From the IMG/VR virus record IMGVR_UViG_3300047564_005880, positions 1 through 55,783 of that record: a stretch of 55,783 bases of DNA. One strand, given 5' to 3'. Positions 1 through 55,783 of this stretch are shown here, one piece after another (the stretch's first letter is position 1; every line of letters starts with the position of its first letter). Source of the stretch: a virus. Under the pieces are notes generated by a model, which was not told the DNA's origin, did not search any database, and worked only from the letters and a program-made list of their open reading frames with translations. The position numbers and the translations under genes were made by a program.

Positions 1-3000
1 TTATTAGAAGACCAGATTTGATACCAGTTTGAATATGTTGTGGAGGTTCCACCGCTATCACCACGAATCCAAAGATTATTATTATCGGTAAATCCAAGTT
101 GAGTTACTGCTCTTGTGCTTGAAGCGGATTTTCTTCTGTATGTGAGAACACCAGCCTGAGTTCCACCATCGTTAAGTGAAACTGCGCTGTTGTTTCTCAG
201 GTGAAGTTCAATACCTAACTGAGCTCCACTAGGAGCTGGGTTTGATGTTACTGGAACTTCATCATGTAGTAATCTGTTTGATGTAGCAGCAGTTCCGTTA
301 ATCGAGATGTTGTAGGTTCCCTGAGCAATACGAGCAGGATCAAGAGTCCCCTGAGTAAACAGAGATGCATCGATAAGATCAGCTTGACTCAGAGTTCCAA
401 AAGCACCCTGAATAAATTCAGCAATAAGACCAGATCCAGTTCCCTGATCGAGGCTAACTTCACCGCTATTTGTTACAATAAATCCAGCTTCAGTTTGGTT
501 TGCAAGAGCTTGATCACTCTTTCTCTTACGTAACTTAATAAGACCATAGTTTCCATAAACAGTAGTATTAGTCGTATTAGCGTTTGCTTTTCTAACGTCA
601 ATACTAATATTTCCATATCCACGGTTGACCGTACCCTTAACTGCCGTTAAGTTTGCTGCTGAAGAAGGTGAACCTAATTCTGATGGGACGGTAACAGTAA
701 AGTTTCCAGTATATCCAGTTCCAGGATCAGTTACTTGTACAGCAGTGATGACACCATTAGTAACTGTAAAGCTTGCTCTTGCTACATCATCAGAACTTAC
801 TGAAACATTACCACCTGCAAGAGGAAGATTCTGATAGATCTGAGTTCCACTTTGAGGAGTATATCCAGTACCACCACTTGTGATAGTAATACTGTCAATA
901 TATGTACTATCAGTAATTGATGCACTGATTACGATAGCATCAGCAGTTTCTGGTTTGATCGATTGTAATGCATACTCGTAAGAAGAGTCCCCACGAAGGA
1001 ATGTGAATGCATTAGCAACACCTCTAGATGCAAGACGTTGTGGATCAATAGTTCCAGAAACGATGTTTGATGCATCGATGTTTGTAGAAGTGAGCTGAGT
1101 CCAGTTAGCAGCATCTGAAGCAGAAGTGTTAACTGCTCTCAGAATATCTACAATTCTTTCTCTCTCTACATTACCACTAGTTGTGGAAGATGCATTTGTA
1201 GTTACCGTGTACTCATTTGCATTATTGACAGAAACTACATAGAATCCATCTGGAGCAGTACCAGAAGTAAAGTTCAAATATACTAGGTTGCCATTTGATA
1301 ATCCATGCCCAGTCTCGGTAACAACAATAGTTGTGCTTGCTGTTTGAGAGTATGTGCCAGTTCCAACGTTAGAACCAGATAAGTCGCGGATAAAGTCTCC
1401 AGTGTCAAATTTGATATTGTTTGCAATATCAAGATAAACTCTACCCTCAACTGCAGCAGAGATGCTAGCGTTGTACTGAGAACCTCCAGGTGAGGTTGGA
1501 ACTGTAACTGTTGGATTGTTATAATAACCTTTACCAATATTTGTGATGGTTACAGATACAACACTTCCATTTACAACATTAGCAGTTGCAGCAGCTTGAA
1601 TTCCGTTTACAGTGTCATTTGGTGCGCTAATCGTCAGAGCAAAATTATTTGCATAGAATGCTCCAGCAACATCAATATCGTAGTTGTAAACTGCACCATC
1701 GTTGTAATCAGTAATCACACCAGTTGCTCCAGTTGAGCTGCCATTAACGATTGATGAATTGGGGAATGAGTATGTATTGTTTGGAGTAAATGTAATATAC
1801 TGTGAGTCTAAGTCATTTTCAAGAATATATGAAACTGCGATACCCTGAGTAGTAAATACCTGAGTTCCAGTTCCTTGAGAAGTGAGATCAATTGCAGTTC
1901 CATTAGCAGCATCTGTTGCATTCGCTGCAAGCTTAATTGTATTTGCATTAACTACAATCGCATAGTAAGTGGAACCATTTGTGATTCCGCCAATTGCAGC
2001 AGTTCCTTGACTGTAAATTAAACCGTCTTCGGTTGCCAAACCATGGGCAGTGATAGTAATTTCTTCTGTGCTAGTATTGACATCTGCTGGAGCAACGTTG
2101 AATACTTGTGTAGTTGTCTCGATTGCAATATCACCAGCAACAACGTCTTCAAGTTCAAGACGCTCTTGCGTTGAGTTGACAGATGTGATATTAAATGGAC
2201 GCAGAGCTGGAATCTGGTCGATGTTAATCTTACCAGTTGCAGTCAACTGAACCAGAGCAGAAGGAACAGCGTTGGTTGAATATGGTTGGTTCAGATATGG
2301 ACCAAGGTTGTTGGAGATGTAGTCTCTAACAGATGCTTGAGTTGGGAGCAGAGAATCTGACGCAAATGCTCCACCGAGATTATCGTCTGCAGAGAATCCA
2401 GTAACTGTAATATCTCCACCAGTAATCTTAATCGAAGTCAGTTCGGAAATTGCAACTGTACCAACAAAGCTAATGGCACCAGTTCTGTTGAAGATGGTAA
2501 CAAAGTTACCTACTTTAAAGTCACCAAATTCGTTAGTGCCAGAGGTATAAACCTGACCATACTCTTCTTCTCTTGCCTCAAAAGCAGATCCTCTACCAAA
2601 TCCACCGTTTTGTGGAAGAGCAGCATAGCTGTTTCCAGATCCAGAAAATTCCCAAGTGTGAGATGAAGAGTTGACAACAGATGGTCTATGAAGTCTGACT
2701 GTTTCGCCTACAAGTGGAGTGCTTGTTCCACCAGCAATATTTCCAAGAGAATATGCATAACGAGTAGAAGTTGCAGTCTCAGTAACATCAAGAGATTGGT
2801 TAGTTACAATAGTTGCAGTGATCTGAGATCCAGGAGAACCAGATACATTCTTAGTTTGAAGAATAATAAACTCAAGAGATGGGTTTGTATTCTCATAACC
2901 ATCGATCTTGATAAGATAATCTTCTACTGGAATATTAGTTAGTGCTGGACCAGTAATGACAATTTCTTGTCTTCCTGTTTCTGCTCCATTACCATCAACT

Positions 3001-6000
3001 TGGTTTGTAATAGAAACAACTTGACCGATATCGAATGAATATGCTTCAGCACGATAACCAGTAGCACGCAGAGCGTAAGTGCCAAAGTTAGATGCAGAGT
3101 TGGTTACCGATGCATAACCACCAGACTGACAGACAATACCATCTTGACAGAAGATAGCAAACACAGAAACTAACTGTGTGTAACCATCGTTCAGAATGTT
3201 GTATGCAGTACCACCAAACGAGATGATAGTGAATGCCGATGCAACCATCGACTTACCCTGTGGATCATATAAAGCAATTGTATTACCAAGGCTATCAAGT
3301 TTGAGACCTGGGCGAGGTACGTTTGGAGTTGCAACCTTAGCACCGTCAATCTCACATCCAGAACCACCTTCAAAGGAAATCAGAGAAGAGTTTTGAATGT
3401 ATGGAGATGCCTCGATGATTGGAAGATCGAGGAAAGTATTGATAAGTGCGAAGCTATAATTGTTAGCTCCAAGCTCACTGACAATTGGATCTGGATATGT
3501 AATACTAGTGATAGCAGTATTATTCAAGATAGCATTATCGAGAGCAGTCCAGAGAGTTGTAAGTGCAGAAGTAACGTTTGCACACTCTGGAGCAGATGGA
3601 TCTACAGTTACTGAGCTATTTGAAACTGGTACGATCTGAGAGAATCTTCCATCATCAAGATGTGAGTTGATTGATTTCTTAGAAAGTAATTTTGCGTATG
3701 CATAAACCTGTCTGGAGAATGCAACTTCATTTGCAATAAAGTTCTGTACGCCAGCACCAACATACTTATTAGCTGCTTCTGCAGTTGCAGAGTTGCCAGT
3801 ATAACGAAGATCATACTGCCATGCTCTCAGTACCTTGAGAATGTCATCGATGCACTGCTGATCGCCAGCAGCATAAGTTCTTGCAATTCCAGTAAGATTT
3901 CCTGGATTTCCCGTACTACCAATTGCTTGAGTGACAATAGCAGTCAGAGTTGTAATGGATGCAGCTACATCTTGGCAAGATGGATTTTGAATATCTTGCG
4001 TTACTGTAGTATCTTTGACCTGAGTGTATGCACCAAGATTATATGTAGTAAATGCAGATGAGAATGTCTGATTACGCATCGCTGAAATAGCGAGATCTCT
4101 AGCGTAATTGAAGACGATTACTGATTGATTCTCCTCACCTAAAACGTGAGCACCATCAATATAGTATTTTGCTGCATCATATACCTGATCGTTACCACCA
4201 AATGTTAGGTTATATGAGAGTGCTTTCAGGAAATCAACTGTATCATCCTTACATGATTGCTTTCCAGTTGGAATAGTAAATGACTGCTCAGCAACCATTC
4301 TTTCAACTGCCATTTCAGCAATCATGACAGCGTTAGCCAGAATCAGAGATGATGCATCAGCATAGCGATCTGACTGGGGTTGACTTCCAGGAGTTACATG
4401 TGGAAGAGGAGTAGTAAATGTAACAGTACCAGTCTCTCCATTATTCGCAGGGCTTGCAAGAGAAATTGTGAGAGTTCTGTAATCTGGAGTGTCTGCTACA
4501 GCATAGTTACCATCAGTGAGAGATCCACTAAACGTGAAGTTATAAGTCTGAAGAGCATATCCAGCATGTCCTAGAGGAACGGTTACCGTCAGGGTCTGCC
4601 CACTGATGCTGTAGGATCCAGATCTTGCATTTGCAGTGATGCTTGAATATGTTGTGCCATCGATGGGGATGGTTGTTCCTCTTGTACTTGAAGAGGTATG
4701 ATGTGATTTAATATATCCGTATGCTTCTTCGGCAATAAAGTCTTGGTTTACTCTGATTGCTTCAGCACCATCTCTGTAACGATCAGTTTGAGATACTGAT
4801 GTAAATCCATATGGAGAGTTCCTGAGAGATGCAAGAACATAGTTATTTGCCGCAACTACACTTTGATCACCAGCAATATCAAGAGCACTTCCAAATCTTG
4901 AATATGATCCTCTTACTGCGAATGCAATTGCGAATCCATCAGCTCTTTCAATTCTATGAGTTACATACTTTCTACCGTTAAGATCTTCGATGTTATCTGC
5001 AACAGAGAAAGTACCAGTTCTTGTTGCACTATCTGGAGCATTAAGAGTAAATCTAACAGTTTGAGTTCCAGAGCTATATCTACCTCTGGCAAGACCCAAT
5101 ACTGTTCCAGATGGAAGGGTTGGGAAAGTAGTTCCAGTTGTAAACGTATCACAGTGATAAACCTTAGATGGAGCTCCACCTGTAGTAAATGTAAACTTAA
5201 GACCAGCTTCACCAAGAGTTGTAAGATTGCCCCAGAATGAATTTACAAGACTAGTATCAACTCCAGTGATTGTACACTGAATTGTTGTGCCACTTTGAGT
5301 ATATGAGTATGCTGCACTGGCACCAAAGTTGATTGTGGAACTTTGGAATCCATAGAGGTTTACTTCTTGACCAACTTCGTAGTCATGATATGTTGTTGAT
5401 CCAAGAGAAATAACAACACCCTCATAGTTTTGTTGGGTTGTAAGTGAAGTATCAATTGTTGAAACTGAAAGTACTCTTTCGTTGAGATCAAATCTCTGAA
5501 ATCCCTTACCTGCTGAAGTTATATCAACAGTAATAGGATCGTCTTGTCCAGATGGGTTCTTTCTAGTAGCGTTTGCTTGGCTAGTTGCAATTCTAACCCA
5601 ATTTTCATTTTCTACATATACTGCATATGAAGATCCATCGGTAAGACCACCAATTGCACCCATCTTGCTGGCACGATAGATGATTTGATCACCAGTAACA
5701 AATTGATGACCTCTAATGTAGATATTATTAGACTCTGGCATCACTTTGCCAAATGTCAAATAATGGATGGTATTTGCACCAACAGCAGTAATATCTACAA
5801 GACCTTGCTTAGTCGTTGAGGATGCATCAAAGTTTGCATTTGTAAAATTATCATAGAGTTCAAATGTATTTGCTGTTAATACACGAACGTAGTATACAGA
5901 ATTATTGATTAATCCAGGAACACTAGTATTACCATCATTATTATAATGGACGGCAGCTCCAGTGAACAATCCGTGACTGTTAATCGTCAGGACATCAGTT

Positions 6001-7550
6001 GTATCATTAACACTAGTTGCATTTAGGAGAAGAGTTTCTCTCTCGGAATCAAACGTGTGTTGATAGATCTGGTTTGAGATTGTTTCCAGTTCTGGTCTAA
6101 GAGACTCTACATCAATCAGAGCAGCGTTGGGAGACGTTGGTGGGTTGTTTGGATCGTTTGCAACTTGTCCCAAAGTTGGAGCATAGTAAATCGTATCAAC
6201 GCTGGAGAAAAAGTCGTTAACTCCAGATGTAACGAGAACAGTTACGCTACCAGTGGAATAAGGAGATGCTACTGGTCCAGTAAATGTTACTGACTGGACA
6301 ATTGCAGTAAGTGATCCACCTTCATTTGTAAGTGCATATCCAGGAAGAAGGTTAGTATTATTTCCAGTATTATCTCTAAATGTAAGAAGTTGTACGTTCT
6401 CACCTTGGAACTTCTCACCAGGAACAGCTGGGATTTGCTTTACATCTGGTTCATAGTACAGTCTTTGCTTATCGTCAAATACGAATGCATACTTCCAAGT
6501 ATAGAGAGTTGCACTGTTTGGATCATTTGGATTTTGAAGTGCATCTCTGAAAGTTACGCCGTTAATATAAGTTTCGTTAGAAGCCTTGACCATGTGGCGG
6601 TCACGGTTTGCTGGTCTAACAACGACACGACGAAGGTTATCACCAATCAGAGAACAGTTTCTTGGGAGAGAGATTGGGTTGTCTTCTAAGTACTCACCAC
6701 CAGATACGATAATCGATACATATTCATCGTCTGCAGATGGAGTTGCTGACTGTAAACTATAAGCAATTTGAGCTGCTTTTTTAATTGTTCTTAATGGTCT
6801 TGCTGCCGAACGACCATCGTTGTCGTCATCCCCAATAGTGGCAGAAACATAGACACGACCACCAGTGTCGTTGGTAGCAACTCTATAGACGAAATCAGTT
6901 GTTGCAATACGACGAGACTGATCATCTAATGGTGGGGTATCTGCTGTTGGGAAGAATGTTTGTTGATATGTTGGACTTGTAACGTCCGTGTCCTGGTAGT
7001 TGAGGAGGTTAGGAGCACGGAGATTTAATGCTGGGTTAACAATCGTCCCGATATCCAGGTTGATGATCGTTGCAGTATCTGAAATGATCGAACGAGTGGT
7101 TCTGATCTGACCCTCAACATCAAGTTCATACTGAGGATTTGTGTTATTGATACCTACACGAACGTCACCAAGTTGATCCTTAGTTACAATTAAAGCTGAA
7201 GATTCTGCAGTTCCAGTTCCAACTGTAATACCTAATTTCTCCTCAGCATTAAGAACTAATGAGCGTCTGATTCTATATGAAAGTGTATTTCCAGCTGTAA
7301 TCGTACCACTTGCAGAGTCTGGGAATGTGAAACTATCTGCATTTACTACGGTGATAGTGTAATTTCCACTGGTAGCTCCACCAGAAGTTATATCAATCTC
7401 AAGTTCTTCAGTATCAATAAATCCGTGCCCAACTGAGGTGACCGTTACGGTAGTACCTACTCTAAAGTAAGTTGCATTTATCCAACTACCAGTGGCAACC
7501 TTACCTGAACCTTCAATTCTCTGCTGTTCAGAATTAATTCTCAGACTCAT
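1..7550 (-). CDS. Giant tail-fibre/virion protein, 3' end cut by window edge
   Basis: The frame is open from an ATG at 7548-7550 to the left edge (at least 2,516 residues) with no stop, so the C-terminus lies outside the window. The N-terminus (MSLRINSEQQRIEG) resembles an internal segment of the neighbouring 2,387-aa fibre (FNSEQQQFEG). Around residues 220-330 there is a DUF1565/beta-helix-like segment (VYVSATIGDDDNDG, then P..TI.KAA). Two helical modules with GGND..YDAAKYY...GEE lie near residues 1060-1290, and GTGY beta-repeats near 2220-2300. The last visible residues (LWIRGDSGGTS...NWYQIW) resemble the distal W..IW tip repeat of phage fibres. I infer a distal host-contacting fibre. It is transcribed after the 177-aa virion gene with only 17 bp between. 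The fold parts are family-level readings and the receptor is unknown. Confidence 0.85.
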   Translation of the reverse strand, partial: MSLRINSEQQRIEGSGKVATGSWINATYFRVGTTVTVTSVGHGFIDTEELEIDITSGGATSGNYTITVVNADSFTFPDSASGTITAGNTLSYRIRRSLVLNAEEKLGITVGTGTAESSALIVTKDQLGDVRVGINNTNPQYELDVEGQIRTTRSIISDTATIINLDIGTIVNPALNLRAPNLLNYQDTDVTSPTYQQTFFPTADTPPLDDQSRRIATTDFVYRVATNDTGGRVYVSATIGDDDNDGRSAARPLRTIKKAAQIAYSLQSATPSADDEYVSIIVSGGEYLEDNPISLPRNCSLIGDNLRRVVVRPANRDRHMVKASNETYINGVTFRDALQNPNDPNSATLYTWKYAFVFDDKQRLYYEPDVKQIPAVPGEKFQGENVQLLTFRDNTGNNTNLLPGYALTNEGGSLTAIVQSVTFTGPVASPYSTGSVTVLVTSGVNDFFSSVDTIYYAPTLGQVANDPNNPPTSPNAALIDVESLRPELETISNQIYQHTFDSERETLLLNATSVNDTTDVLTINSHGLFTGAAVHYNNDGNTSVPGLINNSVYYVRVLTANTFELYDNFTNANFDASSTTKQGLVDITAVGANTIHYLTFGKVMPESNNIYIRGHQFVTGDQIIYRASKMGAIGGLTDGSSYAVYVENENWVRIATSQANATRKNPSGQDDPITVDITSAGKGFQRFDLNERVLSVSTIDTSLTTQQNYEGVVISLGSTTYHDYEVGQEVNLYGFQSSTINFGASAAYSYTQSGTTIQCTITGVDTSLVNSFWGNLTTLGEAGLKFTFTTGGAPSKVYHCDTFTTGTTFPTLPSGTVLGLARGRYSSGTQTVRFTLNAPDSATRTGTFSVADNIEDLNGRKYVTHRIERADGFAIAFAVRGSYSRFGSALDIAGDQSVVAANNYVLASLRNSPYGFTSVSQTDRYRDGAEAIRVNQDFIAEEAYGYIKSHHTSSSTRGTTIPIDGTTYSSITANARSGSYSISGQTLTVTVPLGHAGYALQTYNFTFSGSLTDGNYAVADTPDYRTLTISLASPANNGETGTVTFTTPLPHVTPGSQPQSDRYADASSLILANAVMIAEMAVERMVAEQSFTIPTGKQSCKDDTVDFLKALSYNLTFGGNDQVYDAAKYYIDGAHVLGEENQSVIVFNYARDLAISAMRNQTFSSAFTTYNLGAYTQVKDTTVTQDIQNPSCQDVAASITTLTAIVTQAIGSTGNPGNLTGIARTYAAGDQQCIDDILKVLRAWQYDLRYTGNSATAEAANKYVGAGVQNFIANEVAFSRQVYAYAKLLSKKSINSHLDDGRFSQIVPVSNSSVTVDPSAPECANVTSALTTLWTALDNAILNNTAITSITYPDPIVSELGANNYSFALINTFLDLPIIEASPYIQNSSLISFEGGSGCEIDGAKVATPNVPRPGLKLDSLGNTIALYDPQGKSMVASAFTIISFGGTAYNILNDGYTQLVSVFAIFCQDGIVCQSGGYASVTNSASNFGTYALRATGYRAEAYSFDIGQVVSITNQVDGNGAETGRQEIVITGPALTNIPVEDYLIKIDGYENTNPSLEFIILQTKNVSGSPGSQITATIVTNQSLDVTETATSTRYAYSLGNIAGGTSTPLVGETVRLHRPSVVNSSSHTWEFSGSGNSYAALPQNGGFGRGSAFEAREEEYGQVYTSGTNEFGDFKVGNFVTIFNRTGAISFVGTVAISELTSIKITGGDITVTGFSADDNLGGAFASDSLLPTQASVRDYISNNLGPYLNQPYSTNAVPSALVQLTATGKINIDQIPALRPFNITSVNSTQERLELEDVVAGDIAIETTTQVFNVAPADVNTSTEEITITAHGLATEDGLIYSQGTAAIGGITNGSTYYAIVVNANTIKLAANATDAANGTAIDLTSQGTGTQVFTTQGIAVSYILENDLDSQYITFTPNNTYSFPNSSIVNGSSTGATGVITDYNDGAVYNYDIDVAGAFYANNFALTISAPNDTVNGIQAAATANVVNGSVVSVTITNIGKGYYNNPTVTVPTSPGGSQYNASISAAVEGRVYLDIANNIKFDTGDFIRDLSGSNVGTGTYSQTASTTIVVTETGHGLSNGNLVYLNFTSGTAPDGFYVVSVNNANEYTVTTNASSTTSGNVERERIVDILRAVNTSASDAANWTQLTSTNIDASNIVSGTIDPQRLASRGVANAFTFLRGDSSYEYALQSIKPETADAIVISASITDSTYIDSITITSGGTGYTPQSGTQIYQNLPLAGGNVSVSSDDVARASFTVTNGVITAVQVTDPGTGYTGNFTVTVPSELGSPSSAANLTAVKGTVNRGYGNISIDVRKANANTTNTTVYGNYGLIKLRKRKSDQALANQTEAGFIVTNSGEVSLDQGTGSGLIAEFIQGAFGTLSQADLIDASLFTQGTLDPARIAQGTYNISINGTAATSNRLLHDEVPVTSNPAPSGAQLGIELHLRNNSAVSLNDGGTQAGVLTYRRKSASSTRAVTQLGFTDNNNLWIRGDSGGTSTTYSNWYQIWSSN

Positions 7551-7567
7551 TTATGTGCTCCGAATCC

Positions 7568-8101
7568 TTAAGATACGACTGTGATTTCTAATATTCCAAT
7601 CCACTTAACAGTGGACGATGATGTAACAGATGCAACTTCAAAAGTGAAAAATGGATTTGCTCCAATCTTGAATGGATCTGGAGATACTGACCATTCTTCT
7701 TGACCAGGTAAATTTTCACGAATTACATTCTCATAAGTTGAGGCAACTGTTGAATTGCCAGATGAGTCTGTGGTAATAATAACTTCAAACTGACTCGCAT
7801 ATACATATGTATTTGTTGTTGTTTCTTGTCCAAATATTCTCGCCGTTACAAAAGAAACAGTGTCATTTGCAAGAGCTGCACTATTTGTAGCAATTGCTTG
7901 TGAACCATCTAAAGACAATTGATTGGTATTTAATGCGGCATTAGTGGTTGCTTTCATGATGTAAGTATCTTTGTTTGCATCAGCAAACTGATCACTAGTC
8001 ATATGCATCGCAGAGATGTTCTTCAGAGCGTAATCTGTATCGAGTACCTCTGTAGAACCTACTGCAAAGCCACCAATTGACGAAAAATTCTTAATTGCCA
8101 T
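7568..8101 (-). CDS. Small virion structural protein (177 aa)
   Basis: This 177-residue protein starts MAIKNFSSIGGF and has no signal peptide or membrane segment. It is rich in Ser, Thr, Ala and Asn and ends in a beta-strand-like stretch (KWIGILEITVV), which fits a beta-sandwich attached to a fibre or baseplate. It sits between two giant fibre genes and is directly preceded by a perfect T4-type late promoter (TATAAATA, 8122-8129), so it probably begins a late transcript that also covers the following giant fibre. I do not recognise a named family. A fibre-hinge, collar or decoration role is possible but is inferred only from context. Confidence 0.75.
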   Translation of the reverse strand: MAIKNFSSIGGFAVGSTEVLDTDYALKNISAMHMTSDQFADANKDTYIMKATTNAALNTNQLSLDGSQAIATNSAALANDTVSFVTARIFGQETTTNTYVYASQFEVIITTDSSGNSTVASTYENVIRENLPGQEEWSVSPDPFKIGANPFFTFEVASVTSSSTVKWIGILEITVVS

Positions 8102-8121
8102 GACTTTAGATTACCTTAGGT

Positions 8122-8129
8122 TATTTATA
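8122..8129 (-). promoter_or_regulatory. T4-type late promoter TATAAATA
   Basis: On the minus strand this octamer is exactly TATAAATA, the T4 late promoter element recognised by the gp55 sigma factor. It lies 20 bases before the ATG of the 177-aa virion gene and overlaps the stop region of the 2,387-aa fibre gene. No -35 box is expected for this class. Confidence 0.7.
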
Positions 8130-11100
8130 CCTTGACCTTCGTGGTTGTGTATCTACCAGTGAAGGAACTTGATGAAGTAGCTGCACTTGACTTGTTGAGG
8201 GAAATGTTAACATTATTACCCACAACAGTTACGGTTGCATCTACAAGGTCGTTGTTTGAGGTTACTGAGTTTGTTACGGTAGCGTATGCTGTTGTACCTG
8301 CTGTGGCACAAACTGTAGTTACCTCAAGCATGTGAACCTTACCATCATTACTTTCGATAGTAACCAAAGTCTTAGCACCCTTAAATGTAGTTTTATTAAA
8401 CTGAACAATAGTCGAGTTTGATGCAAAGGAAGAAAGTTGTCCACCCTCTACTCTACAATCATTTAACTCCATGAATGTTGCAGTGCTATTAAATACTGTC
8501 AGATAAGACTCTGTGCCAGAGTTCCAACCACGATTGATCTTCCAAGCTGCTTCTGCGCCATTTGCGTCAAGAGTCAGGAATGGTTTATTATCGAGTTGAG
8601 TTACGTAATCTTGTTGAAGAATGTCGAGGCGAGCAAACGCTGCACTTGTATTTGCAATAGTTGAAACTGGGAAAGTAACATTATTTGCTGGTGTTGTTCC
8701 ACCGAGAAGATTGCCTGCAATAGTTACTATTTCTCCAACCTCATAGTCTGATCCAGAAGCAACAAGAGTCACACTCTGTACTGATCCAGCACCATCAATA
8801 ACAACTGTAAATGTAGCTCCACTGCCTTCAAACTGAGATGTTGAAGCAACTGCTGTAAATGTTTGAGATGCTGTATAAACTCCAACCCCAGAAGTTACAG
8901 TTCCGATAGTTGCAATCTCACCGAGAACTGGAACGGACTTGAATCTTAACCCACCAGTAACTTCTACATCTTTTTGAGATCTAACGCGAAGAACTGAAGA
9001 TCCAAGTGTCTGTACATCTAATGGATTTGATCCAAATGTCACTCCATTAAGAGTTAATGTTCCATAAGTATCAAAAGTCTTAGCTGTATACAGTTTAAAT
9101 TTGTTTTGAACAATATCCAGACTGTTTATACCCTGGTTATAGAAGAAGAAGGTATCTTCATTACTACCAGGAGAAAGTTCTGTAAGGATGTAAGTATCTT
9201 GGTTTACGTCACGAACACCACCAAGAGAAACGAAATCGCTACCGTTATATCCTTCGAACTGCTGTTGTTCCGAGTTGAATCTGATGCCACCAACCTGACG
9301 ATCTCCTGAAGGTGGTCTCTGGTTTGTTGTGCCAGTTGGAACAACAAACATCGCGGTAGATTCTACCTTAACATTCTTACCATTTTGGGGTTTAATAACG
9401 ATACCAGCACCTTCAATATCAGTGACGGTAATAGTCTTACCAGTTCCAGCTCCGATTGTTGCTGGATTAAGAGTGATTGTATCCCCTTCAGCATATCCAG
9501 CACCACCAGCATTAACTGCAACTGCGGTAATATTTCCCCCAGTAACTATGACGTTAAATGTAGCTCCAGATCCACTGCCGCTTGTTGTTGAAGTTACTGC
9601 GACATAAGTGCCATCGGTAAATCCAGTACCAGTTCCAGTGGCGGACACTGTGATAATTTGACCGAATGAAGTAGTTGCGATGAGTCCATTATTTGAGATG
9701 ATATTATCATCAATTCTAAGATTAGAGTTTATATCTAATCTACCTTTAATTGTTGTATTTCCACTTTCAGTGTCTACTCTGAAAGTTTCTGTGGAACCAT
9801 CAGTGATTGAGAAATCTTTATTTGTTCCACCAGTAAGAACTAAATTGCCTTCTCCCTTTGGAATAAAAGTAATGTCAACATCTAAGTCAGATCCAATTGC
9901 CTCAATAGAAGCATCATTATTAATTCTAAGTCCTGTTTCTGGAGCACCGATATCAACAGATTCTCCAATAGAATTTACAAAGAAGAATGGAGTCGTTGCA
10001 CCAAATGCACTATCGACTTTGATATTATTAGTAGTCTGAATATCAGAAGTACTAATTTTTACCCTTGCTGTTCCTCCAGCAGTAATTCCAAGAACATCGG
10101 CAGCATCTCTGTAGAGACCTGTAGATGTTGAGTTAGTAAATTGTAGAGATGGAGCTGCAGCAGAACCATTCTGCAATTCGATATCTGCAGATTTTAATGT
10201 GGTTGTTCCATTTGCAGTTAAATTGAGAATACTAGCTGAACTTCCAACCTGAAGAGTTGATGTAAGGATTCCTCCAAGTACGTTAATATCATCAGATGAT
10301 ACACTATGTAAAGTTAATGAAGTTCCTGTTGTGCCAATTTCACCGCTTCCATCTTCATTAAGATACCAATTATTTGAAACAATACTACCATCATAATTAA
10401 TTTCTATTGGAGTGTCATCGATGGTTGTATCTACACTTAATGAAAATGGAGTTCCCGAAGTTTGAGGTGCATTTGTAAATTTTAATGTTTCTCCAGATGT
10501 AAATCCATATCCAGGAGAAGTAATGCTTACGGAATCAACAAATCCTACTTTTGATAATGTGTAAGAAAATCCACCACCAACTCCTTCACCGTCAAAATTT
10601 GGATCTACTGATAAAATATCAGAAATTAAATATGGTCCCCCAGTTGGGGATATATTGGTAACGGAAGAAATGCTGGTAGAATATGAATTAATTGTATATT
10701 GGAATGAAGATCCAGATCCAGCAGAAGTATTACTTGGGATTCCAAAAGTATCTGATACTTTATATCCAGTTCCCTGATTTGCAAATGAAACAGAAGAAAT
10801 TGTGCCGTTTTGTGCAACTATTAAGGATAATGATGCTCCACTACCATATACTCCTGGAGATCCAGATCCATCAGTTACATTAATGTAATTGCCCATGGTT
10901 CCACCATGGGTAATGCACTGATATTTAACTGTTGCTGAAGAAGGTACAGCTGTGTTGGTAAATACAGCGACTACTTCTGCGTTTGTAGTTCCAGGAGCTC
11001 CATTTTCAGACCAAACGACTTGTCCAGATCCATATCCAGAAATTTCTAATGGGTGACCAACATTAGACGGATCACTCATGTTAAAAACATAAGTGTTATA

Positions 11101-14100
11101 GCTAGACAGAGTTATGTTCGGAGTCTCTTGACCATTAATTGAATAAACATTAACAGAATCGGAATATGTAAAAATTGTAGCGGTTACTGATCCACTAGTT
11201 ATCGTTTCCCCAGAAGTAAATGGTCCGTTTGTAATTGAGCTAAATCTAATTACTGTATCTCCACTTGCGTTAGTTCCTACATAAGTAGCTACTCCACTTG
11301 CACCGCTAGTTTGTCCAGTTATAGTATTACCAGCAGAAAAACTACCACCAGATAAGTTAGTATATACAATTTGCTTTCTATTTACAGTTGTTACTGTATA
11401 AATTGTTGTTGGAGTATTTCTTATAGTTACATTTGGATGTGATCCTGGAGTATATCCAGATCCAGAATTTGATATGATTCCACCAATTCCAGGTACTGTT
11501 ATTGTAGCTGTGGCATTAGAAGTTGGACTTCCTCCTAAAAGAGGAACATTATTATAGATACCTGGTTTATATCCACTGCCAGAATTAGATATAGTTCCTT
11601 CAAATGGTAGGATTGTGACACTTAATTGTGCTCCAGAACCAGATCCTCCAACAACAGTTAATGTGGGAGCCGAAGTATATAACACTCCAGGATCAATAAT
11701 TGTAACATTATCAATTTCTCCAGATTTTTTATCAAAAGAGCAAGAGAATTGAGCTGGAGAATTTGGATTTCCTCCAGAAACTAAAATAGATGGAGTGAAT
11801 GAATATCCTTCTCCAGGATTGTTAATCGTTACTGAGCCAACTTCGTATCCAATCGTTGATGATGCAGAACCTCCTACTCCATCACCAGTAATACTTATGG
11901 ATGGAGCTGAAGTGTATCCTGATCCTGGATCACTTATAAGAATAGAGTCAATTTTTCTGCCTATTAGTACAGTTAATGATACCCCATTTCCAGAGGGGTC
12001 ATTAATAGTAGCGCCTGCAGTGACCGAATATTTTACCCCAGGATTGGTAATAGTAACGCCTGTAATTGTTCCTCCTGATTGTTGAACAGTTCCAGTTGCT
12101 GCAGTTCCTCTGAGGCTATGACTTTCCGATTGAGAAGCGGTGGTCAAAGGAATTGCTGTTCCTCCCTGAGATGCTGCAAGTTGTAAAGTAGTAGAAGTTG
12201 CATTTATTACATAATATGTTGCACCATCAGTTAGTCCAATATTTTGTGTTCCTCCACCGTTTGAATAAACGACAGTATCATCATTTTCAAAAACCACTCC
12301 ATTTTGATAGCTGATAGTATCATTTGCTGTGGATACATTAGATGCGGCATTAAAAGATTGTAATGGCGGATTATCAAATACTATTGTTGGAGAAACATAG
12401 TTAGATCCACCAACAGATATAGATACAGATTTTACAGACCCATATCCCTTTAAGGAAGCTGTAAAAGCTGCTGGTGCTGTAGGAGATCCACTAGTAGTGG
12501 AGACTACTGGAATCGTAGTATATCCAGATCCAGGATTTGTTAAAGTTACAGTTTTTACTCCTCCCGTGGATTCTAGGTTTGCAGTTAAAGTACAAACAAC
12601 CGTTGGATCACTTACTGCCGAGAGGGCATATGTATTCGCTACATATGAACTTCCTTCTTGATCTATATTTACTGAATCAACGCCAACTGCAAATACAGAT
12701 ATGTTTTTATTTGTATAGAGACCATAGCTTGACCAACCAGCTTGCTCCTTAGTAGAAATATTAAAAGATCCGCTTCCAGAATTATTGGAATCTATGCCAA
12801 CCTTTTTATCGTTTCTGAGATAAATTTCTTCTGGTGCAATAATTTCGGCATTAAGAATAATGTCTTCATCAGAGGATGGATCGAGAATTATATTGCCAGA
12901 AGTTGAACTTAAAGTATTCCCAGAAAGTCTAAGATTGCCAGTTTCGATGTAAGCTGGATAGAGATTCGTTGTTCCAGTTCCATCAGAGAGAGTAATGCTT
13001 GCTGCACTCTGGGCATTTTGAGTTGTCGCAGAGAAAGTAACGTTTCCAAGCTCTTGGTCAACAACAAACAGATCGCCAACTCTAAAGTTTCCAGATTGAT
13101 CTTGGGAGGTGTAATATACTCTACCACCATTCAGTTCGGTGATTTCATTTGCTTGAATAGTATTTGCAGCATTATTTGTAATGTCTGCACCAGTTCCAAT
13201 ATATTCGAAGTTTGCTGCAGTGAGGCGAAGGACAACACCAAGACCATCAGCAACTACAGCTTTAGTTCCATAGACAGCAGCGCATCCGATAGAACGCAGT
13301 TCTGCACCAAAGTCTGTATAGTCAACAAGGTTAATTGTTGTAGCAGAATCTCCACCACTGGAGCGAATATCCTTAGTTGATCCAGAAGAATCTAAAATTG
13401 TAGTAGATGCATTAGCACCATCCAAGTGAAGAAGAAGAACTGTGTAGATATCTTCAGCAAATGCTGCAGCAGGCGCAGTAAAGTTGGAAGTATATCTAGC
13501 AATACCTTTTGAAATTCTTACTTCATCGATATAACCATCAAACTCATAGTTTGCATTTCTAATGCTACCAATTTGTAACTGCTTTGTGCTTCCATAATCA
13601 TTAGTGTCAGTATATGTTGATCCTTCCTGAACACCATTTACAAACAACTTAGTTTGGTCGCCAATTCTAGAAACAGCGATGTGATACCAAGTATCTACGG
13701 ATAAAGTATTTCCACCAGTAATTCTTGCAGTAGCACCTACCTGATATACGAGTCTTCCAGACGCATTCAGATACAGGAGAGGAGCGACCTCCGACCCAGC
13801 AGCAGCTCTAAAATCGAAAATACCAAGATTATCATTTACTACATCAAATCTAGCAAAACATTCAATCGTAAAATCACCTAAACCAAATCCAAAATTAACA
13901 TTAGTTGGATAAGAAATATAGTCTCCAGTTCCATCTAATAATAAGGATGCAGTACCGAACTTAAATTGTGCAGTTGAAAGTTTTGCGTCACCTGTTGTAA
14001 CTGCGGTCTTTGCAGTACTAGCAGTTGATGAGAACTCTCCATTACCCTTACCATCAAGGTAGAGATAGGTTCCATCATTCTCATCGATGAGACCATAAGC

Positions 14101-15288
14101 TAGAACTTCTTTATATTGAACGTTGCCAGAAGTTGTAGCAGATGCTGCAGCAGTCAGTACAAAAGTATTAGTTGCAGCACTTGAAACTGTGAGGAATCCA
14201 TCTACTGCAGTTCCAGAAGTGAAATCTGCGTAAACATGGTCACCGTTTGAAAGACCATGTGCATTACTCGTAACAGTAATGGTTGTCCCTGACTGTGTAT
14301 ATGAACCAGTTACGAAATTATTACTGAGCTCGTAAATAGTTTCTCCAGCACTAAACGTACCAGAAACCCCACCAATCTTTAAGCGAGTTCTACCATTTCC
14401 AGCAACACCTGTTGCACCAGCGGCACCTTTAATTGCCTCCGAAGCAAAATAGAAGAAACTATTTAAGAGTTCTACTCGAATACCGTTGGTCATATAAAGA
14501 CCAATCTGGTTTGGAGTGAAGAACGTACATTCGTTGAATAATACTGCTGCCTCATAAGAAGAAGCAGAAGATATAGATCCGTCGAGCTTTGCACCTCTAC
14601 CTGCATCTCCTTGTGCAAATCCATACGGATCGCTTAGAGAAGTTACACTGCCCCTATTGAGGACAGTAACTCTTTCTACATATGAACTACGAGTGGCATT
14701 CCAATTGGATGCACAGACAATTGCATATCCTCTATCTAATCCAGCATTATAGAGAATACCACCAATTGTCAAATCGGAAACATGAGTATCTCCGTTTAAT
14801 ACGAAACCATTTTGGGTATTAGTTGCTGGAGAGGGTTGAATCAGAACCGATCTAATACCAGCACCCCTAACAGTTACTCCATCTGGAATAGTCAGGGGGA
14901 AAGTTTCCGTATATGTTCCAGGTGAAATATAAATTATATCTCCAGATGTTGCCGTACTGAGAGCTTTAGCAACAGTTAAAAATGGAGTATCTTGATGCTT
15001 ACCATTTACCCCACCACTAGCTAAAGTGGTAGAATCTGAACCTGTTTTAGCAACATAATAAGTTTGTCCAGGACCATTTGTAATATCGGTCGCAAGCATA
15101 GCAGTTGTAACCTCACCCGTGTTGGGTTTTTGGTTAGCAACTTCTACAATATTACTTCCATTTCTAACGTAGATCTTACGATCAGCAATATTAACGGCTA
15201 CTTCTCCATCAAGAAGATTAGAAGTCGTCGGTACTACTGTCGCCGTCGTCGATCTTTTGAGTTTGATTCTCGTAGGTTCCGCTGCCAT
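8125..15288 (-). CDS. Giant tail fibre (2,387 aa) with beta-helix, LamG and cupredoxin-like modules
   Basis: The N-terminus (IKLKRSTT...LLDGEVAVNI...IYVRNG) matches the Mtd-N-like attachment motif of phage fibres and is shared with the 557-aa fibre at 15444-17117. Residues about 75-275 look like a DUF1565/pectate-lyase beta-helix (YYVAKTGSD, ISPGTYTE, VTVRGAG). Residues about 425-620 form a LamG/concanavalin-like lectin domain (FTIECFARF, WYHIAVSR, LFVNGVQ, FDGYIDEVRI). Residues about 1060-1300 hold GSGYT beta-repeats, and about 1379-1473 a cupredoxin-like domain (GHPLEI ... YQCITHGGTM). The C-terminal half is repeat-rich and ends TTTKVKV. I infer a host-binding fibre with a carbohydrate-binding module. 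The start overlaps the previous coiled-coil gene by 71 bp in another frame, but the N-terminal motif supports this ATG. Confidence 0.88.
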   Translation of the reverse strand: MAAEPTRIKLKRSTTATVVPTTSNLLDGEVAVNIADRKIYVRNGSNIVEVANQKPNTGEVTTAMLATDITNGPGQTYYVAKTGSDSTTLASGGVNGKHQDTPFLTVAKALSTATSGDIIYISPGTYTETFPLTIPDGVTVRGAGIRSVLIQPSPATNTQNGFVLNGDTHVSDLTIGGILYNAGLDRGYAIVCASNWNATRSSYVERVTVLNRGSVTSLSDPYGFAQGDAGRGAKLDGSISSASSYEAAVLFNECTFFTPNQIGLYMTNGIRVELLNSFFYFASEAIKGAAGATGVAGNGRTRLKIGGVSGTFSAGETIYELSNNFVTGSYTQSGTTITVTSNAHGLSNGDHVYADFTSGTAVDGFLTVSSAATNTFVLTAAASATTSGNVQYKEVLAYGLIDENDGTYLYLDGKGNGEFSSTASTAKTAVTTGDAKLSTAQFKFGTASLLLDGTGDYISYPTNVNFGFGLGDFTIECFARFDVVNDNLGIFDFRAAAGSEVAPLLYLNASGRLVYQVGATARITGGNTLSVDTWYHIAVSRIGDQTKLFVNGVQEGSTYTDTNDYGSTKQLQIGSIRNANYEFDGYIDEVRISKGIARYTSNFTAPAAAFAEDIYTVLLLHLDGANASTTILDSSGSTKDIRSSGGDSATTINLVDYTDFGAELRSIGCAAVYGTKAVVADGLGVVLRLTAANFEYIGTGADITNNAANTIQANEITELNGGRVYYTSQDQSGNFRVGDLFVVDQELGNVTFSATTQNAQSAASITLSDGTGTTNLYPAYIETGNLRLSGNTLSSTSGNIILDPSSDEDIILNAEIIAPEEIYLRNDKKVGIDSNNSGSGSFNISTKEQAGWSSYGLYTNKNISVFAVGVDSVNIDQEGSSYVANTYALSAVSDPTVVCTLTANLESTGGVKTVTLTNPGSGYTTIPVVSTTSGSPTAPAAFTASLKGYGSVKSVSISVGGSNYVSPTIVFDNPPLQSFNAASNVSTANDTISYQNGVVFENDDTVVYSNGGGTQNIGLTDGATYYVINATSTTLQLAASQGGTAIPLTTASQSESHSLRGTAATGTVQQSGGTITGVTITNPGVKYSVTAGATINDPSGNGVSLTVLIGRKIDSILISDPGSGYTSAPSISITGDGVGGSASSTIGYEVGSVTINNPGEGYSFTPSILVSGGNPNSPAQFSCSFDKKSGEIDNVTIIDPGVLYTSAPTLTVVGGSGSGAQLSVTILPFEGTISNSGSGYKPGIYNNVPLLGGSPTSNATATITVPGIGGIISNSGSGYTPGSHPNVTIRNTPTTIYTVTTVNRKQIVYTNLSGGSFSAGNTITGQTSGASGVATYVGTNASGDTVIRFSSITNGPFTSGETITSGSVTATIFTYSDSVNVYSINGQETPNITLSSYNTYVFNMSDPSNVGHPLEISGYGSGQVVWSENGAPGTTNAEVVAVFTNTAVPSSATVKYQCITHGGTMGNYINVTDGSGSPGVYGSGASLSLIVAQNGTISSVSFANQGTGYKVSDTFGIPSNTSAGSGSSFQYTINSYSTSISSVTNISPTGGPYLISDILSVDPNFDGEGVGGGFSYTLSKVGFVDSVSITSPGYGFTSGETLKFTNAPQTSGTPFSLSVDTTIDDTPIEINYDGSIVSNNWYLNEDGSGEIGTTGTSLTLHSVSSDDINVLGGILTSTLQVGSSASILNLTANGTTTLKSADIELQNGSAAAPSLQFTNSTSTGLYRDAADVLGITAGGTARVKISTSDIQTTNNIKVDSAFGATTPFFFVNSIGESVDIGAPETGLRINNDASIEAIGSDLDVDITFIPKGEGNLVLTGGTNKDFSITDGSTETFRVDTESGNTTIKGRLDINSNLRIDDNIISNNGLIATTSFGQIITVSATGTGTGFTDGTYVAVTSTTSGSGSGATFNVIVTGGNITAVAVNAGGAGYAEGDTITLNPATIGAGTGKTITVTDIEGAGIVIKPQNGKNVKVESTAMFVVPTGTTNQRPPSGDRQVGGIRFNSEQQQFEGYNGSDFVSLGGVRDVNQDTYILTELSPGSNEDTFFFYNQGINSLDIVQNKFKLYTAKTFDTYGTLTLNGVTFGSNPLDVQTLGSSVLRVRSQKDVEVTGGLRFKSVPVLGEIATIGTVTSGVGVYTASQTFTAVASTSQFEGSGATFTVVIDGAGSVQSVTLVASGSDYEVGEIVTIAGNLLGGTTPANNVTFPVSTIANTSAAFARLDILQQDYVTQLDNKPFLTLDANGAEAAWKINRGWNSGTESYLTVFNSTATFMELNDCRVEGGQLSSFASNSTIVQFNKTTFKGAKTLVTIESNDGKVHMLEVTTVCATAGTTAYATVTNSVTSNNDLVDATVTVVGNNVNISLNKSSAATSSSSFTGRYTTTKVKV

Positions 15289-15433
15289 TTATAGCATTCT
15301 CAGTAGATTGTTGTTCTTTGATACTATTTAACTGACTTTGCAAATCGGAAATTTGCGCTTCCAGCATTACATTTGTCAGTGTCAAGTCAGAAATTTTTCT
15401 TTGTAATGTTGCAATAACAATTTGTACGTTCAT
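15218..15433 (-). CDS. Small coiled-coil protein (71 aa)
   Basis: This 71-residue protein has a heptad-like helical core (IATLQRKISDLTLTNVMLEAQISDLQSQL) in residues 6-37, then a polar, acidic tail ending DDF. The coiled coil suggests a trimeric whisker-like connector or a fibre-assembly helper, which is inference from shape only. It lies between the 557-aa fibre and the 2,387-aa fibre, 10 bp after the former's stop, and its 3' end overlaps the fibre start by 71 bp in another frame. Such overlaps suggest translational coupling. No named family is recognised. Confidence 0.62.
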   Translation of the reverse strand: MNVQIVIATLQRKISDLTLTNVMLEAQISDLQSQLNSIKEQQSTENAINGSGTYENQTQKIDDGDSSTDDF

Positions 15434-15443
15434 GGGTTTAATT

Positions 15444-17117
15444 TCAGAATGTTCCGCCGTCGATAGTTGAAGTCCAAACAGGAACTCCAGATGAAGTGAC
15501 AGTGAGGATTTGATATGAAGTTGTTACATCATTACCAGATCCAGGACTTGCCATATTTGCTGCAGCAGTTACAAGCAAACCATTTGCACTGTTTCCATAG
15601 ATAATACCATTTGTTGTAAAGGTGCTTTGACCAGTTCCACCATACTGAACCTGAAGATCATTATCAAGTTCGAGGTCACCAAGTACAACAGTACCACGAC
15701 TTCCAACTACGCCAAATACACCGTTTGTATCACTTGCATCTTCGATGAAAGTCCAAGCTCCAAGACCATCGGCGCCTCCAGTACGATCATAACCAAAGAA
15801 ACCAAACTTGGATGCAGATCCAGTGTAATAGTGAACCTTTACACCACGATCAAGAGCATCGTTTGCTTCTCTGGTTACTGTAATGCTATCACCAGAATCA
15901 ATATCTGCAGTGATTGCAAGATCAAGAGTTAATGTCTTTGTACCAGCATTAACATTAGTGATGTTTGTGCCAGCAGCGATACCAGTTCCAGAAACTACAT
16001 CTCCAGCTGCAAGACCATCAACTTTGTCTACAACTAAAGTTGTTGCTCCAGATGTAGCATTTGCAGATACTGTAAGGACAGTAGTTGGATCAGCAAGTTC
16101 GATGGTTGGATCGTTAACTGACATATTTGCCGAGTTAACAGTAGTGGTTGTTCCATCAATTTGCAGATCACCCTTGATGATAACAAGACCAGCAGCGTCT
16201 CCACCAGCAGGGAATGGGTCAATAATCAGTTCTGTCCCAGAAGTTGTGGAAAGAACATTACCATCCATTCTCAGTTGGTCAATATTAAACTGACCTGTCT
16301 GATTGATAGTTGCATTAAGAGTCTGAGTACCATTAAAGGTAACTGGACCGTTAAAAGTTGTAGTTGAATCTACTGTTAAGGTATCTCCAGCAGAATCACC
16401 AATTTCAGCATTACCTTCTACAAGTAAAGTTCCAAAAGAACCTTGACCAGCAACGCCAATACCACCAGAAACTACGAAAGCACCACTTGTTGAGTTGGTT
16501 GATGCAGTCGTATCTGCAAGCTTAACAGCAACACCACTATCAAATTCCCAATCAGCACCATCGATTCTTACTTTATCGAGGGTTGTTTCGTCATAACGAA
16601 TACCACCATCTTTGTTGCTACCGAAGTAGATACGCATATCATCAGCGATACGCAGGTTGGGGGTTCCTGTTACTCGCTTGATATCGAGAGTACCGTCTGC
16701 ATCGGTATAAACAAATTCTACATCTCCAGATGTACCAAACTCAAGTTCTTGACCATCTTCGATGACAAGTTTACCAGTTCCGTTGGCACGAAGGACAAGA
16801 TCTGCATCTGTGGTTCCAGTGGTGATGACATTTGCATCAAGAACAATATCATCAACTTTCCACTGATCGATCTTTGAGTTGCTATCTACAATAGCAACTG
16901 AACTAGCAGTAAGGACACCGTGGACATGATCAAGCATGTCGGTGAAGTATCTACCACCTACTACCTGGGCAGCACCGTTATTGTCACCAATAAACAGACG
17001 GTCTCCTTGGTTTGCCTGACTACCAGTACCGCTTTGTGTTACTGCAAGTTCACCGTATAAAATAGTTCCTGGAGCTGTCGTCCCAGTACTTCTTTTAATA
17101 AGGATGGATGACGCCAT
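15444..17117 (-). CDS. Tail fibre / virion protein with Mtd-N-like N-terminus (557 aa)
   Basis: Residues 1-45 (ILIKRSTGTTAPGT, then GELAV, LFIG) carry the same attachment motif as the 2,387-aa fibre. The body is built of short beta-repeats with phrases such as DADLVLRANGTGKLVI, LRIADDMRIYFGS and VVSGGIGVAG, which recur in phage fibre shafts. The C-terminus ends TIDGGTF, nearly the same as the ending of the next-upstream 73-aa protein (TINGGSF). Its ATG overlaps that gene's stop by one base. I infer a short or proximal tail fibre; the ligand is unknown. Confidence 0.82.
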   Translation of the reverse strand: MASSILIKRSTGTTAPGTILYGELAVTQSGTGSQANQGDRLFIGDNNGAAQVVGGRYFTDMLDHVHGVLTASSVAIVDSNSKIDQWKVDDIVLDANVITTGTTDADLVLRANGTGKLVIEDGQELEFGTSGDVEFVYTDADGTLDIKRVTGTPNLRIADDMRIYFGSNKDGGIRYDETTLDKVRIDGADWEFDSGVAVKLADTTASTNSTSGAFVVSGGIGVAGQGSFGTLLVEGNAEIGDSAGDTLTVDSTTTFNGPVTFNGTQTLNATINQTGQFNIDQLRMDGNVLSTTSGTELIIDPFPAGGDAAGLVIIKGDLQIDGTTTTVNSANMSVNDPTIELADPTTVLTVSANATSGATTLVVDKVDGLAAGDVVSGTGIAAGTNITNVNAGTKTLTLDLAITADIDSGDSITVTREANDALDRGVKVHYYTGSASKFGFFGYDRTGGADGLGAWTFIEDASDTNGVFGVVGSRGTVVLGDLELDNDLQVQYGGTGQSTFTTNGIIYGNSANGLLVTAAANMASPGSGNDVTTSYQILTVTSSGVPVWTSTIDGGTF

Positions 17118-17338
17118 CAGAAGCTACCCCCGTTGATAGTGATGTGATTTAAAACGTTTGTTGCAACAAATTTGCTGTTTGCTTGATCATATACAAGAAC
17201 CGCTCCCTCATTCAATCCACCTTGAGAAGTATCTGTGAGGTCAACGTCAGATAATCCACCTACGCTTCCACCTCCGCCGCCAGCAGCAACTCTAGTAACT
17301 CTTGGGACCGATTGATCACCAAATCTAAGTCTTGCCAT
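17117..17338 (-). CDS. Small fibre-associated protein with glycine linker (73 aa)
   Basis: The protein starts MARLRFGDQSVPRVTRV, followed by a glycine run (GGGGGS) at about residues 21-26 and a short beta-like region (AVLVYDQANSKFVATNVL), and ends TINGGSF. That ending recalls the C-terminus of the adjacent 557-aa fibre (TIDGGTF), so the two may share an assembly tag or be partly duplicated. It overlaps neighbours on both sides by one base (17117 and 17338), indicating tight co-translation. No family is recognised and the role is inferred from position. Confidence 0.68.
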   Translation of the reverse strand: MARLRFGDQSVPRVTRVAAGGGGGSVGGLSDVDLTDTSQGGLNEGAVLVYDQANSKFVATNVLNHITINGGSF

Positions 17339-17676
17339 TAGAGTGTTACTCCTTCTAGAACGCTTACCGTGCCTTCCAGGACTCTAGTTTTTTGACCAGT
17401 GATGGAAGTAATTACAACATCATAAACATATCTACCTGGCTTCATAGCGGTAGTAGTTGCGTGTCCAAGAGAAAGTTGGATTTGACCAGCAGTTGTTGGA
17501 TTTAAAATCTGAACACTAACAGTAGTTGAAGTACTGCTTGTATAATTTTTCTTGATTTTGCACGCAGCAGTATAACCAGTCAGGTCAAAAAATGTACCAT
17601 TATCATTTTCGATTGTAAAATCGGTAATGAAGTCGGCACCTTGATAGATCAAAAGATTGGATACTGCAGAAGCCAT
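17338..17676 (-). CDS. Ig-like baseplate/fibre accessory protein (112 aa)
   Basis: This 112-residue protein has alternating beta strands (DFITDFTIEND, YTAACKIKKNYTSS, GRYVYDVVIT, TRVLEGTVSVLEG). The pattern is that of small Ig-like domains found in phage baseplate and neck genes. There is no signal peptide. A TATAAATA-like late promoter (CATAAATA on the minus strand, 17713-17720) lies 37 bp before the ATG, and an AAGGA sequence lies in the leader. It is followed without a gap by the 73-aa gene. The structural class is a reading of the strand pattern, not a database hit. Confidence 0.72.
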   Translation of the reverse strand: MASAVSNLLIYQGADFITDFTIENDNGTFFDLTGYTAACKIKKNYTSSTSTTVSVQILNPTTAGQIQLSLGHATTTAMKPGRYVYDVVITSITGQKTRVLEGTVSVLEGVTL

Positions 17677-17711
17677 TCTCTAAAGAATTCCTTATAGTAT
17701 TTAGCTCAATC

Positions 17712-17939
17712 CTATTTATGGAGTTCCGAGACGATCATTTTCATCATCTCTTTTAACTCTGCAATATCTTCTTTGAGGGAATTTATTTCCTCATCTTTTT
17801 TCTTATTTGCTTCTCTCGCTCGGATATAAGCATCATATCCACTATTATCCGTGTTCAAGATAGCATTAGAATCAGGATCCCTGCCGAAGTTTGCATGTCC
17901 TTCTACAGGGATCAAATCAATTATTTTATCGTCCATCAC
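17712..17939 (-). CDS. Small coiled-coil virion-module protein (75 aa)
   Basis: The protein has two parts: an N-terminal segment (IDLIPVEGHANFGRDPDSN) and a C-terminal charged coiled coil (KKKDEEINSLKEDIAELKEMM), residues about 45-70. The VEGH.N..RD motif followed by a coiled coil is, from memory, frequent in small cyanophage virion-module proteins, but I cannot name a Pfam family. Its start overlaps the stop of the 2,218-aa gene by 4 bases, so it is probably co-translated with it. It may be an assembly helper or a fibre trimerisation peptide; this is inference. Confidence 0.68.
   Translation of the reverse strand: MMDDKIIDLIPVEGHANFGRDPDSNAILNTDNSGYDAYIRAREANKKKDEEINSLKEDIAELKEMMKMIVSELHK
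17713..17720 (-). promoter_or_regulatory. Near-consensus late promoter CATAAATA
   Basis: On the minus strand the octamer reads CATAAATA, one change from the T4 late consensus TATAAATA. It lies 37 bp before the ATG of the 112-aa gene, overlapping the last codons of the coiled-coil gene ending at 17712. It would drive the small fibre-accessory genes and fibres downstream. Confidence 0.5.
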
Positions 17940-20900
17940 GCCAGGGCAATTATTCTCAGATCTTTTACTCTAGGTATATATGGTTGATAGTAACCAGTGA
18001 GTGAAATCTTAATCTGGAATGCATCGAAGCTGCTTACGTCTTCTAATGTATATTCGAAGTCGGTAAAGATGTCTGGATTGTTCTGAGGAATCATCAATCC
18101 GCTATCTGGTCTACCGTCTCCATTAAAGAACTCGAAATCGAGATCATCGAGGTTGCCACCGTAACCAACTGGAACCAACTTGTACATCACCACTACATTA
18201 GAAGGAGTGAAAGTATTTGCTGCGAGCATGACTCTTAGACCAGTTGAGCTCTTAGCAAGTCTTGCAATTCTAGTAATGTAGTTTGCTACACACTCTCCAC
18301 CAATTTGCTTAGATGGAGTTGCATTATTAATAACGTTTGCTGTGGTGATTATCGAGCACTTCTCAAGGTCAATTACTGGAGACAGGTTATCTACCTCAGT
18401 ATTCATGTCAATTTCCATAGTAAATGACTTCTGACTGTTCATGTTATTGATTTCATTAATCTCAGAAGCAATAATCTTGGTTCCAAGGAAATAGTTAATT
18501 TCTCCAAGAGTTACATCCGCATAGGTAGTATCCTTAACAAAAGATACTTCTGCTGAAGAACCAGATGGGAAAGGTCCAGAAGAAGTTCCACTTGTACCAA
18601 GAACTCTCGTAACAATAGAAGTTTGTGGTTGAACTTGTGATTGAATTTGAGGAGTGAGAACATCCCATGGAATGTTTTGGGATACTCTGATGTTTGGTCC
18701 ACCAGAACTAATTGTCTTGCCAGCGGTTTTACCACTGATCTTTAACTTGTAGGAATGTGGACTATTTGCAGTCAACAAACCACCTGTTGCTGGACTATGG
18801 ACAGTGTTGATGAGTGTCAGTGGGATACCTGCCAAGTTGTAGCACTGAACAACTGCATCATTCGAGTGAGCTAATCCGATAGATGAACCAGATCCACCAG
18901 TTGCACTCCAGTTTCTTCCAGTTACGGTTCCGACTGAGTGACCAACGATGTTAACAACATTACCAGCGATTGATTCGTATGCAACAATTTCATCACCACT
19001 ACCATCTTCAGCAGTACCAAGAATTCTCAAGAATCCAGGGTTTGCAGAACTGACTGCAGATCCACCAATAGTAGTATGCAAATCAGCTGCATTATCAACT
19101 GTAAGTTGAGATGCGGTTGTTCCAAATCCACCAGCCATATTGATCTGTGTATCTGCAACTTCAGAAATTACTCCGCTAACCGAAACATAGTTGAGGTTCG
19201 ATTGCATACCATGGTTCGAATGGAATACTCTGATCTCATCACTACCAGAAGTCAAGCTAAAGGTATTTGGAAGTAGTCTCAGGAATCCACCATTTGACTC
19301 ACCAAGTTGAGCGTTGTTTAGGACCAGTCTTGATGGGGATGCAGTATCTGGTAAAGTAAACTGTGCTCTATAAATCTTGAACATCAGATCCTGATATTGA
19401 TCAGGAGTCCAAGTAGATGCGTTTTGTGACTTGAACAGAACACCGATGTATGGTTGCTCAGAGATCTTTTCTCCAGCATGTGCAGCATCAATTGCATCCT
19501 GACCAAGAACAGAGATGAATACCTTATATTGGTTAGAGTCCGATGTCAGGACCAAGGCATGTTCAGATCTGTATGGAATATAAACTGGGGATTCAAATAC
19601 AAAGGTTGTTGGAGTTGCAGCATCATCTGAAGTAAATACTTCGTTTGGTTGCTTTACCACCTTCGAGAAAGGAAGAATGATCTGGGTTGGTGTACCATTT
19701 ACAACAGTTCTGATATCCAGAGATACTGGAATTTCAGAATCCTTTGTGAAGAAGAAGATATCAACCTTGGAAAGGAATACTCCTCCTTCAAGACCAGCAG
19801 TATCGACAAGGAATGTTTGTGCCAGAGGGTCAATATATCTGGTGCTAGTGCTTGTACTTACGAGAGTTCTTTCTTCTCTAAGATCTTCTGAAGTTACCTG
19901 TGCATTTCTAACAGAAATAATGGTTTCTTGCTGAGTCTGCAAAAGACCAGATGATACAAATTCAGCTTCAGCAGATGAATCTGATACGCCTTGTACACGA
20001 GTATCATCCGACTGGTCTGAGAGTCTAAACAATCTTGTACCAGTCTTAAATTTCAAATTACCGTCAATATTAGGATCATCTAAGAAGAATGCTCCTCTCA
20101 AGTTACCAGATCCATCAGAAATGAGCGATTTGTCTGATACTTTTGCGATTGCTCCAGAAGTTTCACCGATTAAGTAATCGTTCAGTTTTGGAGAACCAAA
20201 AAACGCACCCTTTGCTTGATCTGAAAGTGCCTTTGTATCAATATTAATGAAATTCAAGTTAGAGTTGTAGTCACTGATTGAGGAAATACTATTTCCATCT
20301 AAAGGATTGATATTATATCCTTCATTTGGACTTACCGCTCTAGCCTTAAATCTTGGTTGACCATTAGCATCATTTACATAAACAGTTTCGCCAATCTGGA
20401 AAGGAATACTGTTTGTCTTAGAGTCAACTCCTGGATCTTTGATCAGTCCGATGATTTTTGGAGTTACGTTTGCAGTTGGAAGAGCAATACCATCGAAGAA
20501 AGCATAGAACTTGGTTCTTGGCTTTACTTTCTTGACAGTAAACTCAATATTTCTAGAGCGCATATAATTGATGTGCTCAACAGAAACAATTCTGCTTCCA
20601 AGAGATTGCTCCTCAACAATAGGAAGAACTCTATAGCGAATACCAGTTCTAGCTTGCTTTGTTGTTGTAGTAGTTGTCGTGGTTTCCCTAATTCTGCTAC
20701 TCTTCTTACCCGTGCTTTCTCTAGCTTGAGAAACACTTACGGATGTTCCAGTCCAAGTTGTTTGCCAAGCATTCCAGTGAATTGGTGAAAATCCATTCTG
20801 GTCTGCATTATATTCACGGACTGTTGTAAGGAAGTTTCCTTCTACTGTTGGTCCCTTAAGTGGTGAAAGTGTCTTTGTATCTACCCAGTTATCCGACTCT

Positions 20901-23900
20901 GGATATAACTTGAGATCTCCAACGTAAGTGAAGACGTTAAATGGGTTTACGTTCTCTACTGCAGATGCATAAGACTGCTCAATAAGTAAACTATCAGTAA
21001 ATGGCAGAGTTACAATATCACCAGAAATTTTTACATTTTGTGAATCTGTTCCATATACTAATGGAACTTGAGTTGTATAGTGTCCAGGTCTCAGTTCACC
21101 AGATTCAAAGTCCATGGAGACTCTATAATCTGGATGTAGAGTGTCACTGGTCGAAAGGCTTGCAAAGTTATCAACAATAAATCCATTCTTGAATCTATCT
21201 AATCCAGTAGTATCACGGATTGTCATAGTTGCAGTTTCGGACTCAAGTAAAGAAAGTTGAGTATAATACTCTAAGTTCTTAATTCTTTCATCTAAAACTT
21301 GGATATCTCTAAACGTATATCTTCTAAAGTTTGTCTCTCTAATGCTTACATCTTCTTCAACATCAAAAACATATGGACCATATGTAATTGTTGCCAGAAG
21401 CATAGCATCTTCAATATCTTCTGGTTGTACAGGTCTATCCGATGGAGCACCTTTTACAATTTGAATCGCATTATCTTTATTGAGGAATACTTTATCAATT
21501 CTCCCCAGATAATATTCATAACTTAAAATAGTAGAATCACTTTGACCAGGAAGACCAACTAAATTTCCAGTAAAAGCTCTATTTGCAAAGTCAAATTTTC
21601 CACCAGAAGTCAGAGTATATGGAGATAATCTAGAACCAGAACCACTGAGGTTTGATGGTACAATTGGTCTAAAGTCAAGACAGTTCCTAAGTTGAAGATC
21701 TCCATAAGAAGGAATTTCTTTGTATTCTGATCCTGGATATGAATCAACACTATAGAATCCAGTTCCACTAGTCGTTAAGAATCTATCAAAGATTACAAAT
21801 ACTCTATGAGTTGGAGCTGTATAACCAGGTTTCCTTACTAATCTAGAATAATCATAGAACTGATCTCTCTGACCATTATCTAATGTATAGTTATCAGTAA
21901 TGTTCTTAGATCCATTAATGATACTTCCAGTGACAATCTTTAATGTTGCAGTTGGACCAGAAATATTTTCTCCATCAGTAAACTTATCATCATTTACTGG
22001 AATGAAGTAGACATAATTACTATCTGTGGTGATAACCCTTGCTCTTGACCCTGAGATATCTCCAGTGATAATATCGTCTACTTGTAAAGTTCCAACAAAA
22101 TTAGTATACTGGAATCTTGGCAGAACTGGATCTTGAGCATCAAGAGATTCGTAAATTGCTTTAATTTTAAAGACATCGGCACAACCAAGAGAAATGATAT
22201 CATCTTCTACTCTTGATCCATAACCAGTTAACAACTGAGTCAATCCATTAATTGCAGATCCTCTTGTATCGTCAAGCTTGAGAATTTTCATTCTCTCAGT
22301 GGTCTTAACTTTTGCTGATCTGTTGCTTTGGAAAACAGTAGCAACTACAGATACAGAAGTTACTGCATTATCAAGACCACTAATAGTTACAGAGGACTGA
22401 CTACCAGTTGCACTTACTGTAAATGTTGGCGATCCACCAAATGTAATGATTGTTCCAGTTGGCATCGTTCCACCACCTGCGTCAACGACAACCATAAAGT
22501 CATCGGCATCTGATGCATCTCTAAATGTTAATCCAGTACCAGCAGTGATACTGAATGAACCGCTAGATACTGAGATTCCAGAATAACTCTGTCTGAAAAA
22601 TCCAGATGGGGCAATAGTGTTATTTTTGTTTGTATTCTTTACTGCTTGCTGACCAAGACTTGTTATTAAAGAACGTCTATTAGATTCTTTAATTTCTGGT
22701 CTAGTTCTTATAATGGCGCTAGTAATTGCACCATTAGCAAGAGTGGTAGATCCCAAACGAGAAATAGTAAAACTATAATTATTAGTAATAGCTGTAACAC
22801 GAGCTTTGTGGCTGGCATTATTATTGGAGAATTCAATAACATCATTAATTCTAAGTTGCGACACATAGTTGGAAAGAGTGGCAGTGACAGTTGCCGTTGC
22901 TCCAGAAACACCAGAAAGGATAGGACCAGAACCAGGAAGTGATACCTGTTGATCCAATACTAAGTTTGCAGTAAATCCACCACTATATACAGACTTAACA
23001 TCACTAAAGTTATAGGTATATACATCAGAAGTTGTTGCAAAAGTGCTTCCATTCTTCTGTAAAACTTCTCCAGCAATAAATGTACCAGTTACATCATAGA
23101 GATAACCAGTAGTTGTAGATCCAGCTTGAACAAATCCTTTTGCACCAGAAGATGCGCCAACGAGGAGATCACCAGCAGTCCAAGTAACGCTATTTGTAGT
23201 TACTTTTGTGAAGATTGTTGTATCTGCAACGTTTATGCGATATCTTGTAGTAGTTGTATCACGATCCCCATCCTCATATGAGAATCCATAAACTCTAGAG
23301 TATCCAATCAGAGTTCCACTTGCAGATCCATTAGTAGAAATAACTTGATCTCTTAATTCTATAGTTGAATACAAAGATGGTGCTTTGTATGCGGTATCAA
23401 CGTAGATATAATTTCCAAATGCAGGAGTAACGGCTACATTATCCTGACCAACAAAAGTTCTTGGTTTCTCGACATCTTTGTATGTTGTTGATTGTCTTTC
23501 TGTTCTGAATCCAGAAATGTATGCAATACCAGAAGACAACTGGATTGCCATCTTATCTTCGGATGGAGTATTTCCATCTTGAGTTACTGAGTCTTCAGCG
23601 AACACACCATTATTAAAACCATCATCAAGATTTTCTCTTACATCTACAGAAAACTTCTTGACGTAGTAATCACCAGATTCTTCTTTAGTTCTATTAGCTA
23701 AAACCTCATTAATAAATCCAAGATCGCTTCTTACAACTTTCTTCTCGATCTTACCTACATCTGTTCTGAGAAGTTCAATAAAGTCAGCAGAGTTTGGATC
23801 CGTTAATTGCTTTTTAACCAGGGTCAGATTGATTTTAAATCTATCTGCGCCTGGAGCTGAGAAGTTTGTGCTACCAATAGCATTATCATAAAGAGTCTCA

Positions 23901-24592
23901 TCTTCATCTGCTGTGATGAGTCTTTCTTCTACTTTGAGACCAACTTTGTATGATGGAGTTACACCATACTGATCGAGAATAATTGTTTGATCTAAAACGG
24001 GTACAAAATAACCACGAACAAAATATACACCCTTACCAATATTTGCAGTAGATCCAACTGAACTTGAATTTGAGTTCAGAAGTTGAGCAATTGGAGTTCC
24101 TGCAGAGATAGTAGTTGACTGATATGTAATGTCTTCTTCACAAGTAAGAATCTCTCCGTTTGAGAAGTTTGTAGTTACATTATCGTCTGCCTTTTGAAGA
24201 TATGTGACATAGAAAGAGATATTACCTCTTTCTGAAGTAGCTGCAGAGATAGAAAACGCAACTCTTGCTCTTACTCCAGATGTAGATCCCTTAAGAACCT
24301 TACCATCTAAACTTTCTCTATAAAGTTCTACGTCCAGATTCAAATAAGTATTCTGAATCAGAATGACAGGAAGTTCAGTATTAAGAGTGATTCCTCCTGG
24401 AATCACCATAGAACCATCCTTATAAACACCTTGACCAAACGAATCGATCTGATTCTGCAAGATACTTTGCAGAGTCGTCAATTCTCTAGCTTGAACAGGA
24501 TATCCTGGTTTAAAGAGAACTTTTAGAAACCCCTTATCTGAATCAAAGTCATCAAAATAAGGGGCGATGTTCAGGTTAGTGTTCTGTGCCAT
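17936..24592 (-). CDS. DUF4815-type giant virion protein (2,218 aa)
   Basis: The N-terminus (YFDDFDSDKGFLKVLFKPGY, then VQARELTTLQSILQNQI) matches my memory of the DUF4815 family of large phage structural proteins. A long beta-rich body follows, with GERxxG-like and GxxxF repeats. A run of eight threonines forms a linker at about residue 1307, before a conserved segment (RNIEFTVKKVKPRTKFYAFF). The C-terminal 250 residues form another beta-rich domain ending VKDLRIIALA. It sits directly after gp8 (adjacent bases) where T4 has gp9/gp10, so it may be the wedge-to-fibre connector of this phage. Position is observed; function is inference. A shadow frame inside it was disregarded. Confidence 0.85.
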   Translation of the reverse strand: MAQNTNLNIAPYFDDFDSDKGFLKVLFKPGYPVQARELTTLQSILQNQIDSFGQGVYKDGSMVIPGGITLNTELPVILIQNTYLNLDVELYRESLDGKVLKGSTSGVRARVAFSISAATSERGNISFYVTYLQKADDNVTTNFSNGEILTCEEDITYQSTTISAGTPIAQLLNSNSSSVGSTANIGKGVYFVRGYFVPVLDQTIILDQYGVTPSYKVGLKVEERLITADEDETLYDNAIGSTNFSAPGADRFKINLTLVKKQLTDPNSADFIELLRTDVGKIEKKVVRSDLGFINEVLANRTKEESGDYYVKKFSVDVRENLDDGFNNGVFAEDSVTQDGNTPSEDKMAIQLSSGIAYISGFRTERQSTTYKDVEKPRTFVGQDNVAVTPAFGNYIYVDTAYKAPSLYSTIELRDQVISTNGSASGTLIGYSRVYGFSYEDGDRDTTTTRYRINVADTTIFTKVTTNSVTWTAGDLLVGASSGAKGFVQAGSTTTGYLYDVTGTFIAGEVLQKNGSTFATTSDVYTYNFSDVKSVYSGGFTANLVLDQQVSLPGSGPILSGVSGATATVTATLSNYVSQLRINDVIEFSNNNASHKARVTAITNNYSFTISRLGSTTLANGAITSAIIRTRPEIKESNRRSLITSLGQQAVKNTNKNNTIAPSGFFRQSYSGISVSSGSFSITAGTGLTFRDASDADDFMVVVDAGGGTMPTGTIITFGGSPTFTVSATGSQSSVTISGLDNAVTSVSVVATVFQSNRSAKVKTTERMKILKLDDTRGSAINGLTQLLTGYGSRVEDDIISLGCADVFKIKAIYESLDAQDPVLPRFQYTNFVGTLQVDDIITGDISGSRARVITTDSNYVYFIPVNDDKFTDGENISGPTATLKIVTGSIINGSKNITDNYTLDNGQRDQFYDYSRLVRKPGYTAPTHRVFVIFDRFLTTSGTGFYSVDSYPGSEYKEIPSYGDLQLRNCLDFRPIVPSNLSGSGSRLSPYTLTSGGKFDFANRAFTGNLVGLPGQSDSTILSYEYYLGRIDKVFLNKDNAIQIVKGAPSDRPVQPEDIEDAMLLATITYGPYVFDVEEDVSIRETNFRRYTFRDIQVLDERIKNLEYYTQLSLLESETATMTIRDTTGLDRFKNGFIVDNFASLSTSDTLHPDYRVSMDFESGELRPGHYTTQVPLVYGTDSQNVKISGDIVTLPFTDSLLIEQSYASAVENVNPFNVFTYVGDLKLYPESDNWVDTKTLSPLKGPTVEGNFLTTVREYNADQNGFSPIHWNAWQTTWTGTSVSVSQARESTGKKSSRIRETTTTTTTTKQARTGIRYRVLPIVEEQSLGSRIVSVEHINYMRSRNIEFTVKKVKPRTKFYAFFDGIALPTANVTPKIIGLIKDPGVDSKTNSIPFQIGETVYVNDANGQPRFKARAVSPNEGYNINPLDGNSISSISDYNSNLNFINIDTKALSDQAKGAFFGSPKLNDYLIGETSGAIAKVSDKSLISDGSGNLRGAFFLDDPNIDGNLKFKTGTRLFRLSDQSDDTRVQGVSDSSAEAEFVSSGLLQTQQETIISVRNAQVTSEDLREERTLVSTSTSTRYIDPLAQTFLVDTAGLEGGVFLSKVDIFFFTKDSEIPVSLDIRTVVNGTPTQIILPFSKVVKQPNEVFTSDDAATPTTFVFESPVYIPYRSEHALVLTSDSNQYKVFISVLGQDAIDAAHAGEKISEQPYIGVLFKSQNASTWTPDQYQDLMFKIYRAQFTLPDTASPSRLVLNNAQLGESNGGFLRLLPNTFSLTSGSDEIRVFHSNHGMQSNLNYVSVSGVISEVADTQINMAGGFGTTASQLTVDNAADLHTTIGGSAVSSANPGFLRILGTAEDGSGDEIVAYESIAGNVVNIVGHSVGTVTGRNWSATGGSGSSIGLAHSNDAVVQCYNLAGIPLTLINTVHSPATGGLLTANSPHSYKLKISGKTAGKTISSGGPNIRVSQNIPWDVLTPQIQSQVQPQTSIVTRVLGTSGTSSGPFPSGSSAEVSFVKDTTYADVTLGEINYFLGTKIIASEINEINNMNSQKSFTMEIDMNTEVDNLSPVIDLEKCSIITTANVINNATPSKQIGGECVANYITRIARLAKSSTGLRVMLAANTFTPSNVVVMYKLVPVGYGGNLDDLDFEFFNGDGRPDSGLMIPQNNPDIFTDFEYTLEDVSSFDAFQIKISLTGYYQPYIPRVKDLRIIALA

Positions 24593-26107
24593 TTAGAATT
24601 CTATTACTACTTTGATCTCTTCGTTTTGGTCTGCCGATCTGCTAATCGGACTCCTATTATCTATGTAGAGCATTTCTCCAGAGTTGATTTGGATCTCTTG
24701 GTTAGCGTATCCGCTAACAAAAGAAAGACCTAACTCATAAACAGAAACACCAATTGTAATTTGAGATACTGGAATTGAAGCTGTTCCAAATGTAGTATCT
24801 GGAGTTGCTGTAATTGAATTTATCGAAGATGTAATCTCACTAGATCCAGAGAACTGCACGATGTTTCCGTTGGTTACACCATCCACCGAATCCTGAACAT
24901 ATTTTAAAACCTTTGTTGTTGAATCATAAGAAACAACAAGACCTTGAGCACCAGTATTTGCTTGAGTGATAATTTCCCCTGGAGTGAAGTTTCCACTGGG
25001 AGTTCCAGTTCCAGACTGAGGAAACTTGATTGCTCTAACAGCAGATCTTGTGTTCTGACCTGAAATAGAAGTGGTATTATAGTCAAATGGGTTTAAAACC
25101 AGACCAATTCTTCTATAAGTCAAATCGTTAGGAAAATCAACGAATGCATTTGTTGTTTCCAGTTTTGTCGAAAACATCAATCTGTATGCTCCAAGTTCTC
25201 TTGCAGCATCATAACCATGCCCGCCGTTTGGTGGAATAACAACGTCCAAACTTGCGTTAGCCCCACTACCGATATTTGGAATCAATCCAACATTAATGGT
25301 TCCAAATGTATATCCACTACCTGCTGTGGTAATAATTACAGATGTGATGGAACCAGAAACAACCGTCACTGTACAGAGAGCTTGTGTTCCACCATTAATT
25401 TCCCAATCACCACGAACAGGAACATTAGTATAAGTGCCATTATTATATCCAGTACCTGCATTATCAACTACGATAGTATCAATAGCTCCAGAGTTTGCAG
25501 CAGACTGGACGAGAGAGTTATCAATAACAGGGATGAACTCTGATGTGACAAACTTAAGGATATTGTCAGCATCAATAGTATACATGTATTTCCATCTATA
25601 GGAATATACTCCAGGACTATCACCAGTTTCAATAACTGTGGTTGAAGTACCAGTTGGTTCTACTAATGAGGGACGACCTCTTGGGAACTCTGGTGACTGA
25701 CCATTATAAAGACACTTGTATACATTATATTCACCATTCATTACATAGTAGTTTGAATCATACAGTCTTGATGATCCATTAGATGTAGTTTTCGAAGGCG
25801 AATAGTCTGGCTTATACATCGAATATACTTTACCAGTTCCACCAGTAGTGTTTGCTGGATCAATCCAGTCAACTCTTGGGATAACTAAAGATGTATCTGA
25901 GATATCAATTCTTTTGAAAGCTACAGAATCTCTATAAGAACTTCTGTGATATGCAAAGCTATCAACGGGTTCGTTGGTTGGTGGAGTATCTGGAGATCCC
26001 CACTCCTTTGCACGTCCGATGAACATATACACTCTATTTGCAGTAAGCAGAGTGTTTCTGAAACTTTCGGCAGCGTATATTCTAAACTTGTCAGTGACTA
26101 ATGCCAT
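24593..26107 (-). CDS. gp8: Baseplate wedge protein gp8 with repeat insertion (504 aa)
   Basis: Both ends resemble T4 gp8. Near the N-terminus there is VTDKFRIY...IGRAKEWGSPD and VIPRVDWIDP (T4: VTSKFR, FGRSEPW, VPRKDWGD). At the C-terminus there is GEMLYIDNRSPI...QNEEIKVVIEF (T4: GQMLYLENRPPI...QTEEINILFEF). RRIGLVLNPFDYN matches the T4 block FRQISIILNPLEV. T4 gp8 is 334 residues; the extra length is mainly a GTGY/GSGYT beta-repeat insertion at about residues 202-292 and a second G-rich loop at about 370-430. The protein joins gp6, gp7 and gp10 in the baseplate wedge. A perfect late promoter lies 20 bp before the ATG. The call is firm, based on recalled T4 sequence. Confidence 0.92.
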   Translation of the reverse strand: MALVTDKFRIYAAESFRNTLLTANRVYMFIGRAKEWGSPDTPPTNEPVDSFAYHRSSYRDSVAFKRIDISDTSLVIPRVDWIDPANTTGGTGKVYSMYKPDYSPSKTTSNGSSRLYDSNYYVMNGEYNVYKCLYNGQSPEFPRGRPSLVEPTGTSTTVIETGDSPGVYSYRWKYMYTIDADNILKFVTSEFIPVIDNSLVQSAANSGAIDTIVVDNAGTGYNNGTYTNVPVRGDWEINGGTQALCTVTVVSGSITSVIITTAGSGYTFGTINVGLIPNIGSGANASLDVVIPPNGGHGYDAARELGAYRLMFSTKLETTNAFVDFPNDLTYRRIGLVLNPFDYNTTSISGQNTRSAVRAIKFPQSGTGTPSGNFTPGEIITQANTGAQGLVVSYDSTTKVLKYVQDSVDGVTNGNIVQFSGSSEITSSINSITATPDTTFGTASIPVSQITIGVSVYELGLSFVSGYANQEIQINSGEMLYIDNRSPISRSADQNEEIKVVIEF

Positions 26108-26127
26108 GCCAATTGAGCTTTTTTACT

Positions 26128-26135
26128 TATTTATA
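26128..26135 (-). promoter_or_regulatory. T4-type late promoter TATAAATA before gp8
   Basis: The minus strand reads exactly TATAAATA here, 20 bases before the gp8 ATG and overlapping the stop codon region of the gp7-like gene. The same spacing is seen at 8122-8129, which supports both as genuine late promoters. Confidence 0.72.
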
Positions 26136-29100
26136 AAGATCTAAGACGAATCTCTGGAAGAATCGATATACTTCCACTGGTTGTTCTAGCAAATGGATAT
26201 TCAACTGTGAATTGAGTCGTGGAGGTGACATTCACTTTGTAACTACCATCAAATCCAGTGCCAGATGTGTGCTTCAGATAAACGGACATTCCCGTTGTAT
26301 AATTATGTGCTCCAGAAGTATTCACGGTGCATAAAGTACCAGAAGACGTGTATGATCCAGTGACAACGTTGATATCATATCCAACTCCAAAAGAAGGACC
26401 AGTTCCAAAATTACCTCTACCATTAGTTGCAACAGTGAAGGTATTTGTATTCACATCTCTCGATCCATATAAGATTCTTTCAACTCTCCAACGTCCGCCA
26501 CTGTAAACTGGAATCAAAATTTCCCCCTCATCTGGGAATCCGATTTGTTGAGTGAGGTCCCAATACACATTTTGTGCATTTATCGTAACGGATGTTGATG
26601 TAATAGAGTTGGTTAGATATGTTACTGCTAATGCATTTGAGTTGGAAATAATTCTATTTCTCTGTGATCTTTCGATGGAAACAGGATGGGTTGGAACTAT
26701 TTTAGGAATAGAAGTATATCCATTTCCAGGATTAAGATTAATGATACCAGTTACTTCACCAGTTCCAGGATCAATTGTAGTTTGTGCAAATGCACCCTCT
26801 CCACCACCACCAGTAAATACAAGGATTGGTGGATTTTCATAATTCAAACCAGGATTTACGATAGTTACAGCAGCAACTCTTCCACCAAGAACAACTGCTG
26901 TAAATTCTGCTGGAGTTGGTCTCAAACCGACATATTCATAAGTATCAATTGTTGTAGAGCTACTGATAGATGCAAGGATTCTTTCATCTGCTTCGCTAGA
27001 AACCTTAACGATATCACCAGGATCAATAGAGTTGAATGTGTCTTCTCTTAAGATGTCATCATTAGAACCAAGGAATACATACAAGACACAGTTTGATCCT
27101 GCTCTTGGTGCTTCATCAAACTCCAGTAAAGAACCCCTTAGAGTATAAGAAACTCCTGGTTCTTGATAAATTCCATTAACGAAAATAAGCAGGTTTCCAG
27201 CAGCATCAATTGATGGATCATCAGATTCAATAGAAAATGGAGCTCCACTTTGCTTGAGAATATAAGTTTTTCTGCTATTATCAAAGAATGGTGAGATGTC
27301 ATCTAAAAGATTCAATTTGCCGAAATAGAAGCAGTAGAAGTCCATGTTTCCAAGAGGAGCTTCATTAAACGTGATCGTACTTCCAGTATAAGTATAAGAT
27401 TCTTCCGTACCTTTAACTTGTAAAGTGCTATTCAGGAACAGCAAGAAGTTATCACTTGCAGGTAAAGCATAATTAGATCCGCCAACCTGAGATGTAAACG
27501 TAGTGTTAACTCCATCAAAGGTGACATCTTCAACTTCAACTTGGAACTCAAGAGTTGGAGATCCAGCTAAAGTTGCACTAACAATATCGTTGTTAGTATA
27601 ACCACTGCCTCCATCTACGATACTGATGGAAACAACTTTACCACCAACGACCGCAATATTAGCTGTTGCCCCAGTTCCATTACCTCTCTTATTGACTAAT
27701 GGTTCTGAAGTATATACGCCATTAGTATAACCTGCTCCAGCAATCAATCCATTAGTTGTATTGAATGATTGAATTGCATCCCCAAATGTATCCAGTTCAA
27801 ATACATTACTATAACTCTTTCTATCAAAGTAAACTGCCAAAACCTCAGAATTTTCTAATGGCGATTCTGCAAATTCCAATATATCATTTGAAACTGTGAA
27901 TCCTTTTGGATTCTGAATAATGCCGTTAATCGAAACAATCAATTGACTCTTTTGTGCAGTCTTTGCAATAACAGTAGATATGTCTATGGAGTCTTTTCTT
28001 AATTTAAATTTGTTGTTGATGCCATCTACAGACAGAATGATTTGGTGAGCTGGTCCACTTCCAACCGAAGTGATATCAAGAACATTTCCAGATGGAGCAT
28101 CGAGTAGTCTGATAGTATCTGCATCCACAACATCGACATAGTATGCAGTATTTGAAACTAATCCCTGAATTGGGTCTCCAGTTCTAACGTTTGGATAGAA
28201 TCCAACATCAATATCTGGAATGGTTCCAGGATTATCAATACCTTCTGTTAGAATCTGAGATAATGTTGTAAGTGCAGATACAACGTTTGCACACCCACCA
28301 GAATCATATGTGATAGAAAGATCTACAAAAGGTCTTCTTGTTGTATATGTTCCAGTGAAAGGAAGATTATTGTTGACTGCTAGTATTGCAAGATCTCTTG
28401 CTTTATTGTATGCCGCGATGGTTTCTAATTCTTCACCACCAATATGTAAGATATTATTTACTGGAACTGTTCTAGTGATACCAGTAAGATTTCCAGGGTT
28501 TCCATTTGTTCCAATAGCTTGGATTAGAATTCCAAACAAAGTGGTCATAGAAGATACGACATTTTGGCAAGAATTCACATATCCACCACCACCAGTTCTT
28601 GTGGCATGTGCCATGCTGTCCGTAGAAACTGCCGTAGTTACGATAGAGAACAGCGTTGCAATAGTCGATTTAATAGCAGCACATCCACCCTGATCTACAG
28701 TAATCGTATAATCATAAGTTTGGGTTAATCCATGAGAACCTTGAACACTGATTGATTCATTATTAATTACATTTTGGCAGAGATCTCTTGCAATTTGCAT
28801 AATTGCAATAGTTTCCGTTTCTTCACCATTAATGTGAGAAGTGCCAACATAGTATGCTGCAGCATCATAAGTATGGTCATTTCCACCATATCCAACGTTC
28901 TTAGATACTGCATTAATTACATCAATAACGTCATCGATGCAATTTTGATTTCCAGTTGGAATTACAAAAGATGGATTTGCGATCAGATAACGTTGAACTG
29001 CTTCATTAGCAACAAAAACTTTATTTGCCTGTAGTAAATCATATGCATCACCATTTCGATCGGCAACAAATCCTATCGGATCCGTTGAAATACTATTGTC

Positions 29101-32100
29101 AAATACTTGAACCTCAGATGTATAAGAAGTAATTATTGGATAATTTTGAATTACATCCTCGCAGAGTTCTAATGCAATCTCAAATACTTTCACCGAAGCA
29201 TCTTCTTCTCCTTGAACATGTGATCCAGTTACATAGAGATTTGCTGCATCATAAACTTCGCTATTACCACCATATGCGAGGTTGTAGCTCATAGATTCGA
29301 TAAAATCTACAACATCATCAATACAGTTCTGATTGCCACCAGGAACGCCAGGGAAACCCGCTGGAACGCCCACCACGGGGTCTACGAGCATCCTTCCGAC
29401 TGCTTCCTCAGCAATAAGAGTTTTATTAGATCTCAACAGATTTCTAGCATCGCCATATCTATCAGCAACTAAGACTGTCTGACCAATATACGAGTTTACT
29501 GCTTTTACGGTAAATGCATTACCACCATATCTCAAATCATTTGCCCAAGCTGCAATAACAAGTCTAGTATCTCTTGCACAGATTGAAGGATCATAATCTG
29601 GTTTGGATCCATCAGTTAAAGCTGGGAATGTTGCTTCGATATGACCGATAGTCTCCTCTACAATATAATCAATATTTGCTACAATTAAATCTCTAGCATC
29701 TTGGAATCTATCTCCACCAGCATTATAAATTACTCTTTGATCTTGAACAAGACCATGATTTGTCAGAGTTATTTCATCAGTTGCTGGATTCACTGCGGAT
29801 GAAGAACTTCCATCAAAAGGAATAGCTCTATAGTTAATAGTATCAATCTTATGGACGATATTCGTGAGAATTTTTTGTACGTCTAACAGCTGGCGTCCAA
29901 ACATCAAGACTTCGGTTGGAACCGTTGCAGTATAGTCTGCTTTACCTAAAGCAAAATTGTCAATTCTTGAAAGTTTTGCAACGTTATTTGCTGTTGGTTT
30001 TGGAGTGAAATAAGTTGTACCATTAAATGTTCTTAATGTTGCTGGGGGAACTCCAGGTAACCACCAGTTATACAAATCATTAGTTACAAAGTCTCTATAT
30101 GGAGTTGGTTTAAAATCTTTGAATGTTGCAGTAGATACAATTTGAGATCCAAATACTTTGAATCCAGCTGGGTGTGCTGCAAATTTAATTGGATTCTTCC
30201 ACTCCTTGATATTGATAGGAGATGCGATTTCGTATGAGAATTCTTGGAATCTATTGCTATCATATAATCTTTGCTCGTTAAGATCCAAGAATCCAGTTGT
30301 TCTTTCCCACCTATTTCCAGAAATGCTGATAGGAGAAACTTCAAATACTGCGTCTGCTCTATCGAAAGCATGGATCTGACCAAATGCTGCAGACTCTGCA
30401 CCAAAAACAGGTTCACCAATTCTGAATTCGCCCTCAACAATTTCTACACTAACAACTCTTCCTTTTGGATCCCATTCTTTAATGAATCCATAGGCGGTAT
30501 ATGAAGCTGTAGATGCACCTTGGTAAATTCTTTCCCCAACTGAGAATTCACCTGGTTTCATATATGCAACAATTCTTGCGCCAAGATCAGTTGTATCCAG
30601 AACAAATGCAGATACTCCATTATTACCAATAGTAGGAGCAGATGTAAAGACAATATACGTTCCAGCATTTGCGTTAGCTAGACTGGTTGCTAATCTAATT
30701 TGGTTATTTGCCAATCCATTAGCAATAGTATCTTCAATAGCATAATAGATTACGTTTGGTAGTAATGGTTGTGGAAGTTTTCCTGAAATTTCACGTAATG
30801 AAACTTTTGTACCTGTTGGAATTTTTGCATCATACGCAAAGTTTAAAGTACTGTTGGATCTCAGTGCTACAAATGCATGGCTTACCTGAGCTTTTACTGT
30901 TGGAGCGGACAGGAATCCTTTACCTGGATTTACTACTTGTACTTCTTGAATAACTTCATTCTGAATGATAGGATTGAGTGAAAACGCAGAACCACTTCCA
31001 CCTTCTAGCAAAATAGTTGGTTTTGCAACAAAAGAAAACCCACCATCAATAACATCAAGATAATCAATAACCTGAGTTCTGATCAACTGAAGGTTATATG
31101 TAGTATTCAACTCTGGCTTTAGAGTTCTATCATGACTATAGTTAAAGGTAATGTTGTCTCCACCAATCTTTACAATTTGACCAAGATCGGAAGACTTAAG
31201 AAGTAGAGAAACACCTGTTCCCTTCGTTTGTACGATGTTAATTACAGGAGGGCTTTGGAATTGCTCACCGCCATCTTCAATAACAATATTAGTTACACCT
31301 TGATTGACAATTTGTGCATTAAGAATTGCGTTGATGCCGTTTCCACCACTAACTAAAACATCAGGTGATGAAAGGTATCCAGAACCACCGTTAGTAACAG
31401 TTACCGAATCAATACTTGCATTAATAAGAACGCTTGTTTGAGCTGGATTGCTAAATGAGAGTTCAGTTACAGTTACTGTAAAATCATCGGTGACATCTAC
31501 ACCACCAGTTATTTGTGCTCCAGAGATTGTTATTACATCTCCGAGAGCATATGGATATCCAGAAGTATCTGGAACGACTGAAATTACATCTTTAGTTACA
31601 GCATCAATTGTAACCGTAAATGTTGCTCCAGTTCCTCCAGTTGGAGCTACGCTCTTTTGAACGACTCCCGTATAGGTTCCCGCAGTAAAGTTTGCGCTAG
31701 TATTCTGAGATGTTATTGAAACCTCAGTGACACCACCATAGTAAGGATCATCAAGAATTACCTGTGGTGGTACTCTGTAATTTGAACCTGGATTATTTAC
31801 AGCAACACTTTCCAAAGATCCAGCATTAGGTCCAGTTGCAGGAATAATTGCAGCAACTTGTGCTTGAGTTCCAGAAAGACCTACAATTGATGCCTGAGAG
31901 TCTGCAGAGTAAACTTTATTCCTTTGAACGTTCACTGTGCTGAACATGATATATCCTTTATTTGCAGCTCCTGAAGTAGTATTTCTCAGTGGTTGTACTC
32001 TCAGTATGGAAGTACTTGGATTCCAAGAAATTACTTTACCCCTTGCAGTTTGAGTACCAACGATAGTTTGGGAAACTATGATTTCATCAGTAACAAACGA

Positions 32101-35100
32101 TCCTAAAACTGAGTCTAAAGTAAGATCTACAAAATCTGGCATAGTCATGACTGCAGTTGGAAGAGATGCAGCATTATAACCAGATCCTTTATTTGTAACT
32201 CCAACTGTAAGAATTGGTCCAGCAATAGTTGCAACAGCAGTAGCACCAGCACCAGATCTAAATGTATCTTTGAGTGCTGGAATTGAAGAATAATTGCGCC
32301 CAGGGTCTCCAATTGTTATGGCACCAACTCCACCTTTAGGATAAATCGAGTTTGTGATATATGAAACATCATTAGCTAAATTGTATGATGTTTCTGGCTC
32401 CAATCCAAGTTCATATACAATCGTGGTATCAGTAACCTCTGTTACAGTATTTGTTCCTACGATTGGATCATTTATTAGATTGAAGTATAAACCAGTAGTC
32501 AATCCATTAATATCAAAATAATAGAATGTGCTTGGAAGATCAAGGATTCTAATAGTTATTGACTGCTGCTCTCCAGTAATTTGATCATTTTCAACAGCAA
32601 AAATATTCTTATAGGTAAAGACCTCTGTATTATCTGGATCCAAACTGAAAGTAAGTCTCCTTCCAGAGTGGGAGGAATCGGAAACATCAAACTTATATCT
32701 GTGACCATCAATAAATTGAAGTTTTGGTTCTCTTACATAGACCTCTGCAGTTGTCACAATAGCTGCAGTAGGATTTGCAAAATTTCTCTTACACACAAAC
32801 CTTCTGTTTGTATCAATTCTAACCACGCTGTAAGTAGAATTATCATATGCAGATGGATTGATTCCAGAGATATTGACTATATCTCCAACTCTTAATTGAT
32901 GTGCTTTGTTAGATCTAAAGACGACTTCCTTTTGTACTTCAGTTAATGTGATTGAGAATCCAGATCCAGGTGAAGGTGTTAAATTATATCCTAAGTTGAG
33001 GTTAGAAGCAGAAATTGTGTCTCCAACTTCATAACCATATCCACTATTTGTAATTGTAACTGAGGTTACTGCTCCACCACTGACAACTATAGTTGCCCTT
33101 GCATTTACTCCATTACCGCTAGTTGTTAATGGAACATTAGTATAAGTTCCATTAAGATAATTAGATCCTCCCGTTATAGATGACCATCCACCTTGATATA
33201 GATTGCCATCCGTTCTTACTCTTACATATTCCCACTCAACTCCACCAACACCATCAATAACTGTTCCACTTGTATGCGTTGGGGAAGTTGCACCAGATGT
33301 TCCATTATTCTTAGCTTTGTACACATAAACATCATTATAAACAAGATCATTAACTTGATAGCTCACTCCAGTTTGCCACACTTTCATGAGTTTGGCACTT
33401 TGCAGATCGAAATAGTTAAAGTGGTATTTGTTACCAATAATCTTTACTCCGATCTCTCTTTCATATAAGTTATCATCAACTGATACGTTTACCAAATCTC
33501 CAATTTTGACATAGTGATTTTCTGTGGTAGTTAAGGTGACAACAGAAACATCGTCATCATCGGCAGCAAAGGAGGCTGTAGATACTGGTACTCCTTCAAC
33601 GGAAGATATTACTGCGCTTAATCCAGATCCACCAGTATTTTCTTCATCAAAGATCAGTCTATCGTTTACTTTATATCCAGATCCACCACCTTCAAGGAGA
33701 TACTGATCTATACCAGATGAAGAATATTTGTTTGTGGACGCAACATACAGAGAATCTGCTTGACTTCCCTTAATTGATGGATAATAATCAAAATAACCAA
33801 TACCGTCTTCTGCTAATTCTAAGAAATCGCCAGTTTCAGTTGTAATAATGGTTGTAGTATCCTCTAAAGCCAAATAGAATTCTATTCTATCGATAAGTTG
33901 CTTTCTCTTAACGATGAGATTATCAACTGCCAAATATGGAGCTTTATATCTTATTGCATCTTCGGTAAATCCTCGCTGCAAACCATTACCGTTCCAGTTT
34001 ATTTCATTTGCCTGCGAGTAAAAGTTTGGACCGATGAAGTATGGGAATTTTGGATTACCAGTTACACCATCGATGGTGCAGAAATATGCATATACACCAT
34101 TTGGATATTCTGGTGTTACGCAATATCTACCGTTATATTCATCAAGATCTCCAAGACCCTCAACATACTCATAATCTTCGATGAAGGTTCCTAATGGATC
34201 TGTAAGACCATCAACTAGAGAAGTTCTTGTGGATTTAATTCTATAGCTGGTGGTTAATTGCTTATACTCATTAAATGGAGATTTATTCTCTTTGTCTTTG
34301 TAACCATATGGACCGTAGATTGGGTTTCCATCATAAGCCCATCCAAGAATAGGAGAATGCTTAGTCGGAGTCAATTCTACAAGTGATGAATTGATGTTGT
34401 CTTCAAGTAAAAATCTCAGTCTTTTTGGACTGAACATATACCCATATTCTCCACCATAGATCAGATAGTTTGCTCCTTGGAAAGAAGCACCATTAGAAGA
34501 ATCAAACGTAACTCTTGGTATAAATGTGTTTGCAGATACTCCAAGTTCATTTGCATTAGCTGCTTCATTATAAGTTAATTCTGTAAGTTTGGTTTGGAAT
34601 TGAGCGCCAACACCAGGATATACAATAAAGATTTCTGTTTTACCTGGAGTATAACCAATACCTTTATTAGTTACAACAATATCTGTAACAATATTTCTAG
34701 TGAGATCTACATTAGCAAAAGCAGTTGCACCAACGCCATCACCAACGATAACTACATCTGGTGGTCCAAAGTACCTTTCTCCGCCAAATGTAACGATGAT
34801 ACTTTCAATTCTACCATTAAGGATTGATGGGTACGCTACAGCTCCACTACCAGAAACGAGGTTTACCTGAGGTTCATATGAATAATTCGTTCCAGGGCTT
34901 GTGATGTGAACTTCTTTGATTGATCCTCTAACAACAGCAAGACCAGTAGCTCCAGAACCACCGCCACCAGTGATTGAAATTGTTGGAACACTAGTATATC
35001 CAGAACCAGCAGAGGTTATGGTGATATTAGTTACAACACCATTTGTAATCTGCGCTGCAGCGGAAGCGGCATTTGTAGGAGATGCTCCACCACCAATAAT

Positions 35101-37380
35101 TGCAACAATAGGTTCTGAAGTATATCCACTTCCTCCATTTGTTACGTTAATTTCGATAACTCTACCGTCTACTTCAACAGCTCCAGTTGCAGAGGAACCT
35201 TCATACTCCCATCTAATATTTCCATGTACCTGTACACCACTGGTATGAGTTGGAAAAGTGGTAAATGCAGATTGACCAGATTCAAGAGCAACGTATCTAT
35301 TACCATTATATTTTACTCTTGTTCCAATAGCATAGTTTGTATCTAACTGATAATCTGGTTCAAATTCTACAATTGGTGGGTTTGTAATATCGTAGCCATC
35401 GCCACCATTAATTTTTTCAATACCAATCAATCCACCATACTTTTTGCTGGCATTTCCCTTATAAGAGAAAAATGGTACACCGTTTACACCAATACCAATT
35501 TGCCCAACAGGTGTTGGTTGCTTGGTGCTTTTTGTGATTGGTTGTAAAGGAATTCTCTTTAAATATCTTTGGTTTCCTGGGAGAATATCATTTGCACCAA
35601 AAGGACCAATCTTATGAGATGGTATTCCAGTACAAGCTACGATTGCATTATCTGTTGATCTATAGGTATTCTGGATATCTGCAGTAAAATCTTCAATTTC
35701 ATTTCTAATGCTACCAAAATCACTCGTTCCATATGAAAATTCTCTAAGAGCAATAAACTCTTTAGTTGGAGTTGATATTGGAGTCGCTGGAATAAGAATA
35801 TTAAATGTATTTGCAGATCCAACACCAACTACACTATAAGTTGCATTATAAATGTCTTCATCTGCATTTACAATAGTAACTTTGTCATCACGATTTAAAT
35901 CATGATCTTCAACCGTGGTTACAGTGGCAATAACACTCCCATTCGCATTTGGAGATCCAAGAACTATAGAAGTGCCTCTAAATGCTCTTCTTACGTTGTA
36001 GATGAAAGATTTCCAGATAGAATCAATACTATCAAAACCAGGACTGGTTGGAGTTGTAATCTTACTATTTGGCAGATAGTATTTACCAGGAGTGTTCAGT
36101 TTAATTCCTCTAGTTCCACCAAACATTTTGATGGTGATTTTTGAACCATCTAAATTGGAATATCCAAATACTTCGAATGCAGCGATAACTTCATGACCAG
36201 CTACGTGTTCTGCTGGACTTGTATTATCTCTTGCTCTTGTACATCCAATAAATTGGTTTACAGTTTTTTCTGCGTATGAGATGATTTCATCTTCAATACG
36301 AACTTTTCCATTTTGCTCTGGCCAACCGATTGTGGAATCTACGGTAATTACAGTATCGGTCAGAACGTCTCCACCAAGATCATCAGCCAAGATGGTCTTA
36401 TAAGGAGTTACAAAGGTTCCAGCAGAATTATTTGTGTCTACGTCAATTTCATAGATTACACCTTCTTCAGTGTAAATTTCTACAACACTCTTTACATAAA
36501 TTCTAGCAAATTTTACATTTTCGTCAGTTGGATCTTCCTGTTGATATAAAACTTGTCCAACAAGCTCCATGGGATTACCTTCGAGCTTTCTAGCTCTGAT
36601 AACTTCCCTAGAAACATAATATGCATCGGATGGTTTGAATATTCTATCTCGTGGATAATTGATTGACGACTCTACGCCGAATATCGTTCTTAAAATAAAT
36701 TGGAAGGATCTGCTTGTGCCCTTAGATGCATAGAAGTCCTTAATTCTCTTAATAACGACATTTTCCTCAACACCAGAGTTAAAATCTTTTGGGAATGTCG
36801 CGAGATATTGCTCTTTAAATTTTGAGAGGATGAATAATGGGAAAAGGTTATTTAAATTAATGACTTTAGCACCAGTAGCATGACTCGCTGCTTCTGTATA
36901 CTCAAAATTTAGTTCAGCAGCACTACCAATTGATGTTAATCCAGAAAATCCTCTAGCGCAGTTCTGGAATAAAGTGACTCCCTTACCATTATAGTAAATA
37001 ATTTCATCATCAATTAAAAGTAATCCCTCATTAGGAAAATCTCTAGTTCTCTGGACATCAATAGTTGTTGAAGTTTCACTTAAAGCAGAAATGAGAACGG
37101 TTTCCTGAACAAGGTTTGAATACTTGTCAATATTGTAGTAATCATCCCAGTTTTGAATGACATCAACTGGATTTCCCTTTAATTCTTGAGATTTGTAATA
37201 TGCCCTTACAAAGTCAATAAAAGTCTGATAGTCTTCTCTAACAAACGAAGGAAACTGCGAGAAAACTCTATCTGATATCTGAGACTTTGATTCTGGACTA
37301 ACTTCCGATGGAACTGGAGGTACAGTTACAGGAGTGGTTGGAGTAGTCCACTGACCAACTTTCCAGGAGGATGTAGGCAT
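26131..37380 (-). CDS. gp7: gp7-like baseplate wedge protein, hugely expanded (3,749 aa)
   Basis: Residues 41-63 (FSQFPSFVREDYQTFIDFVRAYY) and 202-257 (KRIKDFYASKGTSRSFQFILR, then IFGVESSINYPRDRIFKPSDA) correspond to the C-terminal core of T4 gp7 (NFEAFCEAYIQYL; FYSTKGIEASYKFLFKVLY). The following gp7 block (T4 SYYVMKIKSN...IRFVHPVGFGF) reappears at about residues 2377-2410 (FSYEIASPINIKEW, FAAHPAGFKVFG). About 2,100 residues of GSGYT beta-repeats, including a YHYH domain near 1008-1105, separate the two. After the core come three helical modules (GGN..YDAA.YYV...GEE; DNA about 28740-29760) and beta-rich segments. T4 gp7 is about 1,032 residues. It lies between gp6 and gp8 as in T4. The wedge role is from homology; the role of the insertions is unknown. 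Confidence 0.85.
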   Translation of the reverse strand: MPTSSWKVGQWTTPTTPVTVPPVPSEVSPESKSQISDRVFSQFPSFVREDYQTFIDFVRAYYKSQELKGNPVDVIQNWDDYYNIDKYSNLVQETVLISALSETSTTIDVQRTRDFPNEGLLLIDDEIIYYNGKGVTLFQNCARGFSGLTSIGSAAELNFEYTEAASHATGAKVINLNNLFPLFILSKFKEQYLATFPKDFNSGVEENVVIKRIKDFYASKGTSRSFQFILRTIFGVESSINYPRDRIFKPSDAYYVSREVIRARKLEGNPMELVGQVLYQQEDPTDENVKFARIYVKSVVEIYTEEGVIYEIDVDTNNSAGTFVTPYKTILADDLGGDVLTDTVITVDSTIGWPEQNGKVRIEDEIISYAEKTVNQFIGCTRARDNTSPAEHVAGHEVIAAFEVFGYSNLDGSKITIKMFGGTRGIKLNTPGKYYLPNSKITTPTSPGFDSIDSIWKSFIYNVRRAFRGTSIVLGSPNANGSVIATVTTVEDHDLNRDDKVTIVNADEDIYNATYSVVGVGSANTFNILIPATPISTPTKEFIALREFSYGTSDFGSIRNEIEDFTADIQNTYRSTDNAIVACTGIPSHKIGPFGANDILPGNQRYLKRIPLQPITKSTKQPTPVGQIGIGVNGVPFFSYKGNASKKYGGLIGIEKINGGDGYDITNPPIVEFEPDYQLDTNYAIGTRVKYNGNRYVALESGQSAFTTFPTHTSGVQVHGNIRWEYEGSSATGAVEVDGRVIEINVTNGGSGYTSEPIVAIIGGGASPTNAASAAAQITNGVVTNITITSAGSGYTSVPTISITGGGGSGATGLAVVRGSIKEVHITSPGTNYSYEPQVNLVSGSGAVAYPSILNGRIESIIVTFGGERYFGPPDVVIVGDGVGATAFANVDLTRNIVTDIVVTNKGIGYTPGKTEIFIVYPGVGAQFQTKLTELTYNEAANANELGVSANTFIPRVTFDSSNGASFQGANYLIYGGEYGYMFSPKRLRFLLEDNINSSLVELTPTKHSPILGWAYDGNPIYGPYGYKDKENKSPFNEYKQLTTSYRIKSTRTSLVDGLTDPLGTFIEDYEYVEGLGDLDEYNGRYCVTPEYPNGVYAYFCTIDGVTGNPKFPYFIGPNFYSQANEINWNGNGLQRGFTEDAIRYKAPYLAVDNLIVKRKQLIDRIEFYLALEDTTTIITTETGDFLELAEDGIGYFDYYPSIKGSQADSLYVASTNKYSSSGIDQYLLEGGGSGYKVNDRLIFDEENTGGSGLSAVISSVEGVPVSTASFAADDDDVSVVTLTTTENHYVKIGDLVNVSVDDNLYEREIGVKIIGNKYHFNYFDLQSAKLMKVWQTGVSYQVNDLVYNDVYVYKAKNNGTSGATSPTHTSGTVIDGVGGVEWEYVRVRTDGNLYQGGWSSITGGSNYLNGTYTNVPLTTSGNGVNARATIVVSGGAVTSVTITNSGYGYEVGDTISASNLNLGYNLTPSPGSGFSITLTEVQKEVVFRSNKAHQLRVGDIVNISGINPSAYDNSTYSVVRIDTNRRFVCKRNFANPTAAIVTTAEVYVREPKLQFIDGHRYKFDVSDSSHSGRRLTFSLDPDNTEVFTYKNIFAVENDQITGEQQSITIRILDLPSTFYYFDINGLTTGLYFNLINDPIVGTNTVTEVTDTTIVYELGLEPETSYNLANDVSYITNSIYPKGGVGAITIGDPGRNYSSIPALKDTFRSGAGATAVATIAGPILTVGVTNKGSGYNAASLPTAVMTMPDFVDLTLDSVLGSFVTDEIIVSQTIVGTQTARGKVISWNPSTSILRVQPLRNTTSGAANKGYIMFSTVNVQRNKVYSADSQASIVGLSGTQAQVAAIIPATGPNAGSLESVAVNNPGSNYRVPPQVILDDPYYGGVTEVSITSQNTSANFTAGTYTGVVQKSVAPTGGTGATFTVTIDAVTKDVISVVPDTSGYPYALGDVITISGAQITGGVDVTDDFTVTVTELSFSNPAQTSVLINASIDSVTVTNGGSGYLSSPDVLVSGGNGINAILNAQIVNQGVTNIVIEDGGEQFQSPPVINIVQTKGTGVSLLLKSSDLGQIVKIGGDNITFNYSHDRTLKPELNTTYNLQLIRTQVIDYLDVIDGGFSFVAKPTILLEGGSGSAFSLNPIIQNEVIQEVQVVNPGKGFLSAPTVKAQVSHAFVALRSNSTLNFAYDAKIPTGTKVSLREISGKLPQPLLPNVIYYAIEDTIANGLANNQIRLATSLANANAGTYIVFTSAPTIGNNGVSAFVLDTTDLGARIVAYMKPGEFSVGERIYQGASTASYTAYGFIKEWDPKGRVVSVEIVEGEFRIGEPVFGAESAAFGQIHAFDRADAVFEVSPISISGNRWERTTGFLDLNEQRLYDSNRFQEFSYEIASPINIKEWKNPIKFAAHPAGFKVFGSQIVSTATFKDFKPTPYRDFVTNDLYNWWLPGVPPATLRTFNGTTYFTPKPTANNVAKLSRIDNFALGKADYTATVPTEVLMFGRQLLDVQKILTNIVHKIDTINYRAIPFDGSSSSAVNPATDEITLTNHGLVQDQRVIYNAGGDRFQDARDLIVANIDYIVEETIGHIEATFPALTDGSKPDYDPSICARDTRLVIAAWANDLRYGGNAFTVKAVNSYIGQTVLVADRYGDARNLLRSNKTLIAEEAVGRMLVDPVVGVPAGFPGVPGGNQNCIDDVVDFIESMSYNLAYGGNSEVYDAANLYVTGSHVQGEEDASVKVFEIALELCEDVIQNYPIITSYTSEVQVFDNSISTDPIGFVADRNGDAYDLLQANKVFVANEAVQRYLIANPSFVIPTGNQNCIDDVIDVINAVSKNVGYGGNDHTYDAAAYYVGTSHINGEETETIAIMQIARDLCQNVINNESISVQGSHGLTQTYDYTITVDQGGCAAIKSTIATLFSIVTTAVSTDSMAHATRTGGGGYVNSCQNVVSSMTTLFGILIQAIGTNGNPGNLTGITRTVPVNNILHIGGEELETIAAYNKARDLAILAVNNNLPFTGTYTTRRPFVDLSITYDSGGCANVVSALTTLSQILTEGIDNPGTIPDIDVGFYPNVRTGDPIQGLVSNTAYYVDVVDADTIRLLDAPSGNVLDITSVGSGPAHQIILSVDGINNKFKLRKDSIDISTVIAKTAQKSQLIVSINGIIQNPKGFTVSNDILEFAESPLENSEVLAVYFDRKSYSNVFELDTFGDAIQSFNTTNGLIAGAGYTNGVYTSEPLVNKRGNGTGATANIAVVGGKVVSISIVDGGSGYTNNDIVSATLAGSPTLEFQVEVEDVTFDGVNTTFTSQVGGSNYALPASDNFLLFLNSTLQVKGTEESYTYTGSTITFNEAPLGNMDFYCFYFGKLNLLDDISPFFDNSRKTYILKQSGAPFSIESDDPSIDAAGNLLIFVNGIYQEPGVSYTLRGSLLEFDEAPRAGSNCVLYVFLGSNDDILREDTFNSIDPGDIVKVSSEADERILASISSSTTIDTYEYVGLRPTPAEFTAVVLGGRVAAVTIVNPGLNYENPPILVFTGGGGEGAFAQTTIDPGTGEVTGIINLNPGNGYTSIPKIVPTHPVSIERSQRNRIISNSNALAVTYLTNSITSTSVTINAQNVYWDLTQQIGFPDEGEILIPVYSGGRWRVERILYGSRDVNTNTFTVATNGRGNFGTGPSFGVGYDINVVTGSYTSSGTLCTVNTSGAHNYTTGMSVYLKHTSGTGFDGSYKVNVTSTTQFTVEYPFARTTSGSISILPEIRLRSL
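34590..35245 (-). repeat. GSGYT beta-repeat array inside the gp7-like gene
   Basis: The encoded protein shows successive copies, about 36-45 residues apart, of a module of the form ITxxGSGYTSxPxVxIxGGGGSGAxA, e.g. NGGSGYTSEPIVAIIGGG, SAGSGYTSVPTISITGGG, SPGTNYSYEPQVNL, FGGERYFGPPDVVIVG and NKGIGYTPGKTEIFIV. The same module recurs elsewhere in this gene, in the fibre at 8125-15288 (DNA about 11400-12120), in gp8 and in the edge fibre. The copies are similar in protein but diverged in DNA. Confidence 0.75.
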
Positions 37381-37388
37381 AGTTGATT

Positions 37389-39239
37389 TTAGTTATAGCT
37401 AGATTCTGGGATGACACCAGTTCCAGAAACGTTGGAACCGCTAGTAATTACGTCTTCGACAATATTAATTACTGTATTATCTATACCTATTGTCAGATAG
37501 GTTTCTCTAAGAGCAACCAGATCATTTGATCTTGGAACCGCAGAAAGGCGAATCTCATTCTGGGCAAAAGGAGTACCAGAGATGATCAAATCATTAATAA
37601 CTATTTCTCCCAAATCATAATCAACAGATCCCCAAAGACCGTCAATATATTGTCTTTCTCCAGTATCTTTGATATAGAACAGACGGAGTTGACCTTCACC
37701 ATCATCATCGAGATAGTAAGTATTTTGAGTATCACCAGCAAGATTAAATCCAGTGCTGCTTACTGATGCAACGTCAGTAGAAGGAAGGATTCTATTTCCG
37801 TAACAAATCTTGTAGTTTACTCTTGCATTCAGTTGAATTGGAGCATTTTTTCTCATTACCACTCTGGTAATGTTTGAAGTAAACGAAGGTTCTGCATCAT
37901 CGATCAATTTCTGCAGTTTCGAATACTTGAACTTGCCACCAAACTTATTAAACTCAGATCCAGCATTTAAAGCTGCCAGAGTTGCATAAACAATCGTTTT
38001 TAAATCTGCTTGATCCCTACGAGTTCTGTTTGGATCAAAATAAACAAAGGTTACGAGATCAATATAGAGAACAGATGGGTCGATAATTTTTGGTTCAACC
38101 GCAGCTACAGAATAATCTCTGAGTTTTTTGAGAATATTGTTTTTTTCTGATAAAGACAGTTTATCGGCATTTTTTGGTTTGATTGCCAAGAAAACTTTAC
38201 CGTATTCTGGGGGATCTGCCTCTTCGCCACCGTAGGCAGCGATAGATTGGATATTTGGGTAGATCTGTGGGAGAAGAACTTCGTAATCTCTCGTTGAAAC
38301 AGCTCTTCCAAAAGAAGAATAGAATTTGGGAGCAGAAAACTTAATAGATTCTGTTGTTTCTTGGAAAGCACCGCCATCTGGAGGTGTAATCAAGTTAACT
38401 GAAATTCCAGTAGTTATACTATTGTTATTATTGTCTCTGATTGTTCCAATAAAGTCAAAGTTAGTCAGACCGTTTGATCCAGGTCCAGAACTAGTCGTGT
38501 AAGTGACATCAACAACGTCTCCATCAACTAACGCCTTACCCAGAACATCATCACCAAAAGTAATCTCTGGTCTTCCGTACTCAGACTCCTCTAAAAAGAA
38601 GACTTTTGATGATCCGTTGATTTTTGTGATGTCAGTTGCTAAAAGATATGCCTCAGTTGTCGTTCCACTAGTAACTTCTACCTTCAAACTAGTGGTATCG
38701 ATGTTTTGGTTGGTTAAAATGAATCTTTGTCTTTGAGTTTCGTCTCTAACAAAACTGTCTACTAAAAATACACCTTCGTAAAGGGGCAAATTAGTAAAAG
38801 TAGCAATTCCAGACAGACTATCTACTGATGCACTCTGATCTGCAATTGTGGAGAAGACATAGTTATCATTATCTGCTCCAATAAAGTTTAAAACAAGTCC
38901 TCTGGACAGAGTAACTGTTTTTGGATAAGGAAATGCGGTTGCAACTGTAATGGTCGTTGGCACAATCGCAGATCTAGCACTCTTAGGAGTGTATCCGATC
39001 ATTCTAGCTAGTTTTACGACATTCTCTCTGAGAACAGCTGTTTCCAGAAAGTTCTCATTTACAATAAGGTTTGCATTAACTGCAGAATAGTAAGTATTGT
39101 AAGCAAGAATGTCAAGAAGTACGGTCAGCGAAGATCCTTCAAAGTCATAATCAGAAAACTGATCTTGAGCTTTGAGATAATCCTTAATTTGTGCCTTAAT
39201 CTCGTTAAATTCTAACGAGGTGACCTGATTGAACGCCAT
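37389..39239 (-). CDS. gp6: Baseplate wedge protein gp6 (616 aa)
   Basis: The N-terminus (LEFNEIKAQIKDYLKAQDQF, DFEGSSLTVLLDILAYNTYY, ENVVKLARMIGY) is the signature of gp6/baseplate J-like proteins, which form the dimeric inner ring of the contractile-tail baseplate. The middle shows IYPNIQSIAAYGGEEADPPE and the C-terminal half is beta-rich. Length 616 compares with 660 in T4. The ATG overlaps the gp25 stop by one base and the stop is 9 bp before the gp7-like start, the T4 order 25-6-7-8. Strong call. Confidence 0.95.
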   Translation of the reverse strand: MAFNQVTSLEFNEIKAQIKDYLKAQDQFSDYDFEGSSLTVLLDILAYNTYYSAVNANLIVNENFLETAVLRENVVKLARMIGYTPKSARSAIVPTTITVATAFPYPKTVTLSRGLVLNFIGADNDNYVFSTIADQSASVDSLSGIATFTNLPLYEGVFLVDSFVRDETQRQRFILTNQNIDTTSLKVEVTSGTTTEAYLLATDITKINGSSKVFFLEESEYGRPEITFGDDVLGKALVDGDVVDVTYTTSSGPGSNGLTNFDFIGTIRDNNNNSITTGISVNLITPPDGGAFQETTESIKFSAPKFYSSFGRAVSTRDYEVLLPQIYPNIQSIAAYGGEEADPPEYGKVFLAIKPKNADKLSLSEKNNILKKLRDYSVAAVEPKIIDPSVLYIDLVTFVYFDPNRTRRDQADLKTIVYATLAALNAGSEFNKFGGKFKYSKLQKLIDDAEPSFTSNITRVVMRKNAPIQLNARVNYKICYGNRILPSTDVASVSSTGFNLAGDTQNTYYLDDDGEGQLRLFYIKDTGERQYIDGLWGSVDYDLGEIVINDLIISGTPFAQNEIRLSAVPRSNDLVALRETYLTIGIDNTVINIVEDVITSGSNVSGTGVIPESSYN

Positions 39240-39628
39240 TATGGTTTAAATACTAAATCTATGCTTTCTATGGTGACAGGCGTACCAAGAATTAGGTACG
39301 AAATCGAAACTTGCAGGTCATTTATTGACTCATCGAATTTAGTAAAGACATCATAACAAGCAACTCTTGGTTCATAAGTGTTGATTGTCTTCTTAATTTG
39401 ATCTGAAATCTCACTCGACAAACCTTCAGTGTAGTTTTCGAAAAGATACTTAATGACGTTTCCACCAAACTGAGGATAAAATGGCTTCTCAAAAAAATTG
39501 TACCTAACGATGTTTTTTACAGACTCTTTAATCGCTTTCTCATTCTTAAGAGTCAGAACATCATTAGTTACTGGATTTTTCTCAAAGGTAAGGCTAAAGT
39601 CCCTAAAGGACTTTGAGATAATAGCCAT
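39239..39628 (-). CDS. gp25: Baseplate wedge protein gp25 (129 aa)
   Basis: The 129 residues fit the gp25/GPW family (T4 gp25 is 132): SFRDFSLTFEKNP, TNDVLTLKNEKAIKESVKNI, then FEKPFYPQFGGN and a final strand (TPVTIESIDLVF). The EKPF.P.FG..V block is the family hallmark. gp25 joins the wedge at the sheath-baseplate interface and helps initiate sheath assembly. A near-consensus late promoter (GATAAATA) lies 23 bp before its ATG. Gene order with gp6 supports the call. Confidence 0.95.
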   Translation of the reverse strand: MAIISKSFRDFSLTFEKNPVTNDVLTLKNEKAIKESVKNIVRYNFFEKPFYPQFGGNVIKYLFENYTEGLSSEISDQIKKTINTYEPRVACYDVFTKFDESINDLQVSISYLILGTPVTIESIDLVFKP

Positions 39629-39650
39629 TTTGTAAAATTCGACCTTGAGT

Positions 39651-39658
39651 TATTTATC
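39651..39658 (-). promoter_or_regulatory. Near-consensus late promoter GATAAATA before gp25
   Basis: The minus strand reads GATAAATA, one change from the late consensus, 23 bases before the gp25 ATG in the gap after the 63-aa gene. Spacing and context match the exact late promoters at 8122 and 26128. Confidence 0.55.
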
Positions 39659-39671
39659 AGGGTTTCGTAAA

Positions 39672-39863
39672 CTATTCGTGCCAACGCTCAACAAAGTCGT
39701 CAAACCCTCCCTTTCCGCCGCATGGACGAGAGTAACGATCTTCTGGTGGCTGATATTTTGATTTTCTTGCCATTTTTAAGTATTTTTCACTAGCTGGAGA
39801 CGTAATCAGTGTCATTCCTGACTCAACAAACTCATTTCCTTGGTCTACAGGTGAAATTGCCAT
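39672..39863 (-). CDS. Small unknown protein in baseplate operon (63 aa)
   Basis: A 63-residue, mixed-charge protein (MAISPVDQGNEFVESGMTLI ... CGGKGGFDDFVERWHE). No membrane segment or family is recognised. Its GGAGG Shine-Dalgarno lies 7 bases before the ATG but forms the 3' arm of a perfect 13-bp hairpin (39871-39904), so translation is probably sensitive to that structure. It precedes gp25 by about 40 bp. Confidence 0.65.
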   Translation of the reverse strand: MAISPVDQGNEFVESGMTLITSPASEKYLKMARKSKYQPPEDRYSRPCGGKGGFDDFVERWHE

Positions 39864-39870
39864 AAAAAAT

Positions 39871-39904
39871 CCTCCGAAAAAGTCTTCGAGAACTTTTTCG
39901 GAGG
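39871..39904 (-). terminator. 13-bp hairpin with T-run; also sequesters a Shine-Dalgarno
   Basis: The arms 39871-39883 (CCTCCGAAAAAGT) and 39892-39904 are perfectly complementary with an 8-base loop. On the minus strand the stem is followed by ATTTTTT, as in an intrinsic terminator, and then immediately by the ATG at 39863. The 3' arm ends in GGAGG, the only Shine-Dalgarno for that gene. It may terminate transcripts from the 48-aa gene, hide the ribosome site, or both. Confidence 0.7.
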
Positions 39905-39923
39905 TTGCTATCTCCAGAATTAT

Positions 39924-40070
39924 TTAGTTTCCTTGTCCACGATAACGCTTTTTACGTCCATTTCGCGATGTTGCAGCCAAATTAGTGTTCTTAGAACGCC
40001 CTTGACTGGTGCATTTGGGCTTTCCAGGTACATAATTCGTCTTCATCAGACCGCCTTTTGCTTTTGCCAT
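39924..40070 (-). CDS. Small basic protein (48 aa)
   Basis: This ORF encodes 48 residues (MAKAKGGLMKTNYVPGKPK ... SRNGRKKRYRGQGN). It is strongly basic, with Lys/Arg/Gly-rich ends like a small nucleic-acid-binding or scaffold peptide. A second small protein in the window starts similarly (45685-45867: MAKTWNYRGKGRNSS). It sits between the PAAR gene and the hairpin at 39871. Function unknown; the ORF is supported by position, strand and composition. Confidence 0.55.
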   Translation of the reverse strand: MAKAKGGLMKTNYVPGKPKCTSQGRSKNTNLAATSRNGRKKRYRGQGN

Positions 40071-40125
40071 AGAAAATCAGTGACTTACATTCAAAATTTT
40101 ACGATTTTTTGGCGATTTTGTCAAG

Positions 40126-40443
40126 TCAACCGCCGATGTAGACCTTTTTTGCTCCTTCTGGGAGTCCATGATTACCAACAGCATCGCCATCAGCTACATC
40201 AGAACCCAATTTTCCGCATTTTTTGCCATTTACGAACACGGTATCCGACCCAGAAACGATTTTTCGGTCATTTCCAGAGTGAGTTGTGCTATCACAAGAG
40301 TGAGAAGCGTACTGATCATCAAGTCTACCGATCCCTTTACCGCCTGCAAAGACATTATTAGATGCCTGAACGAGCTGTGTGGGTGGAAAACAACCATGTC
40401 CAGTGCTGTAAGCGTCTTTTACTGCTGGTGTAGTCGCTGTCAT
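40126..40443 (-). CDS. PAAR-domain tail-spike tip protein (105 aa)
   Basis: The 105 residues show a PAAR-type layout: spaced glycine/valine turns (VQASNNVFAGGKGIGRLDD), metal-ligand-like His/Cys (SHSCDSTTHSGND), then SGSDTVFVNGKKCGKLGSDV and a final VYIGG. PAAR proteins cap the spike of contractile tails (T4 gp5.4) with a metal-bound tip that pierces the membrane. Its position upstream of gp25 and gp6 fits. Confidence 0.85.
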   Translation of the reverse strand: MTATTPAVKDAYSTGHGCFPPTQLVQASNNVFAGGKGIGRLDDQYASHSCDSTTHSGNDRKIVSGSDTVFVNGKKCGKLGSDVADGDAVGNHGLPEGAKKVYIGG

Positions 40444-40445
40444 TC

Positions 40446-41099
40446 TTAGTACCTACTCTTGTTGGCAATAATATCCTTCATCTTATCTCTTCCGAGATCC
40501 CAATTATTTAATATATTATGAGTTACAGGAAACACATAGGTCAAAGGAACACCTGCACAGAGCGTAACGACTGTATAAGTGTACGTTACAGTTCTAGATG
40601 CACGGAAGTCTGGTTTATATCGGATCAACGTATCGACAGGATTCGGAATGTCGTCTTCGTATTGACCACCTGTAGTATAGGCATCTGGTCCTACATTATC
40701 TTTATTGACAGTGTAGATCAAACCAGCTGGATCCTGCATAGAACTCTCTAGTTCTAGAATCGGAGTATGATAACTCTTTCCAGTCGTGTCATCACGGTAC
40801 TCCCATTCTCGTTCATCAAAATAAGTCTCGTTGAACGTACCATTAATTGAGATCGTATAGCTCGAAGATGGAGTAGCAGTAGGTATATACGTCAAATTAC
40901 CCAGAGGAAGACCAGGATCGAGTCCAGGCAGGATTCCAGTGGGTATAACGGGGTCTATGGCAGTCATGGTGACACTCTGTAAGACTTCCAGTGGTCCTGC
41001 AGGAGGTGGGCACTGTACCGTCATGATGACTGTAATCGTATCACTAAAAGGTACACCTATCGTAGCAGGATTAAAAGAGTTCTTGCTAAGTATTGCCAT
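40446..41099 (-). CDS. Putative baseplate/virion protein (217 aa)
   Basis: A 217-residue protein with beta-rich, proline-rich segments (FSDTITVIMTVQCPPPAG, LGNLTYIPTATPSSSYTISI) and a helical C-terminus (NNWDLGRDKMKDIIANKS). No signal peptide. Two bases separate it from the PAAR gene, so the products probably act together in the central spike or wedge. I do not recognise the family; gp53-like or hub-associated roles are possible but cannot be shown from the sequence. Confidence 0.7.
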   Translation of the reverse strand: MAILSKNSFNPATIGVPFSDTITVIMTVQCPPPAGPLEVLQSVTMTAIDPVIPTGILPGLDPGLPLGNLTYIPTATPSSSYTISINGTFNETYFDEREWEYRDDTTGKSYHTPILELESSMQDPAGLIYTVNKDNVGPDAYTTGGQYEDDIPNPVDTLIRYKPDFRASRTVTYTYTVVTLCAGVPLTYVFPVTHNILNNWDLGRDKMKDIIANKSRY

Positions 41100-41103
41100 A
41101 TCT

Positions 41104-41328
41104 CTAAGAGCTACGCGCCGAACGGGGTTTACGCGGTTTTTTAACCTCTAACGTATTTAACCGTTCGTCGTGGTCACAGACAATATCTACCAGTCTTTCA
41201 TATTCCTCTGAGCCAGGGCGGCGCATCATCAACTTTGAGTCGTTCACACGCTGCTCCAAGGCATCCAGCCGCGCCCAGAGAACTTTAATCAACTCACTGT
41301 CTTCCACTGACCAATCGCTCCTTTCCAA
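41104..41328 (-). CDS. Small helical protein with basic tail (74 aa)
   Basis: The 74 residues are mainly helical and charged (DSELIKVLWARLDALEQRV; EYERLVDIVCDHDERLNTLE), suggesting a short coiled coil, with a basic tail (KKPRKPRSARSS) that could bind nucleic acid. Its start overlaps the end of the previous gene by 35 bp. No family recognised. Confidence 0.6.
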   Translation of the reverse strand: MERSDWSVEDSELIKVLWARLDALEQRVNDSKLMMRRPGSEEYERLVDIVCDHDERLNTLEVKKPRKPRSARSS

Positions 41329-41506
41329 TATAATTCTCAGACAAATCGTAATGCATGACCCAATTTTCGGTAACGATGTAATAACCTGTCAGATTTTTCC
41401 CATCGTCTGTCCAACCATAGCTAATCACTCTCTCATTAATTTCTTCATGATCTAGAAGCAGATTCGTGTGAAGGTAGTGATTGTAGCGTTGGTGAAGATT
41501 GATCAT
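41294..41506 (-). CDS. Small unknown protein coupled to the PPTase gene (70 aa)
   Basis: I place the start at the ATG 41504-41506 (MINLHQRYNHYLHTNLLL), which overlaps the PPTase stop as ATGA; a longer reading from 41572 would run deep into the PPTase gene. The protein has an amphipathic first half and a strand-rich second half (GYYIVTENWVMHYDLSE). It is probably translated by reinitiation after the PPTase. Family unknown. Confidence 0.6.
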   Translation of the reverse strand: MINLHQRYNHYLHTNLLLDHEEINERVISYGWTDDGKNLTGYYIVTENWVMHYDLSENYIGKERLVSGRQ

Positions 41507-41970
41507 ACTGCAACTGCCCCCTTGATGTCTGGTGGAAGATCTTCTAGTGTAATTATAGTTCCCTCTGGACATTTTGCAAGATTCGTTGCAATCGTTAACT
41601 TATCACGTTTCACAGCTGCTTCCTTGCTGGTCCAGATTTCATAAAATTTTTCTCTGTCAGAGGTGATCTCTGAGGGATGAAAAAATCTTCGCGAAATTTG
41701 CTCAAAGGGGCGCTTTCGCATATACTCTATATCTATGCCAATTGGCATGGCAGCTACCGCGATGGCAACATAATTGCGGGTGTCGGACTTACTCCAATAC
41801 ACACTGGCAGGTTCTTTGCAGGACAGGCGACCTTCTAGGAAGTCAGCTATGCAAGCTCGGATAATCTTGGAGTGGGCGATTTGGGGTTCCTCAAAAAGGT
41901 ATACGAGAAAATTTTGCCCCAAAAAAATTTCTGAGATAGGGATCCTAAGTTTTTCGATGAATGATGTCAT
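41503..41970 (-). CDS. 4'-phosphopantetheinyl-transferase-like protein (155 aa)
   Basis: Sfp/AcpS-superfamily signatures are visible: GIDIEYM at about residues 78-84 (the Mg-binding GIDIE motif) and FYEIWTSKEAAVK at about 108-120 (the W..KEA..K motif with catalytic Glu/Lys). These enzymes move phosphopantetheine from CoA to a serine of carrier proteins. The upstream SHS-type block of Sfp enzymes appears as WSKSDTRNYVAIAVA, with Lys in place of the CoA-contacting His. At 155 residues it is shorter than Sfp (about 224). No acyl carrier protein is visible in the window, so the substrate would be a host or distant phage carrier. It opens the late baseplate run; a TATAAA-like box lies about 35-40 bp upstream. 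Motifs are clear; activity is inference. Confidence 0.82.
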   Translation of the reverse strand: MTSFIEKLRIPISEIFLGQNFLVYLFEEPQIAHSKIIRACIADFLEGRLSCKEPASVYWSKSDTRNYVAIAVAAMPIGIDIEYMRKRPFEQISRRFFHPSEITSDREKFYEIWTSKEAAVKRDKLTIATNLAKCPEGTIITLEDLPPDIKGAVAV

Positions 41971-42077
41971 GATTAGTTCGGTCGCGAATGCAAGACTTTA
42001 TAGATTAGCTCTTTGGGTCCCATATAACATGGGCTAGGGGGGCGACCCGCCACGGGGGCGGGCACTGTCCCTGAGGG
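41971..42077. promoter_or_regulatory. Intergenic leader with hairpins between early and late modules
   Basis: This gap has a TATAAAG element on the minus strand before the PPTase gene, a small CCCAT-N5-ATGGG hairpin, and a strong G+C hairpin (CCCGCC ... GGGCGGG, about 42049-42063). It marks the compositional switch between the G+C-rich small-gene tract and the late genes and may terminate the gene ending at 42078. Confidence 0.4.
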
Positions 42078-42266
42078 TCACTCGAAGGTGGGGAGGGCGG
42101 CGATCGCTTCATCGTGGTAGCGGTCAGCGTAGCATCCTGCCCACCACCAACCCTCAGCAGGGCGGATCTGACCAGCGTAGACTGTCTGGGGTGAGGTTTC
42201 GGTCTTGCGAGCGACCCACATGGTCTCGCGGGTTTCGAGGTCGCTGCACTGAGAGTAGATTGCCAT
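42078..42266 (-). CDS. Small unknown protein (62 aa)
   Basis: The start is taken at ATG 42264-42266 (MAIYSQCSDLETRETMWVA), because a TACAAT -10 box (42287-42292) and leader lie just upstream; a longer ORF to 42317 would place the promoter inside the gene. The protein is Trp/Tyr-rich near the C-terminus (AEGWWWAGCYADRYHDEAI). No Shine-Dalgarno; the leader ends CACCG-ATG. Family unknown. Confidence 0.6.
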   Translation of the reverse strand: MAIYSQCSDLETRETMWVARKTETSPQTVYAGQIRPAEGWWWAGCYADRYHDEAIAALPTFE

Positions 42267-42313
42267 CGGTGGGGTGTGAACTGAGAGAATTGTAGAGCAT
42301 CTAGGGGCAGGCG

Positions 42314-42535
42314 TCAACCCCTCGCTGCTGCCTCCATGCGTTCGTAGAATGCCAGGAACTTACGGGTCACCGTGGGGGAGAGGTCACGCGATCCGCTGCG
42401 ACCATGGATAGGGAGGGGGAAGGTCTCGCCCATGCTAGGATGGGAAATCTTGGCGTGACCGCTGCGACCGTCTCGGATGCTGCCGCCGATCTTGGTGACC
42501 ATGCTGCGAGCGGTGGTGATCTTGAGGGTCTTCAT
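42314..42535 (-). CDS. HicA-like toxin-fold protein (73 aa)
   Basis: The pattern K.GGSIRDGRSGHAKISHP...FPLPIHG......LSPTVTRKFL fits the HicA mRNA-interferase fold: a GSH-like His (H27), HP, a P.HG turn (H44-G45) and an L.P.T...L final helix. HicA proteins are RNA-cleaving partners of HicB antitoxins. No HicB-like partner is visible beside it, and phage HicA-like proteins can be regulators rather than toxins. Its ATG overlaps the stop of a 26-codon ORF (TGATG), implying coupling. Moderate confidence; the key His is present but the family is small and variable. Confidence 0.6.
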   Translation of the reverse strand: MKTLKITTARSMVTKIGGSIRDGRSGHAKISHPSMGETFPLPIHGRSGSRDLSPTVTRKFLAFYERMEAAARG

Positions 42536-42615
42536 CAGTAGGAGGGGTGAATGATGGTGAAGATGACAACCTTGCGATTGAAGGGGCGCAGGGCGCGGTT
42601 GAGAAGGCGAAGCAT
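42535..42615 (-). CDS. Tiny ORF coupled to the HicA-like gene (26 aa)
   Basis: A 26-codon ORF (MLRLLNRALRPFNRKVVIFT...) starts 2 bp after the stop of the 47-aa gene and ends TGATG, overlapping the HicA-like start. The product is basic and hydrophobic. It may be a real micropeptide or simply a translation bridge to the HicA-like gene. Low confidence. Confidence 0.35.
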   Translation of the reverse strand: MLRLLNRALRPFNRKVVIFTIIHPSY

Positions 42616-42617
42616 GA

Positions 42618-42761
42618 TCAGGGGGCGATGTGAGCAGGGGAACCGCAGGAGCGATAGAAGTCTACCATGCGCTCCGCTTCCTCTAGGGTCTTGAAGAACT
42701 GGGAGCGCCATTCGCAGGCGTTGTATGGGGTCTGATAACGGACTTCGTAGCGGGTGAGCAT
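42618..42761 (-). CDS. Small unknown protein (47 aa)
   Basis: A 47-residue ORF (MLTRYEVRYQTPYNACEWRS ... RMVDFYRSCGSPAHIAP) with beta-strand then helix character, as in small phage inhibitors, but no family recognised. A TAGACT -10-like box lies 22 bases before the ATG and the leader has no Shine-Dalgarno, as for its neighbours. Confidence 0.55.
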   Translation of the reverse strand: MLTRYEVRYQTPYNACEWRSQFFKTLEEAERMVDFYRSCGSPAHIAP

Positions 42762-42801
42762 CGGTCGTTTGCTGATGTGGTTAGTCTAGAGCTAGGGGCG
42801 A

Positions 42802-42978
42802 TCAGTCGCGGTCGCTGATGTGCCAGGTCCCCCACTGTCCCTCGGGTGCCTGATAGGTGCCAGCGGCGACGGCATCGCGGATCGCTTGGCGCTGTGCCTC
42901 CTCACGGGCGAGGCGCTCGGTGTACTCTGCCATCACCATGGCGATCAGTTCGTCGTGAGTCATCTTGGTTTTGTTCAT
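42802..42978 (-). CDS. Small helical protein (58 aa)
   Basis: A 58-residue protein: long charged helix (ELIAMVMAEYTERLAREEAQ, RQAIRDAVAAGTY) then GQWGTWHISDRD. Unknown family. The TAGACT box ends only six bases before the ATG, so if that is the promoter the mRNA would be nearly leaderless; an in-frame ATG five codons later is an alternative start. Confidence 0.6.
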   Translation of the reverse strand: MNKTKMTHDELIAMVMAEYTERLAREEAQRQAIRDAVAAGTYQAPEGQWGTWHISDRD

Positions 42979-43020
42979 GCTGTTAGTCTACAGGGTCAGG
43001 GGGCAGGATCGGGGGGCAGA

Positions 43021-43045
43021 GTGGACAGTGCCTCAACTGTCACAG
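43021..43045 (-). repeat. CTGTGACAGTT-family palindrome, copy 1
   Basis: The minus strand reads CTGTGACAGTT, then GAGGC, then ACTGTCCAC. The stop codon of the 53-aa gene (43040-43042) lies inside the left arm. It shares 21 identical bases with copy 4 at 44288. Confidence 0.7.
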
Positions 43046-43201
43046 GATCTGGAGGTCGTCCAGGATCTTGCCATCCTTACGGATCTCAGCATAGGTGAAC
43101 TCATCAGCGAGCACGTAGAGCAGGCGCTGTGCCTCAGCCCAGGTATCAACCGAGATCGATTCGTAGGGGGCAGAGGGAACGTAGACTGAGAAGCGGGACA
43201 T
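43040..43201 (-). CDS. Small unknown protein (53 aa)
   Basis: Start chosen at ATG 43199-43201 (MSRFSVYVPSAPYESISV), because the longer frame to 43237 would run through the promoter repeat at 43211-43234. The protein has an N-terminal strand, a helix (WAEAQRLLYVLADEF) and ends EIRKDGKILDDLQIL. Its TGA is in the 3' palindrome. No Shine-Dalgarno precedes it. Family unknown. Confidence 0.6.
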   Translation of the reverse strand: MSRFSVYVPSAPYESISVDTWAEAQRLLYVLADEFTYAEIRKDGKILDDLQIL

Positions 43202-43210
43202 GGGTTGGTT

Positions 43211-43234
43211 CGTTTCGATGCCCTTAGTATAGAG
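43211..43234 (-). promoter_or_regulatory. Duplicated promoter/leader element, copy A
   Basis: Identical over 24 bp to 43491-43514. On the minus strand it has CTATACTAAGGGC (-10 TATACT) followed by CATCGAAACG, leading into the 53-aa gene. Exact duplication before two unrelated genes indicates a mobile or selected promoter cassette. Confidence 0.65.
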
Positions 43235-43259
43235 CATCAGGGGGGCAGCGGTAGGGTCG

Positions 43260-43284
43260 GTGGACAGTAGCTAGGGTGTCACAC
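43260..43284 (-). repeat. CTGTGACAGTT-family palindrome, copy 2
   Basis: Minus strand GTGTGACACC...ACTGTCCAC, directly after the stop of the 64-aa gene (43287-43289). A 13-bp string (plus strand TGTCACACGGTCA) is repeated at 43558-43570. Confidence 0.6.
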
Positions 43285-43286
43285 GG

Positions 43287-43481
43287 TCAGTTGGCGAACC
43301 ATGCCTCGTGGGCAAGATCGGATGCCAACTCCTCTAGGTTGTCTTCGGTCAGGCGGGAACCGTAGAACTCCAGGATCTCAGGGTCCAGGCGGTCCAGGTC
43401 GCATCCGTAGAGGTCCACTGCCTGACGCTCTGCTAGGACCAGCAGATCATCGTAGAGGGAGAGCAGGCGGTCTTCGGTCAT
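43287..43481 (-). CDS. Small acidic helical protein (64 aa)
   Basis: A 64-residue acidic helical protein (RLLSLYDDLLVLAERQAVDL ... LTEDNLEELASDLAHEAW). Its composition resembles other acidic miniproteins in the window (44494-44706 and 45495-45695), which could be host-protein inhibitors or DNA mimics; this is inference. The promoter/leader is copy B of the 24-bp repeat, 10 bp before the ATG. Confidence 0.65.
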   Translation of the reverse strand: MTEDRLLSLYDDLLVLAERQAVDLYGCDLDRLDPEILEFYGSRLTEDNLEELASDLAHEAWFAN

Positions 43482-43490
43482 GAGTCGTTT

Positions 43491-43514
43491 CGTTTCGATG
43501 CCCTTAGTATAGAG
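43491..43514 (-). promoter_or_regulatory. Duplicated promoter/leader element, copy B
   Basis: A perfect 24-bp copy of 43211-43234, with TATACT as the minus-strand -10 box about 23 bases before the ATG at 43481. Confidence 0.65.
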
Positions 43515-43524
43515 GGTCAGGGGG

Positions 43525-43662
43525 TCAGTGGCGAGCGATCTGTGCCACCTTGTCTGCTGTCACACGGTCAAGGGTCTGGGCGAGGGTCAGGACCGATCCT
43601 AGAGTTTGTGAGAACATCAGGAGCAATCCTGCCACCAGAGCTAAGCGAATCGTATTTGCCAT
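43525..43662 (-). CDS. Small membrane or secreted protein (45 aa)
   Basis: A 45-residue ORF with a hydrophobic helix (IRLALVAGLLLMFSQTLGSV, residues 5-24) then a polar tail (LDRVTADKVAQIARH). It may be a membrane anchor or a signal peptide. Its 3' part contains a copy of the palindrome family (43540-43565). Family unknown. Confidence 0.55.
   Translation of the reverse strand: MANTIRLALVAGLLLMFSQTLGSVLTLAQTLDRVTADKVAQIARH
43540..43565 (-). repeat. CTGTGACAGTT-family palindrome, copy 3
   Basis: Minus strand GTGTGACAGC...AGGTGGCACAG. It lies inside the 3' end of the 45-aa ORF rather than after its stop, an exception that may mean the ORF call is wrong. Confidence 0.5.
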
Positions 43663-43667
43663 TTGTA

Positions 43668-43985
43668 TCAGTTAAGACGCATCCCAGAGAAGAAAGGAAT
43701 TGCACCGCCAGAGGGTACACTAACGTACCAATTCCAGTCCTTCTGAAATACACGCTCACCAGGGATTCCATGCTCGGAGAGAATAGCATTCAGGCGAGAC
43801 TTGGTGGTAGCAGACTGATGCCCACCATCGAACAATTCAATCCAGGTCTCACCAATTCGGGCGATCAGATTGCCGAACAGGTAGACATCGGAAACATGCG
43901 AACATGCGACGACTTCGGTATTGTCACGCTTGAAATCTTTGCCAGCAGTGATAGCGGCATTCATCAGACGCTCAATCTTACGCAT
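43668..43985 (-). CDS. Conserved-looking unknown protein (105 aa)
   Basis: A 105-residue mixed alpha/beta protein (IERLMNAAITAGKDFKRDNT; SDVYLFGNLIARIGETWIEL; TTKSRLNAILSEHGI; VFQKDWNWYVSV). The regular pattern suggests a small globular enzyme-associated or regulatory domain, but no family is named. A TATAAT box (44021-44026) lies 35 bp before the ATG; the leader is C-rich (CCCCCC-ATG) with no Shine-Dalgarno. Confidence 0.72.
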   Translation of the reverse strand: MRKIERLMNAAITAGKDFKRDNTEVVACSHVSDVYLFGNLIARIGETWIELFDGGHQSATTKSRLNAILSEHGIPGERVFQKDWNWYVSVPSGGAIPFFSGMRLN

Positions 43986-44020
43986 GGGGGGAAAGTGAAG
44001 TGGTTTGGTGAACTGAAAGA

Positions 44021-44026
44021 ATTATA
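44021..44026 (-). promoter_or_regulatory. -10 box TATAAT
   Basis: Exact TATAAT on the minus strand before the 105-aa gene; no clear TTGACA at -35. Confidence 0.5.
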
Positions 44027-44074
44027 GGATGCCCAGGGCGTTCAGCAACCAGGCGTAGACCAGATTAGGAAGTG

Positions 44075-44245
44075 TCACAGTCCGTTCAGCATGTCGTGGA
44101 TTGCCTCCTGATACTCCTCCCAGGTGGAGAAGCGATCCTGCAGGTGAGCAGGCACGACCCTAGGGGCAGGGGTCATGGATTGGCGGATCTCCCGCTCGGT
44201 GTACCCCTTCTGGCAGAGGTGGGCGATGTAAGGGTTGTTTGTCAT
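44075..44245 (-). CDS. Small unknown protein (56 aa)
   Basis: A 56-residue ORF (MTNNPYIAHLCQKGYTEREI ... STWEEYQEAIHDMLNGL), mostly helical. An exact TATAAT (44252-44257) ends six bases before the ATG, so the transcript could begin at the start codon. TGA lies in the half-palindrome AGTGTCACAG. Family unknown. Confidence 0.6.
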   Translation of the reverse strand: MTNNPYIAHLCQKGYTEREIRQSMTPAPRVVPAHLQDRFSTWEEYQEAIHDMLNGL

Positions 44246-44271
44246 GCAGACATTATAGGCACGGGTCGCGA

Positions 44272-44288
44272 CCGATCGGGGAGATCGG
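44272..44288 (-). terminator. CCGATC hairpin between two small genes
   Basis: CCGATC (44272-44277), a five-base loop and GATCGG (44283-44288) form a perfect stem between palindrome copy 4 and the TATAAT at 44252. No T-run, so it may be a terminator without U-tract or an operator at about -35. Confidence 0.45.
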
Positions 44289-44312
44289 TGGACAGTGCCT
44301 CAACTGTCCTAG
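44288..44312 (-). repeat. CTGTGACAGTT-family palindrome, copy 4
   Basis: Minus strand CTAGGACAGTT, GAGGC, ACTGTCCAC; the TAG stop of the 36-aa gene (44309-44311) is its first bases. Confidence 0.68.
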
Positions 44313-44419
44313 CTCTGACCCTCCAAACCTGCTCCGATCGCGAGCAATACCAGGTAGGAGATCCTAGCACATTTGTACCATCGGGTCTTGGTGTAGGCGG
44401 GGACCTTGCGACGTGCCAT
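44309..44419 (-). CDS. Small membrane protein (36 aa)
   Basis: A 36-residue ORF: basic N-terminus (MARRKVPAYTKTRWYK) then one hydrophobic helix (ISYLVLLAIGAGL). This is the layout of phage single-pass miniproteins. A TAGACT-like box lies 23 bases upstream. Stop is in the palindrome. Function unknown. Confidence 0.5.
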   Translation of the reverse strand: MARRKVPAYTKTRWYKCARISYLVLLAIGAGLEGQS

Positions 44420-44493
44420 AGAGTCAGACGATGGGGGAACAGTCTACCACAGGTTCGTGGTGATACAGAGCGAAGCGGCCGCCCTGAGCTATA

Positions 44494-44706
44494 CTAACTC
44501 AGCAGGTCTTCGATGAACTCCTCACCATACGATTCCAGGATCTCAGTCTCTAACTCCTCTGGGGTGTAACTGTTAAGATTCTCCACCAGAGTATCAAACA
44601 CAAACTGCTCCATGGTTTTCATGTCCATACCGTCCATGATTTGCTCAGCATAACGCTCAACAATTGTGCTGAACTCATCTGTCCAAACTTTAGCGTTGTT
44701 ACCCAT
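44494..44706 (-). CDS. Small acidic helical protein (70 aa)
   Basis: The 70 residues are strongly acidic and helical (EFSTIVERYAEQIMDGMDMK; EELETEILESYGEEFIEDLL). No family recognised; it resembles the neighbouring acidic miniproteins in character. It ends AGT-TAG, and the 14-bp end sequence (GCTATACTAACTCA on the plus strand, 44488-44501) is repeated at the end of the 66-aa gene (45489-45502). Confidence 0.7.
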   Translation of the reverse strand: MGNNAKVWTDEFSTIVERYAEQIMDGMDMKTMEQFVFDTLVENLNSYTPEELETEILESYGEEFIEDLLS

Positions 44707-44748
44707 GATTGAATGATTAAGTGTAAAGAATTGAGGGAAAGGTTGCCC

Positions 44749-45063
44749 TTAGGCGAAGACAACCTCTGCAACTTGCGACGTGGTGAGCATAACGCACTCC
44801 TGACGGAATTGGCGCTTCCACTCATCACCAACTGCTCGCAGATTGTCGAGCATAGCTACAGCGCCGAGCGAACGCTCATCAACAGTCACGCTGATGATCT
44901 TAGTCTGCTCAATCTCACCTTTCCAGATACCGATGCCATCGGTGATAGTGCAGCAGGGCATCAGAACGCACACGGTATCTTTAAGGAAAGATTGCCACAT
45001 TTGCTCGGTCACAGTACCAGCGTCGGGGATGTTGCGACCGAGGGAGAGAGTGTGGGTTTGCAC
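44749..45063 (-). CDS. DUF3574-like protein (104 aa)
   Basis: Read from a GTG at 45061-45063, the protein is VQTHTLSLGRNIPDAGTV, then QMWQSFLKDTV, ITDGIGIWKG, TKIISVTV and WKRQFRQECVML. The order FGR.IP...V....W..FL, G.W......K.....V, ...Y...F.QE.V fits DUF3574 as I recall it. A longer ATG reading (to 45144) would overlap the palindrome and the -10-like CATACT, so the GTG is preferred. Its role in bacteria is unknown. Family call is moderate. Confidence 0.62.
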   Translation of the reverse strand: MQTHTLSLGRNIPDAGTVTEQMWQSFLKDTVCVLMPCCTITDGIGIWKGEIEQTKIISVTVDERSLGAVAMLDNLRAVGDEWKRQFRQECVMLTTSQVAEVVFA

Positions 45064-45120
45064 TTGGTTTGTTTGAACTGAAGGTAGTATGGAGCAGATT
45101 GGGGGGGATTGCAAGTGGGT

Positions 45121-45146
45121 CTGTGCCACTTCCCGAACTGTCACAC
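45121..45146 (-). repeat. CTGTGACAGTT-family palindrome, copy 5
   Basis: Minus strand GTGTGACAGTTCGGG-AAGTGGCACAG, spanning the stop of the 66-aa gene (45141-45143). Confidence 0.7.
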
Positions 45147-45341
45147 CGACTGATCGATCAGCGCCTGTGCTGTGATATTACAATTAACCTCAGCGAATGC
45201 ATCGCGAACTTTCTCCTGTACCATATCAAATACGCTCTCATTCATCCACTCTGGGCACTCATCATGGAATTGCACAAGTATATTCAACACCTCCAATTCT
45301 TCGGCGTTGAATGCTTCGAGCAGGGCGAATCGGTTAAACAT
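45141..45341 (-). CDS. Small acidic helical protein (66 aa)
   Basis: Start at ATG 45339-45341 (MFNRFALLEAFNAEELEVLN) follows a TATACA box; a longer reading overlaps the promoter region. Helical and acidic throughout (NESVFDMVQEKVRDAFAEVN), perhaps a DNA-mimic or inhibitor type, but unproven. Stop lies in palindrome copy 5. Confidence 0.6.
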   Translation of the reverse strand: MFNRFALLEAFNAEELEVLNILVQFHDECPEWMNESVFDMVQEKVRDAFAEVNCNITAQALIDQSV

Positions 45342-45387
45342 TTGAATTTCGTGTATGTGTATACAATACATGATCACGAGCACAAAA

Positions 45388-45431
45388 CAACCCCCACTGT
45401 GACACTTCGCAAACTGGCACAGGAGGGGTTG
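45388..45431 (-). terminator. Strong terminator containing palindrome copy 6
   Basis: CAACCCC and GGGGTTG flank a CTGTG...CACAG stem (14 bp with two mismatches); the minus strand continues with TTTTG. The inner part is copy 6 of the palindrome family (45397-45422). It lies between the 45495 gene and the 45341 gene. Confidence 0.7.
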
Positions 45432-45494
45432 CTGATATCGGTTCTGTGATATAGGGTGATGAGCAGTTAAGAATTCGAGCGGCAGTTAGCTATA

Positions 45495-45695
45495 CTAACT
45501 CACGCCGACTTCGTAACACAAACCCTCCAGAACATAGTACTGAGAGAGTAACTCTAACTCAGGGCATGAGTTAATTAGATCGGTGTCTAGAAGATACTGC
45601 ACCAGATCTACACTCTCCTCAGCATCTAGACCAACATCGCTATACTTTTCGTATAGCACTTGGTACTTATCGAAGGTTGTTAGATCAGTCTTCAT
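45495..45695 (-). CDS. Small acidic helical protein (66 aa)
   Basis: Start at ATG 45693-45695 (MKTDLTTFDKYQVLYEKYSD). Acidic and helical (LDAEESVDLVQYLLDTDLI; ELELLSQYYVLEGLCYEV). It overlaps the end of the basic 60-aa gene by 11 bp. Unknown family. Confidence 0.65.
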   Translation of the reverse strand: MKTDLTTFDKYQVLYEKYSDVGLDAEESVDLVQYLLDTDLINSCPELELLSQYYVLEGLCYEVGVS

Positions 45696-45867
45696 AAGTA
45701 TACTCATCCTCATCGAAGTCTAGATCTACTGCCTTGATCCTCTTAGAGTTACTTACCTTGTCTAAGTAACCACTCTGAGCTAGATCAAGATAATTAGCAT
45801 ATTCTTTCTTTTTCTGAGAAAAGGAAGAGTTTCTACCCTTTCCACGATAATTCCAGGTTTTTGCCAT
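45685..45867 (-). CDS. Small basic-then-acidic protein (60 aa)
   Basis: The N-terminus (MAKTWNYRGKGRNSSFSQK) is basic, the C-terminus (VDLDFDEDEYTYED) very acidic. This bipolar layout suggests nucleic-acid or protein binding; not recognised. The MAK..(R)GKG start recalls the basic protein at 39924-40070. Confidence 0.6.
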   Translation of the reverse strand: MAKTWNYRGKGRNSSFSQKKKEYANYLDLAQSGYLDKVSNSKRIKAVDLDFDEDEYTYED

Positions 45868-45901
45868 TTTTGTTACTTTTTACCGTTTTTGATAGTTTTT
45901 G

Positions 45902-46162
45902 TTAGTTTACAGTTTTTTGCAGCAAATCTCCATTTTTCAGAGATTCATTATAGAATTTCCCGAGAGAGAAACTTTCAGGATTCTTCTGCAATTCTTCCAG
46001 CTTTGAAACTAACTTAGAACTTGCAGGCTTCCAAGTAAACTCGTAAGTCTTGTCATTACCTACAAATTGTACGGTAACGTTGGAACCTTGCACGGTTACG
46101 TAGTCGATGGCAGAGCTGACCCCAGTGAAGTCAAACTCGAAGGTTTTAGCAGTTCTGGGCAT
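45902..46162 (-). CDS. KTSC-like small protein (86 aa)
   Basis: The 86 residues have a strand-rich middle (DYVTVQGSNVTVQFVGN, KTYEFTW) and then SLGKFYNESLKNGDL, which resembles the S.GK.FN..IK ending of KTSC domains, often associated with RNA or tRNA-linked proteins. Moderate resemblance only. A TATAAT (46187-46192) and a GGAGA leader sequence precede it. Confidence 0.5.
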   Translation of the reverse strand: MPRTAKTFEFDFTGVSSAIDYVTVQGSNVTVQFVGNDKTYEFTWKPASSKLVSKLEELQKNPESFSLGKFYNESLKNGDLLQKTVN

Positions 46163-46186
46163 TTGTCTCCAGATGTGTACGAAGTA

Positions 46187-46192
46187 ATTATA
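46187..46192 (-). promoter_or_regulatory. -10 box TATAAT before the 86-aa gene
   Basis: Exact TATAAT on the minus strand, 25 bp before the ATG at 46162; this leader does have a Shine-Dalgarno-like GGAGA. No clear -35. Confidence 0.55.
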
Positions 46193-46221
46193 AGGGCAGG
46201 ACTCGGAGAAACTGGGCGACC

Positions 46222-46247
46222 CTGTGACAGTTCAGAAAGTGTCACAG
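46222..46247 (-). repeat. CTGTGACAGTT-family palindrome, copy 7 (best symmetric)
   Basis: Minus strand CTGTGACACTTTCTG-AACTGTCACAG: 8-bp outer arms perfect. The stop of the amber-interrupted frame (46242-46244) lies in an arm, as with other genes. Confidence 0.7.
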
Positions 46248-46358
46248 TACTGCTTGACTTTTGAGTGACTGCGGGCTTAGATAACAAAGCACTCGGACGA
46301 TCTCACAGTCTTCCGTGAGAACCTAGACAATCCAGCCATCAAGCTCACGCAAACACAT
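46242..46358 (-). pseudogene. Small gene interrupted by an in-frame amber codon
   Basis: From ATG 46356-46358 the frame reads MCLRELDGWIV, then TAG (46323-46325), then VLTEDCEIVRVLCYLSPQSL, KSQAVL and TGA (46242-46244). Total 39 codons including both stops. The reading after TAG is well-formed and its TGA sits in palindrome copy 7, the position used by real genes here. TAG serves as the true stop for other genes (44494, 45495, 48706), so this is either a recent nonsense mutation, a sequencing error or a readthrough gene. It could also be chance. Confidence 0.4.
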
Positions 46359-46369
46359 TTTTTAACACG

Positions 46370-46434
46370 TTTTTTAATTCTCAATAAAATTACCTTATTG
46401 AGAATCAATAAGAGGTATTATTGAGACTCAATAA
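46370..46434. repeat. AT-rich cluster of alternating TCAATAA/TTATTGA palindromes
   Basis: Five heptamers alternate in orientation: TCAATAA at 46381, TTATTGA at 46395, TCAATAA at 46405, TTATTGA at 46418, TCAATAA at 46428. Together with flanking bases they form an 11-bp stem (ATTCTCAATAA/TTATTGAGAAT) and two TTATTGA-N3-TCAATAA palindromes. Just before 46381 on the plus strand are two ACAC(A/G)TTTTTTAA repeats. The cluster lies directly after the hydroxylase stop. Confidence 0.65.
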
Positions 46435-46440
46435 GCGCAT

Positions 46441-47037
46441 TTAATGAGAAACCCTCCGCCAATAGTCCAGAATGAGACTAATTCTCTCCGCGTTTCCATG
46501 ATTTAAGACTCTATGCATACTACCTGAAGTAAAACACAAGAGCTTACCCTCTGTTTGTACTCTAGACTCGTCTTTGAGTTCTAGTACACTATCACTACTG
46601 ACTATTGGTAACTGTACTCTTAGATTGATTACATTTGGTCCTGGTTCTGGATCATAATGCCATCCTAGAGATGCAGTTGGATACAGTACAGTAAAACCAC
46701 TATATGTCATGGCATCTATCTCTCTGAGTATTCTACATGTCTTAGGCATGTGAATAGCATTAGGGTTATAGATGTCACCTTGAAAGTATAGTGGTGCTAG
46801 ACCCCATTTCGTTCTAGCTGATACTGGTGGTGCAGTGAAGTAGGACATGTGATTGATTTCATATCCTTGCCCTTCATTAGAGATCGTCTGTGCTTGATAG
46901 GATGTAAAATCACGAAACTCGATCTTGTGTTGTACTGTATCCCATTCTCTTCGAATTACAGGATACAGTTCTTCTAACACATGTAGTTTAGGATGTACGT
47001 CTTCAGGTCGTAAGAAGGTGCTTTGAGGTTGTACCAT
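46441..47037 (-). CDS. Aspartyl/asparaginyl beta-hydroxylase-like 2OG-Fe(II) oxygenase (198 aa)
   Basis: Read from ATG 47035-47037 (MVQPQSTFLRPEDVHPKLHV), the protein shows HYD at 127-129 in GWHYDPEPGPN, R140 before LPI, H175 in SGSMHRVLNHG and R185 in ERISLILDY, the Fe-ligand and 2OG-binding pattern of the Asp_Arg_Hydrox family. Such enzymes hydroxylate Asp, Asn or other substrates using 2-oxoglutarate and oxygen; phage targets are unknown. The longer frame to 47115 overlaps the previous gene too far. It closes its operon before the AT-rich cluster. Confidence 0.78.
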   Translation of the reverse strand: MVQPQSTFLRPEDVHPKLHVLEELYPVIRREWDTVQHKIEFRDFTSYQAQTISNEGQGYEINHMSYFTAPPVSARTKWGLAPLYFQGDIYNPNAIHMPKTCRILREIDAMTYSGFTVLYPTASLGWHYDPEPGPNVINLRVQLPIVSSDSVLELKDESRVQTEGKLLCFTSGSMHRVLNHGNAERISLILDYWRRVSH

Positions 47038-47197
47038 ATTGAGAATAGAGCTTGGCATCGTTGATTGCTTGCTGGTCATTATTGAATGGACCATAGGACA
47101 GATCTTCAACACCATCGTATGACCAATAGATACCCTTCCTCTTCTTGAACACGTTAATCGTCAGTTCTTGATCTAGGGCGGTGATGATAGTTTTCAT
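47003..47197 (-). CDS. Small unknown protein (64 aa)
   Basis: A 64-residue protein (MKTIITALDQELTINVFKKR; YDGVEDLSYGPFNNDQQAIN). Its ATG overlaps the stop of the 53-aa gene as ATGA, so it is translationally coupled. Mixed alpha/beta, family unknown. Confidence 0.65.
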   Translation of the reverse strand: MKTIITALDQELTINVFKKRKGIYWSYDGVEDLSYGPFNNDQQAINDAKLYSQYGTTSKHLLTT

Positions 47198-47355
47198 GAG
47201 AATACAGGGTGAAGTTCAGTGTGAATAACTTTTGAGTCGTGCTGGCGGATTTGTTCCTCGTAATGGGATGCATCTTCCAGTGAATAGAAGATCAACTTCT
47301 GAGTAGTGATCTTTGAATGCTTCTTCTTCCTCTGCAAGATAACAGCATACTTCAT
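47194..47355 (-). CDS. Small basic protein (53 aa)
   Basis: An ORF of 53 residues (MKYAVILQRKKKHSKITTQK ... ASHYEEQIRQHDSKVI). Start ATG 47353-47355 leaves a 29-bp gap after the upstream gene and its stop forms ATGA with the next ATG, so it fits the operon. This frame is chosen over the longer overlapping one (47216-47446), which overlaps the upstream gene by 62 bp. Unknown function. Confidence 0.6.
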   Translation of the reverse strand: MKYAVILQRKKKHSKITTQKLIFYSLEDASHYEEQIRQHDSKVIHTELHPVFS

Positions 47356-47384
47356 AATAGATGTCGTAACATGGATAAGGATAA

Positions 47385-47588
47385 CTACTTGTCCAGCTCG
47401 TGTATTGTGGACCAGTTTTCACGATAGACGATGGGTAACGCACCATTAAAAAGACGAAGAACGATGTACTTGGAACAAATGAAATTAACAGTACAAGTGT
47501 ACCCTTTCCATTCTACGATCTGGTCTTCATGAAATAGACTCAGATTTTTGTCGATTGTATTCGATTGAGAGCTGTCGCTGATACTCAT
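47385..47588 (-). CDS. Small unknown protein (67 aa)
   Basis: Start at ATG 47586-47588 (MSISDSSQSNTIDKNLSLFH). Contains a strand-rich domain (EDQIVEWKGYTCTVNFI; KYIVLRLFNGALPIVY), perhaps an SH3-like barrel; unproven. A longer reading has a doubtful hydrophobic extension overlapping the upstream gene. Confidence 0.6.
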   Translation of the reverse strand: MSISDSSQSNTIDKNLSLFHEDQIVEWKGYTCTVNFICSKYIVLRLFNGALPIVYRENWSTIHELDK

Positions 47589-47718
47589 AGAAGATCGGAT
47601 AAGCAGAACGCTTGACATAATCACTATAACCCAATTTGTCAGCGTTGTCAATTACATTTGTGATTGACTTGATTTGTGCTTCTAACAATCGGATGTTGTA
47701 TTCAGGTGCCAAAGCCAT
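47527..47718 (-). CDS. Small helical protein (63 aa)
   Basis: Start at ATG 47716-47718 (MALAPEYNIRLLEAQIKSIT). Helical and charged with an aromatic middle (DYVKRSAYPIFYEYQRQLSI). Overlaps the next-upstream gene's end by 17 bp and the following gene's start. Family unknown. Confidence 0.6.
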   Translation of the reverse strand: MALAPEYNIRLLEAQIKSITNVIDNADKLGYSDYVKRSAYPIFYEYQRQLSIEYNRQKSESIS

Positions 47719-47902
47719 TTGCTTTTCGCCTCCAGGTACGCTCATCTCGTAATGCACGAAGAGTACGCTTCAGATAGTGCAATTCATCACTGTCATACAG
47801 ATGCTCTAATTTGAGTGCTGCTTTGACACCTTTGATGTTCTTGTTCAGAGCACCTTCGGTCATGTAATTGATTGTTTCTTGTGAATAGTCAGGGAGCTTC
47901 AT
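47702..47902 (-). CDS. Small helical protein (66 aa)
   Basis: A 66-residue helical, basic protein (MKLPDYSQETINYMTEGALN ... LHYLKRTLRALRDERTWRRK). Its ATG overlaps the membrane-protein stop as ATGA. Unknown function. Confidence 0.65.
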   Translation of the reverse strand: MKLPDYSQETINYMTEGALNKNIKGVKAALKLEHLYDSDELHYLKRTLRALRDERTWRRKANGFGT

Positions 47903-48039
47903 TTGTTTACTCGATCGTTAACAGAAAAGTTGAAAAAGCGGCGGAAAGCAGTAATAACAATAACGCCTGCCGAAACAACACCAACAAAGCCAAGGAAGGT
48001 GGTAACATCGCCAGAGAATGTGTAGGTGTCAGGATTCAT
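47899..48039 (-). CDS. Small membrane protein (46 aa)
   Basis: Encodes 46 residues with one hydrophobic helix (FLGFVGVVSAGVIVITAF, residues 15-32) flanked by a polar start (MNPDTYTFSGDVT) and a basic end (RRFFNFSVNDRVNK). A holin-like, coat-like or anchor role is possible but unproven. ATGA overlaps on both sides (with the RlpA-like gene and the 66-aa gene) make it a link in a coupled run. Confidence 0.6.
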   Translation of the reverse strand: MNPDTYTFSGDVTTFLGFVGVVSAGVIVITAFRRFFNFSVNDRVNK

Positions 48040-48341
48040 GAGATGACTCGATAACAGACAGTAGCATTACCCTTACGGGTGGATTGAATGTGAGCAAATG
48101 CAGCATAGCTCAGATCTAGATCAGCATGTGAATACGGACCACGATCATTCACTCGTACAATTACTTGCTTTCCGTTGTCTTGATTGGTGACACGGATCTT
48201 ACTACCAAGTGGTAGATGTGGGTGAGCAGCAGTCCAACGATAAGCATCGAACCTTTCACCCGATGCAGTTAGATTACCATGGAATCCGTCACCTACACCA
48301 TAGTAAGTAGCGATTCCACACATAAGAGCAGCAACAATCAT
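48036..48341 (-). CDS. RlpA-like double-psi beta-barrel protein (101 aa)
   Basis: The protein has ATYYGVGDGFHGNLTASGE (residues 11-29), AAHPHLPLGS (38-47) and VRVNDRGPYSHADLDLSYAAF (62-82), the TASGE / AHP.LP.G / V.DRGP..D.DLS blocks of RlpA septal lytic-transglycosylase domains; H40 and D66 occupy the conserved polar positions. A short hydrophobic N-terminus (MIVAALMCGIA) could be a weak signal. RlpA enzymes cleave stem-peptide-free septal peptidoglycan. In a phage it could aid lysis or entry; this is inference. ATGA-coupled to membrane miniproteins on both sides. Confidence 0.78.
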   Translation of the reverse strand: MIVAALMCGIATYYGVGDGFHGNLTASGERFDAYRWTAAHPHLPLGSKIRVTNQDNGKQVIVRVNDRGPYSHADLDLSYAAFAHIQSTRKGNATVCYRVIS

Positions 48342-48472
48342 TTACGGTTCTTGCGATAACGATAAGAGGCAGAAGGATCAGGGTCATAGAGACCACCACC
48401 TTCACGATCTTCAAGATAGAAGAGAATGGCAAAGGTGAGAAGAATCACACCGCCAACAATCAAAACAGTCAT
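48338..48472 (-). CDS. Small membrane protein (44 aa)
   Basis: A 44-residue ORF with a hydrophobic N-terminal helix (MTVLIVGGVILLTFAILFYL) and a polar tail (DPSASYRYRKNRK). ATGA overlap with the RlpA-like gene suggests the two act together at the envelope. Family unknown. Confidence 0.6.
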   Translation of the reverse strand: MTVLIVGGVILLTFAILFYLEDREGGGLYDPDPSASYRYRKNRK

Positions 48473-48473
48473 G

Positions 48474-48638
48474 TCAAGCACCAATAACAGAAACTTCGAT
48501 CTCTTTGATGTTCAGACCACACAACTGATTGTACACTCGCTTGTTGATCACATCGCAAGCATTCTTGAGCTTGGAACGCTCATACCAGATGGTGCAGAGA
48601 CCATCGAACGTGGTGACCTTGATGCGAATGTCCTTCAT
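48474..48638 (-). CDS. Small unknown protein (54 aa)
   Basis: An ORF of 54 residues (MKDIRIKVTTFDGLCTIWYE ... LNIKEIEVSVIGA) with beta-alpha-beta character. A TATACT -10 box (48660-48665) lies 21 bases before the ATG and the leader ends ACAACCC-ATG without Shine-Dalgarno. Confidence 0.6.
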   Translation of the reverse strand: MKDIRIKVTTFDGLCTIWYERSKLKNACDVINKRVYNQLCGLNIKEIEVSVIGA

Positions 48639-48659
48639 GGGTTGTGTGCTGATGAAGTA

Positions 48660-48694
48660 AGTATAGGGCAGCTGGAGGGGATCCTAGGATCCCC
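48660..48694 (-). promoter_or_regulatory. -10 TATACT with an 18-bp palindrome at the -35 position
   Basis: TATACT on the minus strand at 48660-48665; upstream, 48677-48694 is the perfect palindrome GGGGATCCTAGGATCCCC, located where a -35 box would lie. It may be an operator or the terminator of the gene ending at 48706. Confidence 0.55.
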
Positions 48695-48717
48695 TGTGCC
48701 AGTTTCTAGACTGCCAG
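48694..48717 (-). repeat. CTGTGACAGTT-family palindrome, copy 8
   Basis: Minus strand CTGGCAGTCTAGAAACTGGCACAG; the TAG stop of the 132-aa gene (48706-48708) is in its loop. Confidence 0.65.
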
Positions 48718-49104
48718 CGCACCGCTGGGAATCTCTTGTGCTTCAAGGTACGATTCGTGCCACTCACAGGTATCATAGCACAACCAACCTTCCTCTTGAG
48801 TATAAACGTATGCAAACTCTTCAGCATCTTGAGTCAGATACTCGTGCAGGTTGGCATTCAGACGAGGAGGGCAATTTTCGCCACGAGCAGAATAGTATTC
48901 AGGATGATACTCATTTTCACAGTCATCCTTAGTCCAGCAGGTGCTCATGTCACCACCATCAATCAGCTCAGCAACTGCCTCACGATCGTTGTAATGAGTG
49001 GTCAGAATGCGACCCAGCCACTCAGGATAACCATCCCAGTGGTGATAAGCAGAGAGAATCGAACCGTCTTTGAGCTCGATGCCGATGCGGGAGCGGGTTG
49101 CCAT
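48706..49104 (-). CDS. Conserved-type unknown protein (132 aa)
   Basis: The protein starts MATRSRIGIELKDGSILSAY, then HHWDGYPEWLGRILTTHYND, DGGDMSTCWTKDD and C-terminal YVYTQEEGWLCYDTCEWHES. This HWDGYPE..G..L...Y family is, from memory, widespread in phages and bacteria, but its function is unknown to me. A TATGAT -10 box (49129-49134) lies 24 bp before the ATG. Confidence 0.78.
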   Translation of the reverse strand: MATRSRIGIELKDGSILSAYHHWDGYPEWLGRILTTHYNDREAVAELIDGGDMSTCWTKDDCENEYHPEYYSARGENCPPRLNANLHEYLTQDAEEFAYVYTQEEGWLCYDTCEWHESYLEAQEIPSGALAV

Positions 49105-49140
49105 GGGGTGTCTGTCGATTACCTAGTAATCATACACGAA

Positions 49141-49162
49141 GGGGGTGGTTTCGACCACCCCC
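49141..49162 (-). terminator. Perfect 8-bp GC hairpin
   Basis: GGGGGTGG (49141-49148) pairs with CCACCCCC (49155-49162), loop of six. It lies between palindrome copy 9 and the -10 at 49129, the same arrangement as at 48677 and 52606. Terminator or -35 operator. Confidence 0.6.
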
Positions 49163-49187
49163 CTGTGCCACCTGTCGAACTGTCCAG
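49163..49187 (-). repeat. CTGTGACAGTT-family palindrome, copy 9
   Basis: Minus strand CTGGACAGTTCGACAGGTGGCACAG, five bases after the stop of the 77-aa gene (49193-49195). Confidence 0.68.
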
Positions 49188-49192
49188 TAAAA

Positions 49193-49426
49193 TCACTCTC
49201 GACCGAAGAAACTGCCAAACCTACCAGAGTCCCCTGGCTTGCGGTTCTCCAATTTGTCAAGAATAGCATCAGTGCTCTGCAGTGATTCAATACGATGAAT
49301 CAAATCTGCAATCACACTACACACCATGGGGCGTTCTTGTCGTGCAGCATAAGCTAATGCATTACGCAACGATGCTTCTGCTTCCTTCAAACTTGTTTCG
49401 ACTGATTCAGACAGTGCCATCTTCAT
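49193..49426 (-). CDS. Small helical protein (77 aa)
   Basis: A 77-residue protein with two helices (VETSLKEAEASLRNALAYAA; RPMVCSVIADLIHRIESLQS) and a glycine-rich end. Starts at the ATG overlapping the end of the 113-aa gene by 20 bp; an internal ATG two codons later is possible. Unknown. Confidence 0.62.
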   Translation of the reverse strand: MKMALSESVETSLKEAEASLRNALAYAARQERPMVCSVIADLIHRIESLQSTDAILDKLENRKPGDSGRFGSFFGRE

Positions 49427-49748
49427 TCTCCATCTTAATTAGACCATACTGTTCCAGAACATCAGCAACAGCATTCTTGATGGTGTCACGGGTGACGAAC
49501 GAATCTCGCTCATCTTTATATTCTGGATATTTCTTTTCGAAGTAATTGGTGGTGGTGTAGATTGCTTCATCAGTAATATGACGAAGCGTTCCTAGCCAGT
49601 GTTCACCGAGAGCGGTGTATTTTACACCAGGCAACAGTTCTTCCTTCACACGATCGAGAAAGAACTTGTATGTCACCAAGATATCATCAAATTTGTCGAT
49701 GTATTCTTGTTCGTGACCTGGGTTGTTAAAATTAGGTACGTCAGACAT
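49407..49748 (-). CDS. Unknown helical protein (113 aa)
   Basis: A 113-residue acidic, helical protein (EYIDKFDDILVTYKFFLDRV; LRHITDEAIYTTTNYFEKKY; DTIKNAVADVLEQYGLIKME). Start overlaps the previous stop by 8 bp, so it is coupled. Family unknown. Confidence 0.7.
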   Translation of the reverse strand: MSDVPNFNNPGHEQEYIDKFDDILVTYKFFLDRVKEELLPGVKYTALGEHWLGTLRHITDEAIYTTTNYFEKKYPEYKDERDSFVTRDTIKNAVADVLEQYGLIKMENEDGTV

Positions 49749-49998
49749 TAATTTGCATCGCAGAGTAAGGTGTGGTGTCGTTCACGTCCACAACGTTTCC
49801 GACTGATTTGGAATTGATGGGGGCGTGGTATTGCTTGGTCTTGGTATTGTAGAATCCCCAGATAGAGCGAACCGCACCGCCGCTATTGTAACTAAACCAA
49901 CGATGATTACGAATCCAGATTGCAATAACATTACGCTGAAAGGGTGTAGCTTCATAGGTGTAACCTTCTGGTGGCTGATGTGGATACTGGAATTCCAT
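49741..49998 (-). CDS. Unknown protein (85 aa)
   Basis: Start ATG 49996-49998 (MEFQYPHQPPEGYTYEATPF), one base after the previous stop at 50000. Contains RNVIAIWIRNHRWFSYNSGG and SIWGFYNTKTKQYHAPINS, an aromatic mixed alpha/beta pattern. Unknown. Confidence 0.65.
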   Translation of the reverse strand: MEFQYPHQPPEGYTYEATPFQRNVIAIWIRNHRWFSYNSGGAVRSIWGFYNTKTKQYHAPINSKSVGNVVDVNDTTPYSAMQINV

Positions 49999-49999
49999 G

Positions 50000-50497
50000 T
50001 TAGGAAACAATAGGATCAATTTCGTTAAGATGCTCCTCTACCCAACCATGCTCAGCAATCAGTGCTCTCTTGATGCGATCAATACGATCGTGCAATTCTT
50101 GCACTTTGGATTCGAGACTCTCAACTTTCTTGATTGTAGCATAATGCTCCACCCATGTCGAGTCAAAGTTACGCTCCTGCTCTACAGCTTCCTTGATCTT
50201 AACAGTAAGATCCTCTGCCAGAGTCAGATCATACTCATCTGCAACCTTACGCATGTCCTCTTCACGATTGTATTCGTTGAAGGCAGTGTTACATGCACCT
50301 TTCATGATACCGATCTCATTATGACCGATAGCACGGAGGAAATTAGAGAAGAATTTGAATGCTTGACAAGTATTCAGATCCTCTGCAGGAATCTCCATCG
50401 TGATATGCTCTTCAGGGAGCATATCATCATCACCATAGGATCCTGTGTAGGTCCATTTGCTGTCGAATTGTACTTTGATCTTAGCTTCGTAAGTCAT
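50000..50497 (-). CDS. Unknown protein with C-terminal coiled coil (165 aa)
   Basis: An N-terminal strand-rich part (MTYEAKIKVQFDSKWTYTGS) is followed by a helical acidic part and a coiled coil (KKVESLESKVQELHDRIDRI, residues about 122-141). No motif identifies it. ATG overlaps the upstream membrane-protein stop as ATGA. Confidence 0.72.
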   Translation of the reverse strand: MTYEAKIKVQFDSKWTYTGSYGDDDMLPEEHITMEIPAEDLNTCQAFKFFSNFLRAIGHNEIGIMKGACNTAFNEYNREEDMRKVADEYDLTLAEDLTVKIKEAVEQERNFDSTWVEHYATIKKVESLESKVQELHDRIDRIKRALIAEHGWVEEHLNEIDPIVS

Positions 50498-50676
50498 TCT
50501 ACTTTACAATCAGGGTGCCAATCATTACCGAGATGCTCACAGTATTGCTGCAAGCGTGTCTTACCGTAGTAAGCATCAAACATTTTGTTATCACGCTGGA
50601 TCAACCATGCATTATAACCGAAGAAGGCAGCAAATGCAAGAACACCAGCAAGAATGTAGCGGGGAGGGATGTTCAT
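50494..50676 (-). CDS. Small membrane protein (60 aa)
   Basis: One N-terminal membrane helix (YILAGVLAFAAFFGYNAWLI, residues 7-26) then a soluble basic tail ending CEHLGNDWHPDCKVE with two Cys and one His that could bind metal. Unknown role. Confidence 0.68.
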   Translation of the reverse strand: MNIPPRYILAGVLAFAAFFGYNAWLIQRDNKMFDAYYGKTRLQQYCEHLGNDWHPDCKVE

Positions 50677-50678
50677 GA

Positions 50679-50843
50679 TCAGGAAGCTTGAAGAATAGCG
50701 CGACGTGCCTCATATGCTTGGAACTGAGTAGCAAACTCAGCGATCTTCTGATAAGGATCACGACGATAGAGTGCCCAGCGGGTCGTGCCGATAACAGCAC
50801 GGATCACGAAGGGATTGTCGATGCCGAGGGGGTAGGGCGTCAT
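50679..50843 (-). CDS. Small unknown protein (54 aa)
   Basis: A 54-residue ORF (MTPYPLGIDNPFVIRAVIGT ... FQAYEARRAILQAS), helical C-terminal half. A TATAAT box (50866-50871) lies 22 bases before the ATG, and the leader ends CACCCC-ATG without Shine-Dalgarno. Unknown. Confidence 0.6.
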   Translation of the reverse strand: MTPYPLGIDNPFVIRAVIGTTRWALYRRDPYQKIAEFATQFQAYEARRAILQAS

Positions 50844-50866
50844 GGGGTGAATCGCTTATGTACTAA

Positions 50867-51112
50867 TTATAGTGGCAATTTGCCCTTGGACTTGCCTCGT
50901 GTACCACTTTTCAACCTGGCACAGTGCTGCTTGACAACCTTCATCGCAGCTGCGAGGGTCCGCTTCTCCTCAAATTGCTTCCCATCATGCAGGATGATCC
51001 AGCATTTCGGTTTCTCATACGGAAATGGAAAGATTGCCCAGGTCCCATCACCAATAATGACGGGTTGGGCAAGAACTTTATCCTCAATTAGGGTCGGATT
51101 GCTGCTGTGCAT
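50867..51112 (-). CDS. Unknown protein (81 aa)
   Basis: The frame is open to 51151; ATG 51110-51112 (MHSSNPTLIEDKVLAQPVII) reduces the overlap with the upstream gene from 68 to 29 bp. A TATAAT overlaps that ATG, so the true start could be further downstream. The core is strand-rich (GDGTWAIFPFPYEKPKCWII) with a basic end (GTRGKSKGKLPL). Confidence 0.55.
   Translation of the reverse strand: MHSSNPTLIEDKVLAQPVIIGDGTWAIFPFPYEKPKCWIILHDGKQFEEKRTLAAAMKVVKQHCARLKSGTRGKSKGKLPL
50900..50924 (-). repeat. CTGTGACAGTT-family palindrome, divergent copy in coding sequence
   Basis: Minus strand CTGTGCCAGGTTG...AAGTGGTACA, lying inside the 3' part of the 81-aa gene, about 33-57 bp before its stop. Weaker than others and possibly chance. 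Confidence 0.4.
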
Positions 51113-51329
51113 TATATTTTTCCCAGGGATGTACGTACTGTTTCTTTGCATGAATTGTAATTGTGGGGTCGGAGCCCCAGTCGTTCATTCGCCTGATCCC
51201 ACCAAATGAAATCTCCAAGTCTGATGAGTCCCACTTTAATTCTTTTACAAATGGGGCGAGGATGGTTATGTGTAGATTACCACCCTCATCATAGCTGTAC
51301 TCGAAGTAGCGTTGGATGTCTGGATTCAT
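51084..51329 (-). CDS. Unknown protein coupled to the helicase (81 aa)
   Basis: An 81-residue beta-rich protein (FEYSYDEGGNLHITILAPFV; LEISFGGIRRMNDWGSDPTI). ATG overlaps the helicase stop as ATGA, so it is translated with it and may be a helicase partner. Family unknown. Confidence 0.68.
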   Translation of the reverse strand: MNPDIQRYFEYSYDEGGNLHITILAPFVKELKWDSSDLEISFGGIRRMNDWGSDPTITIHAKKQYVHPWEKYNAQQQSDPN

Positions 51330-52576
51330 ACAGTAGCAATAGCGGGAATACCCTTAACAAAGATGCAGTCTACCACATCTTGCAGGCGCTTAGCAATACC
51401 TTTGCCGTGATTGGAGTAGATGGGCACGGTCACAAATCCAGTGCGCTTGCGATACAGACCGAAAGAACCTGCAGGAATCTTACCAGCAGCGATGTCAGCA
51501 GCATCATCGGGATCCATACGAATGACGCGACCGATCGTCTGTGCCATCTCAACAATAGGGAGCTGGCGAAGAAGAATGCAGTGAGTCAGACCAGGGACGT
51601 TGATACCTTCAGACAGGATGCTGTAGTGGAACATGATGAATTTGCGGTTAGGATCCTTACCCCAGGCAGTCAGCGTGTCGAAGAACACCTCGCGAGAAAC
51701 TTTGGTCTTGTTGATGTAAGCACCATGCTTGGCAGTGATGTGCATCACATCGTAACCACGCTCGTGGAACTGGGCGATCACGTTGGTGCTGCTGAGCATC
51801 CGCCACAGCACACGGGTGTTAGGCGCTGCCACAAGCACCTTAGAGGCGCTCTCAGGGTCCAGATCGTCGATGATGTTCAGCAGGGTGTCACGGTCGTTCT
51901 CAGCGGCAAAGAGACCCTTCTGGCGCTCCAGATCGATCGTATGGGTGAGCACAGTGGGGGACACGATGCTACCGTTGGCGATCAACTCAGGAGCAGGGAC
52001 GCTCTCAAGCACAGGACCGAACACCAGGCGGTTGTTCATGCCGCGACCCAGGGGGTTGACAGAGTGCTTAGGAGTAGCAGTGAAATAGTAATAGTTCTTG
52101 GCGTTGCAGTTAGCTACCTCTTCGAAGAAGTGACGGCGAGTAGCATTATGTGCCTCGTCGAAGTATGCAACGTCGATATGAATACCTGCCTCGTTGATAC
52201 GACGCAGAGAATTGTAGGTGGTGAAGATGAGCTGATGCTTCTCTGCTGCTTTACACAGAACAGAGTGAGTTTGGATCTCAGCAATCTTGGTGCTGCTGAA
52301 GTGATGAGTCTCACCACTGTGAACGTGCATCACCTCAGCATCAGAAATGTGCTCAAGAAATTCCTCGGACAGCTGATTAGCCAGGAGGATGCGTGGAGCA
52401 ATAACAACAATAGTTTGAGGGGAAGTAGACTCTTGAAGACGACGAACAGCATCAAGAATCATAACGAGAGTCTTACCACCGCCAGTAGGTATAACAACTT
52501 GACCGAATGCTGCTTTGATCAGTGCATCGATGGCACGGCGCTGGTGAGAGCGGAGAGTCAGGGGCACAGGGGGCAT
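51326..52576 (-). CDS. Superfamily 2 DNA/RNA helicase (416 aa)
   Basis: Helicase motifs are clear: Q-like RSHQRRAIDALI (9-20), Walker A PTGGGKT (30-36), DEAH box (140-143), TATPK (166-170), and motif VI QTIGRVIRMDPDD near residue 350. Two RecA-like domains fit a UvsW/ResIII-type helicase of phage recombination, repair or transcript unwinding. It lacks extra nuclease or methylase domains. The start ATG 52574 follows an AT-rich -10 (TATATT). A large antisense reading frame on the other strand is disregarded. Confidence 0.9.
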   Translation of the reverse strand: MPPVPLTLRSHQRRAIDALIKAAFGQVVIPTGGGKTLVMILDAVRRLQESTSPQTIVVIAPRILLANQLSEEFLEHISDAEVMHVHSGETHHFSSTKIAEIQTHSVLCKAAEKHQLIFTTYNSLRRINEAGIHIDVAYFDEAHNATRRHFFEEVANCNAKNYYYFTATPKHSVNPLGRGMNNRLVFGPVLESVPAPELIANGSIVSPTVLTHTIDLERQKGLFAAENDRDTLLNIIDDLDPESASKVLVAAPNTRVLWRMLSSTNVIAQFHERGYDVMHITAKHGAYINKTKVSREVFFDTLTAWGKDPNRKFIMFHYSILSEGINVPGLTHCILLRQLPIVEMAQTIGRVIRMDPDDAADIAAGKIPAGSFGLYRKRTGFVTVPIYSNHGKGIAKRLQDVVDCIFVKGIPAIATV

Positions 52577-52605
52577 CGCGTATGAAATATAATATAAAGC
52601 AAAAA

Positions 52606-52623
52606 GCGCCCCCGCAGGGGCGC
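52606..52623 (-). terminator. Rho-independent terminator of the ParB-like gene
   Basis: GCGCCCC (52606-52612) pairs with GGGGCGC (52617-52623), loop of four, followed on the minus strand by TTTTTGCTTT. Textbook terminator, located between palindrome copy 10 and the helicase promoter. Confidence 0.85.
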
Positions 52624-52624
52624 A

Positions 52625-52650
52625 CTGTGACAGTTGTAAAACTGGATCAG
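52625..52650 (-). repeat. CTGTGACAGTT-family palindrome, copy 10
   Basis: Minus strand CTGATCCAGTTTTAC-AACTGTCACAG; spans the stop of the ParB-like gene (52647-52649) and immediately precedes the strong terminator. Confidence 0.68.
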
Positions 52651-53615
52651 ACGGTGATCAGACCGTCGTTGTCCTCCACGTCAAGAATCTGGGGAACAAA
52701 TCCTTCCAGAGGGAACAACTTGAAGTTGCTATCTTGGAAGCGAGCTTGATATGCTTTTTCAAAGCACTCGTTATAGTAATTGACGCGCTCAATACAGGCA
52801 AGACGAGCTTCAGGTGCATCTTCAGCAGTAGTGTTCTGCAGGAATGCAACTACCCTAGTGTCTTTGCCAGCGTAGAAAGATTCCAACGCTTCGATAACAG
52901 CACGACGGAAGTAAGTGCTGTTGCCGCTAGCATTCAGAGCAACAACATTCGCGCCTTTGGGAAGAACTTTCTTCGCGTAGTTCTTCGCCTTGTTTGCGTC
53001 AAAGGACTCCATGGATGCAGCAGCGACAGCGTTGCTGATCACAGACTCGCAGAGGTTAGTTACCTGCTGCTGAGTGAAGGAGTGGGGGATCTGGTTCACC
53101 CAACGGATGCAATCTTCATAGGCAGGGATCTCTGCGTGACGCGCAATCCAAGAGGCAAGACGCTTCTTGAAGTCGTCAATAGAAGCTCCTTTGCTAGGAG
53201 GATGATCGTTAGCACCAAGACCGACCTCGTTGATAACATCATCAGCAGTGAATCCGTCTTTCACTTCAACAACGTTGAAGATCCAGCGAGAATACTGCAA
53301 CTCAGTCAGAGCTTGGAAGCGAGTGAAACCATCCAGCAACTTACCGTTATCAAAGATATACGGAGGCTGGGCGTCGATGAGCACACCTTTCACAGAAATG
53401 CTGCTCTTGAGGGAGTTCTTGTTGTTCTGGTCAGTACCAACAGAGCGCACAACGTTACGCTCATGACCATCATCGTCAGTCGTGATGATGGAATTCAAAT
53501 CGCGAACTTCGCGACGAACAACACGGTAAGATACACCTTCAGTGAGAGGAAGATTCTCAAACCATTCAACTTTGGGAGCAACAGAAGGGGTGCTCAGCTT
53601 GATGTAGTTGGACAT
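52647..53615 (-). CDS. ParB/sulfiredoxin-fold protein (322 aa)
   Basis: Start ATG 53613-53615 (MSNYIKLSTPSVAPKVEWFE), preferred over an earlier in-frame ATG because of leader layout. Residues 28-120 show a ParB-N-like domain: YRVVRREVRDLNSI, ISVKGVLIDAQPPYIFDN, then LDGFTRFQALTEL (94-106), the DG..R...L motif. The helical C-terminal two-thirds (about 140-322) are unfamiliar. ParB-fold phage proteins may bind DNA, cut it or act as NTP switches. A sigma-70-like promoter and a 5' stem-loop precede it and a terminator follows, so it is its own transcription unit. Function is open. Confidence 0.75.
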   Translation of the reverse strand: MSNYIKLSTPSVAPKVEWFENLPLTEGVSYRVVRREVRDLNSIITTDDDGHERNVVRSVGTDQNNKNSLKSSISVKGVLIDAQPPYIFDNGKLLDGFTRFQALTELQYSRWIFNVVEVKDGFTADDVINEVGLGANDHPPSKGASIDDFKKRLASWIARHAEIPAYEDCIRWVNQIPHSFTQQQVTNLCESVISNAVAAASMESFDANKAKNYAKKVLPKGANVVALNASGNSTYFRRAVIEALESFYAGKDTRVVAFLQNTTAEDAPEARLACIERVNYYNECFEKAYQARFQDSNFKLFPLEGFVPQILDVEDNDGLITV

Positions 53616-53643
53616 AATTAATAATTGCAAAGGGTACAATTTA

Positions 53644-53709
53644 GATCAGCACTAGCAGTGCGCTTGACTGATCTGGGTTAAGTATAGCAGCTTTGGGTGG
53701 GGATGCCAA
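53644..53709 (-). promoter_or_regulatory. Sigma-70-type promoter with 5' stem-loop
   Basis: TTGGCA (minus strand, plus positions 53704-53709) and TATACT (53681-53686) are separated by 17 bp. Starting near the predicted +1, GATCAG...CTGATC with an inner CACT-AGC-AGTG forms a stem-loop at 53644-53673. It would cap the mRNA 5' end. The clearest full early promoter in the window. Confidence 0.75.
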
Positions 53710-53726
53710 GCCCCTGAAACATTTTG

Positions 53727-54233
53727 TCAGGATCTCTGGATGTTTCCCGAGATGATCACACGGTCATGGTCGCAGGTGTGTGGGGGCACATAATGCAGGT
53801 CCGTGGAATTGAAGAATACCAATTTGCCGATGGTGGGCACGACTACGTTAGCAGGTGGCATCCAAGGGCGATGGGGTTCTGGAAAGATCAGTGGAGCACA
53901 CTGATCGCAGCAATCAAGATAGTAACAGAAGGACTGTACATAGTTTGGATCTGGATGCTGGTGGATTACAGCATAATCGCCTTTGCGGTACACTGCTCCC
54001 CACATTTCACAAACCTCAACACATCCATGGCGATCCATTAGCAACTGATTAGCAAGAACGTTGATGTGCTCAGTTAGATCCCATAGAGGTTCAAGTGTGT
54101 GAATTGTCCATCCAGTTACGTCACACTTGAGGCTAGACTGCCTGTCATTCTCATCACCTAACCCGTACACAATCGATTTGAAAACGGGTTCGGGTTCGTA
54201 ATAGTATTCTGCGATATTAACCCTGTGTGGCAT
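53727..54233 (-). CDS. 2OG-Fe(II) oxygenase (168 aa)
   Basis: MWGAVYRKGDYAVIHQHPDPNY (residues 78-99) has the W....G.....H.HP..... of 2OG-FeII_Oxy_5-type proteins, followed by SFCYYLD, LIFPEP, IGKLVFFNS, H147 (DLHYVPPH) and R158 (DHDRVIISGN). These enzymes are common in cyanophages; substrates are unknown. The start (MPHRVNIAEYYYEPEPVFKS) overlaps the SprT-like gene's end by 76 bp in another frame. Confidence 0.78.
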   Translation of the reverse strand: MPHRVNIAEYYYEPEPVFKSIVYGLGDENDRQSSLKCDVTGWTIHTLEPLWDLTEHINVLANQLLMDRHGCVEVCEMWGAVYRKGDYAVIHQHPDPNYVQSFCYYLDCCDQCAPLIFPEPHRPWMPPANVVVPTIGKLVFFNSTDLHYVPPHTCDHDRVIISGNIQRS

Positions 54234-54649
54234 TTACAAAACTCCTCGTAGATCAATCTCTCTGTACCATGCGCTTCAACTTCCCAGGGCTCATCTTCAT
54301 AAGGTGTGTCCTCAGAAACTTTGCGAGAGTACCAATAGTTCTTGTTGTATCTAGTTACATGCTCACGCAGGATGCGCTGCTTGACATGAATCAACTCATG
54401 GAATAATACAGTGAGATAGTCTTCGATGTCAAGACGATTGTGGATCTCAACAACAAACTCGCGAGGACGAGAGCAAGAGTCAACAATACTGCAGCACCCA
54501 TACATGCCTTCGCGAGCTAATCCACGCGCTATGAAATCGACAGCGAACTTGTAGCGATCCCCAATATATTTGGAAATGTACCACTGAGCAGCGAGGGATG
54601 TGATTCGCTTGCGGCAATTAGATCCAGTAAACGAGAAGGAAACAGACAT
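54158..54649 (-). CDS. SprT-like zinc metalloprotease (163 aa)
   Basis: Contains the zinc motif HELIH (residues 84-88, in VLFHELIHVKQ) and a downstream PYEDEPWEVEAHGTE (117-130) that supplies a likely third ligand, as in SprT-like proteins. The N-terminus read from ATG 54647 (MSVSFSFTGSNCRKRITSLA) lacks a Shine-Dalgarno, and another hydrophobic frame (54529-54696) overlaps it. A frameshifted or wrongly chosen start is possible. Domain call is strong, start is weak. Confidence 0.72.
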   Translation of the reverse strand: MSVSFSFTGSNCRKRITSLAAQWYISKYIGDRYKFAVDFIARGLAREGMYGCCSIVDSCSRPREFVVEIHNRLDIEDYLTVLFHELIHVKQRILREHVTRYNKNYWYSRKVSEDTPYEDEPWEVEAHGTERLIYEEFCKCHTGLISQNTITNPNPFSNRLCTG

Positions 54650-54696
54650 AACCAGTGCAGAAACCAAACTCCAGAAATAACAAAGAGAACTTTCAT
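54529..54696 (-). CDS. Overlapping small hydrophobic ORF (55 aa)
   Basis: ATG 54694-54696 (MKVLFVISGVWFLHWLCLFP) follows a GGGAG at 5-base spacing and overlaps the 40-aa gene's stop as TGATG. It overlaps the SprT-like start by about 120 bp in another frame. It may be a real signal/membrane peptide or evidence that the SprT-like gene starts here through a frameshift. Low confidence. Confidence 0.35.
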   Translation of the reverse strand: MKVLFVISGVWFLHWLCLFPSRLLDLIAASESHPSLLSGTFPNILGIATSSLSIS

Positions 54697-54818
54697 CACA
54701 TCTCCCAATACTCAAGGTACTCTTCCTCAGACATAGCAAATACTTTTGCCATTTCCTCGCGGTCTTCGTCAGAAATGTCGAAGATCTCACCAGGCATGTC
54801 TTGGATCTCGTCCCACAT
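54696..54818 (-). CDS. Small acidic protein (40 aa)
   Basis: A 40-residue very acidic ORF (MWDEIQDMPGEIFDISDEDR, then EEMAKVFAMSEEEYLEYWEM). A TATAAT box (54846-54851) lies 27 bp before the ATG; leader ends CACCC-ATG. Acidic miniprotein of the same sort as those in the 43-46 kb tract. Confidence 0.55.
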   Translation of the reverse strand: MWDEIQDMPGEIFDISDEDREEMAKVFAMSEEEYLEYWEM

Positions 54819-54854
54819 GGGTGGTGCTCCGTTGATTACCTTGTAATTATAGGG

Positions 54855-55040
54855 TCAAAGGAGCTCCGCCAGGGCGTCTCGTAGACAGTTCTGCAAGTGT
54901 CCCTCCAGGACCACCTCGTCGATTCCGTGGTGTAGGGCTGCCTGTTTGACGATTCCTAGCGGTGATCCCCACATGATGTCAATAATAAACTTAATTTGTT
55001 GCGTGTTAAGTTCAACGTGCGTAGTTACAGATCGTTCCAT
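54855..55040 (-). CDS. Small helical protein (61 aa)
   Basis: A 61-residue protein (MERSVTTHVELNTQQIKFII; IVKQAALHHGIDEVVLEGHL), mostly helical. It starts 20 bp after the endonuclease VII terminator. Unknown family. Confidence 0.62.
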   Translation of the reverse strand: MERSVTTHVELNTQQIKFIIDIMWGSPLGIVKQAALHHGIDEVVLEGHLQNCLRDALAELL

Positions 55041-55059
55041 AGTTTTAAAAAGGAAAAAG

Positions 55060-55084
55060 GCGCACTCACGAACTGCGAGTGCGC
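55060..55084 (-). terminator. Terminator after endonuclease VII
   Basis: GCGCACTC (55060-55067) pairs with GAGTGCGC (55077-55084); the minus strand continues CTTTTTCCTTTTT. The stop codon (55066-55068) lies within the arm. Confidence 0.85.
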
Positions 55085-55443
55085 TTCAGGTATTCTAATG
55101 CTTGCTCAAGACCAGCGATTGTGTCCCCGAGCATACCGATACTGCGGTTACAGTTGTCACACAACCAACCACGATGGTGGAATGTGTAGTGGTCATGATC
55201 GAAAACGAGCTTACGATCGCATCGACCACAGTTATCACATGGCGTACCTAGCGGAGGACGCTTAGGCTTACCAGACAATTTGTATGCCTTGCTCTTACCT
55301 TGTGACTCTTTCTTTGTGCAGTCTTTGCACTCAGGACGGAAGTATTTGTCACCACCAGTATTGGTGGATTGATTGCGGGCAAAGAACTCCTCACTGAGGG
55401 GGAATGTCTTACCACACTTGGAACAGGTACGAGATTCAGACAT
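55066..55443 (-). CDS. gp49: Recombination endonuclease VII-like (125 aa)
   Basis: The C-terminal half has the His-Me finger/endonuclease VII pattern: C69..C72, FDHDHYTFHHRGWLCDNCN (DHDH 82-85; C95, C98, N99) and G.LGD. The T4 gp49 block is LDHDHE...RGLLCNLCN. A further zinc-like pair set (C7/C10 and C39/C42) lies at the N-terminus. Endo VII resolves Holliday junctions and branched DNA during packaging. It ends in a strong terminator. T4 gp49 is 157 residues, so this is a shorter version. Confidence 0.88.
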   Translation of the reverse strand: MSESRTCSKCGKTFPLSEEFFARNQSTNTGGDKYFRPECKDCTKKESQGKSKAYKLSGKPKRPPLGTPCDNCGRCDRKLVFDHDHYTFHHRGWLCDNCNRSIGMLGDTIAGLEQALEYLKRTRSS

Positions 55444-55479
55444 GATCAGAGAGGCGTCTAGGAGGGTCTGTGAGAGGTC

Positions 55480-55783
55480 TCAACGAGCATACAGGTATCC
55501 ACCTGCCCAGTCTGCATTTTCCAGCAGATATTCACGATCCTTAATCAAACGAAGATCGTAACGAACACCCTTGGCAGGTGCTTTCCAGGATGCGGATTTG
55601 TACACTTCACCAGTCTTCTTGTCAACAAATGCGTGAACAGAGCGGGAAGAACCACCGTCAATCATGACGATCTTGTGGTATTTCTTACCAGACTCGATCA
55701 CATAATTGATGGGAGAAGTGCCTGCTTTGAGCTTCTCGATGCAGGAGAGATGATAATCAACGTTTTCGCCGCGATCAACATAC
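55480..55783 (-). CDS. Unknown protein, 5' end cut by window edge
   Basis: The frame is open to the right edge (YVDRGENVDYHLSCIEKLKA ... IVMIDGGSSRSVHAFVDKKT ... SWKAPAKGVRYDLR), so the start lies outside the window; a GTG at 55701 is unlikely to be the real start. The visible part is strand-rich and basic. No named family recognised. Confidence 0.7.
   Translation of the reverse strand, partial: YVDRGENVDYHLSCIEKLKAGTSPINYVIESGKKYHKIVMIDGGSSRSVHAFVDKKTGEVYKSASWKAPAKGVRYDLRLIKDREYLLENADWAGGYLYAR

Follow-up and report, generated by a model that had tools for sequence, protein, structure and literature searches.

A compact Sfp-like phosphopantetheinyl transferase in uncultured T4-like cyanophages, probably paired with a phage acyl carrier protein

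The stretch of DNA analysed here (the window) is a 55,783-base IMG/VR virus contig, and it encodes a compact Sfp-like 4′-phosphopantetheinyl transferase (PPTase) of 155 aa at 41503..41970 on the minus strand. We consider it likely that this enzyme is active and arms the acyl carrier protein (ACP) of the same phage, converting it from the apo to the holo form, probably late in infection and with less dependence on the host PPTase. The open reading frame, which starts with ATG, was found where the original prediction had placed it, and the family assignment made there is borne out by profile, fold and residue conservation. The source record is classed as linear and is probably a fragment. By its sequence the contig is a T4-like cyanophage, because its gp6, gp25 and gp8 homologues are 57–77% identical to those of Prochlorococcus phage P-HM1; its source is a virus of aquatic cyanobacteria.

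A profile search, which had been proposed as a check, matches the protein to Pfam PF01648 (ACPS) with 36.8 bits (E 4.4e-9), above the gathering score of 25. PHROG family 23098 (phrog_23098) matches with 111 bits, while the NCBIfam PPTase models give weak matches, none at its cut-off, and no equivalog cut-off is reached. The family is encoded at 74 IMG/VR loci, and dN/dS between the window gene and its relatives is about 0.15–0.3 (Nei–Gojobori), so the gene is under purifying selection. The Pfam profile, the PHROG match, the 74 viral loci and the dN/dS place the open reading frame far beyond chance, and profile, Asp-(Glu)-Glu metal triad and alpha/beta fold all assign its product to the 4′-phosphopantetheinyl transferase superfamily (PF01648).

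Both motifs on which the assignment was originally based are present. GIDIE occupies residues 78–82 and opens a segment from G78 to T103 (41662..41739, minus strand) that also holds the invariant residues R87, R95 and F97, and the second motif reads W113-T-S-K116-E117-A118-A-V-K121 (41608..41634, minus strand). D80, E82, W113, K116, E117, A118 and K121 are invariant in 40 of 40 aligned phage sequences, and when the profile of these sequences is compared with PDB sequences, Sfp (1qr0, 4mrt) is the sole match (E 2e-10). The phage residues D80, E82 and E117 align with Sfp D107, E109 and E151, which are the Mg2+ ligands of that enzyme (PMC4103896), and the W/KEA-type signature has been described for Sfp-type PPTases (PMC5605751). 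The catalytic Glu and Lys, whose failure to align had been named as a reason to abandon the assignment, both align with Sfp.

A further claim, that the Sfp S-H-S block is changed to S-K-S, is off by one register. Single-sequence and 40-sequence profile alignments agree in placing the phage W-S/N-K-S-D-T on Sfp F-N-I-S-H-S, and the counterpart of Sfp S89-H90-S91 is S62-D63-T64 (41779..41787, minus strand). S62 and D63 are invariant in 40/40 sequences and K61 varies to T or R. The S-H-S block is common and is not among the metal ligands.

An AlphaFold2 model built with 40 window- and locus-derived sequences has a mean pLDDT of 88.4 and a pTM of 0.83. Its best 34 PDB matches by Foldseek are all PPTases, as are the listed PDB matches at Z ≥ 8. 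When aligned to Sfp, the best solved match, with VIA-align (Z 12.1, rmsd 2.8, 128 residues, 25% identity), model residues 21–155 run along Sfp 1–206; the phage chain, although about 70 residues shorter, therefore contains both halves of the Sfp pseudodimer. For AcpS and fungal PPT domains the match is confined to the second half of the phage model (residues 76–155 for AcpS, Z 6–7). With both half-domains in the model, the protein differs from the single half-domain chain of about 120 aa that defines the AcpS type, and the structure prediction that had been suggested as a check points to an Sfp-like fold. The protein has the two half-domains in one chain and the W/KEA signature with Lys of the Sfp-type (group II) enzymes, and lacks their typical length and the S-H-S block before GIDIE. 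Sfp-type PPTases are typically about twice the length of AcpS (PMC5605751); as 155 aa falls below this, we name the protein "Sfp-like, compact" and place it in the superfamily only.

The window carries a P-HM1-type synteny block on both sides of the PPTase gene. Downstream, all on the minus strand, lie an open reading frame of about 70 aa (41294..41506), a small conserved homologue of PHM1_079 (41104..41328) that is found in nearly all PPTase loci, a PAAR-motif protein (40126..40443; PF05488, phrog_281), a gp25-like baseplate wedge protein (39239..39628; phrog_261, 57% to P-HM1 gp25) and a gp6-like baseplate wedge protein (37389..39239; phrog_219, 69% to P-HM1 gp6). The first of these begins with an ATG at 41506 that overlaps the PPTase stop by ATGA (41506–41503); it has no Pfam match, and a similar open reading frame follows the PPTase in contig L010. 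The order PPTase, 079, PAAR, gp25, gp6, gp7 is kept in nearly all loci, contig permitting. On the upstream side the block is marked by a 2OG-Fe(II) oxygenase homologous to PHM1_043 (53727..54233, minus strand; PF13759) and by a PHM1_042 homologue (54236..54649, minus strand), the last block marker in the window. Relatives have their ACP gene another 13–17 kb upstream of this marker, a position past the end of the window (55783).

The PPTase gene had been described as the head of the late operon. It does open a same-strand run into PAAR, gp25, gp6, gp7 and gp8, but more same-strand open reading frames lie upstream of it, and a late promoter directly before the gene was rejected because no late-promoter-like TATAAATA motif occurs there. 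The window contains two TATAAATA motifs, a count not above chance expectation. One (26128–26135, minus strand) is directly upstream of gp8, and the other (8122–8129, minus strand) is just downstream of a 2387-aa open reading frame and upstream of a 177-aa one at 7568–8101; each is a possible T4-type late promoter. The structural region contains giant open reading frames on the minus strand at 8125–15288 (2387 aa), 17936–24592 (2218 aa) and 26131–37380 (3749 aa), the first with a Laminin_G_3 (ConA-like lectin) domain.

The GC content rises sharply to 50–60% just upstream of the PPTase gene (41970–45500), against 37–44% within and downstream of it. The same step is seen in the related contigs L102, L104, L114, L118 and L119, so that it represents a conserved border with a hypervariable region made up of small genes. 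A chimeric assembly at this step, which falls at the gene start, was rejected because the step recurs in related contigs and synteny markers are present on either side of it. Further upstream, the window encodes an aspartyl/asparaginyl beta-hydroxylase-like protein (46441–47115, minus strand), in the same region as the PPTase and the 2OG-Fe(II) oxygenase, and a 416-aa helicase (51326–52576, minus strand) that matches the central part of a PHROG DNA-helicase profile of 986 positions.

Orthologues of the PPTase occupy the same genomic place in Prochlorococcus phages P-HM1 (PHM1_077), P-HM2 (PHM2_076) and MED4-213 (CPMG_00044). The first two are annotated as "4′-P-pantetheinyl transferase" and the third as "hypothetical"; the earlier remark that no phage PPTase role is established is incomplete in this respect, since the P-HM1 and P-HM2 proteins are also named in Sullivan et al. 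2010 (PMC3037559). The window protein fits the T4-GC500 / phrog_23098 family, with homology over most of its length and the same downstream neighbours (079, PAAR, gp25 and gp6). Across 50,697 phage records, clear PPTase homologues occur in P-HM1, P-HM2 and MED4-213, and these three are also the phages with near-full-length ACP homologues. Bacterial relatives of the PPTase (84,980 genomes) are distant, covering part of the chain at up to about 46% identity (best 43% over 64 residues). Recent capture from a host was rejected, as these bacterial relatives are partial and distant and the phage ACPs constitute one deep clade that excludes the sampled cyanobacterial ACPs.

The ACP of P-HM1 (T4-GC457, 158 aa, 18565–19041 of P-HM1) is encoded on the strand of the PPTase, adjoins cpeT and lies upstream of the fibre genes. 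It is matched by PF00550 and scores 70.5 bits with the TIGR00517 acyl-carrier model (cut-off 70.45). Its predicted structure has an ACP-like helix pattern, with S60 of the DSL motif at the start of helix 60–74, and a low-confidence C-terminal tail. All 69 distinct phage ACP sequences retain the DSL attachment serine, and the phage helix II (DSLDMVELVMFLEECFGIEIPDE) closely resembles that of cyanobacterial ACPs. That no carrier protein is visible holds for the window, where one was rejected because PF00550 finds none at E up to 10; a search of the rest of the genome for a carrier with a DSL motif had been recommended, and in relatives it does turn up such an ACP, 23–28 kb upstream.

Phage ACPs also vary around this motif. 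Those of five PPTase-bearing phages (L205, L206, L099, L100 and L012) read L[DE][AL]DSLD and those of two PPTase-free contigs (L058 and L064) read LMLDSLD, and MLDSLD is common overall, being present in 29 of the 69; this residue might reflect the PPTase on which an ACP relies. Insertions of variable content occupy the gap between ACP and cpeT (L210:6183–10134, L213:8985–11506, L217:17358–18535, L100:4452–4946). They encode 2OG-Fe(II) oxygenases, in L213 a transaldolase-like protein, and a conserved protein of 225–245 aa, one member of which was tested and has no Pfam match.

We asked of each long PPTase contig whether it reaches the ACP slot. All five records that do so (P-HM1, P-HM2, MED4-213, G005 and G006) carry the ACP 23–28 kb upstream of the PPTase and on the same strand; G005 has 200,309 bases and a PPTase 54% identical to that of the window, and G006 has 83,427 bases and one 70% identical. 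Eight further PPTase contigs whose upstream ends were checked all stop short of the slot, six of them between gene 034 and the fibre gene. The other two, G008 and G011, end 1.7–1.9 kb past cpeT, and the ACP lies 2.8–4.4 kb past cpeT in G006 and G005; G011 was therefore rejected as a PPTase contig without an ACP, as it stops at 1.9 kb, before the slot. The window itself extends about 1.1 kb beyond the 042 homologue. The slot would be 12–16 kb further on, and the phage from which the window derives would be expected to carry an ACP gene there.

Two contigs of 77–87 kb, G030 and G031, contain the ACP and the marker order with no PPTase before gene 079, and a PPTase of another type was rejected in both (PF01648, none at E up to 10). 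The ACP can therefore evidently be served by another PPTase, presumably that of the host. The dependence is one-sided: the PPTase always occurs with the ACP in records that are long enough, and the ACP sometimes occurs without the PPTase. Such a pattern is expected of a PPTase that is accessory to the ACP and whose place the host PPTase can take. As the co-occurrence lies within one phage lineage, shared descent explains part of it, and the counts are not independent events. PPTase and ACP are probably a viral pair.

In the mechanism that we favour, the PPTase would use CoA and Mg2+ to move 4′-phosphopantetheine onto the invariant DSL serine of the phage ACP (CoA + apo-ACP(phage) → holo-ACP(phage) + 3′,5′-ADP). 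The reaction would probably take place late in infection, a timing suggested by the position of the gene before the baseplate genes, and the phage would be freed from reliance on the host enzyme. In Synechocystis a single, indispensable PPTase activates the fatty-acid ACP (PMC5605751); with host proteins decaying, a copy supplied by the phage could thus relieve a bottleneck. Host fatty-acid-synthesis enzymes, or host acyl-ACP chemistry, would then load the holo-ACP; the former would be the simplest suppliers because of the likeness in helix II. Counting against this explanation are the invariant Asp in place of Sfp His90, the window's end ahead of the ACP slot, the two ACP contigs that lack the PPTase, and the lack of any recognisable phage enzyme for loading or using the ACP. 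No AMP-binding loading enzyme was found in five related records and no user or loader is recognisable among the annotated P-HM1 genes. Pfam searches of ten conserved proteins encoded between ACP and PPTase name nothing beyond a 2OG oxygenase and a DUF1281_C domain.

The substrates first suggested for the enzyme were a host ACP, a peptidyl carrier or a virion protein, and the ACP of this lineage makes each of them less likely than the phage's own carrier. Of these, action mainly on the host would keep its fatty-acid ACP in the holo form, or shift CoA use, during shutdown of host expression, in the manner of other cyanophage metabolic genes. Sfp-type enzymes are promiscuous and Synechocystis has just one PPTase (PMC5605751), and the similarity of helix II between host and phage ACPs also fits this reading. 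We nevertheless judge it unlikely, as it leaves unexplained why every long-enough PPTase record has a phage ACP with an invariant serine. The phage ACPs also form a deep clade separate from those of hosts, and the PPTase has no close cellular relative.

More speculative, and rather doubtful, is a private viral pathway in which the holo-ACP is the platform for building or holding an acyl or other group, which is perhaps hydroxylated by neighbouring 2OG-Fe(II) oxygenases and delivered to a target in the virion or envelope. The idea stems from the 2OG-Fe(II) oxygenases located between ACP and cpeT in several relatives, which are its basis and not evidence for it. If true, it would be a phage-encoded modification route for which we found no described precedent.

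The PPTase fold could also belong to a protein that has ceased to transfer phosphopantetheine, perhaps a factor that binds CoA or ACP or associates with the virion. D63 in the place of Sfp His90, the short N- and C-terminal parts that leave the chain about 70 residues below Sfp, and the location directly upstream of baseplate genes would all suit such a factor, but a non-catalytic protein has no need of three invariant metal ligands and an invariant KEA..K, and the same genomes encode an ACP with an invariant modification serine; we regard this as improbable. Least credible, and very improbable, is that the enzyme modifies a carrier-like domain of a virion or tail protein instead of the free ACP, which would suit the conserved position next to PAAR and baseplate genes and the great length of gp7 and the fibres, but PF00550 finds no carrier domain in the window and only the free ACP in P-HM1, G005 and G006.

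The pairing of PPTase and ACP has been known since 2010, when "ACP and its synthetase (ACPS)" were listed for P-HM1 and P-HM2 (PMC3037559), and the window gene is an added family member from a different, uncultured branch. A 2023 review counted the phage ACP in 2 of 153 cyanophages (PMC10452541). In the literature searched we found no functional study of the pair, and the main text of the P-HM2 infection transcriptome report mentions neither PPTase nor ACP (PMC5082946). Our analysis extends the pair from two isolates to a wide set of uncultured phages and fixes the enzyme type as Sfp-like and compact. Phages with an ACP and its arming enzyme would have a central cofactor step of lipid metabolism under their own control, in photosynthetic cells that are very abundant, and what a cyanophage does with its own ACP is a question directly testable in the P-HM1 or P-HM2 / MED4 system.

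Among known systems, Sfp of Bacillus subtilis (1qr0, 4mrt) has, like the phage protein, an Asp-Glu-Glu triad, W..KEA..K and a two-part pseudodimer fold; it differs in its length of about 225 residues and in His90, which is Asp in the phage protein. AcpS-type holo-ACP synthases (about 120 aa) belong to the same superfamily, and the expected product would be the same if the phage substrate is a fatty-acid-type ACP, whereas AcpS aligns with one half of the phage chain, which contains both. Free ACPs of Serratia Ackermannviridae (e.g. 3M), Olleya phage Harreka_1 and Pseudomonas phage HRDY3 are likewise phage-encoded PP-binding proteins, but with only partial similarity to the cyanophage ACP, and tblastn with the window protein detects no PPTase in those records. 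The closest comparison is with the T4-GC500 PPTases of Eurybiavirus (P-HM1, P-HM2 and MED4-213), which are 39–43% identical to the window protein and share its gene neighbourhood, with a TM of 0.88 between the predicted folds of the MED4-213 and window proteins. The window PPTase differs from them in its branch, in the higher GC upstream and in a longer N-terminus, which it has in common with its close relatives, and no ACP lies within the window.
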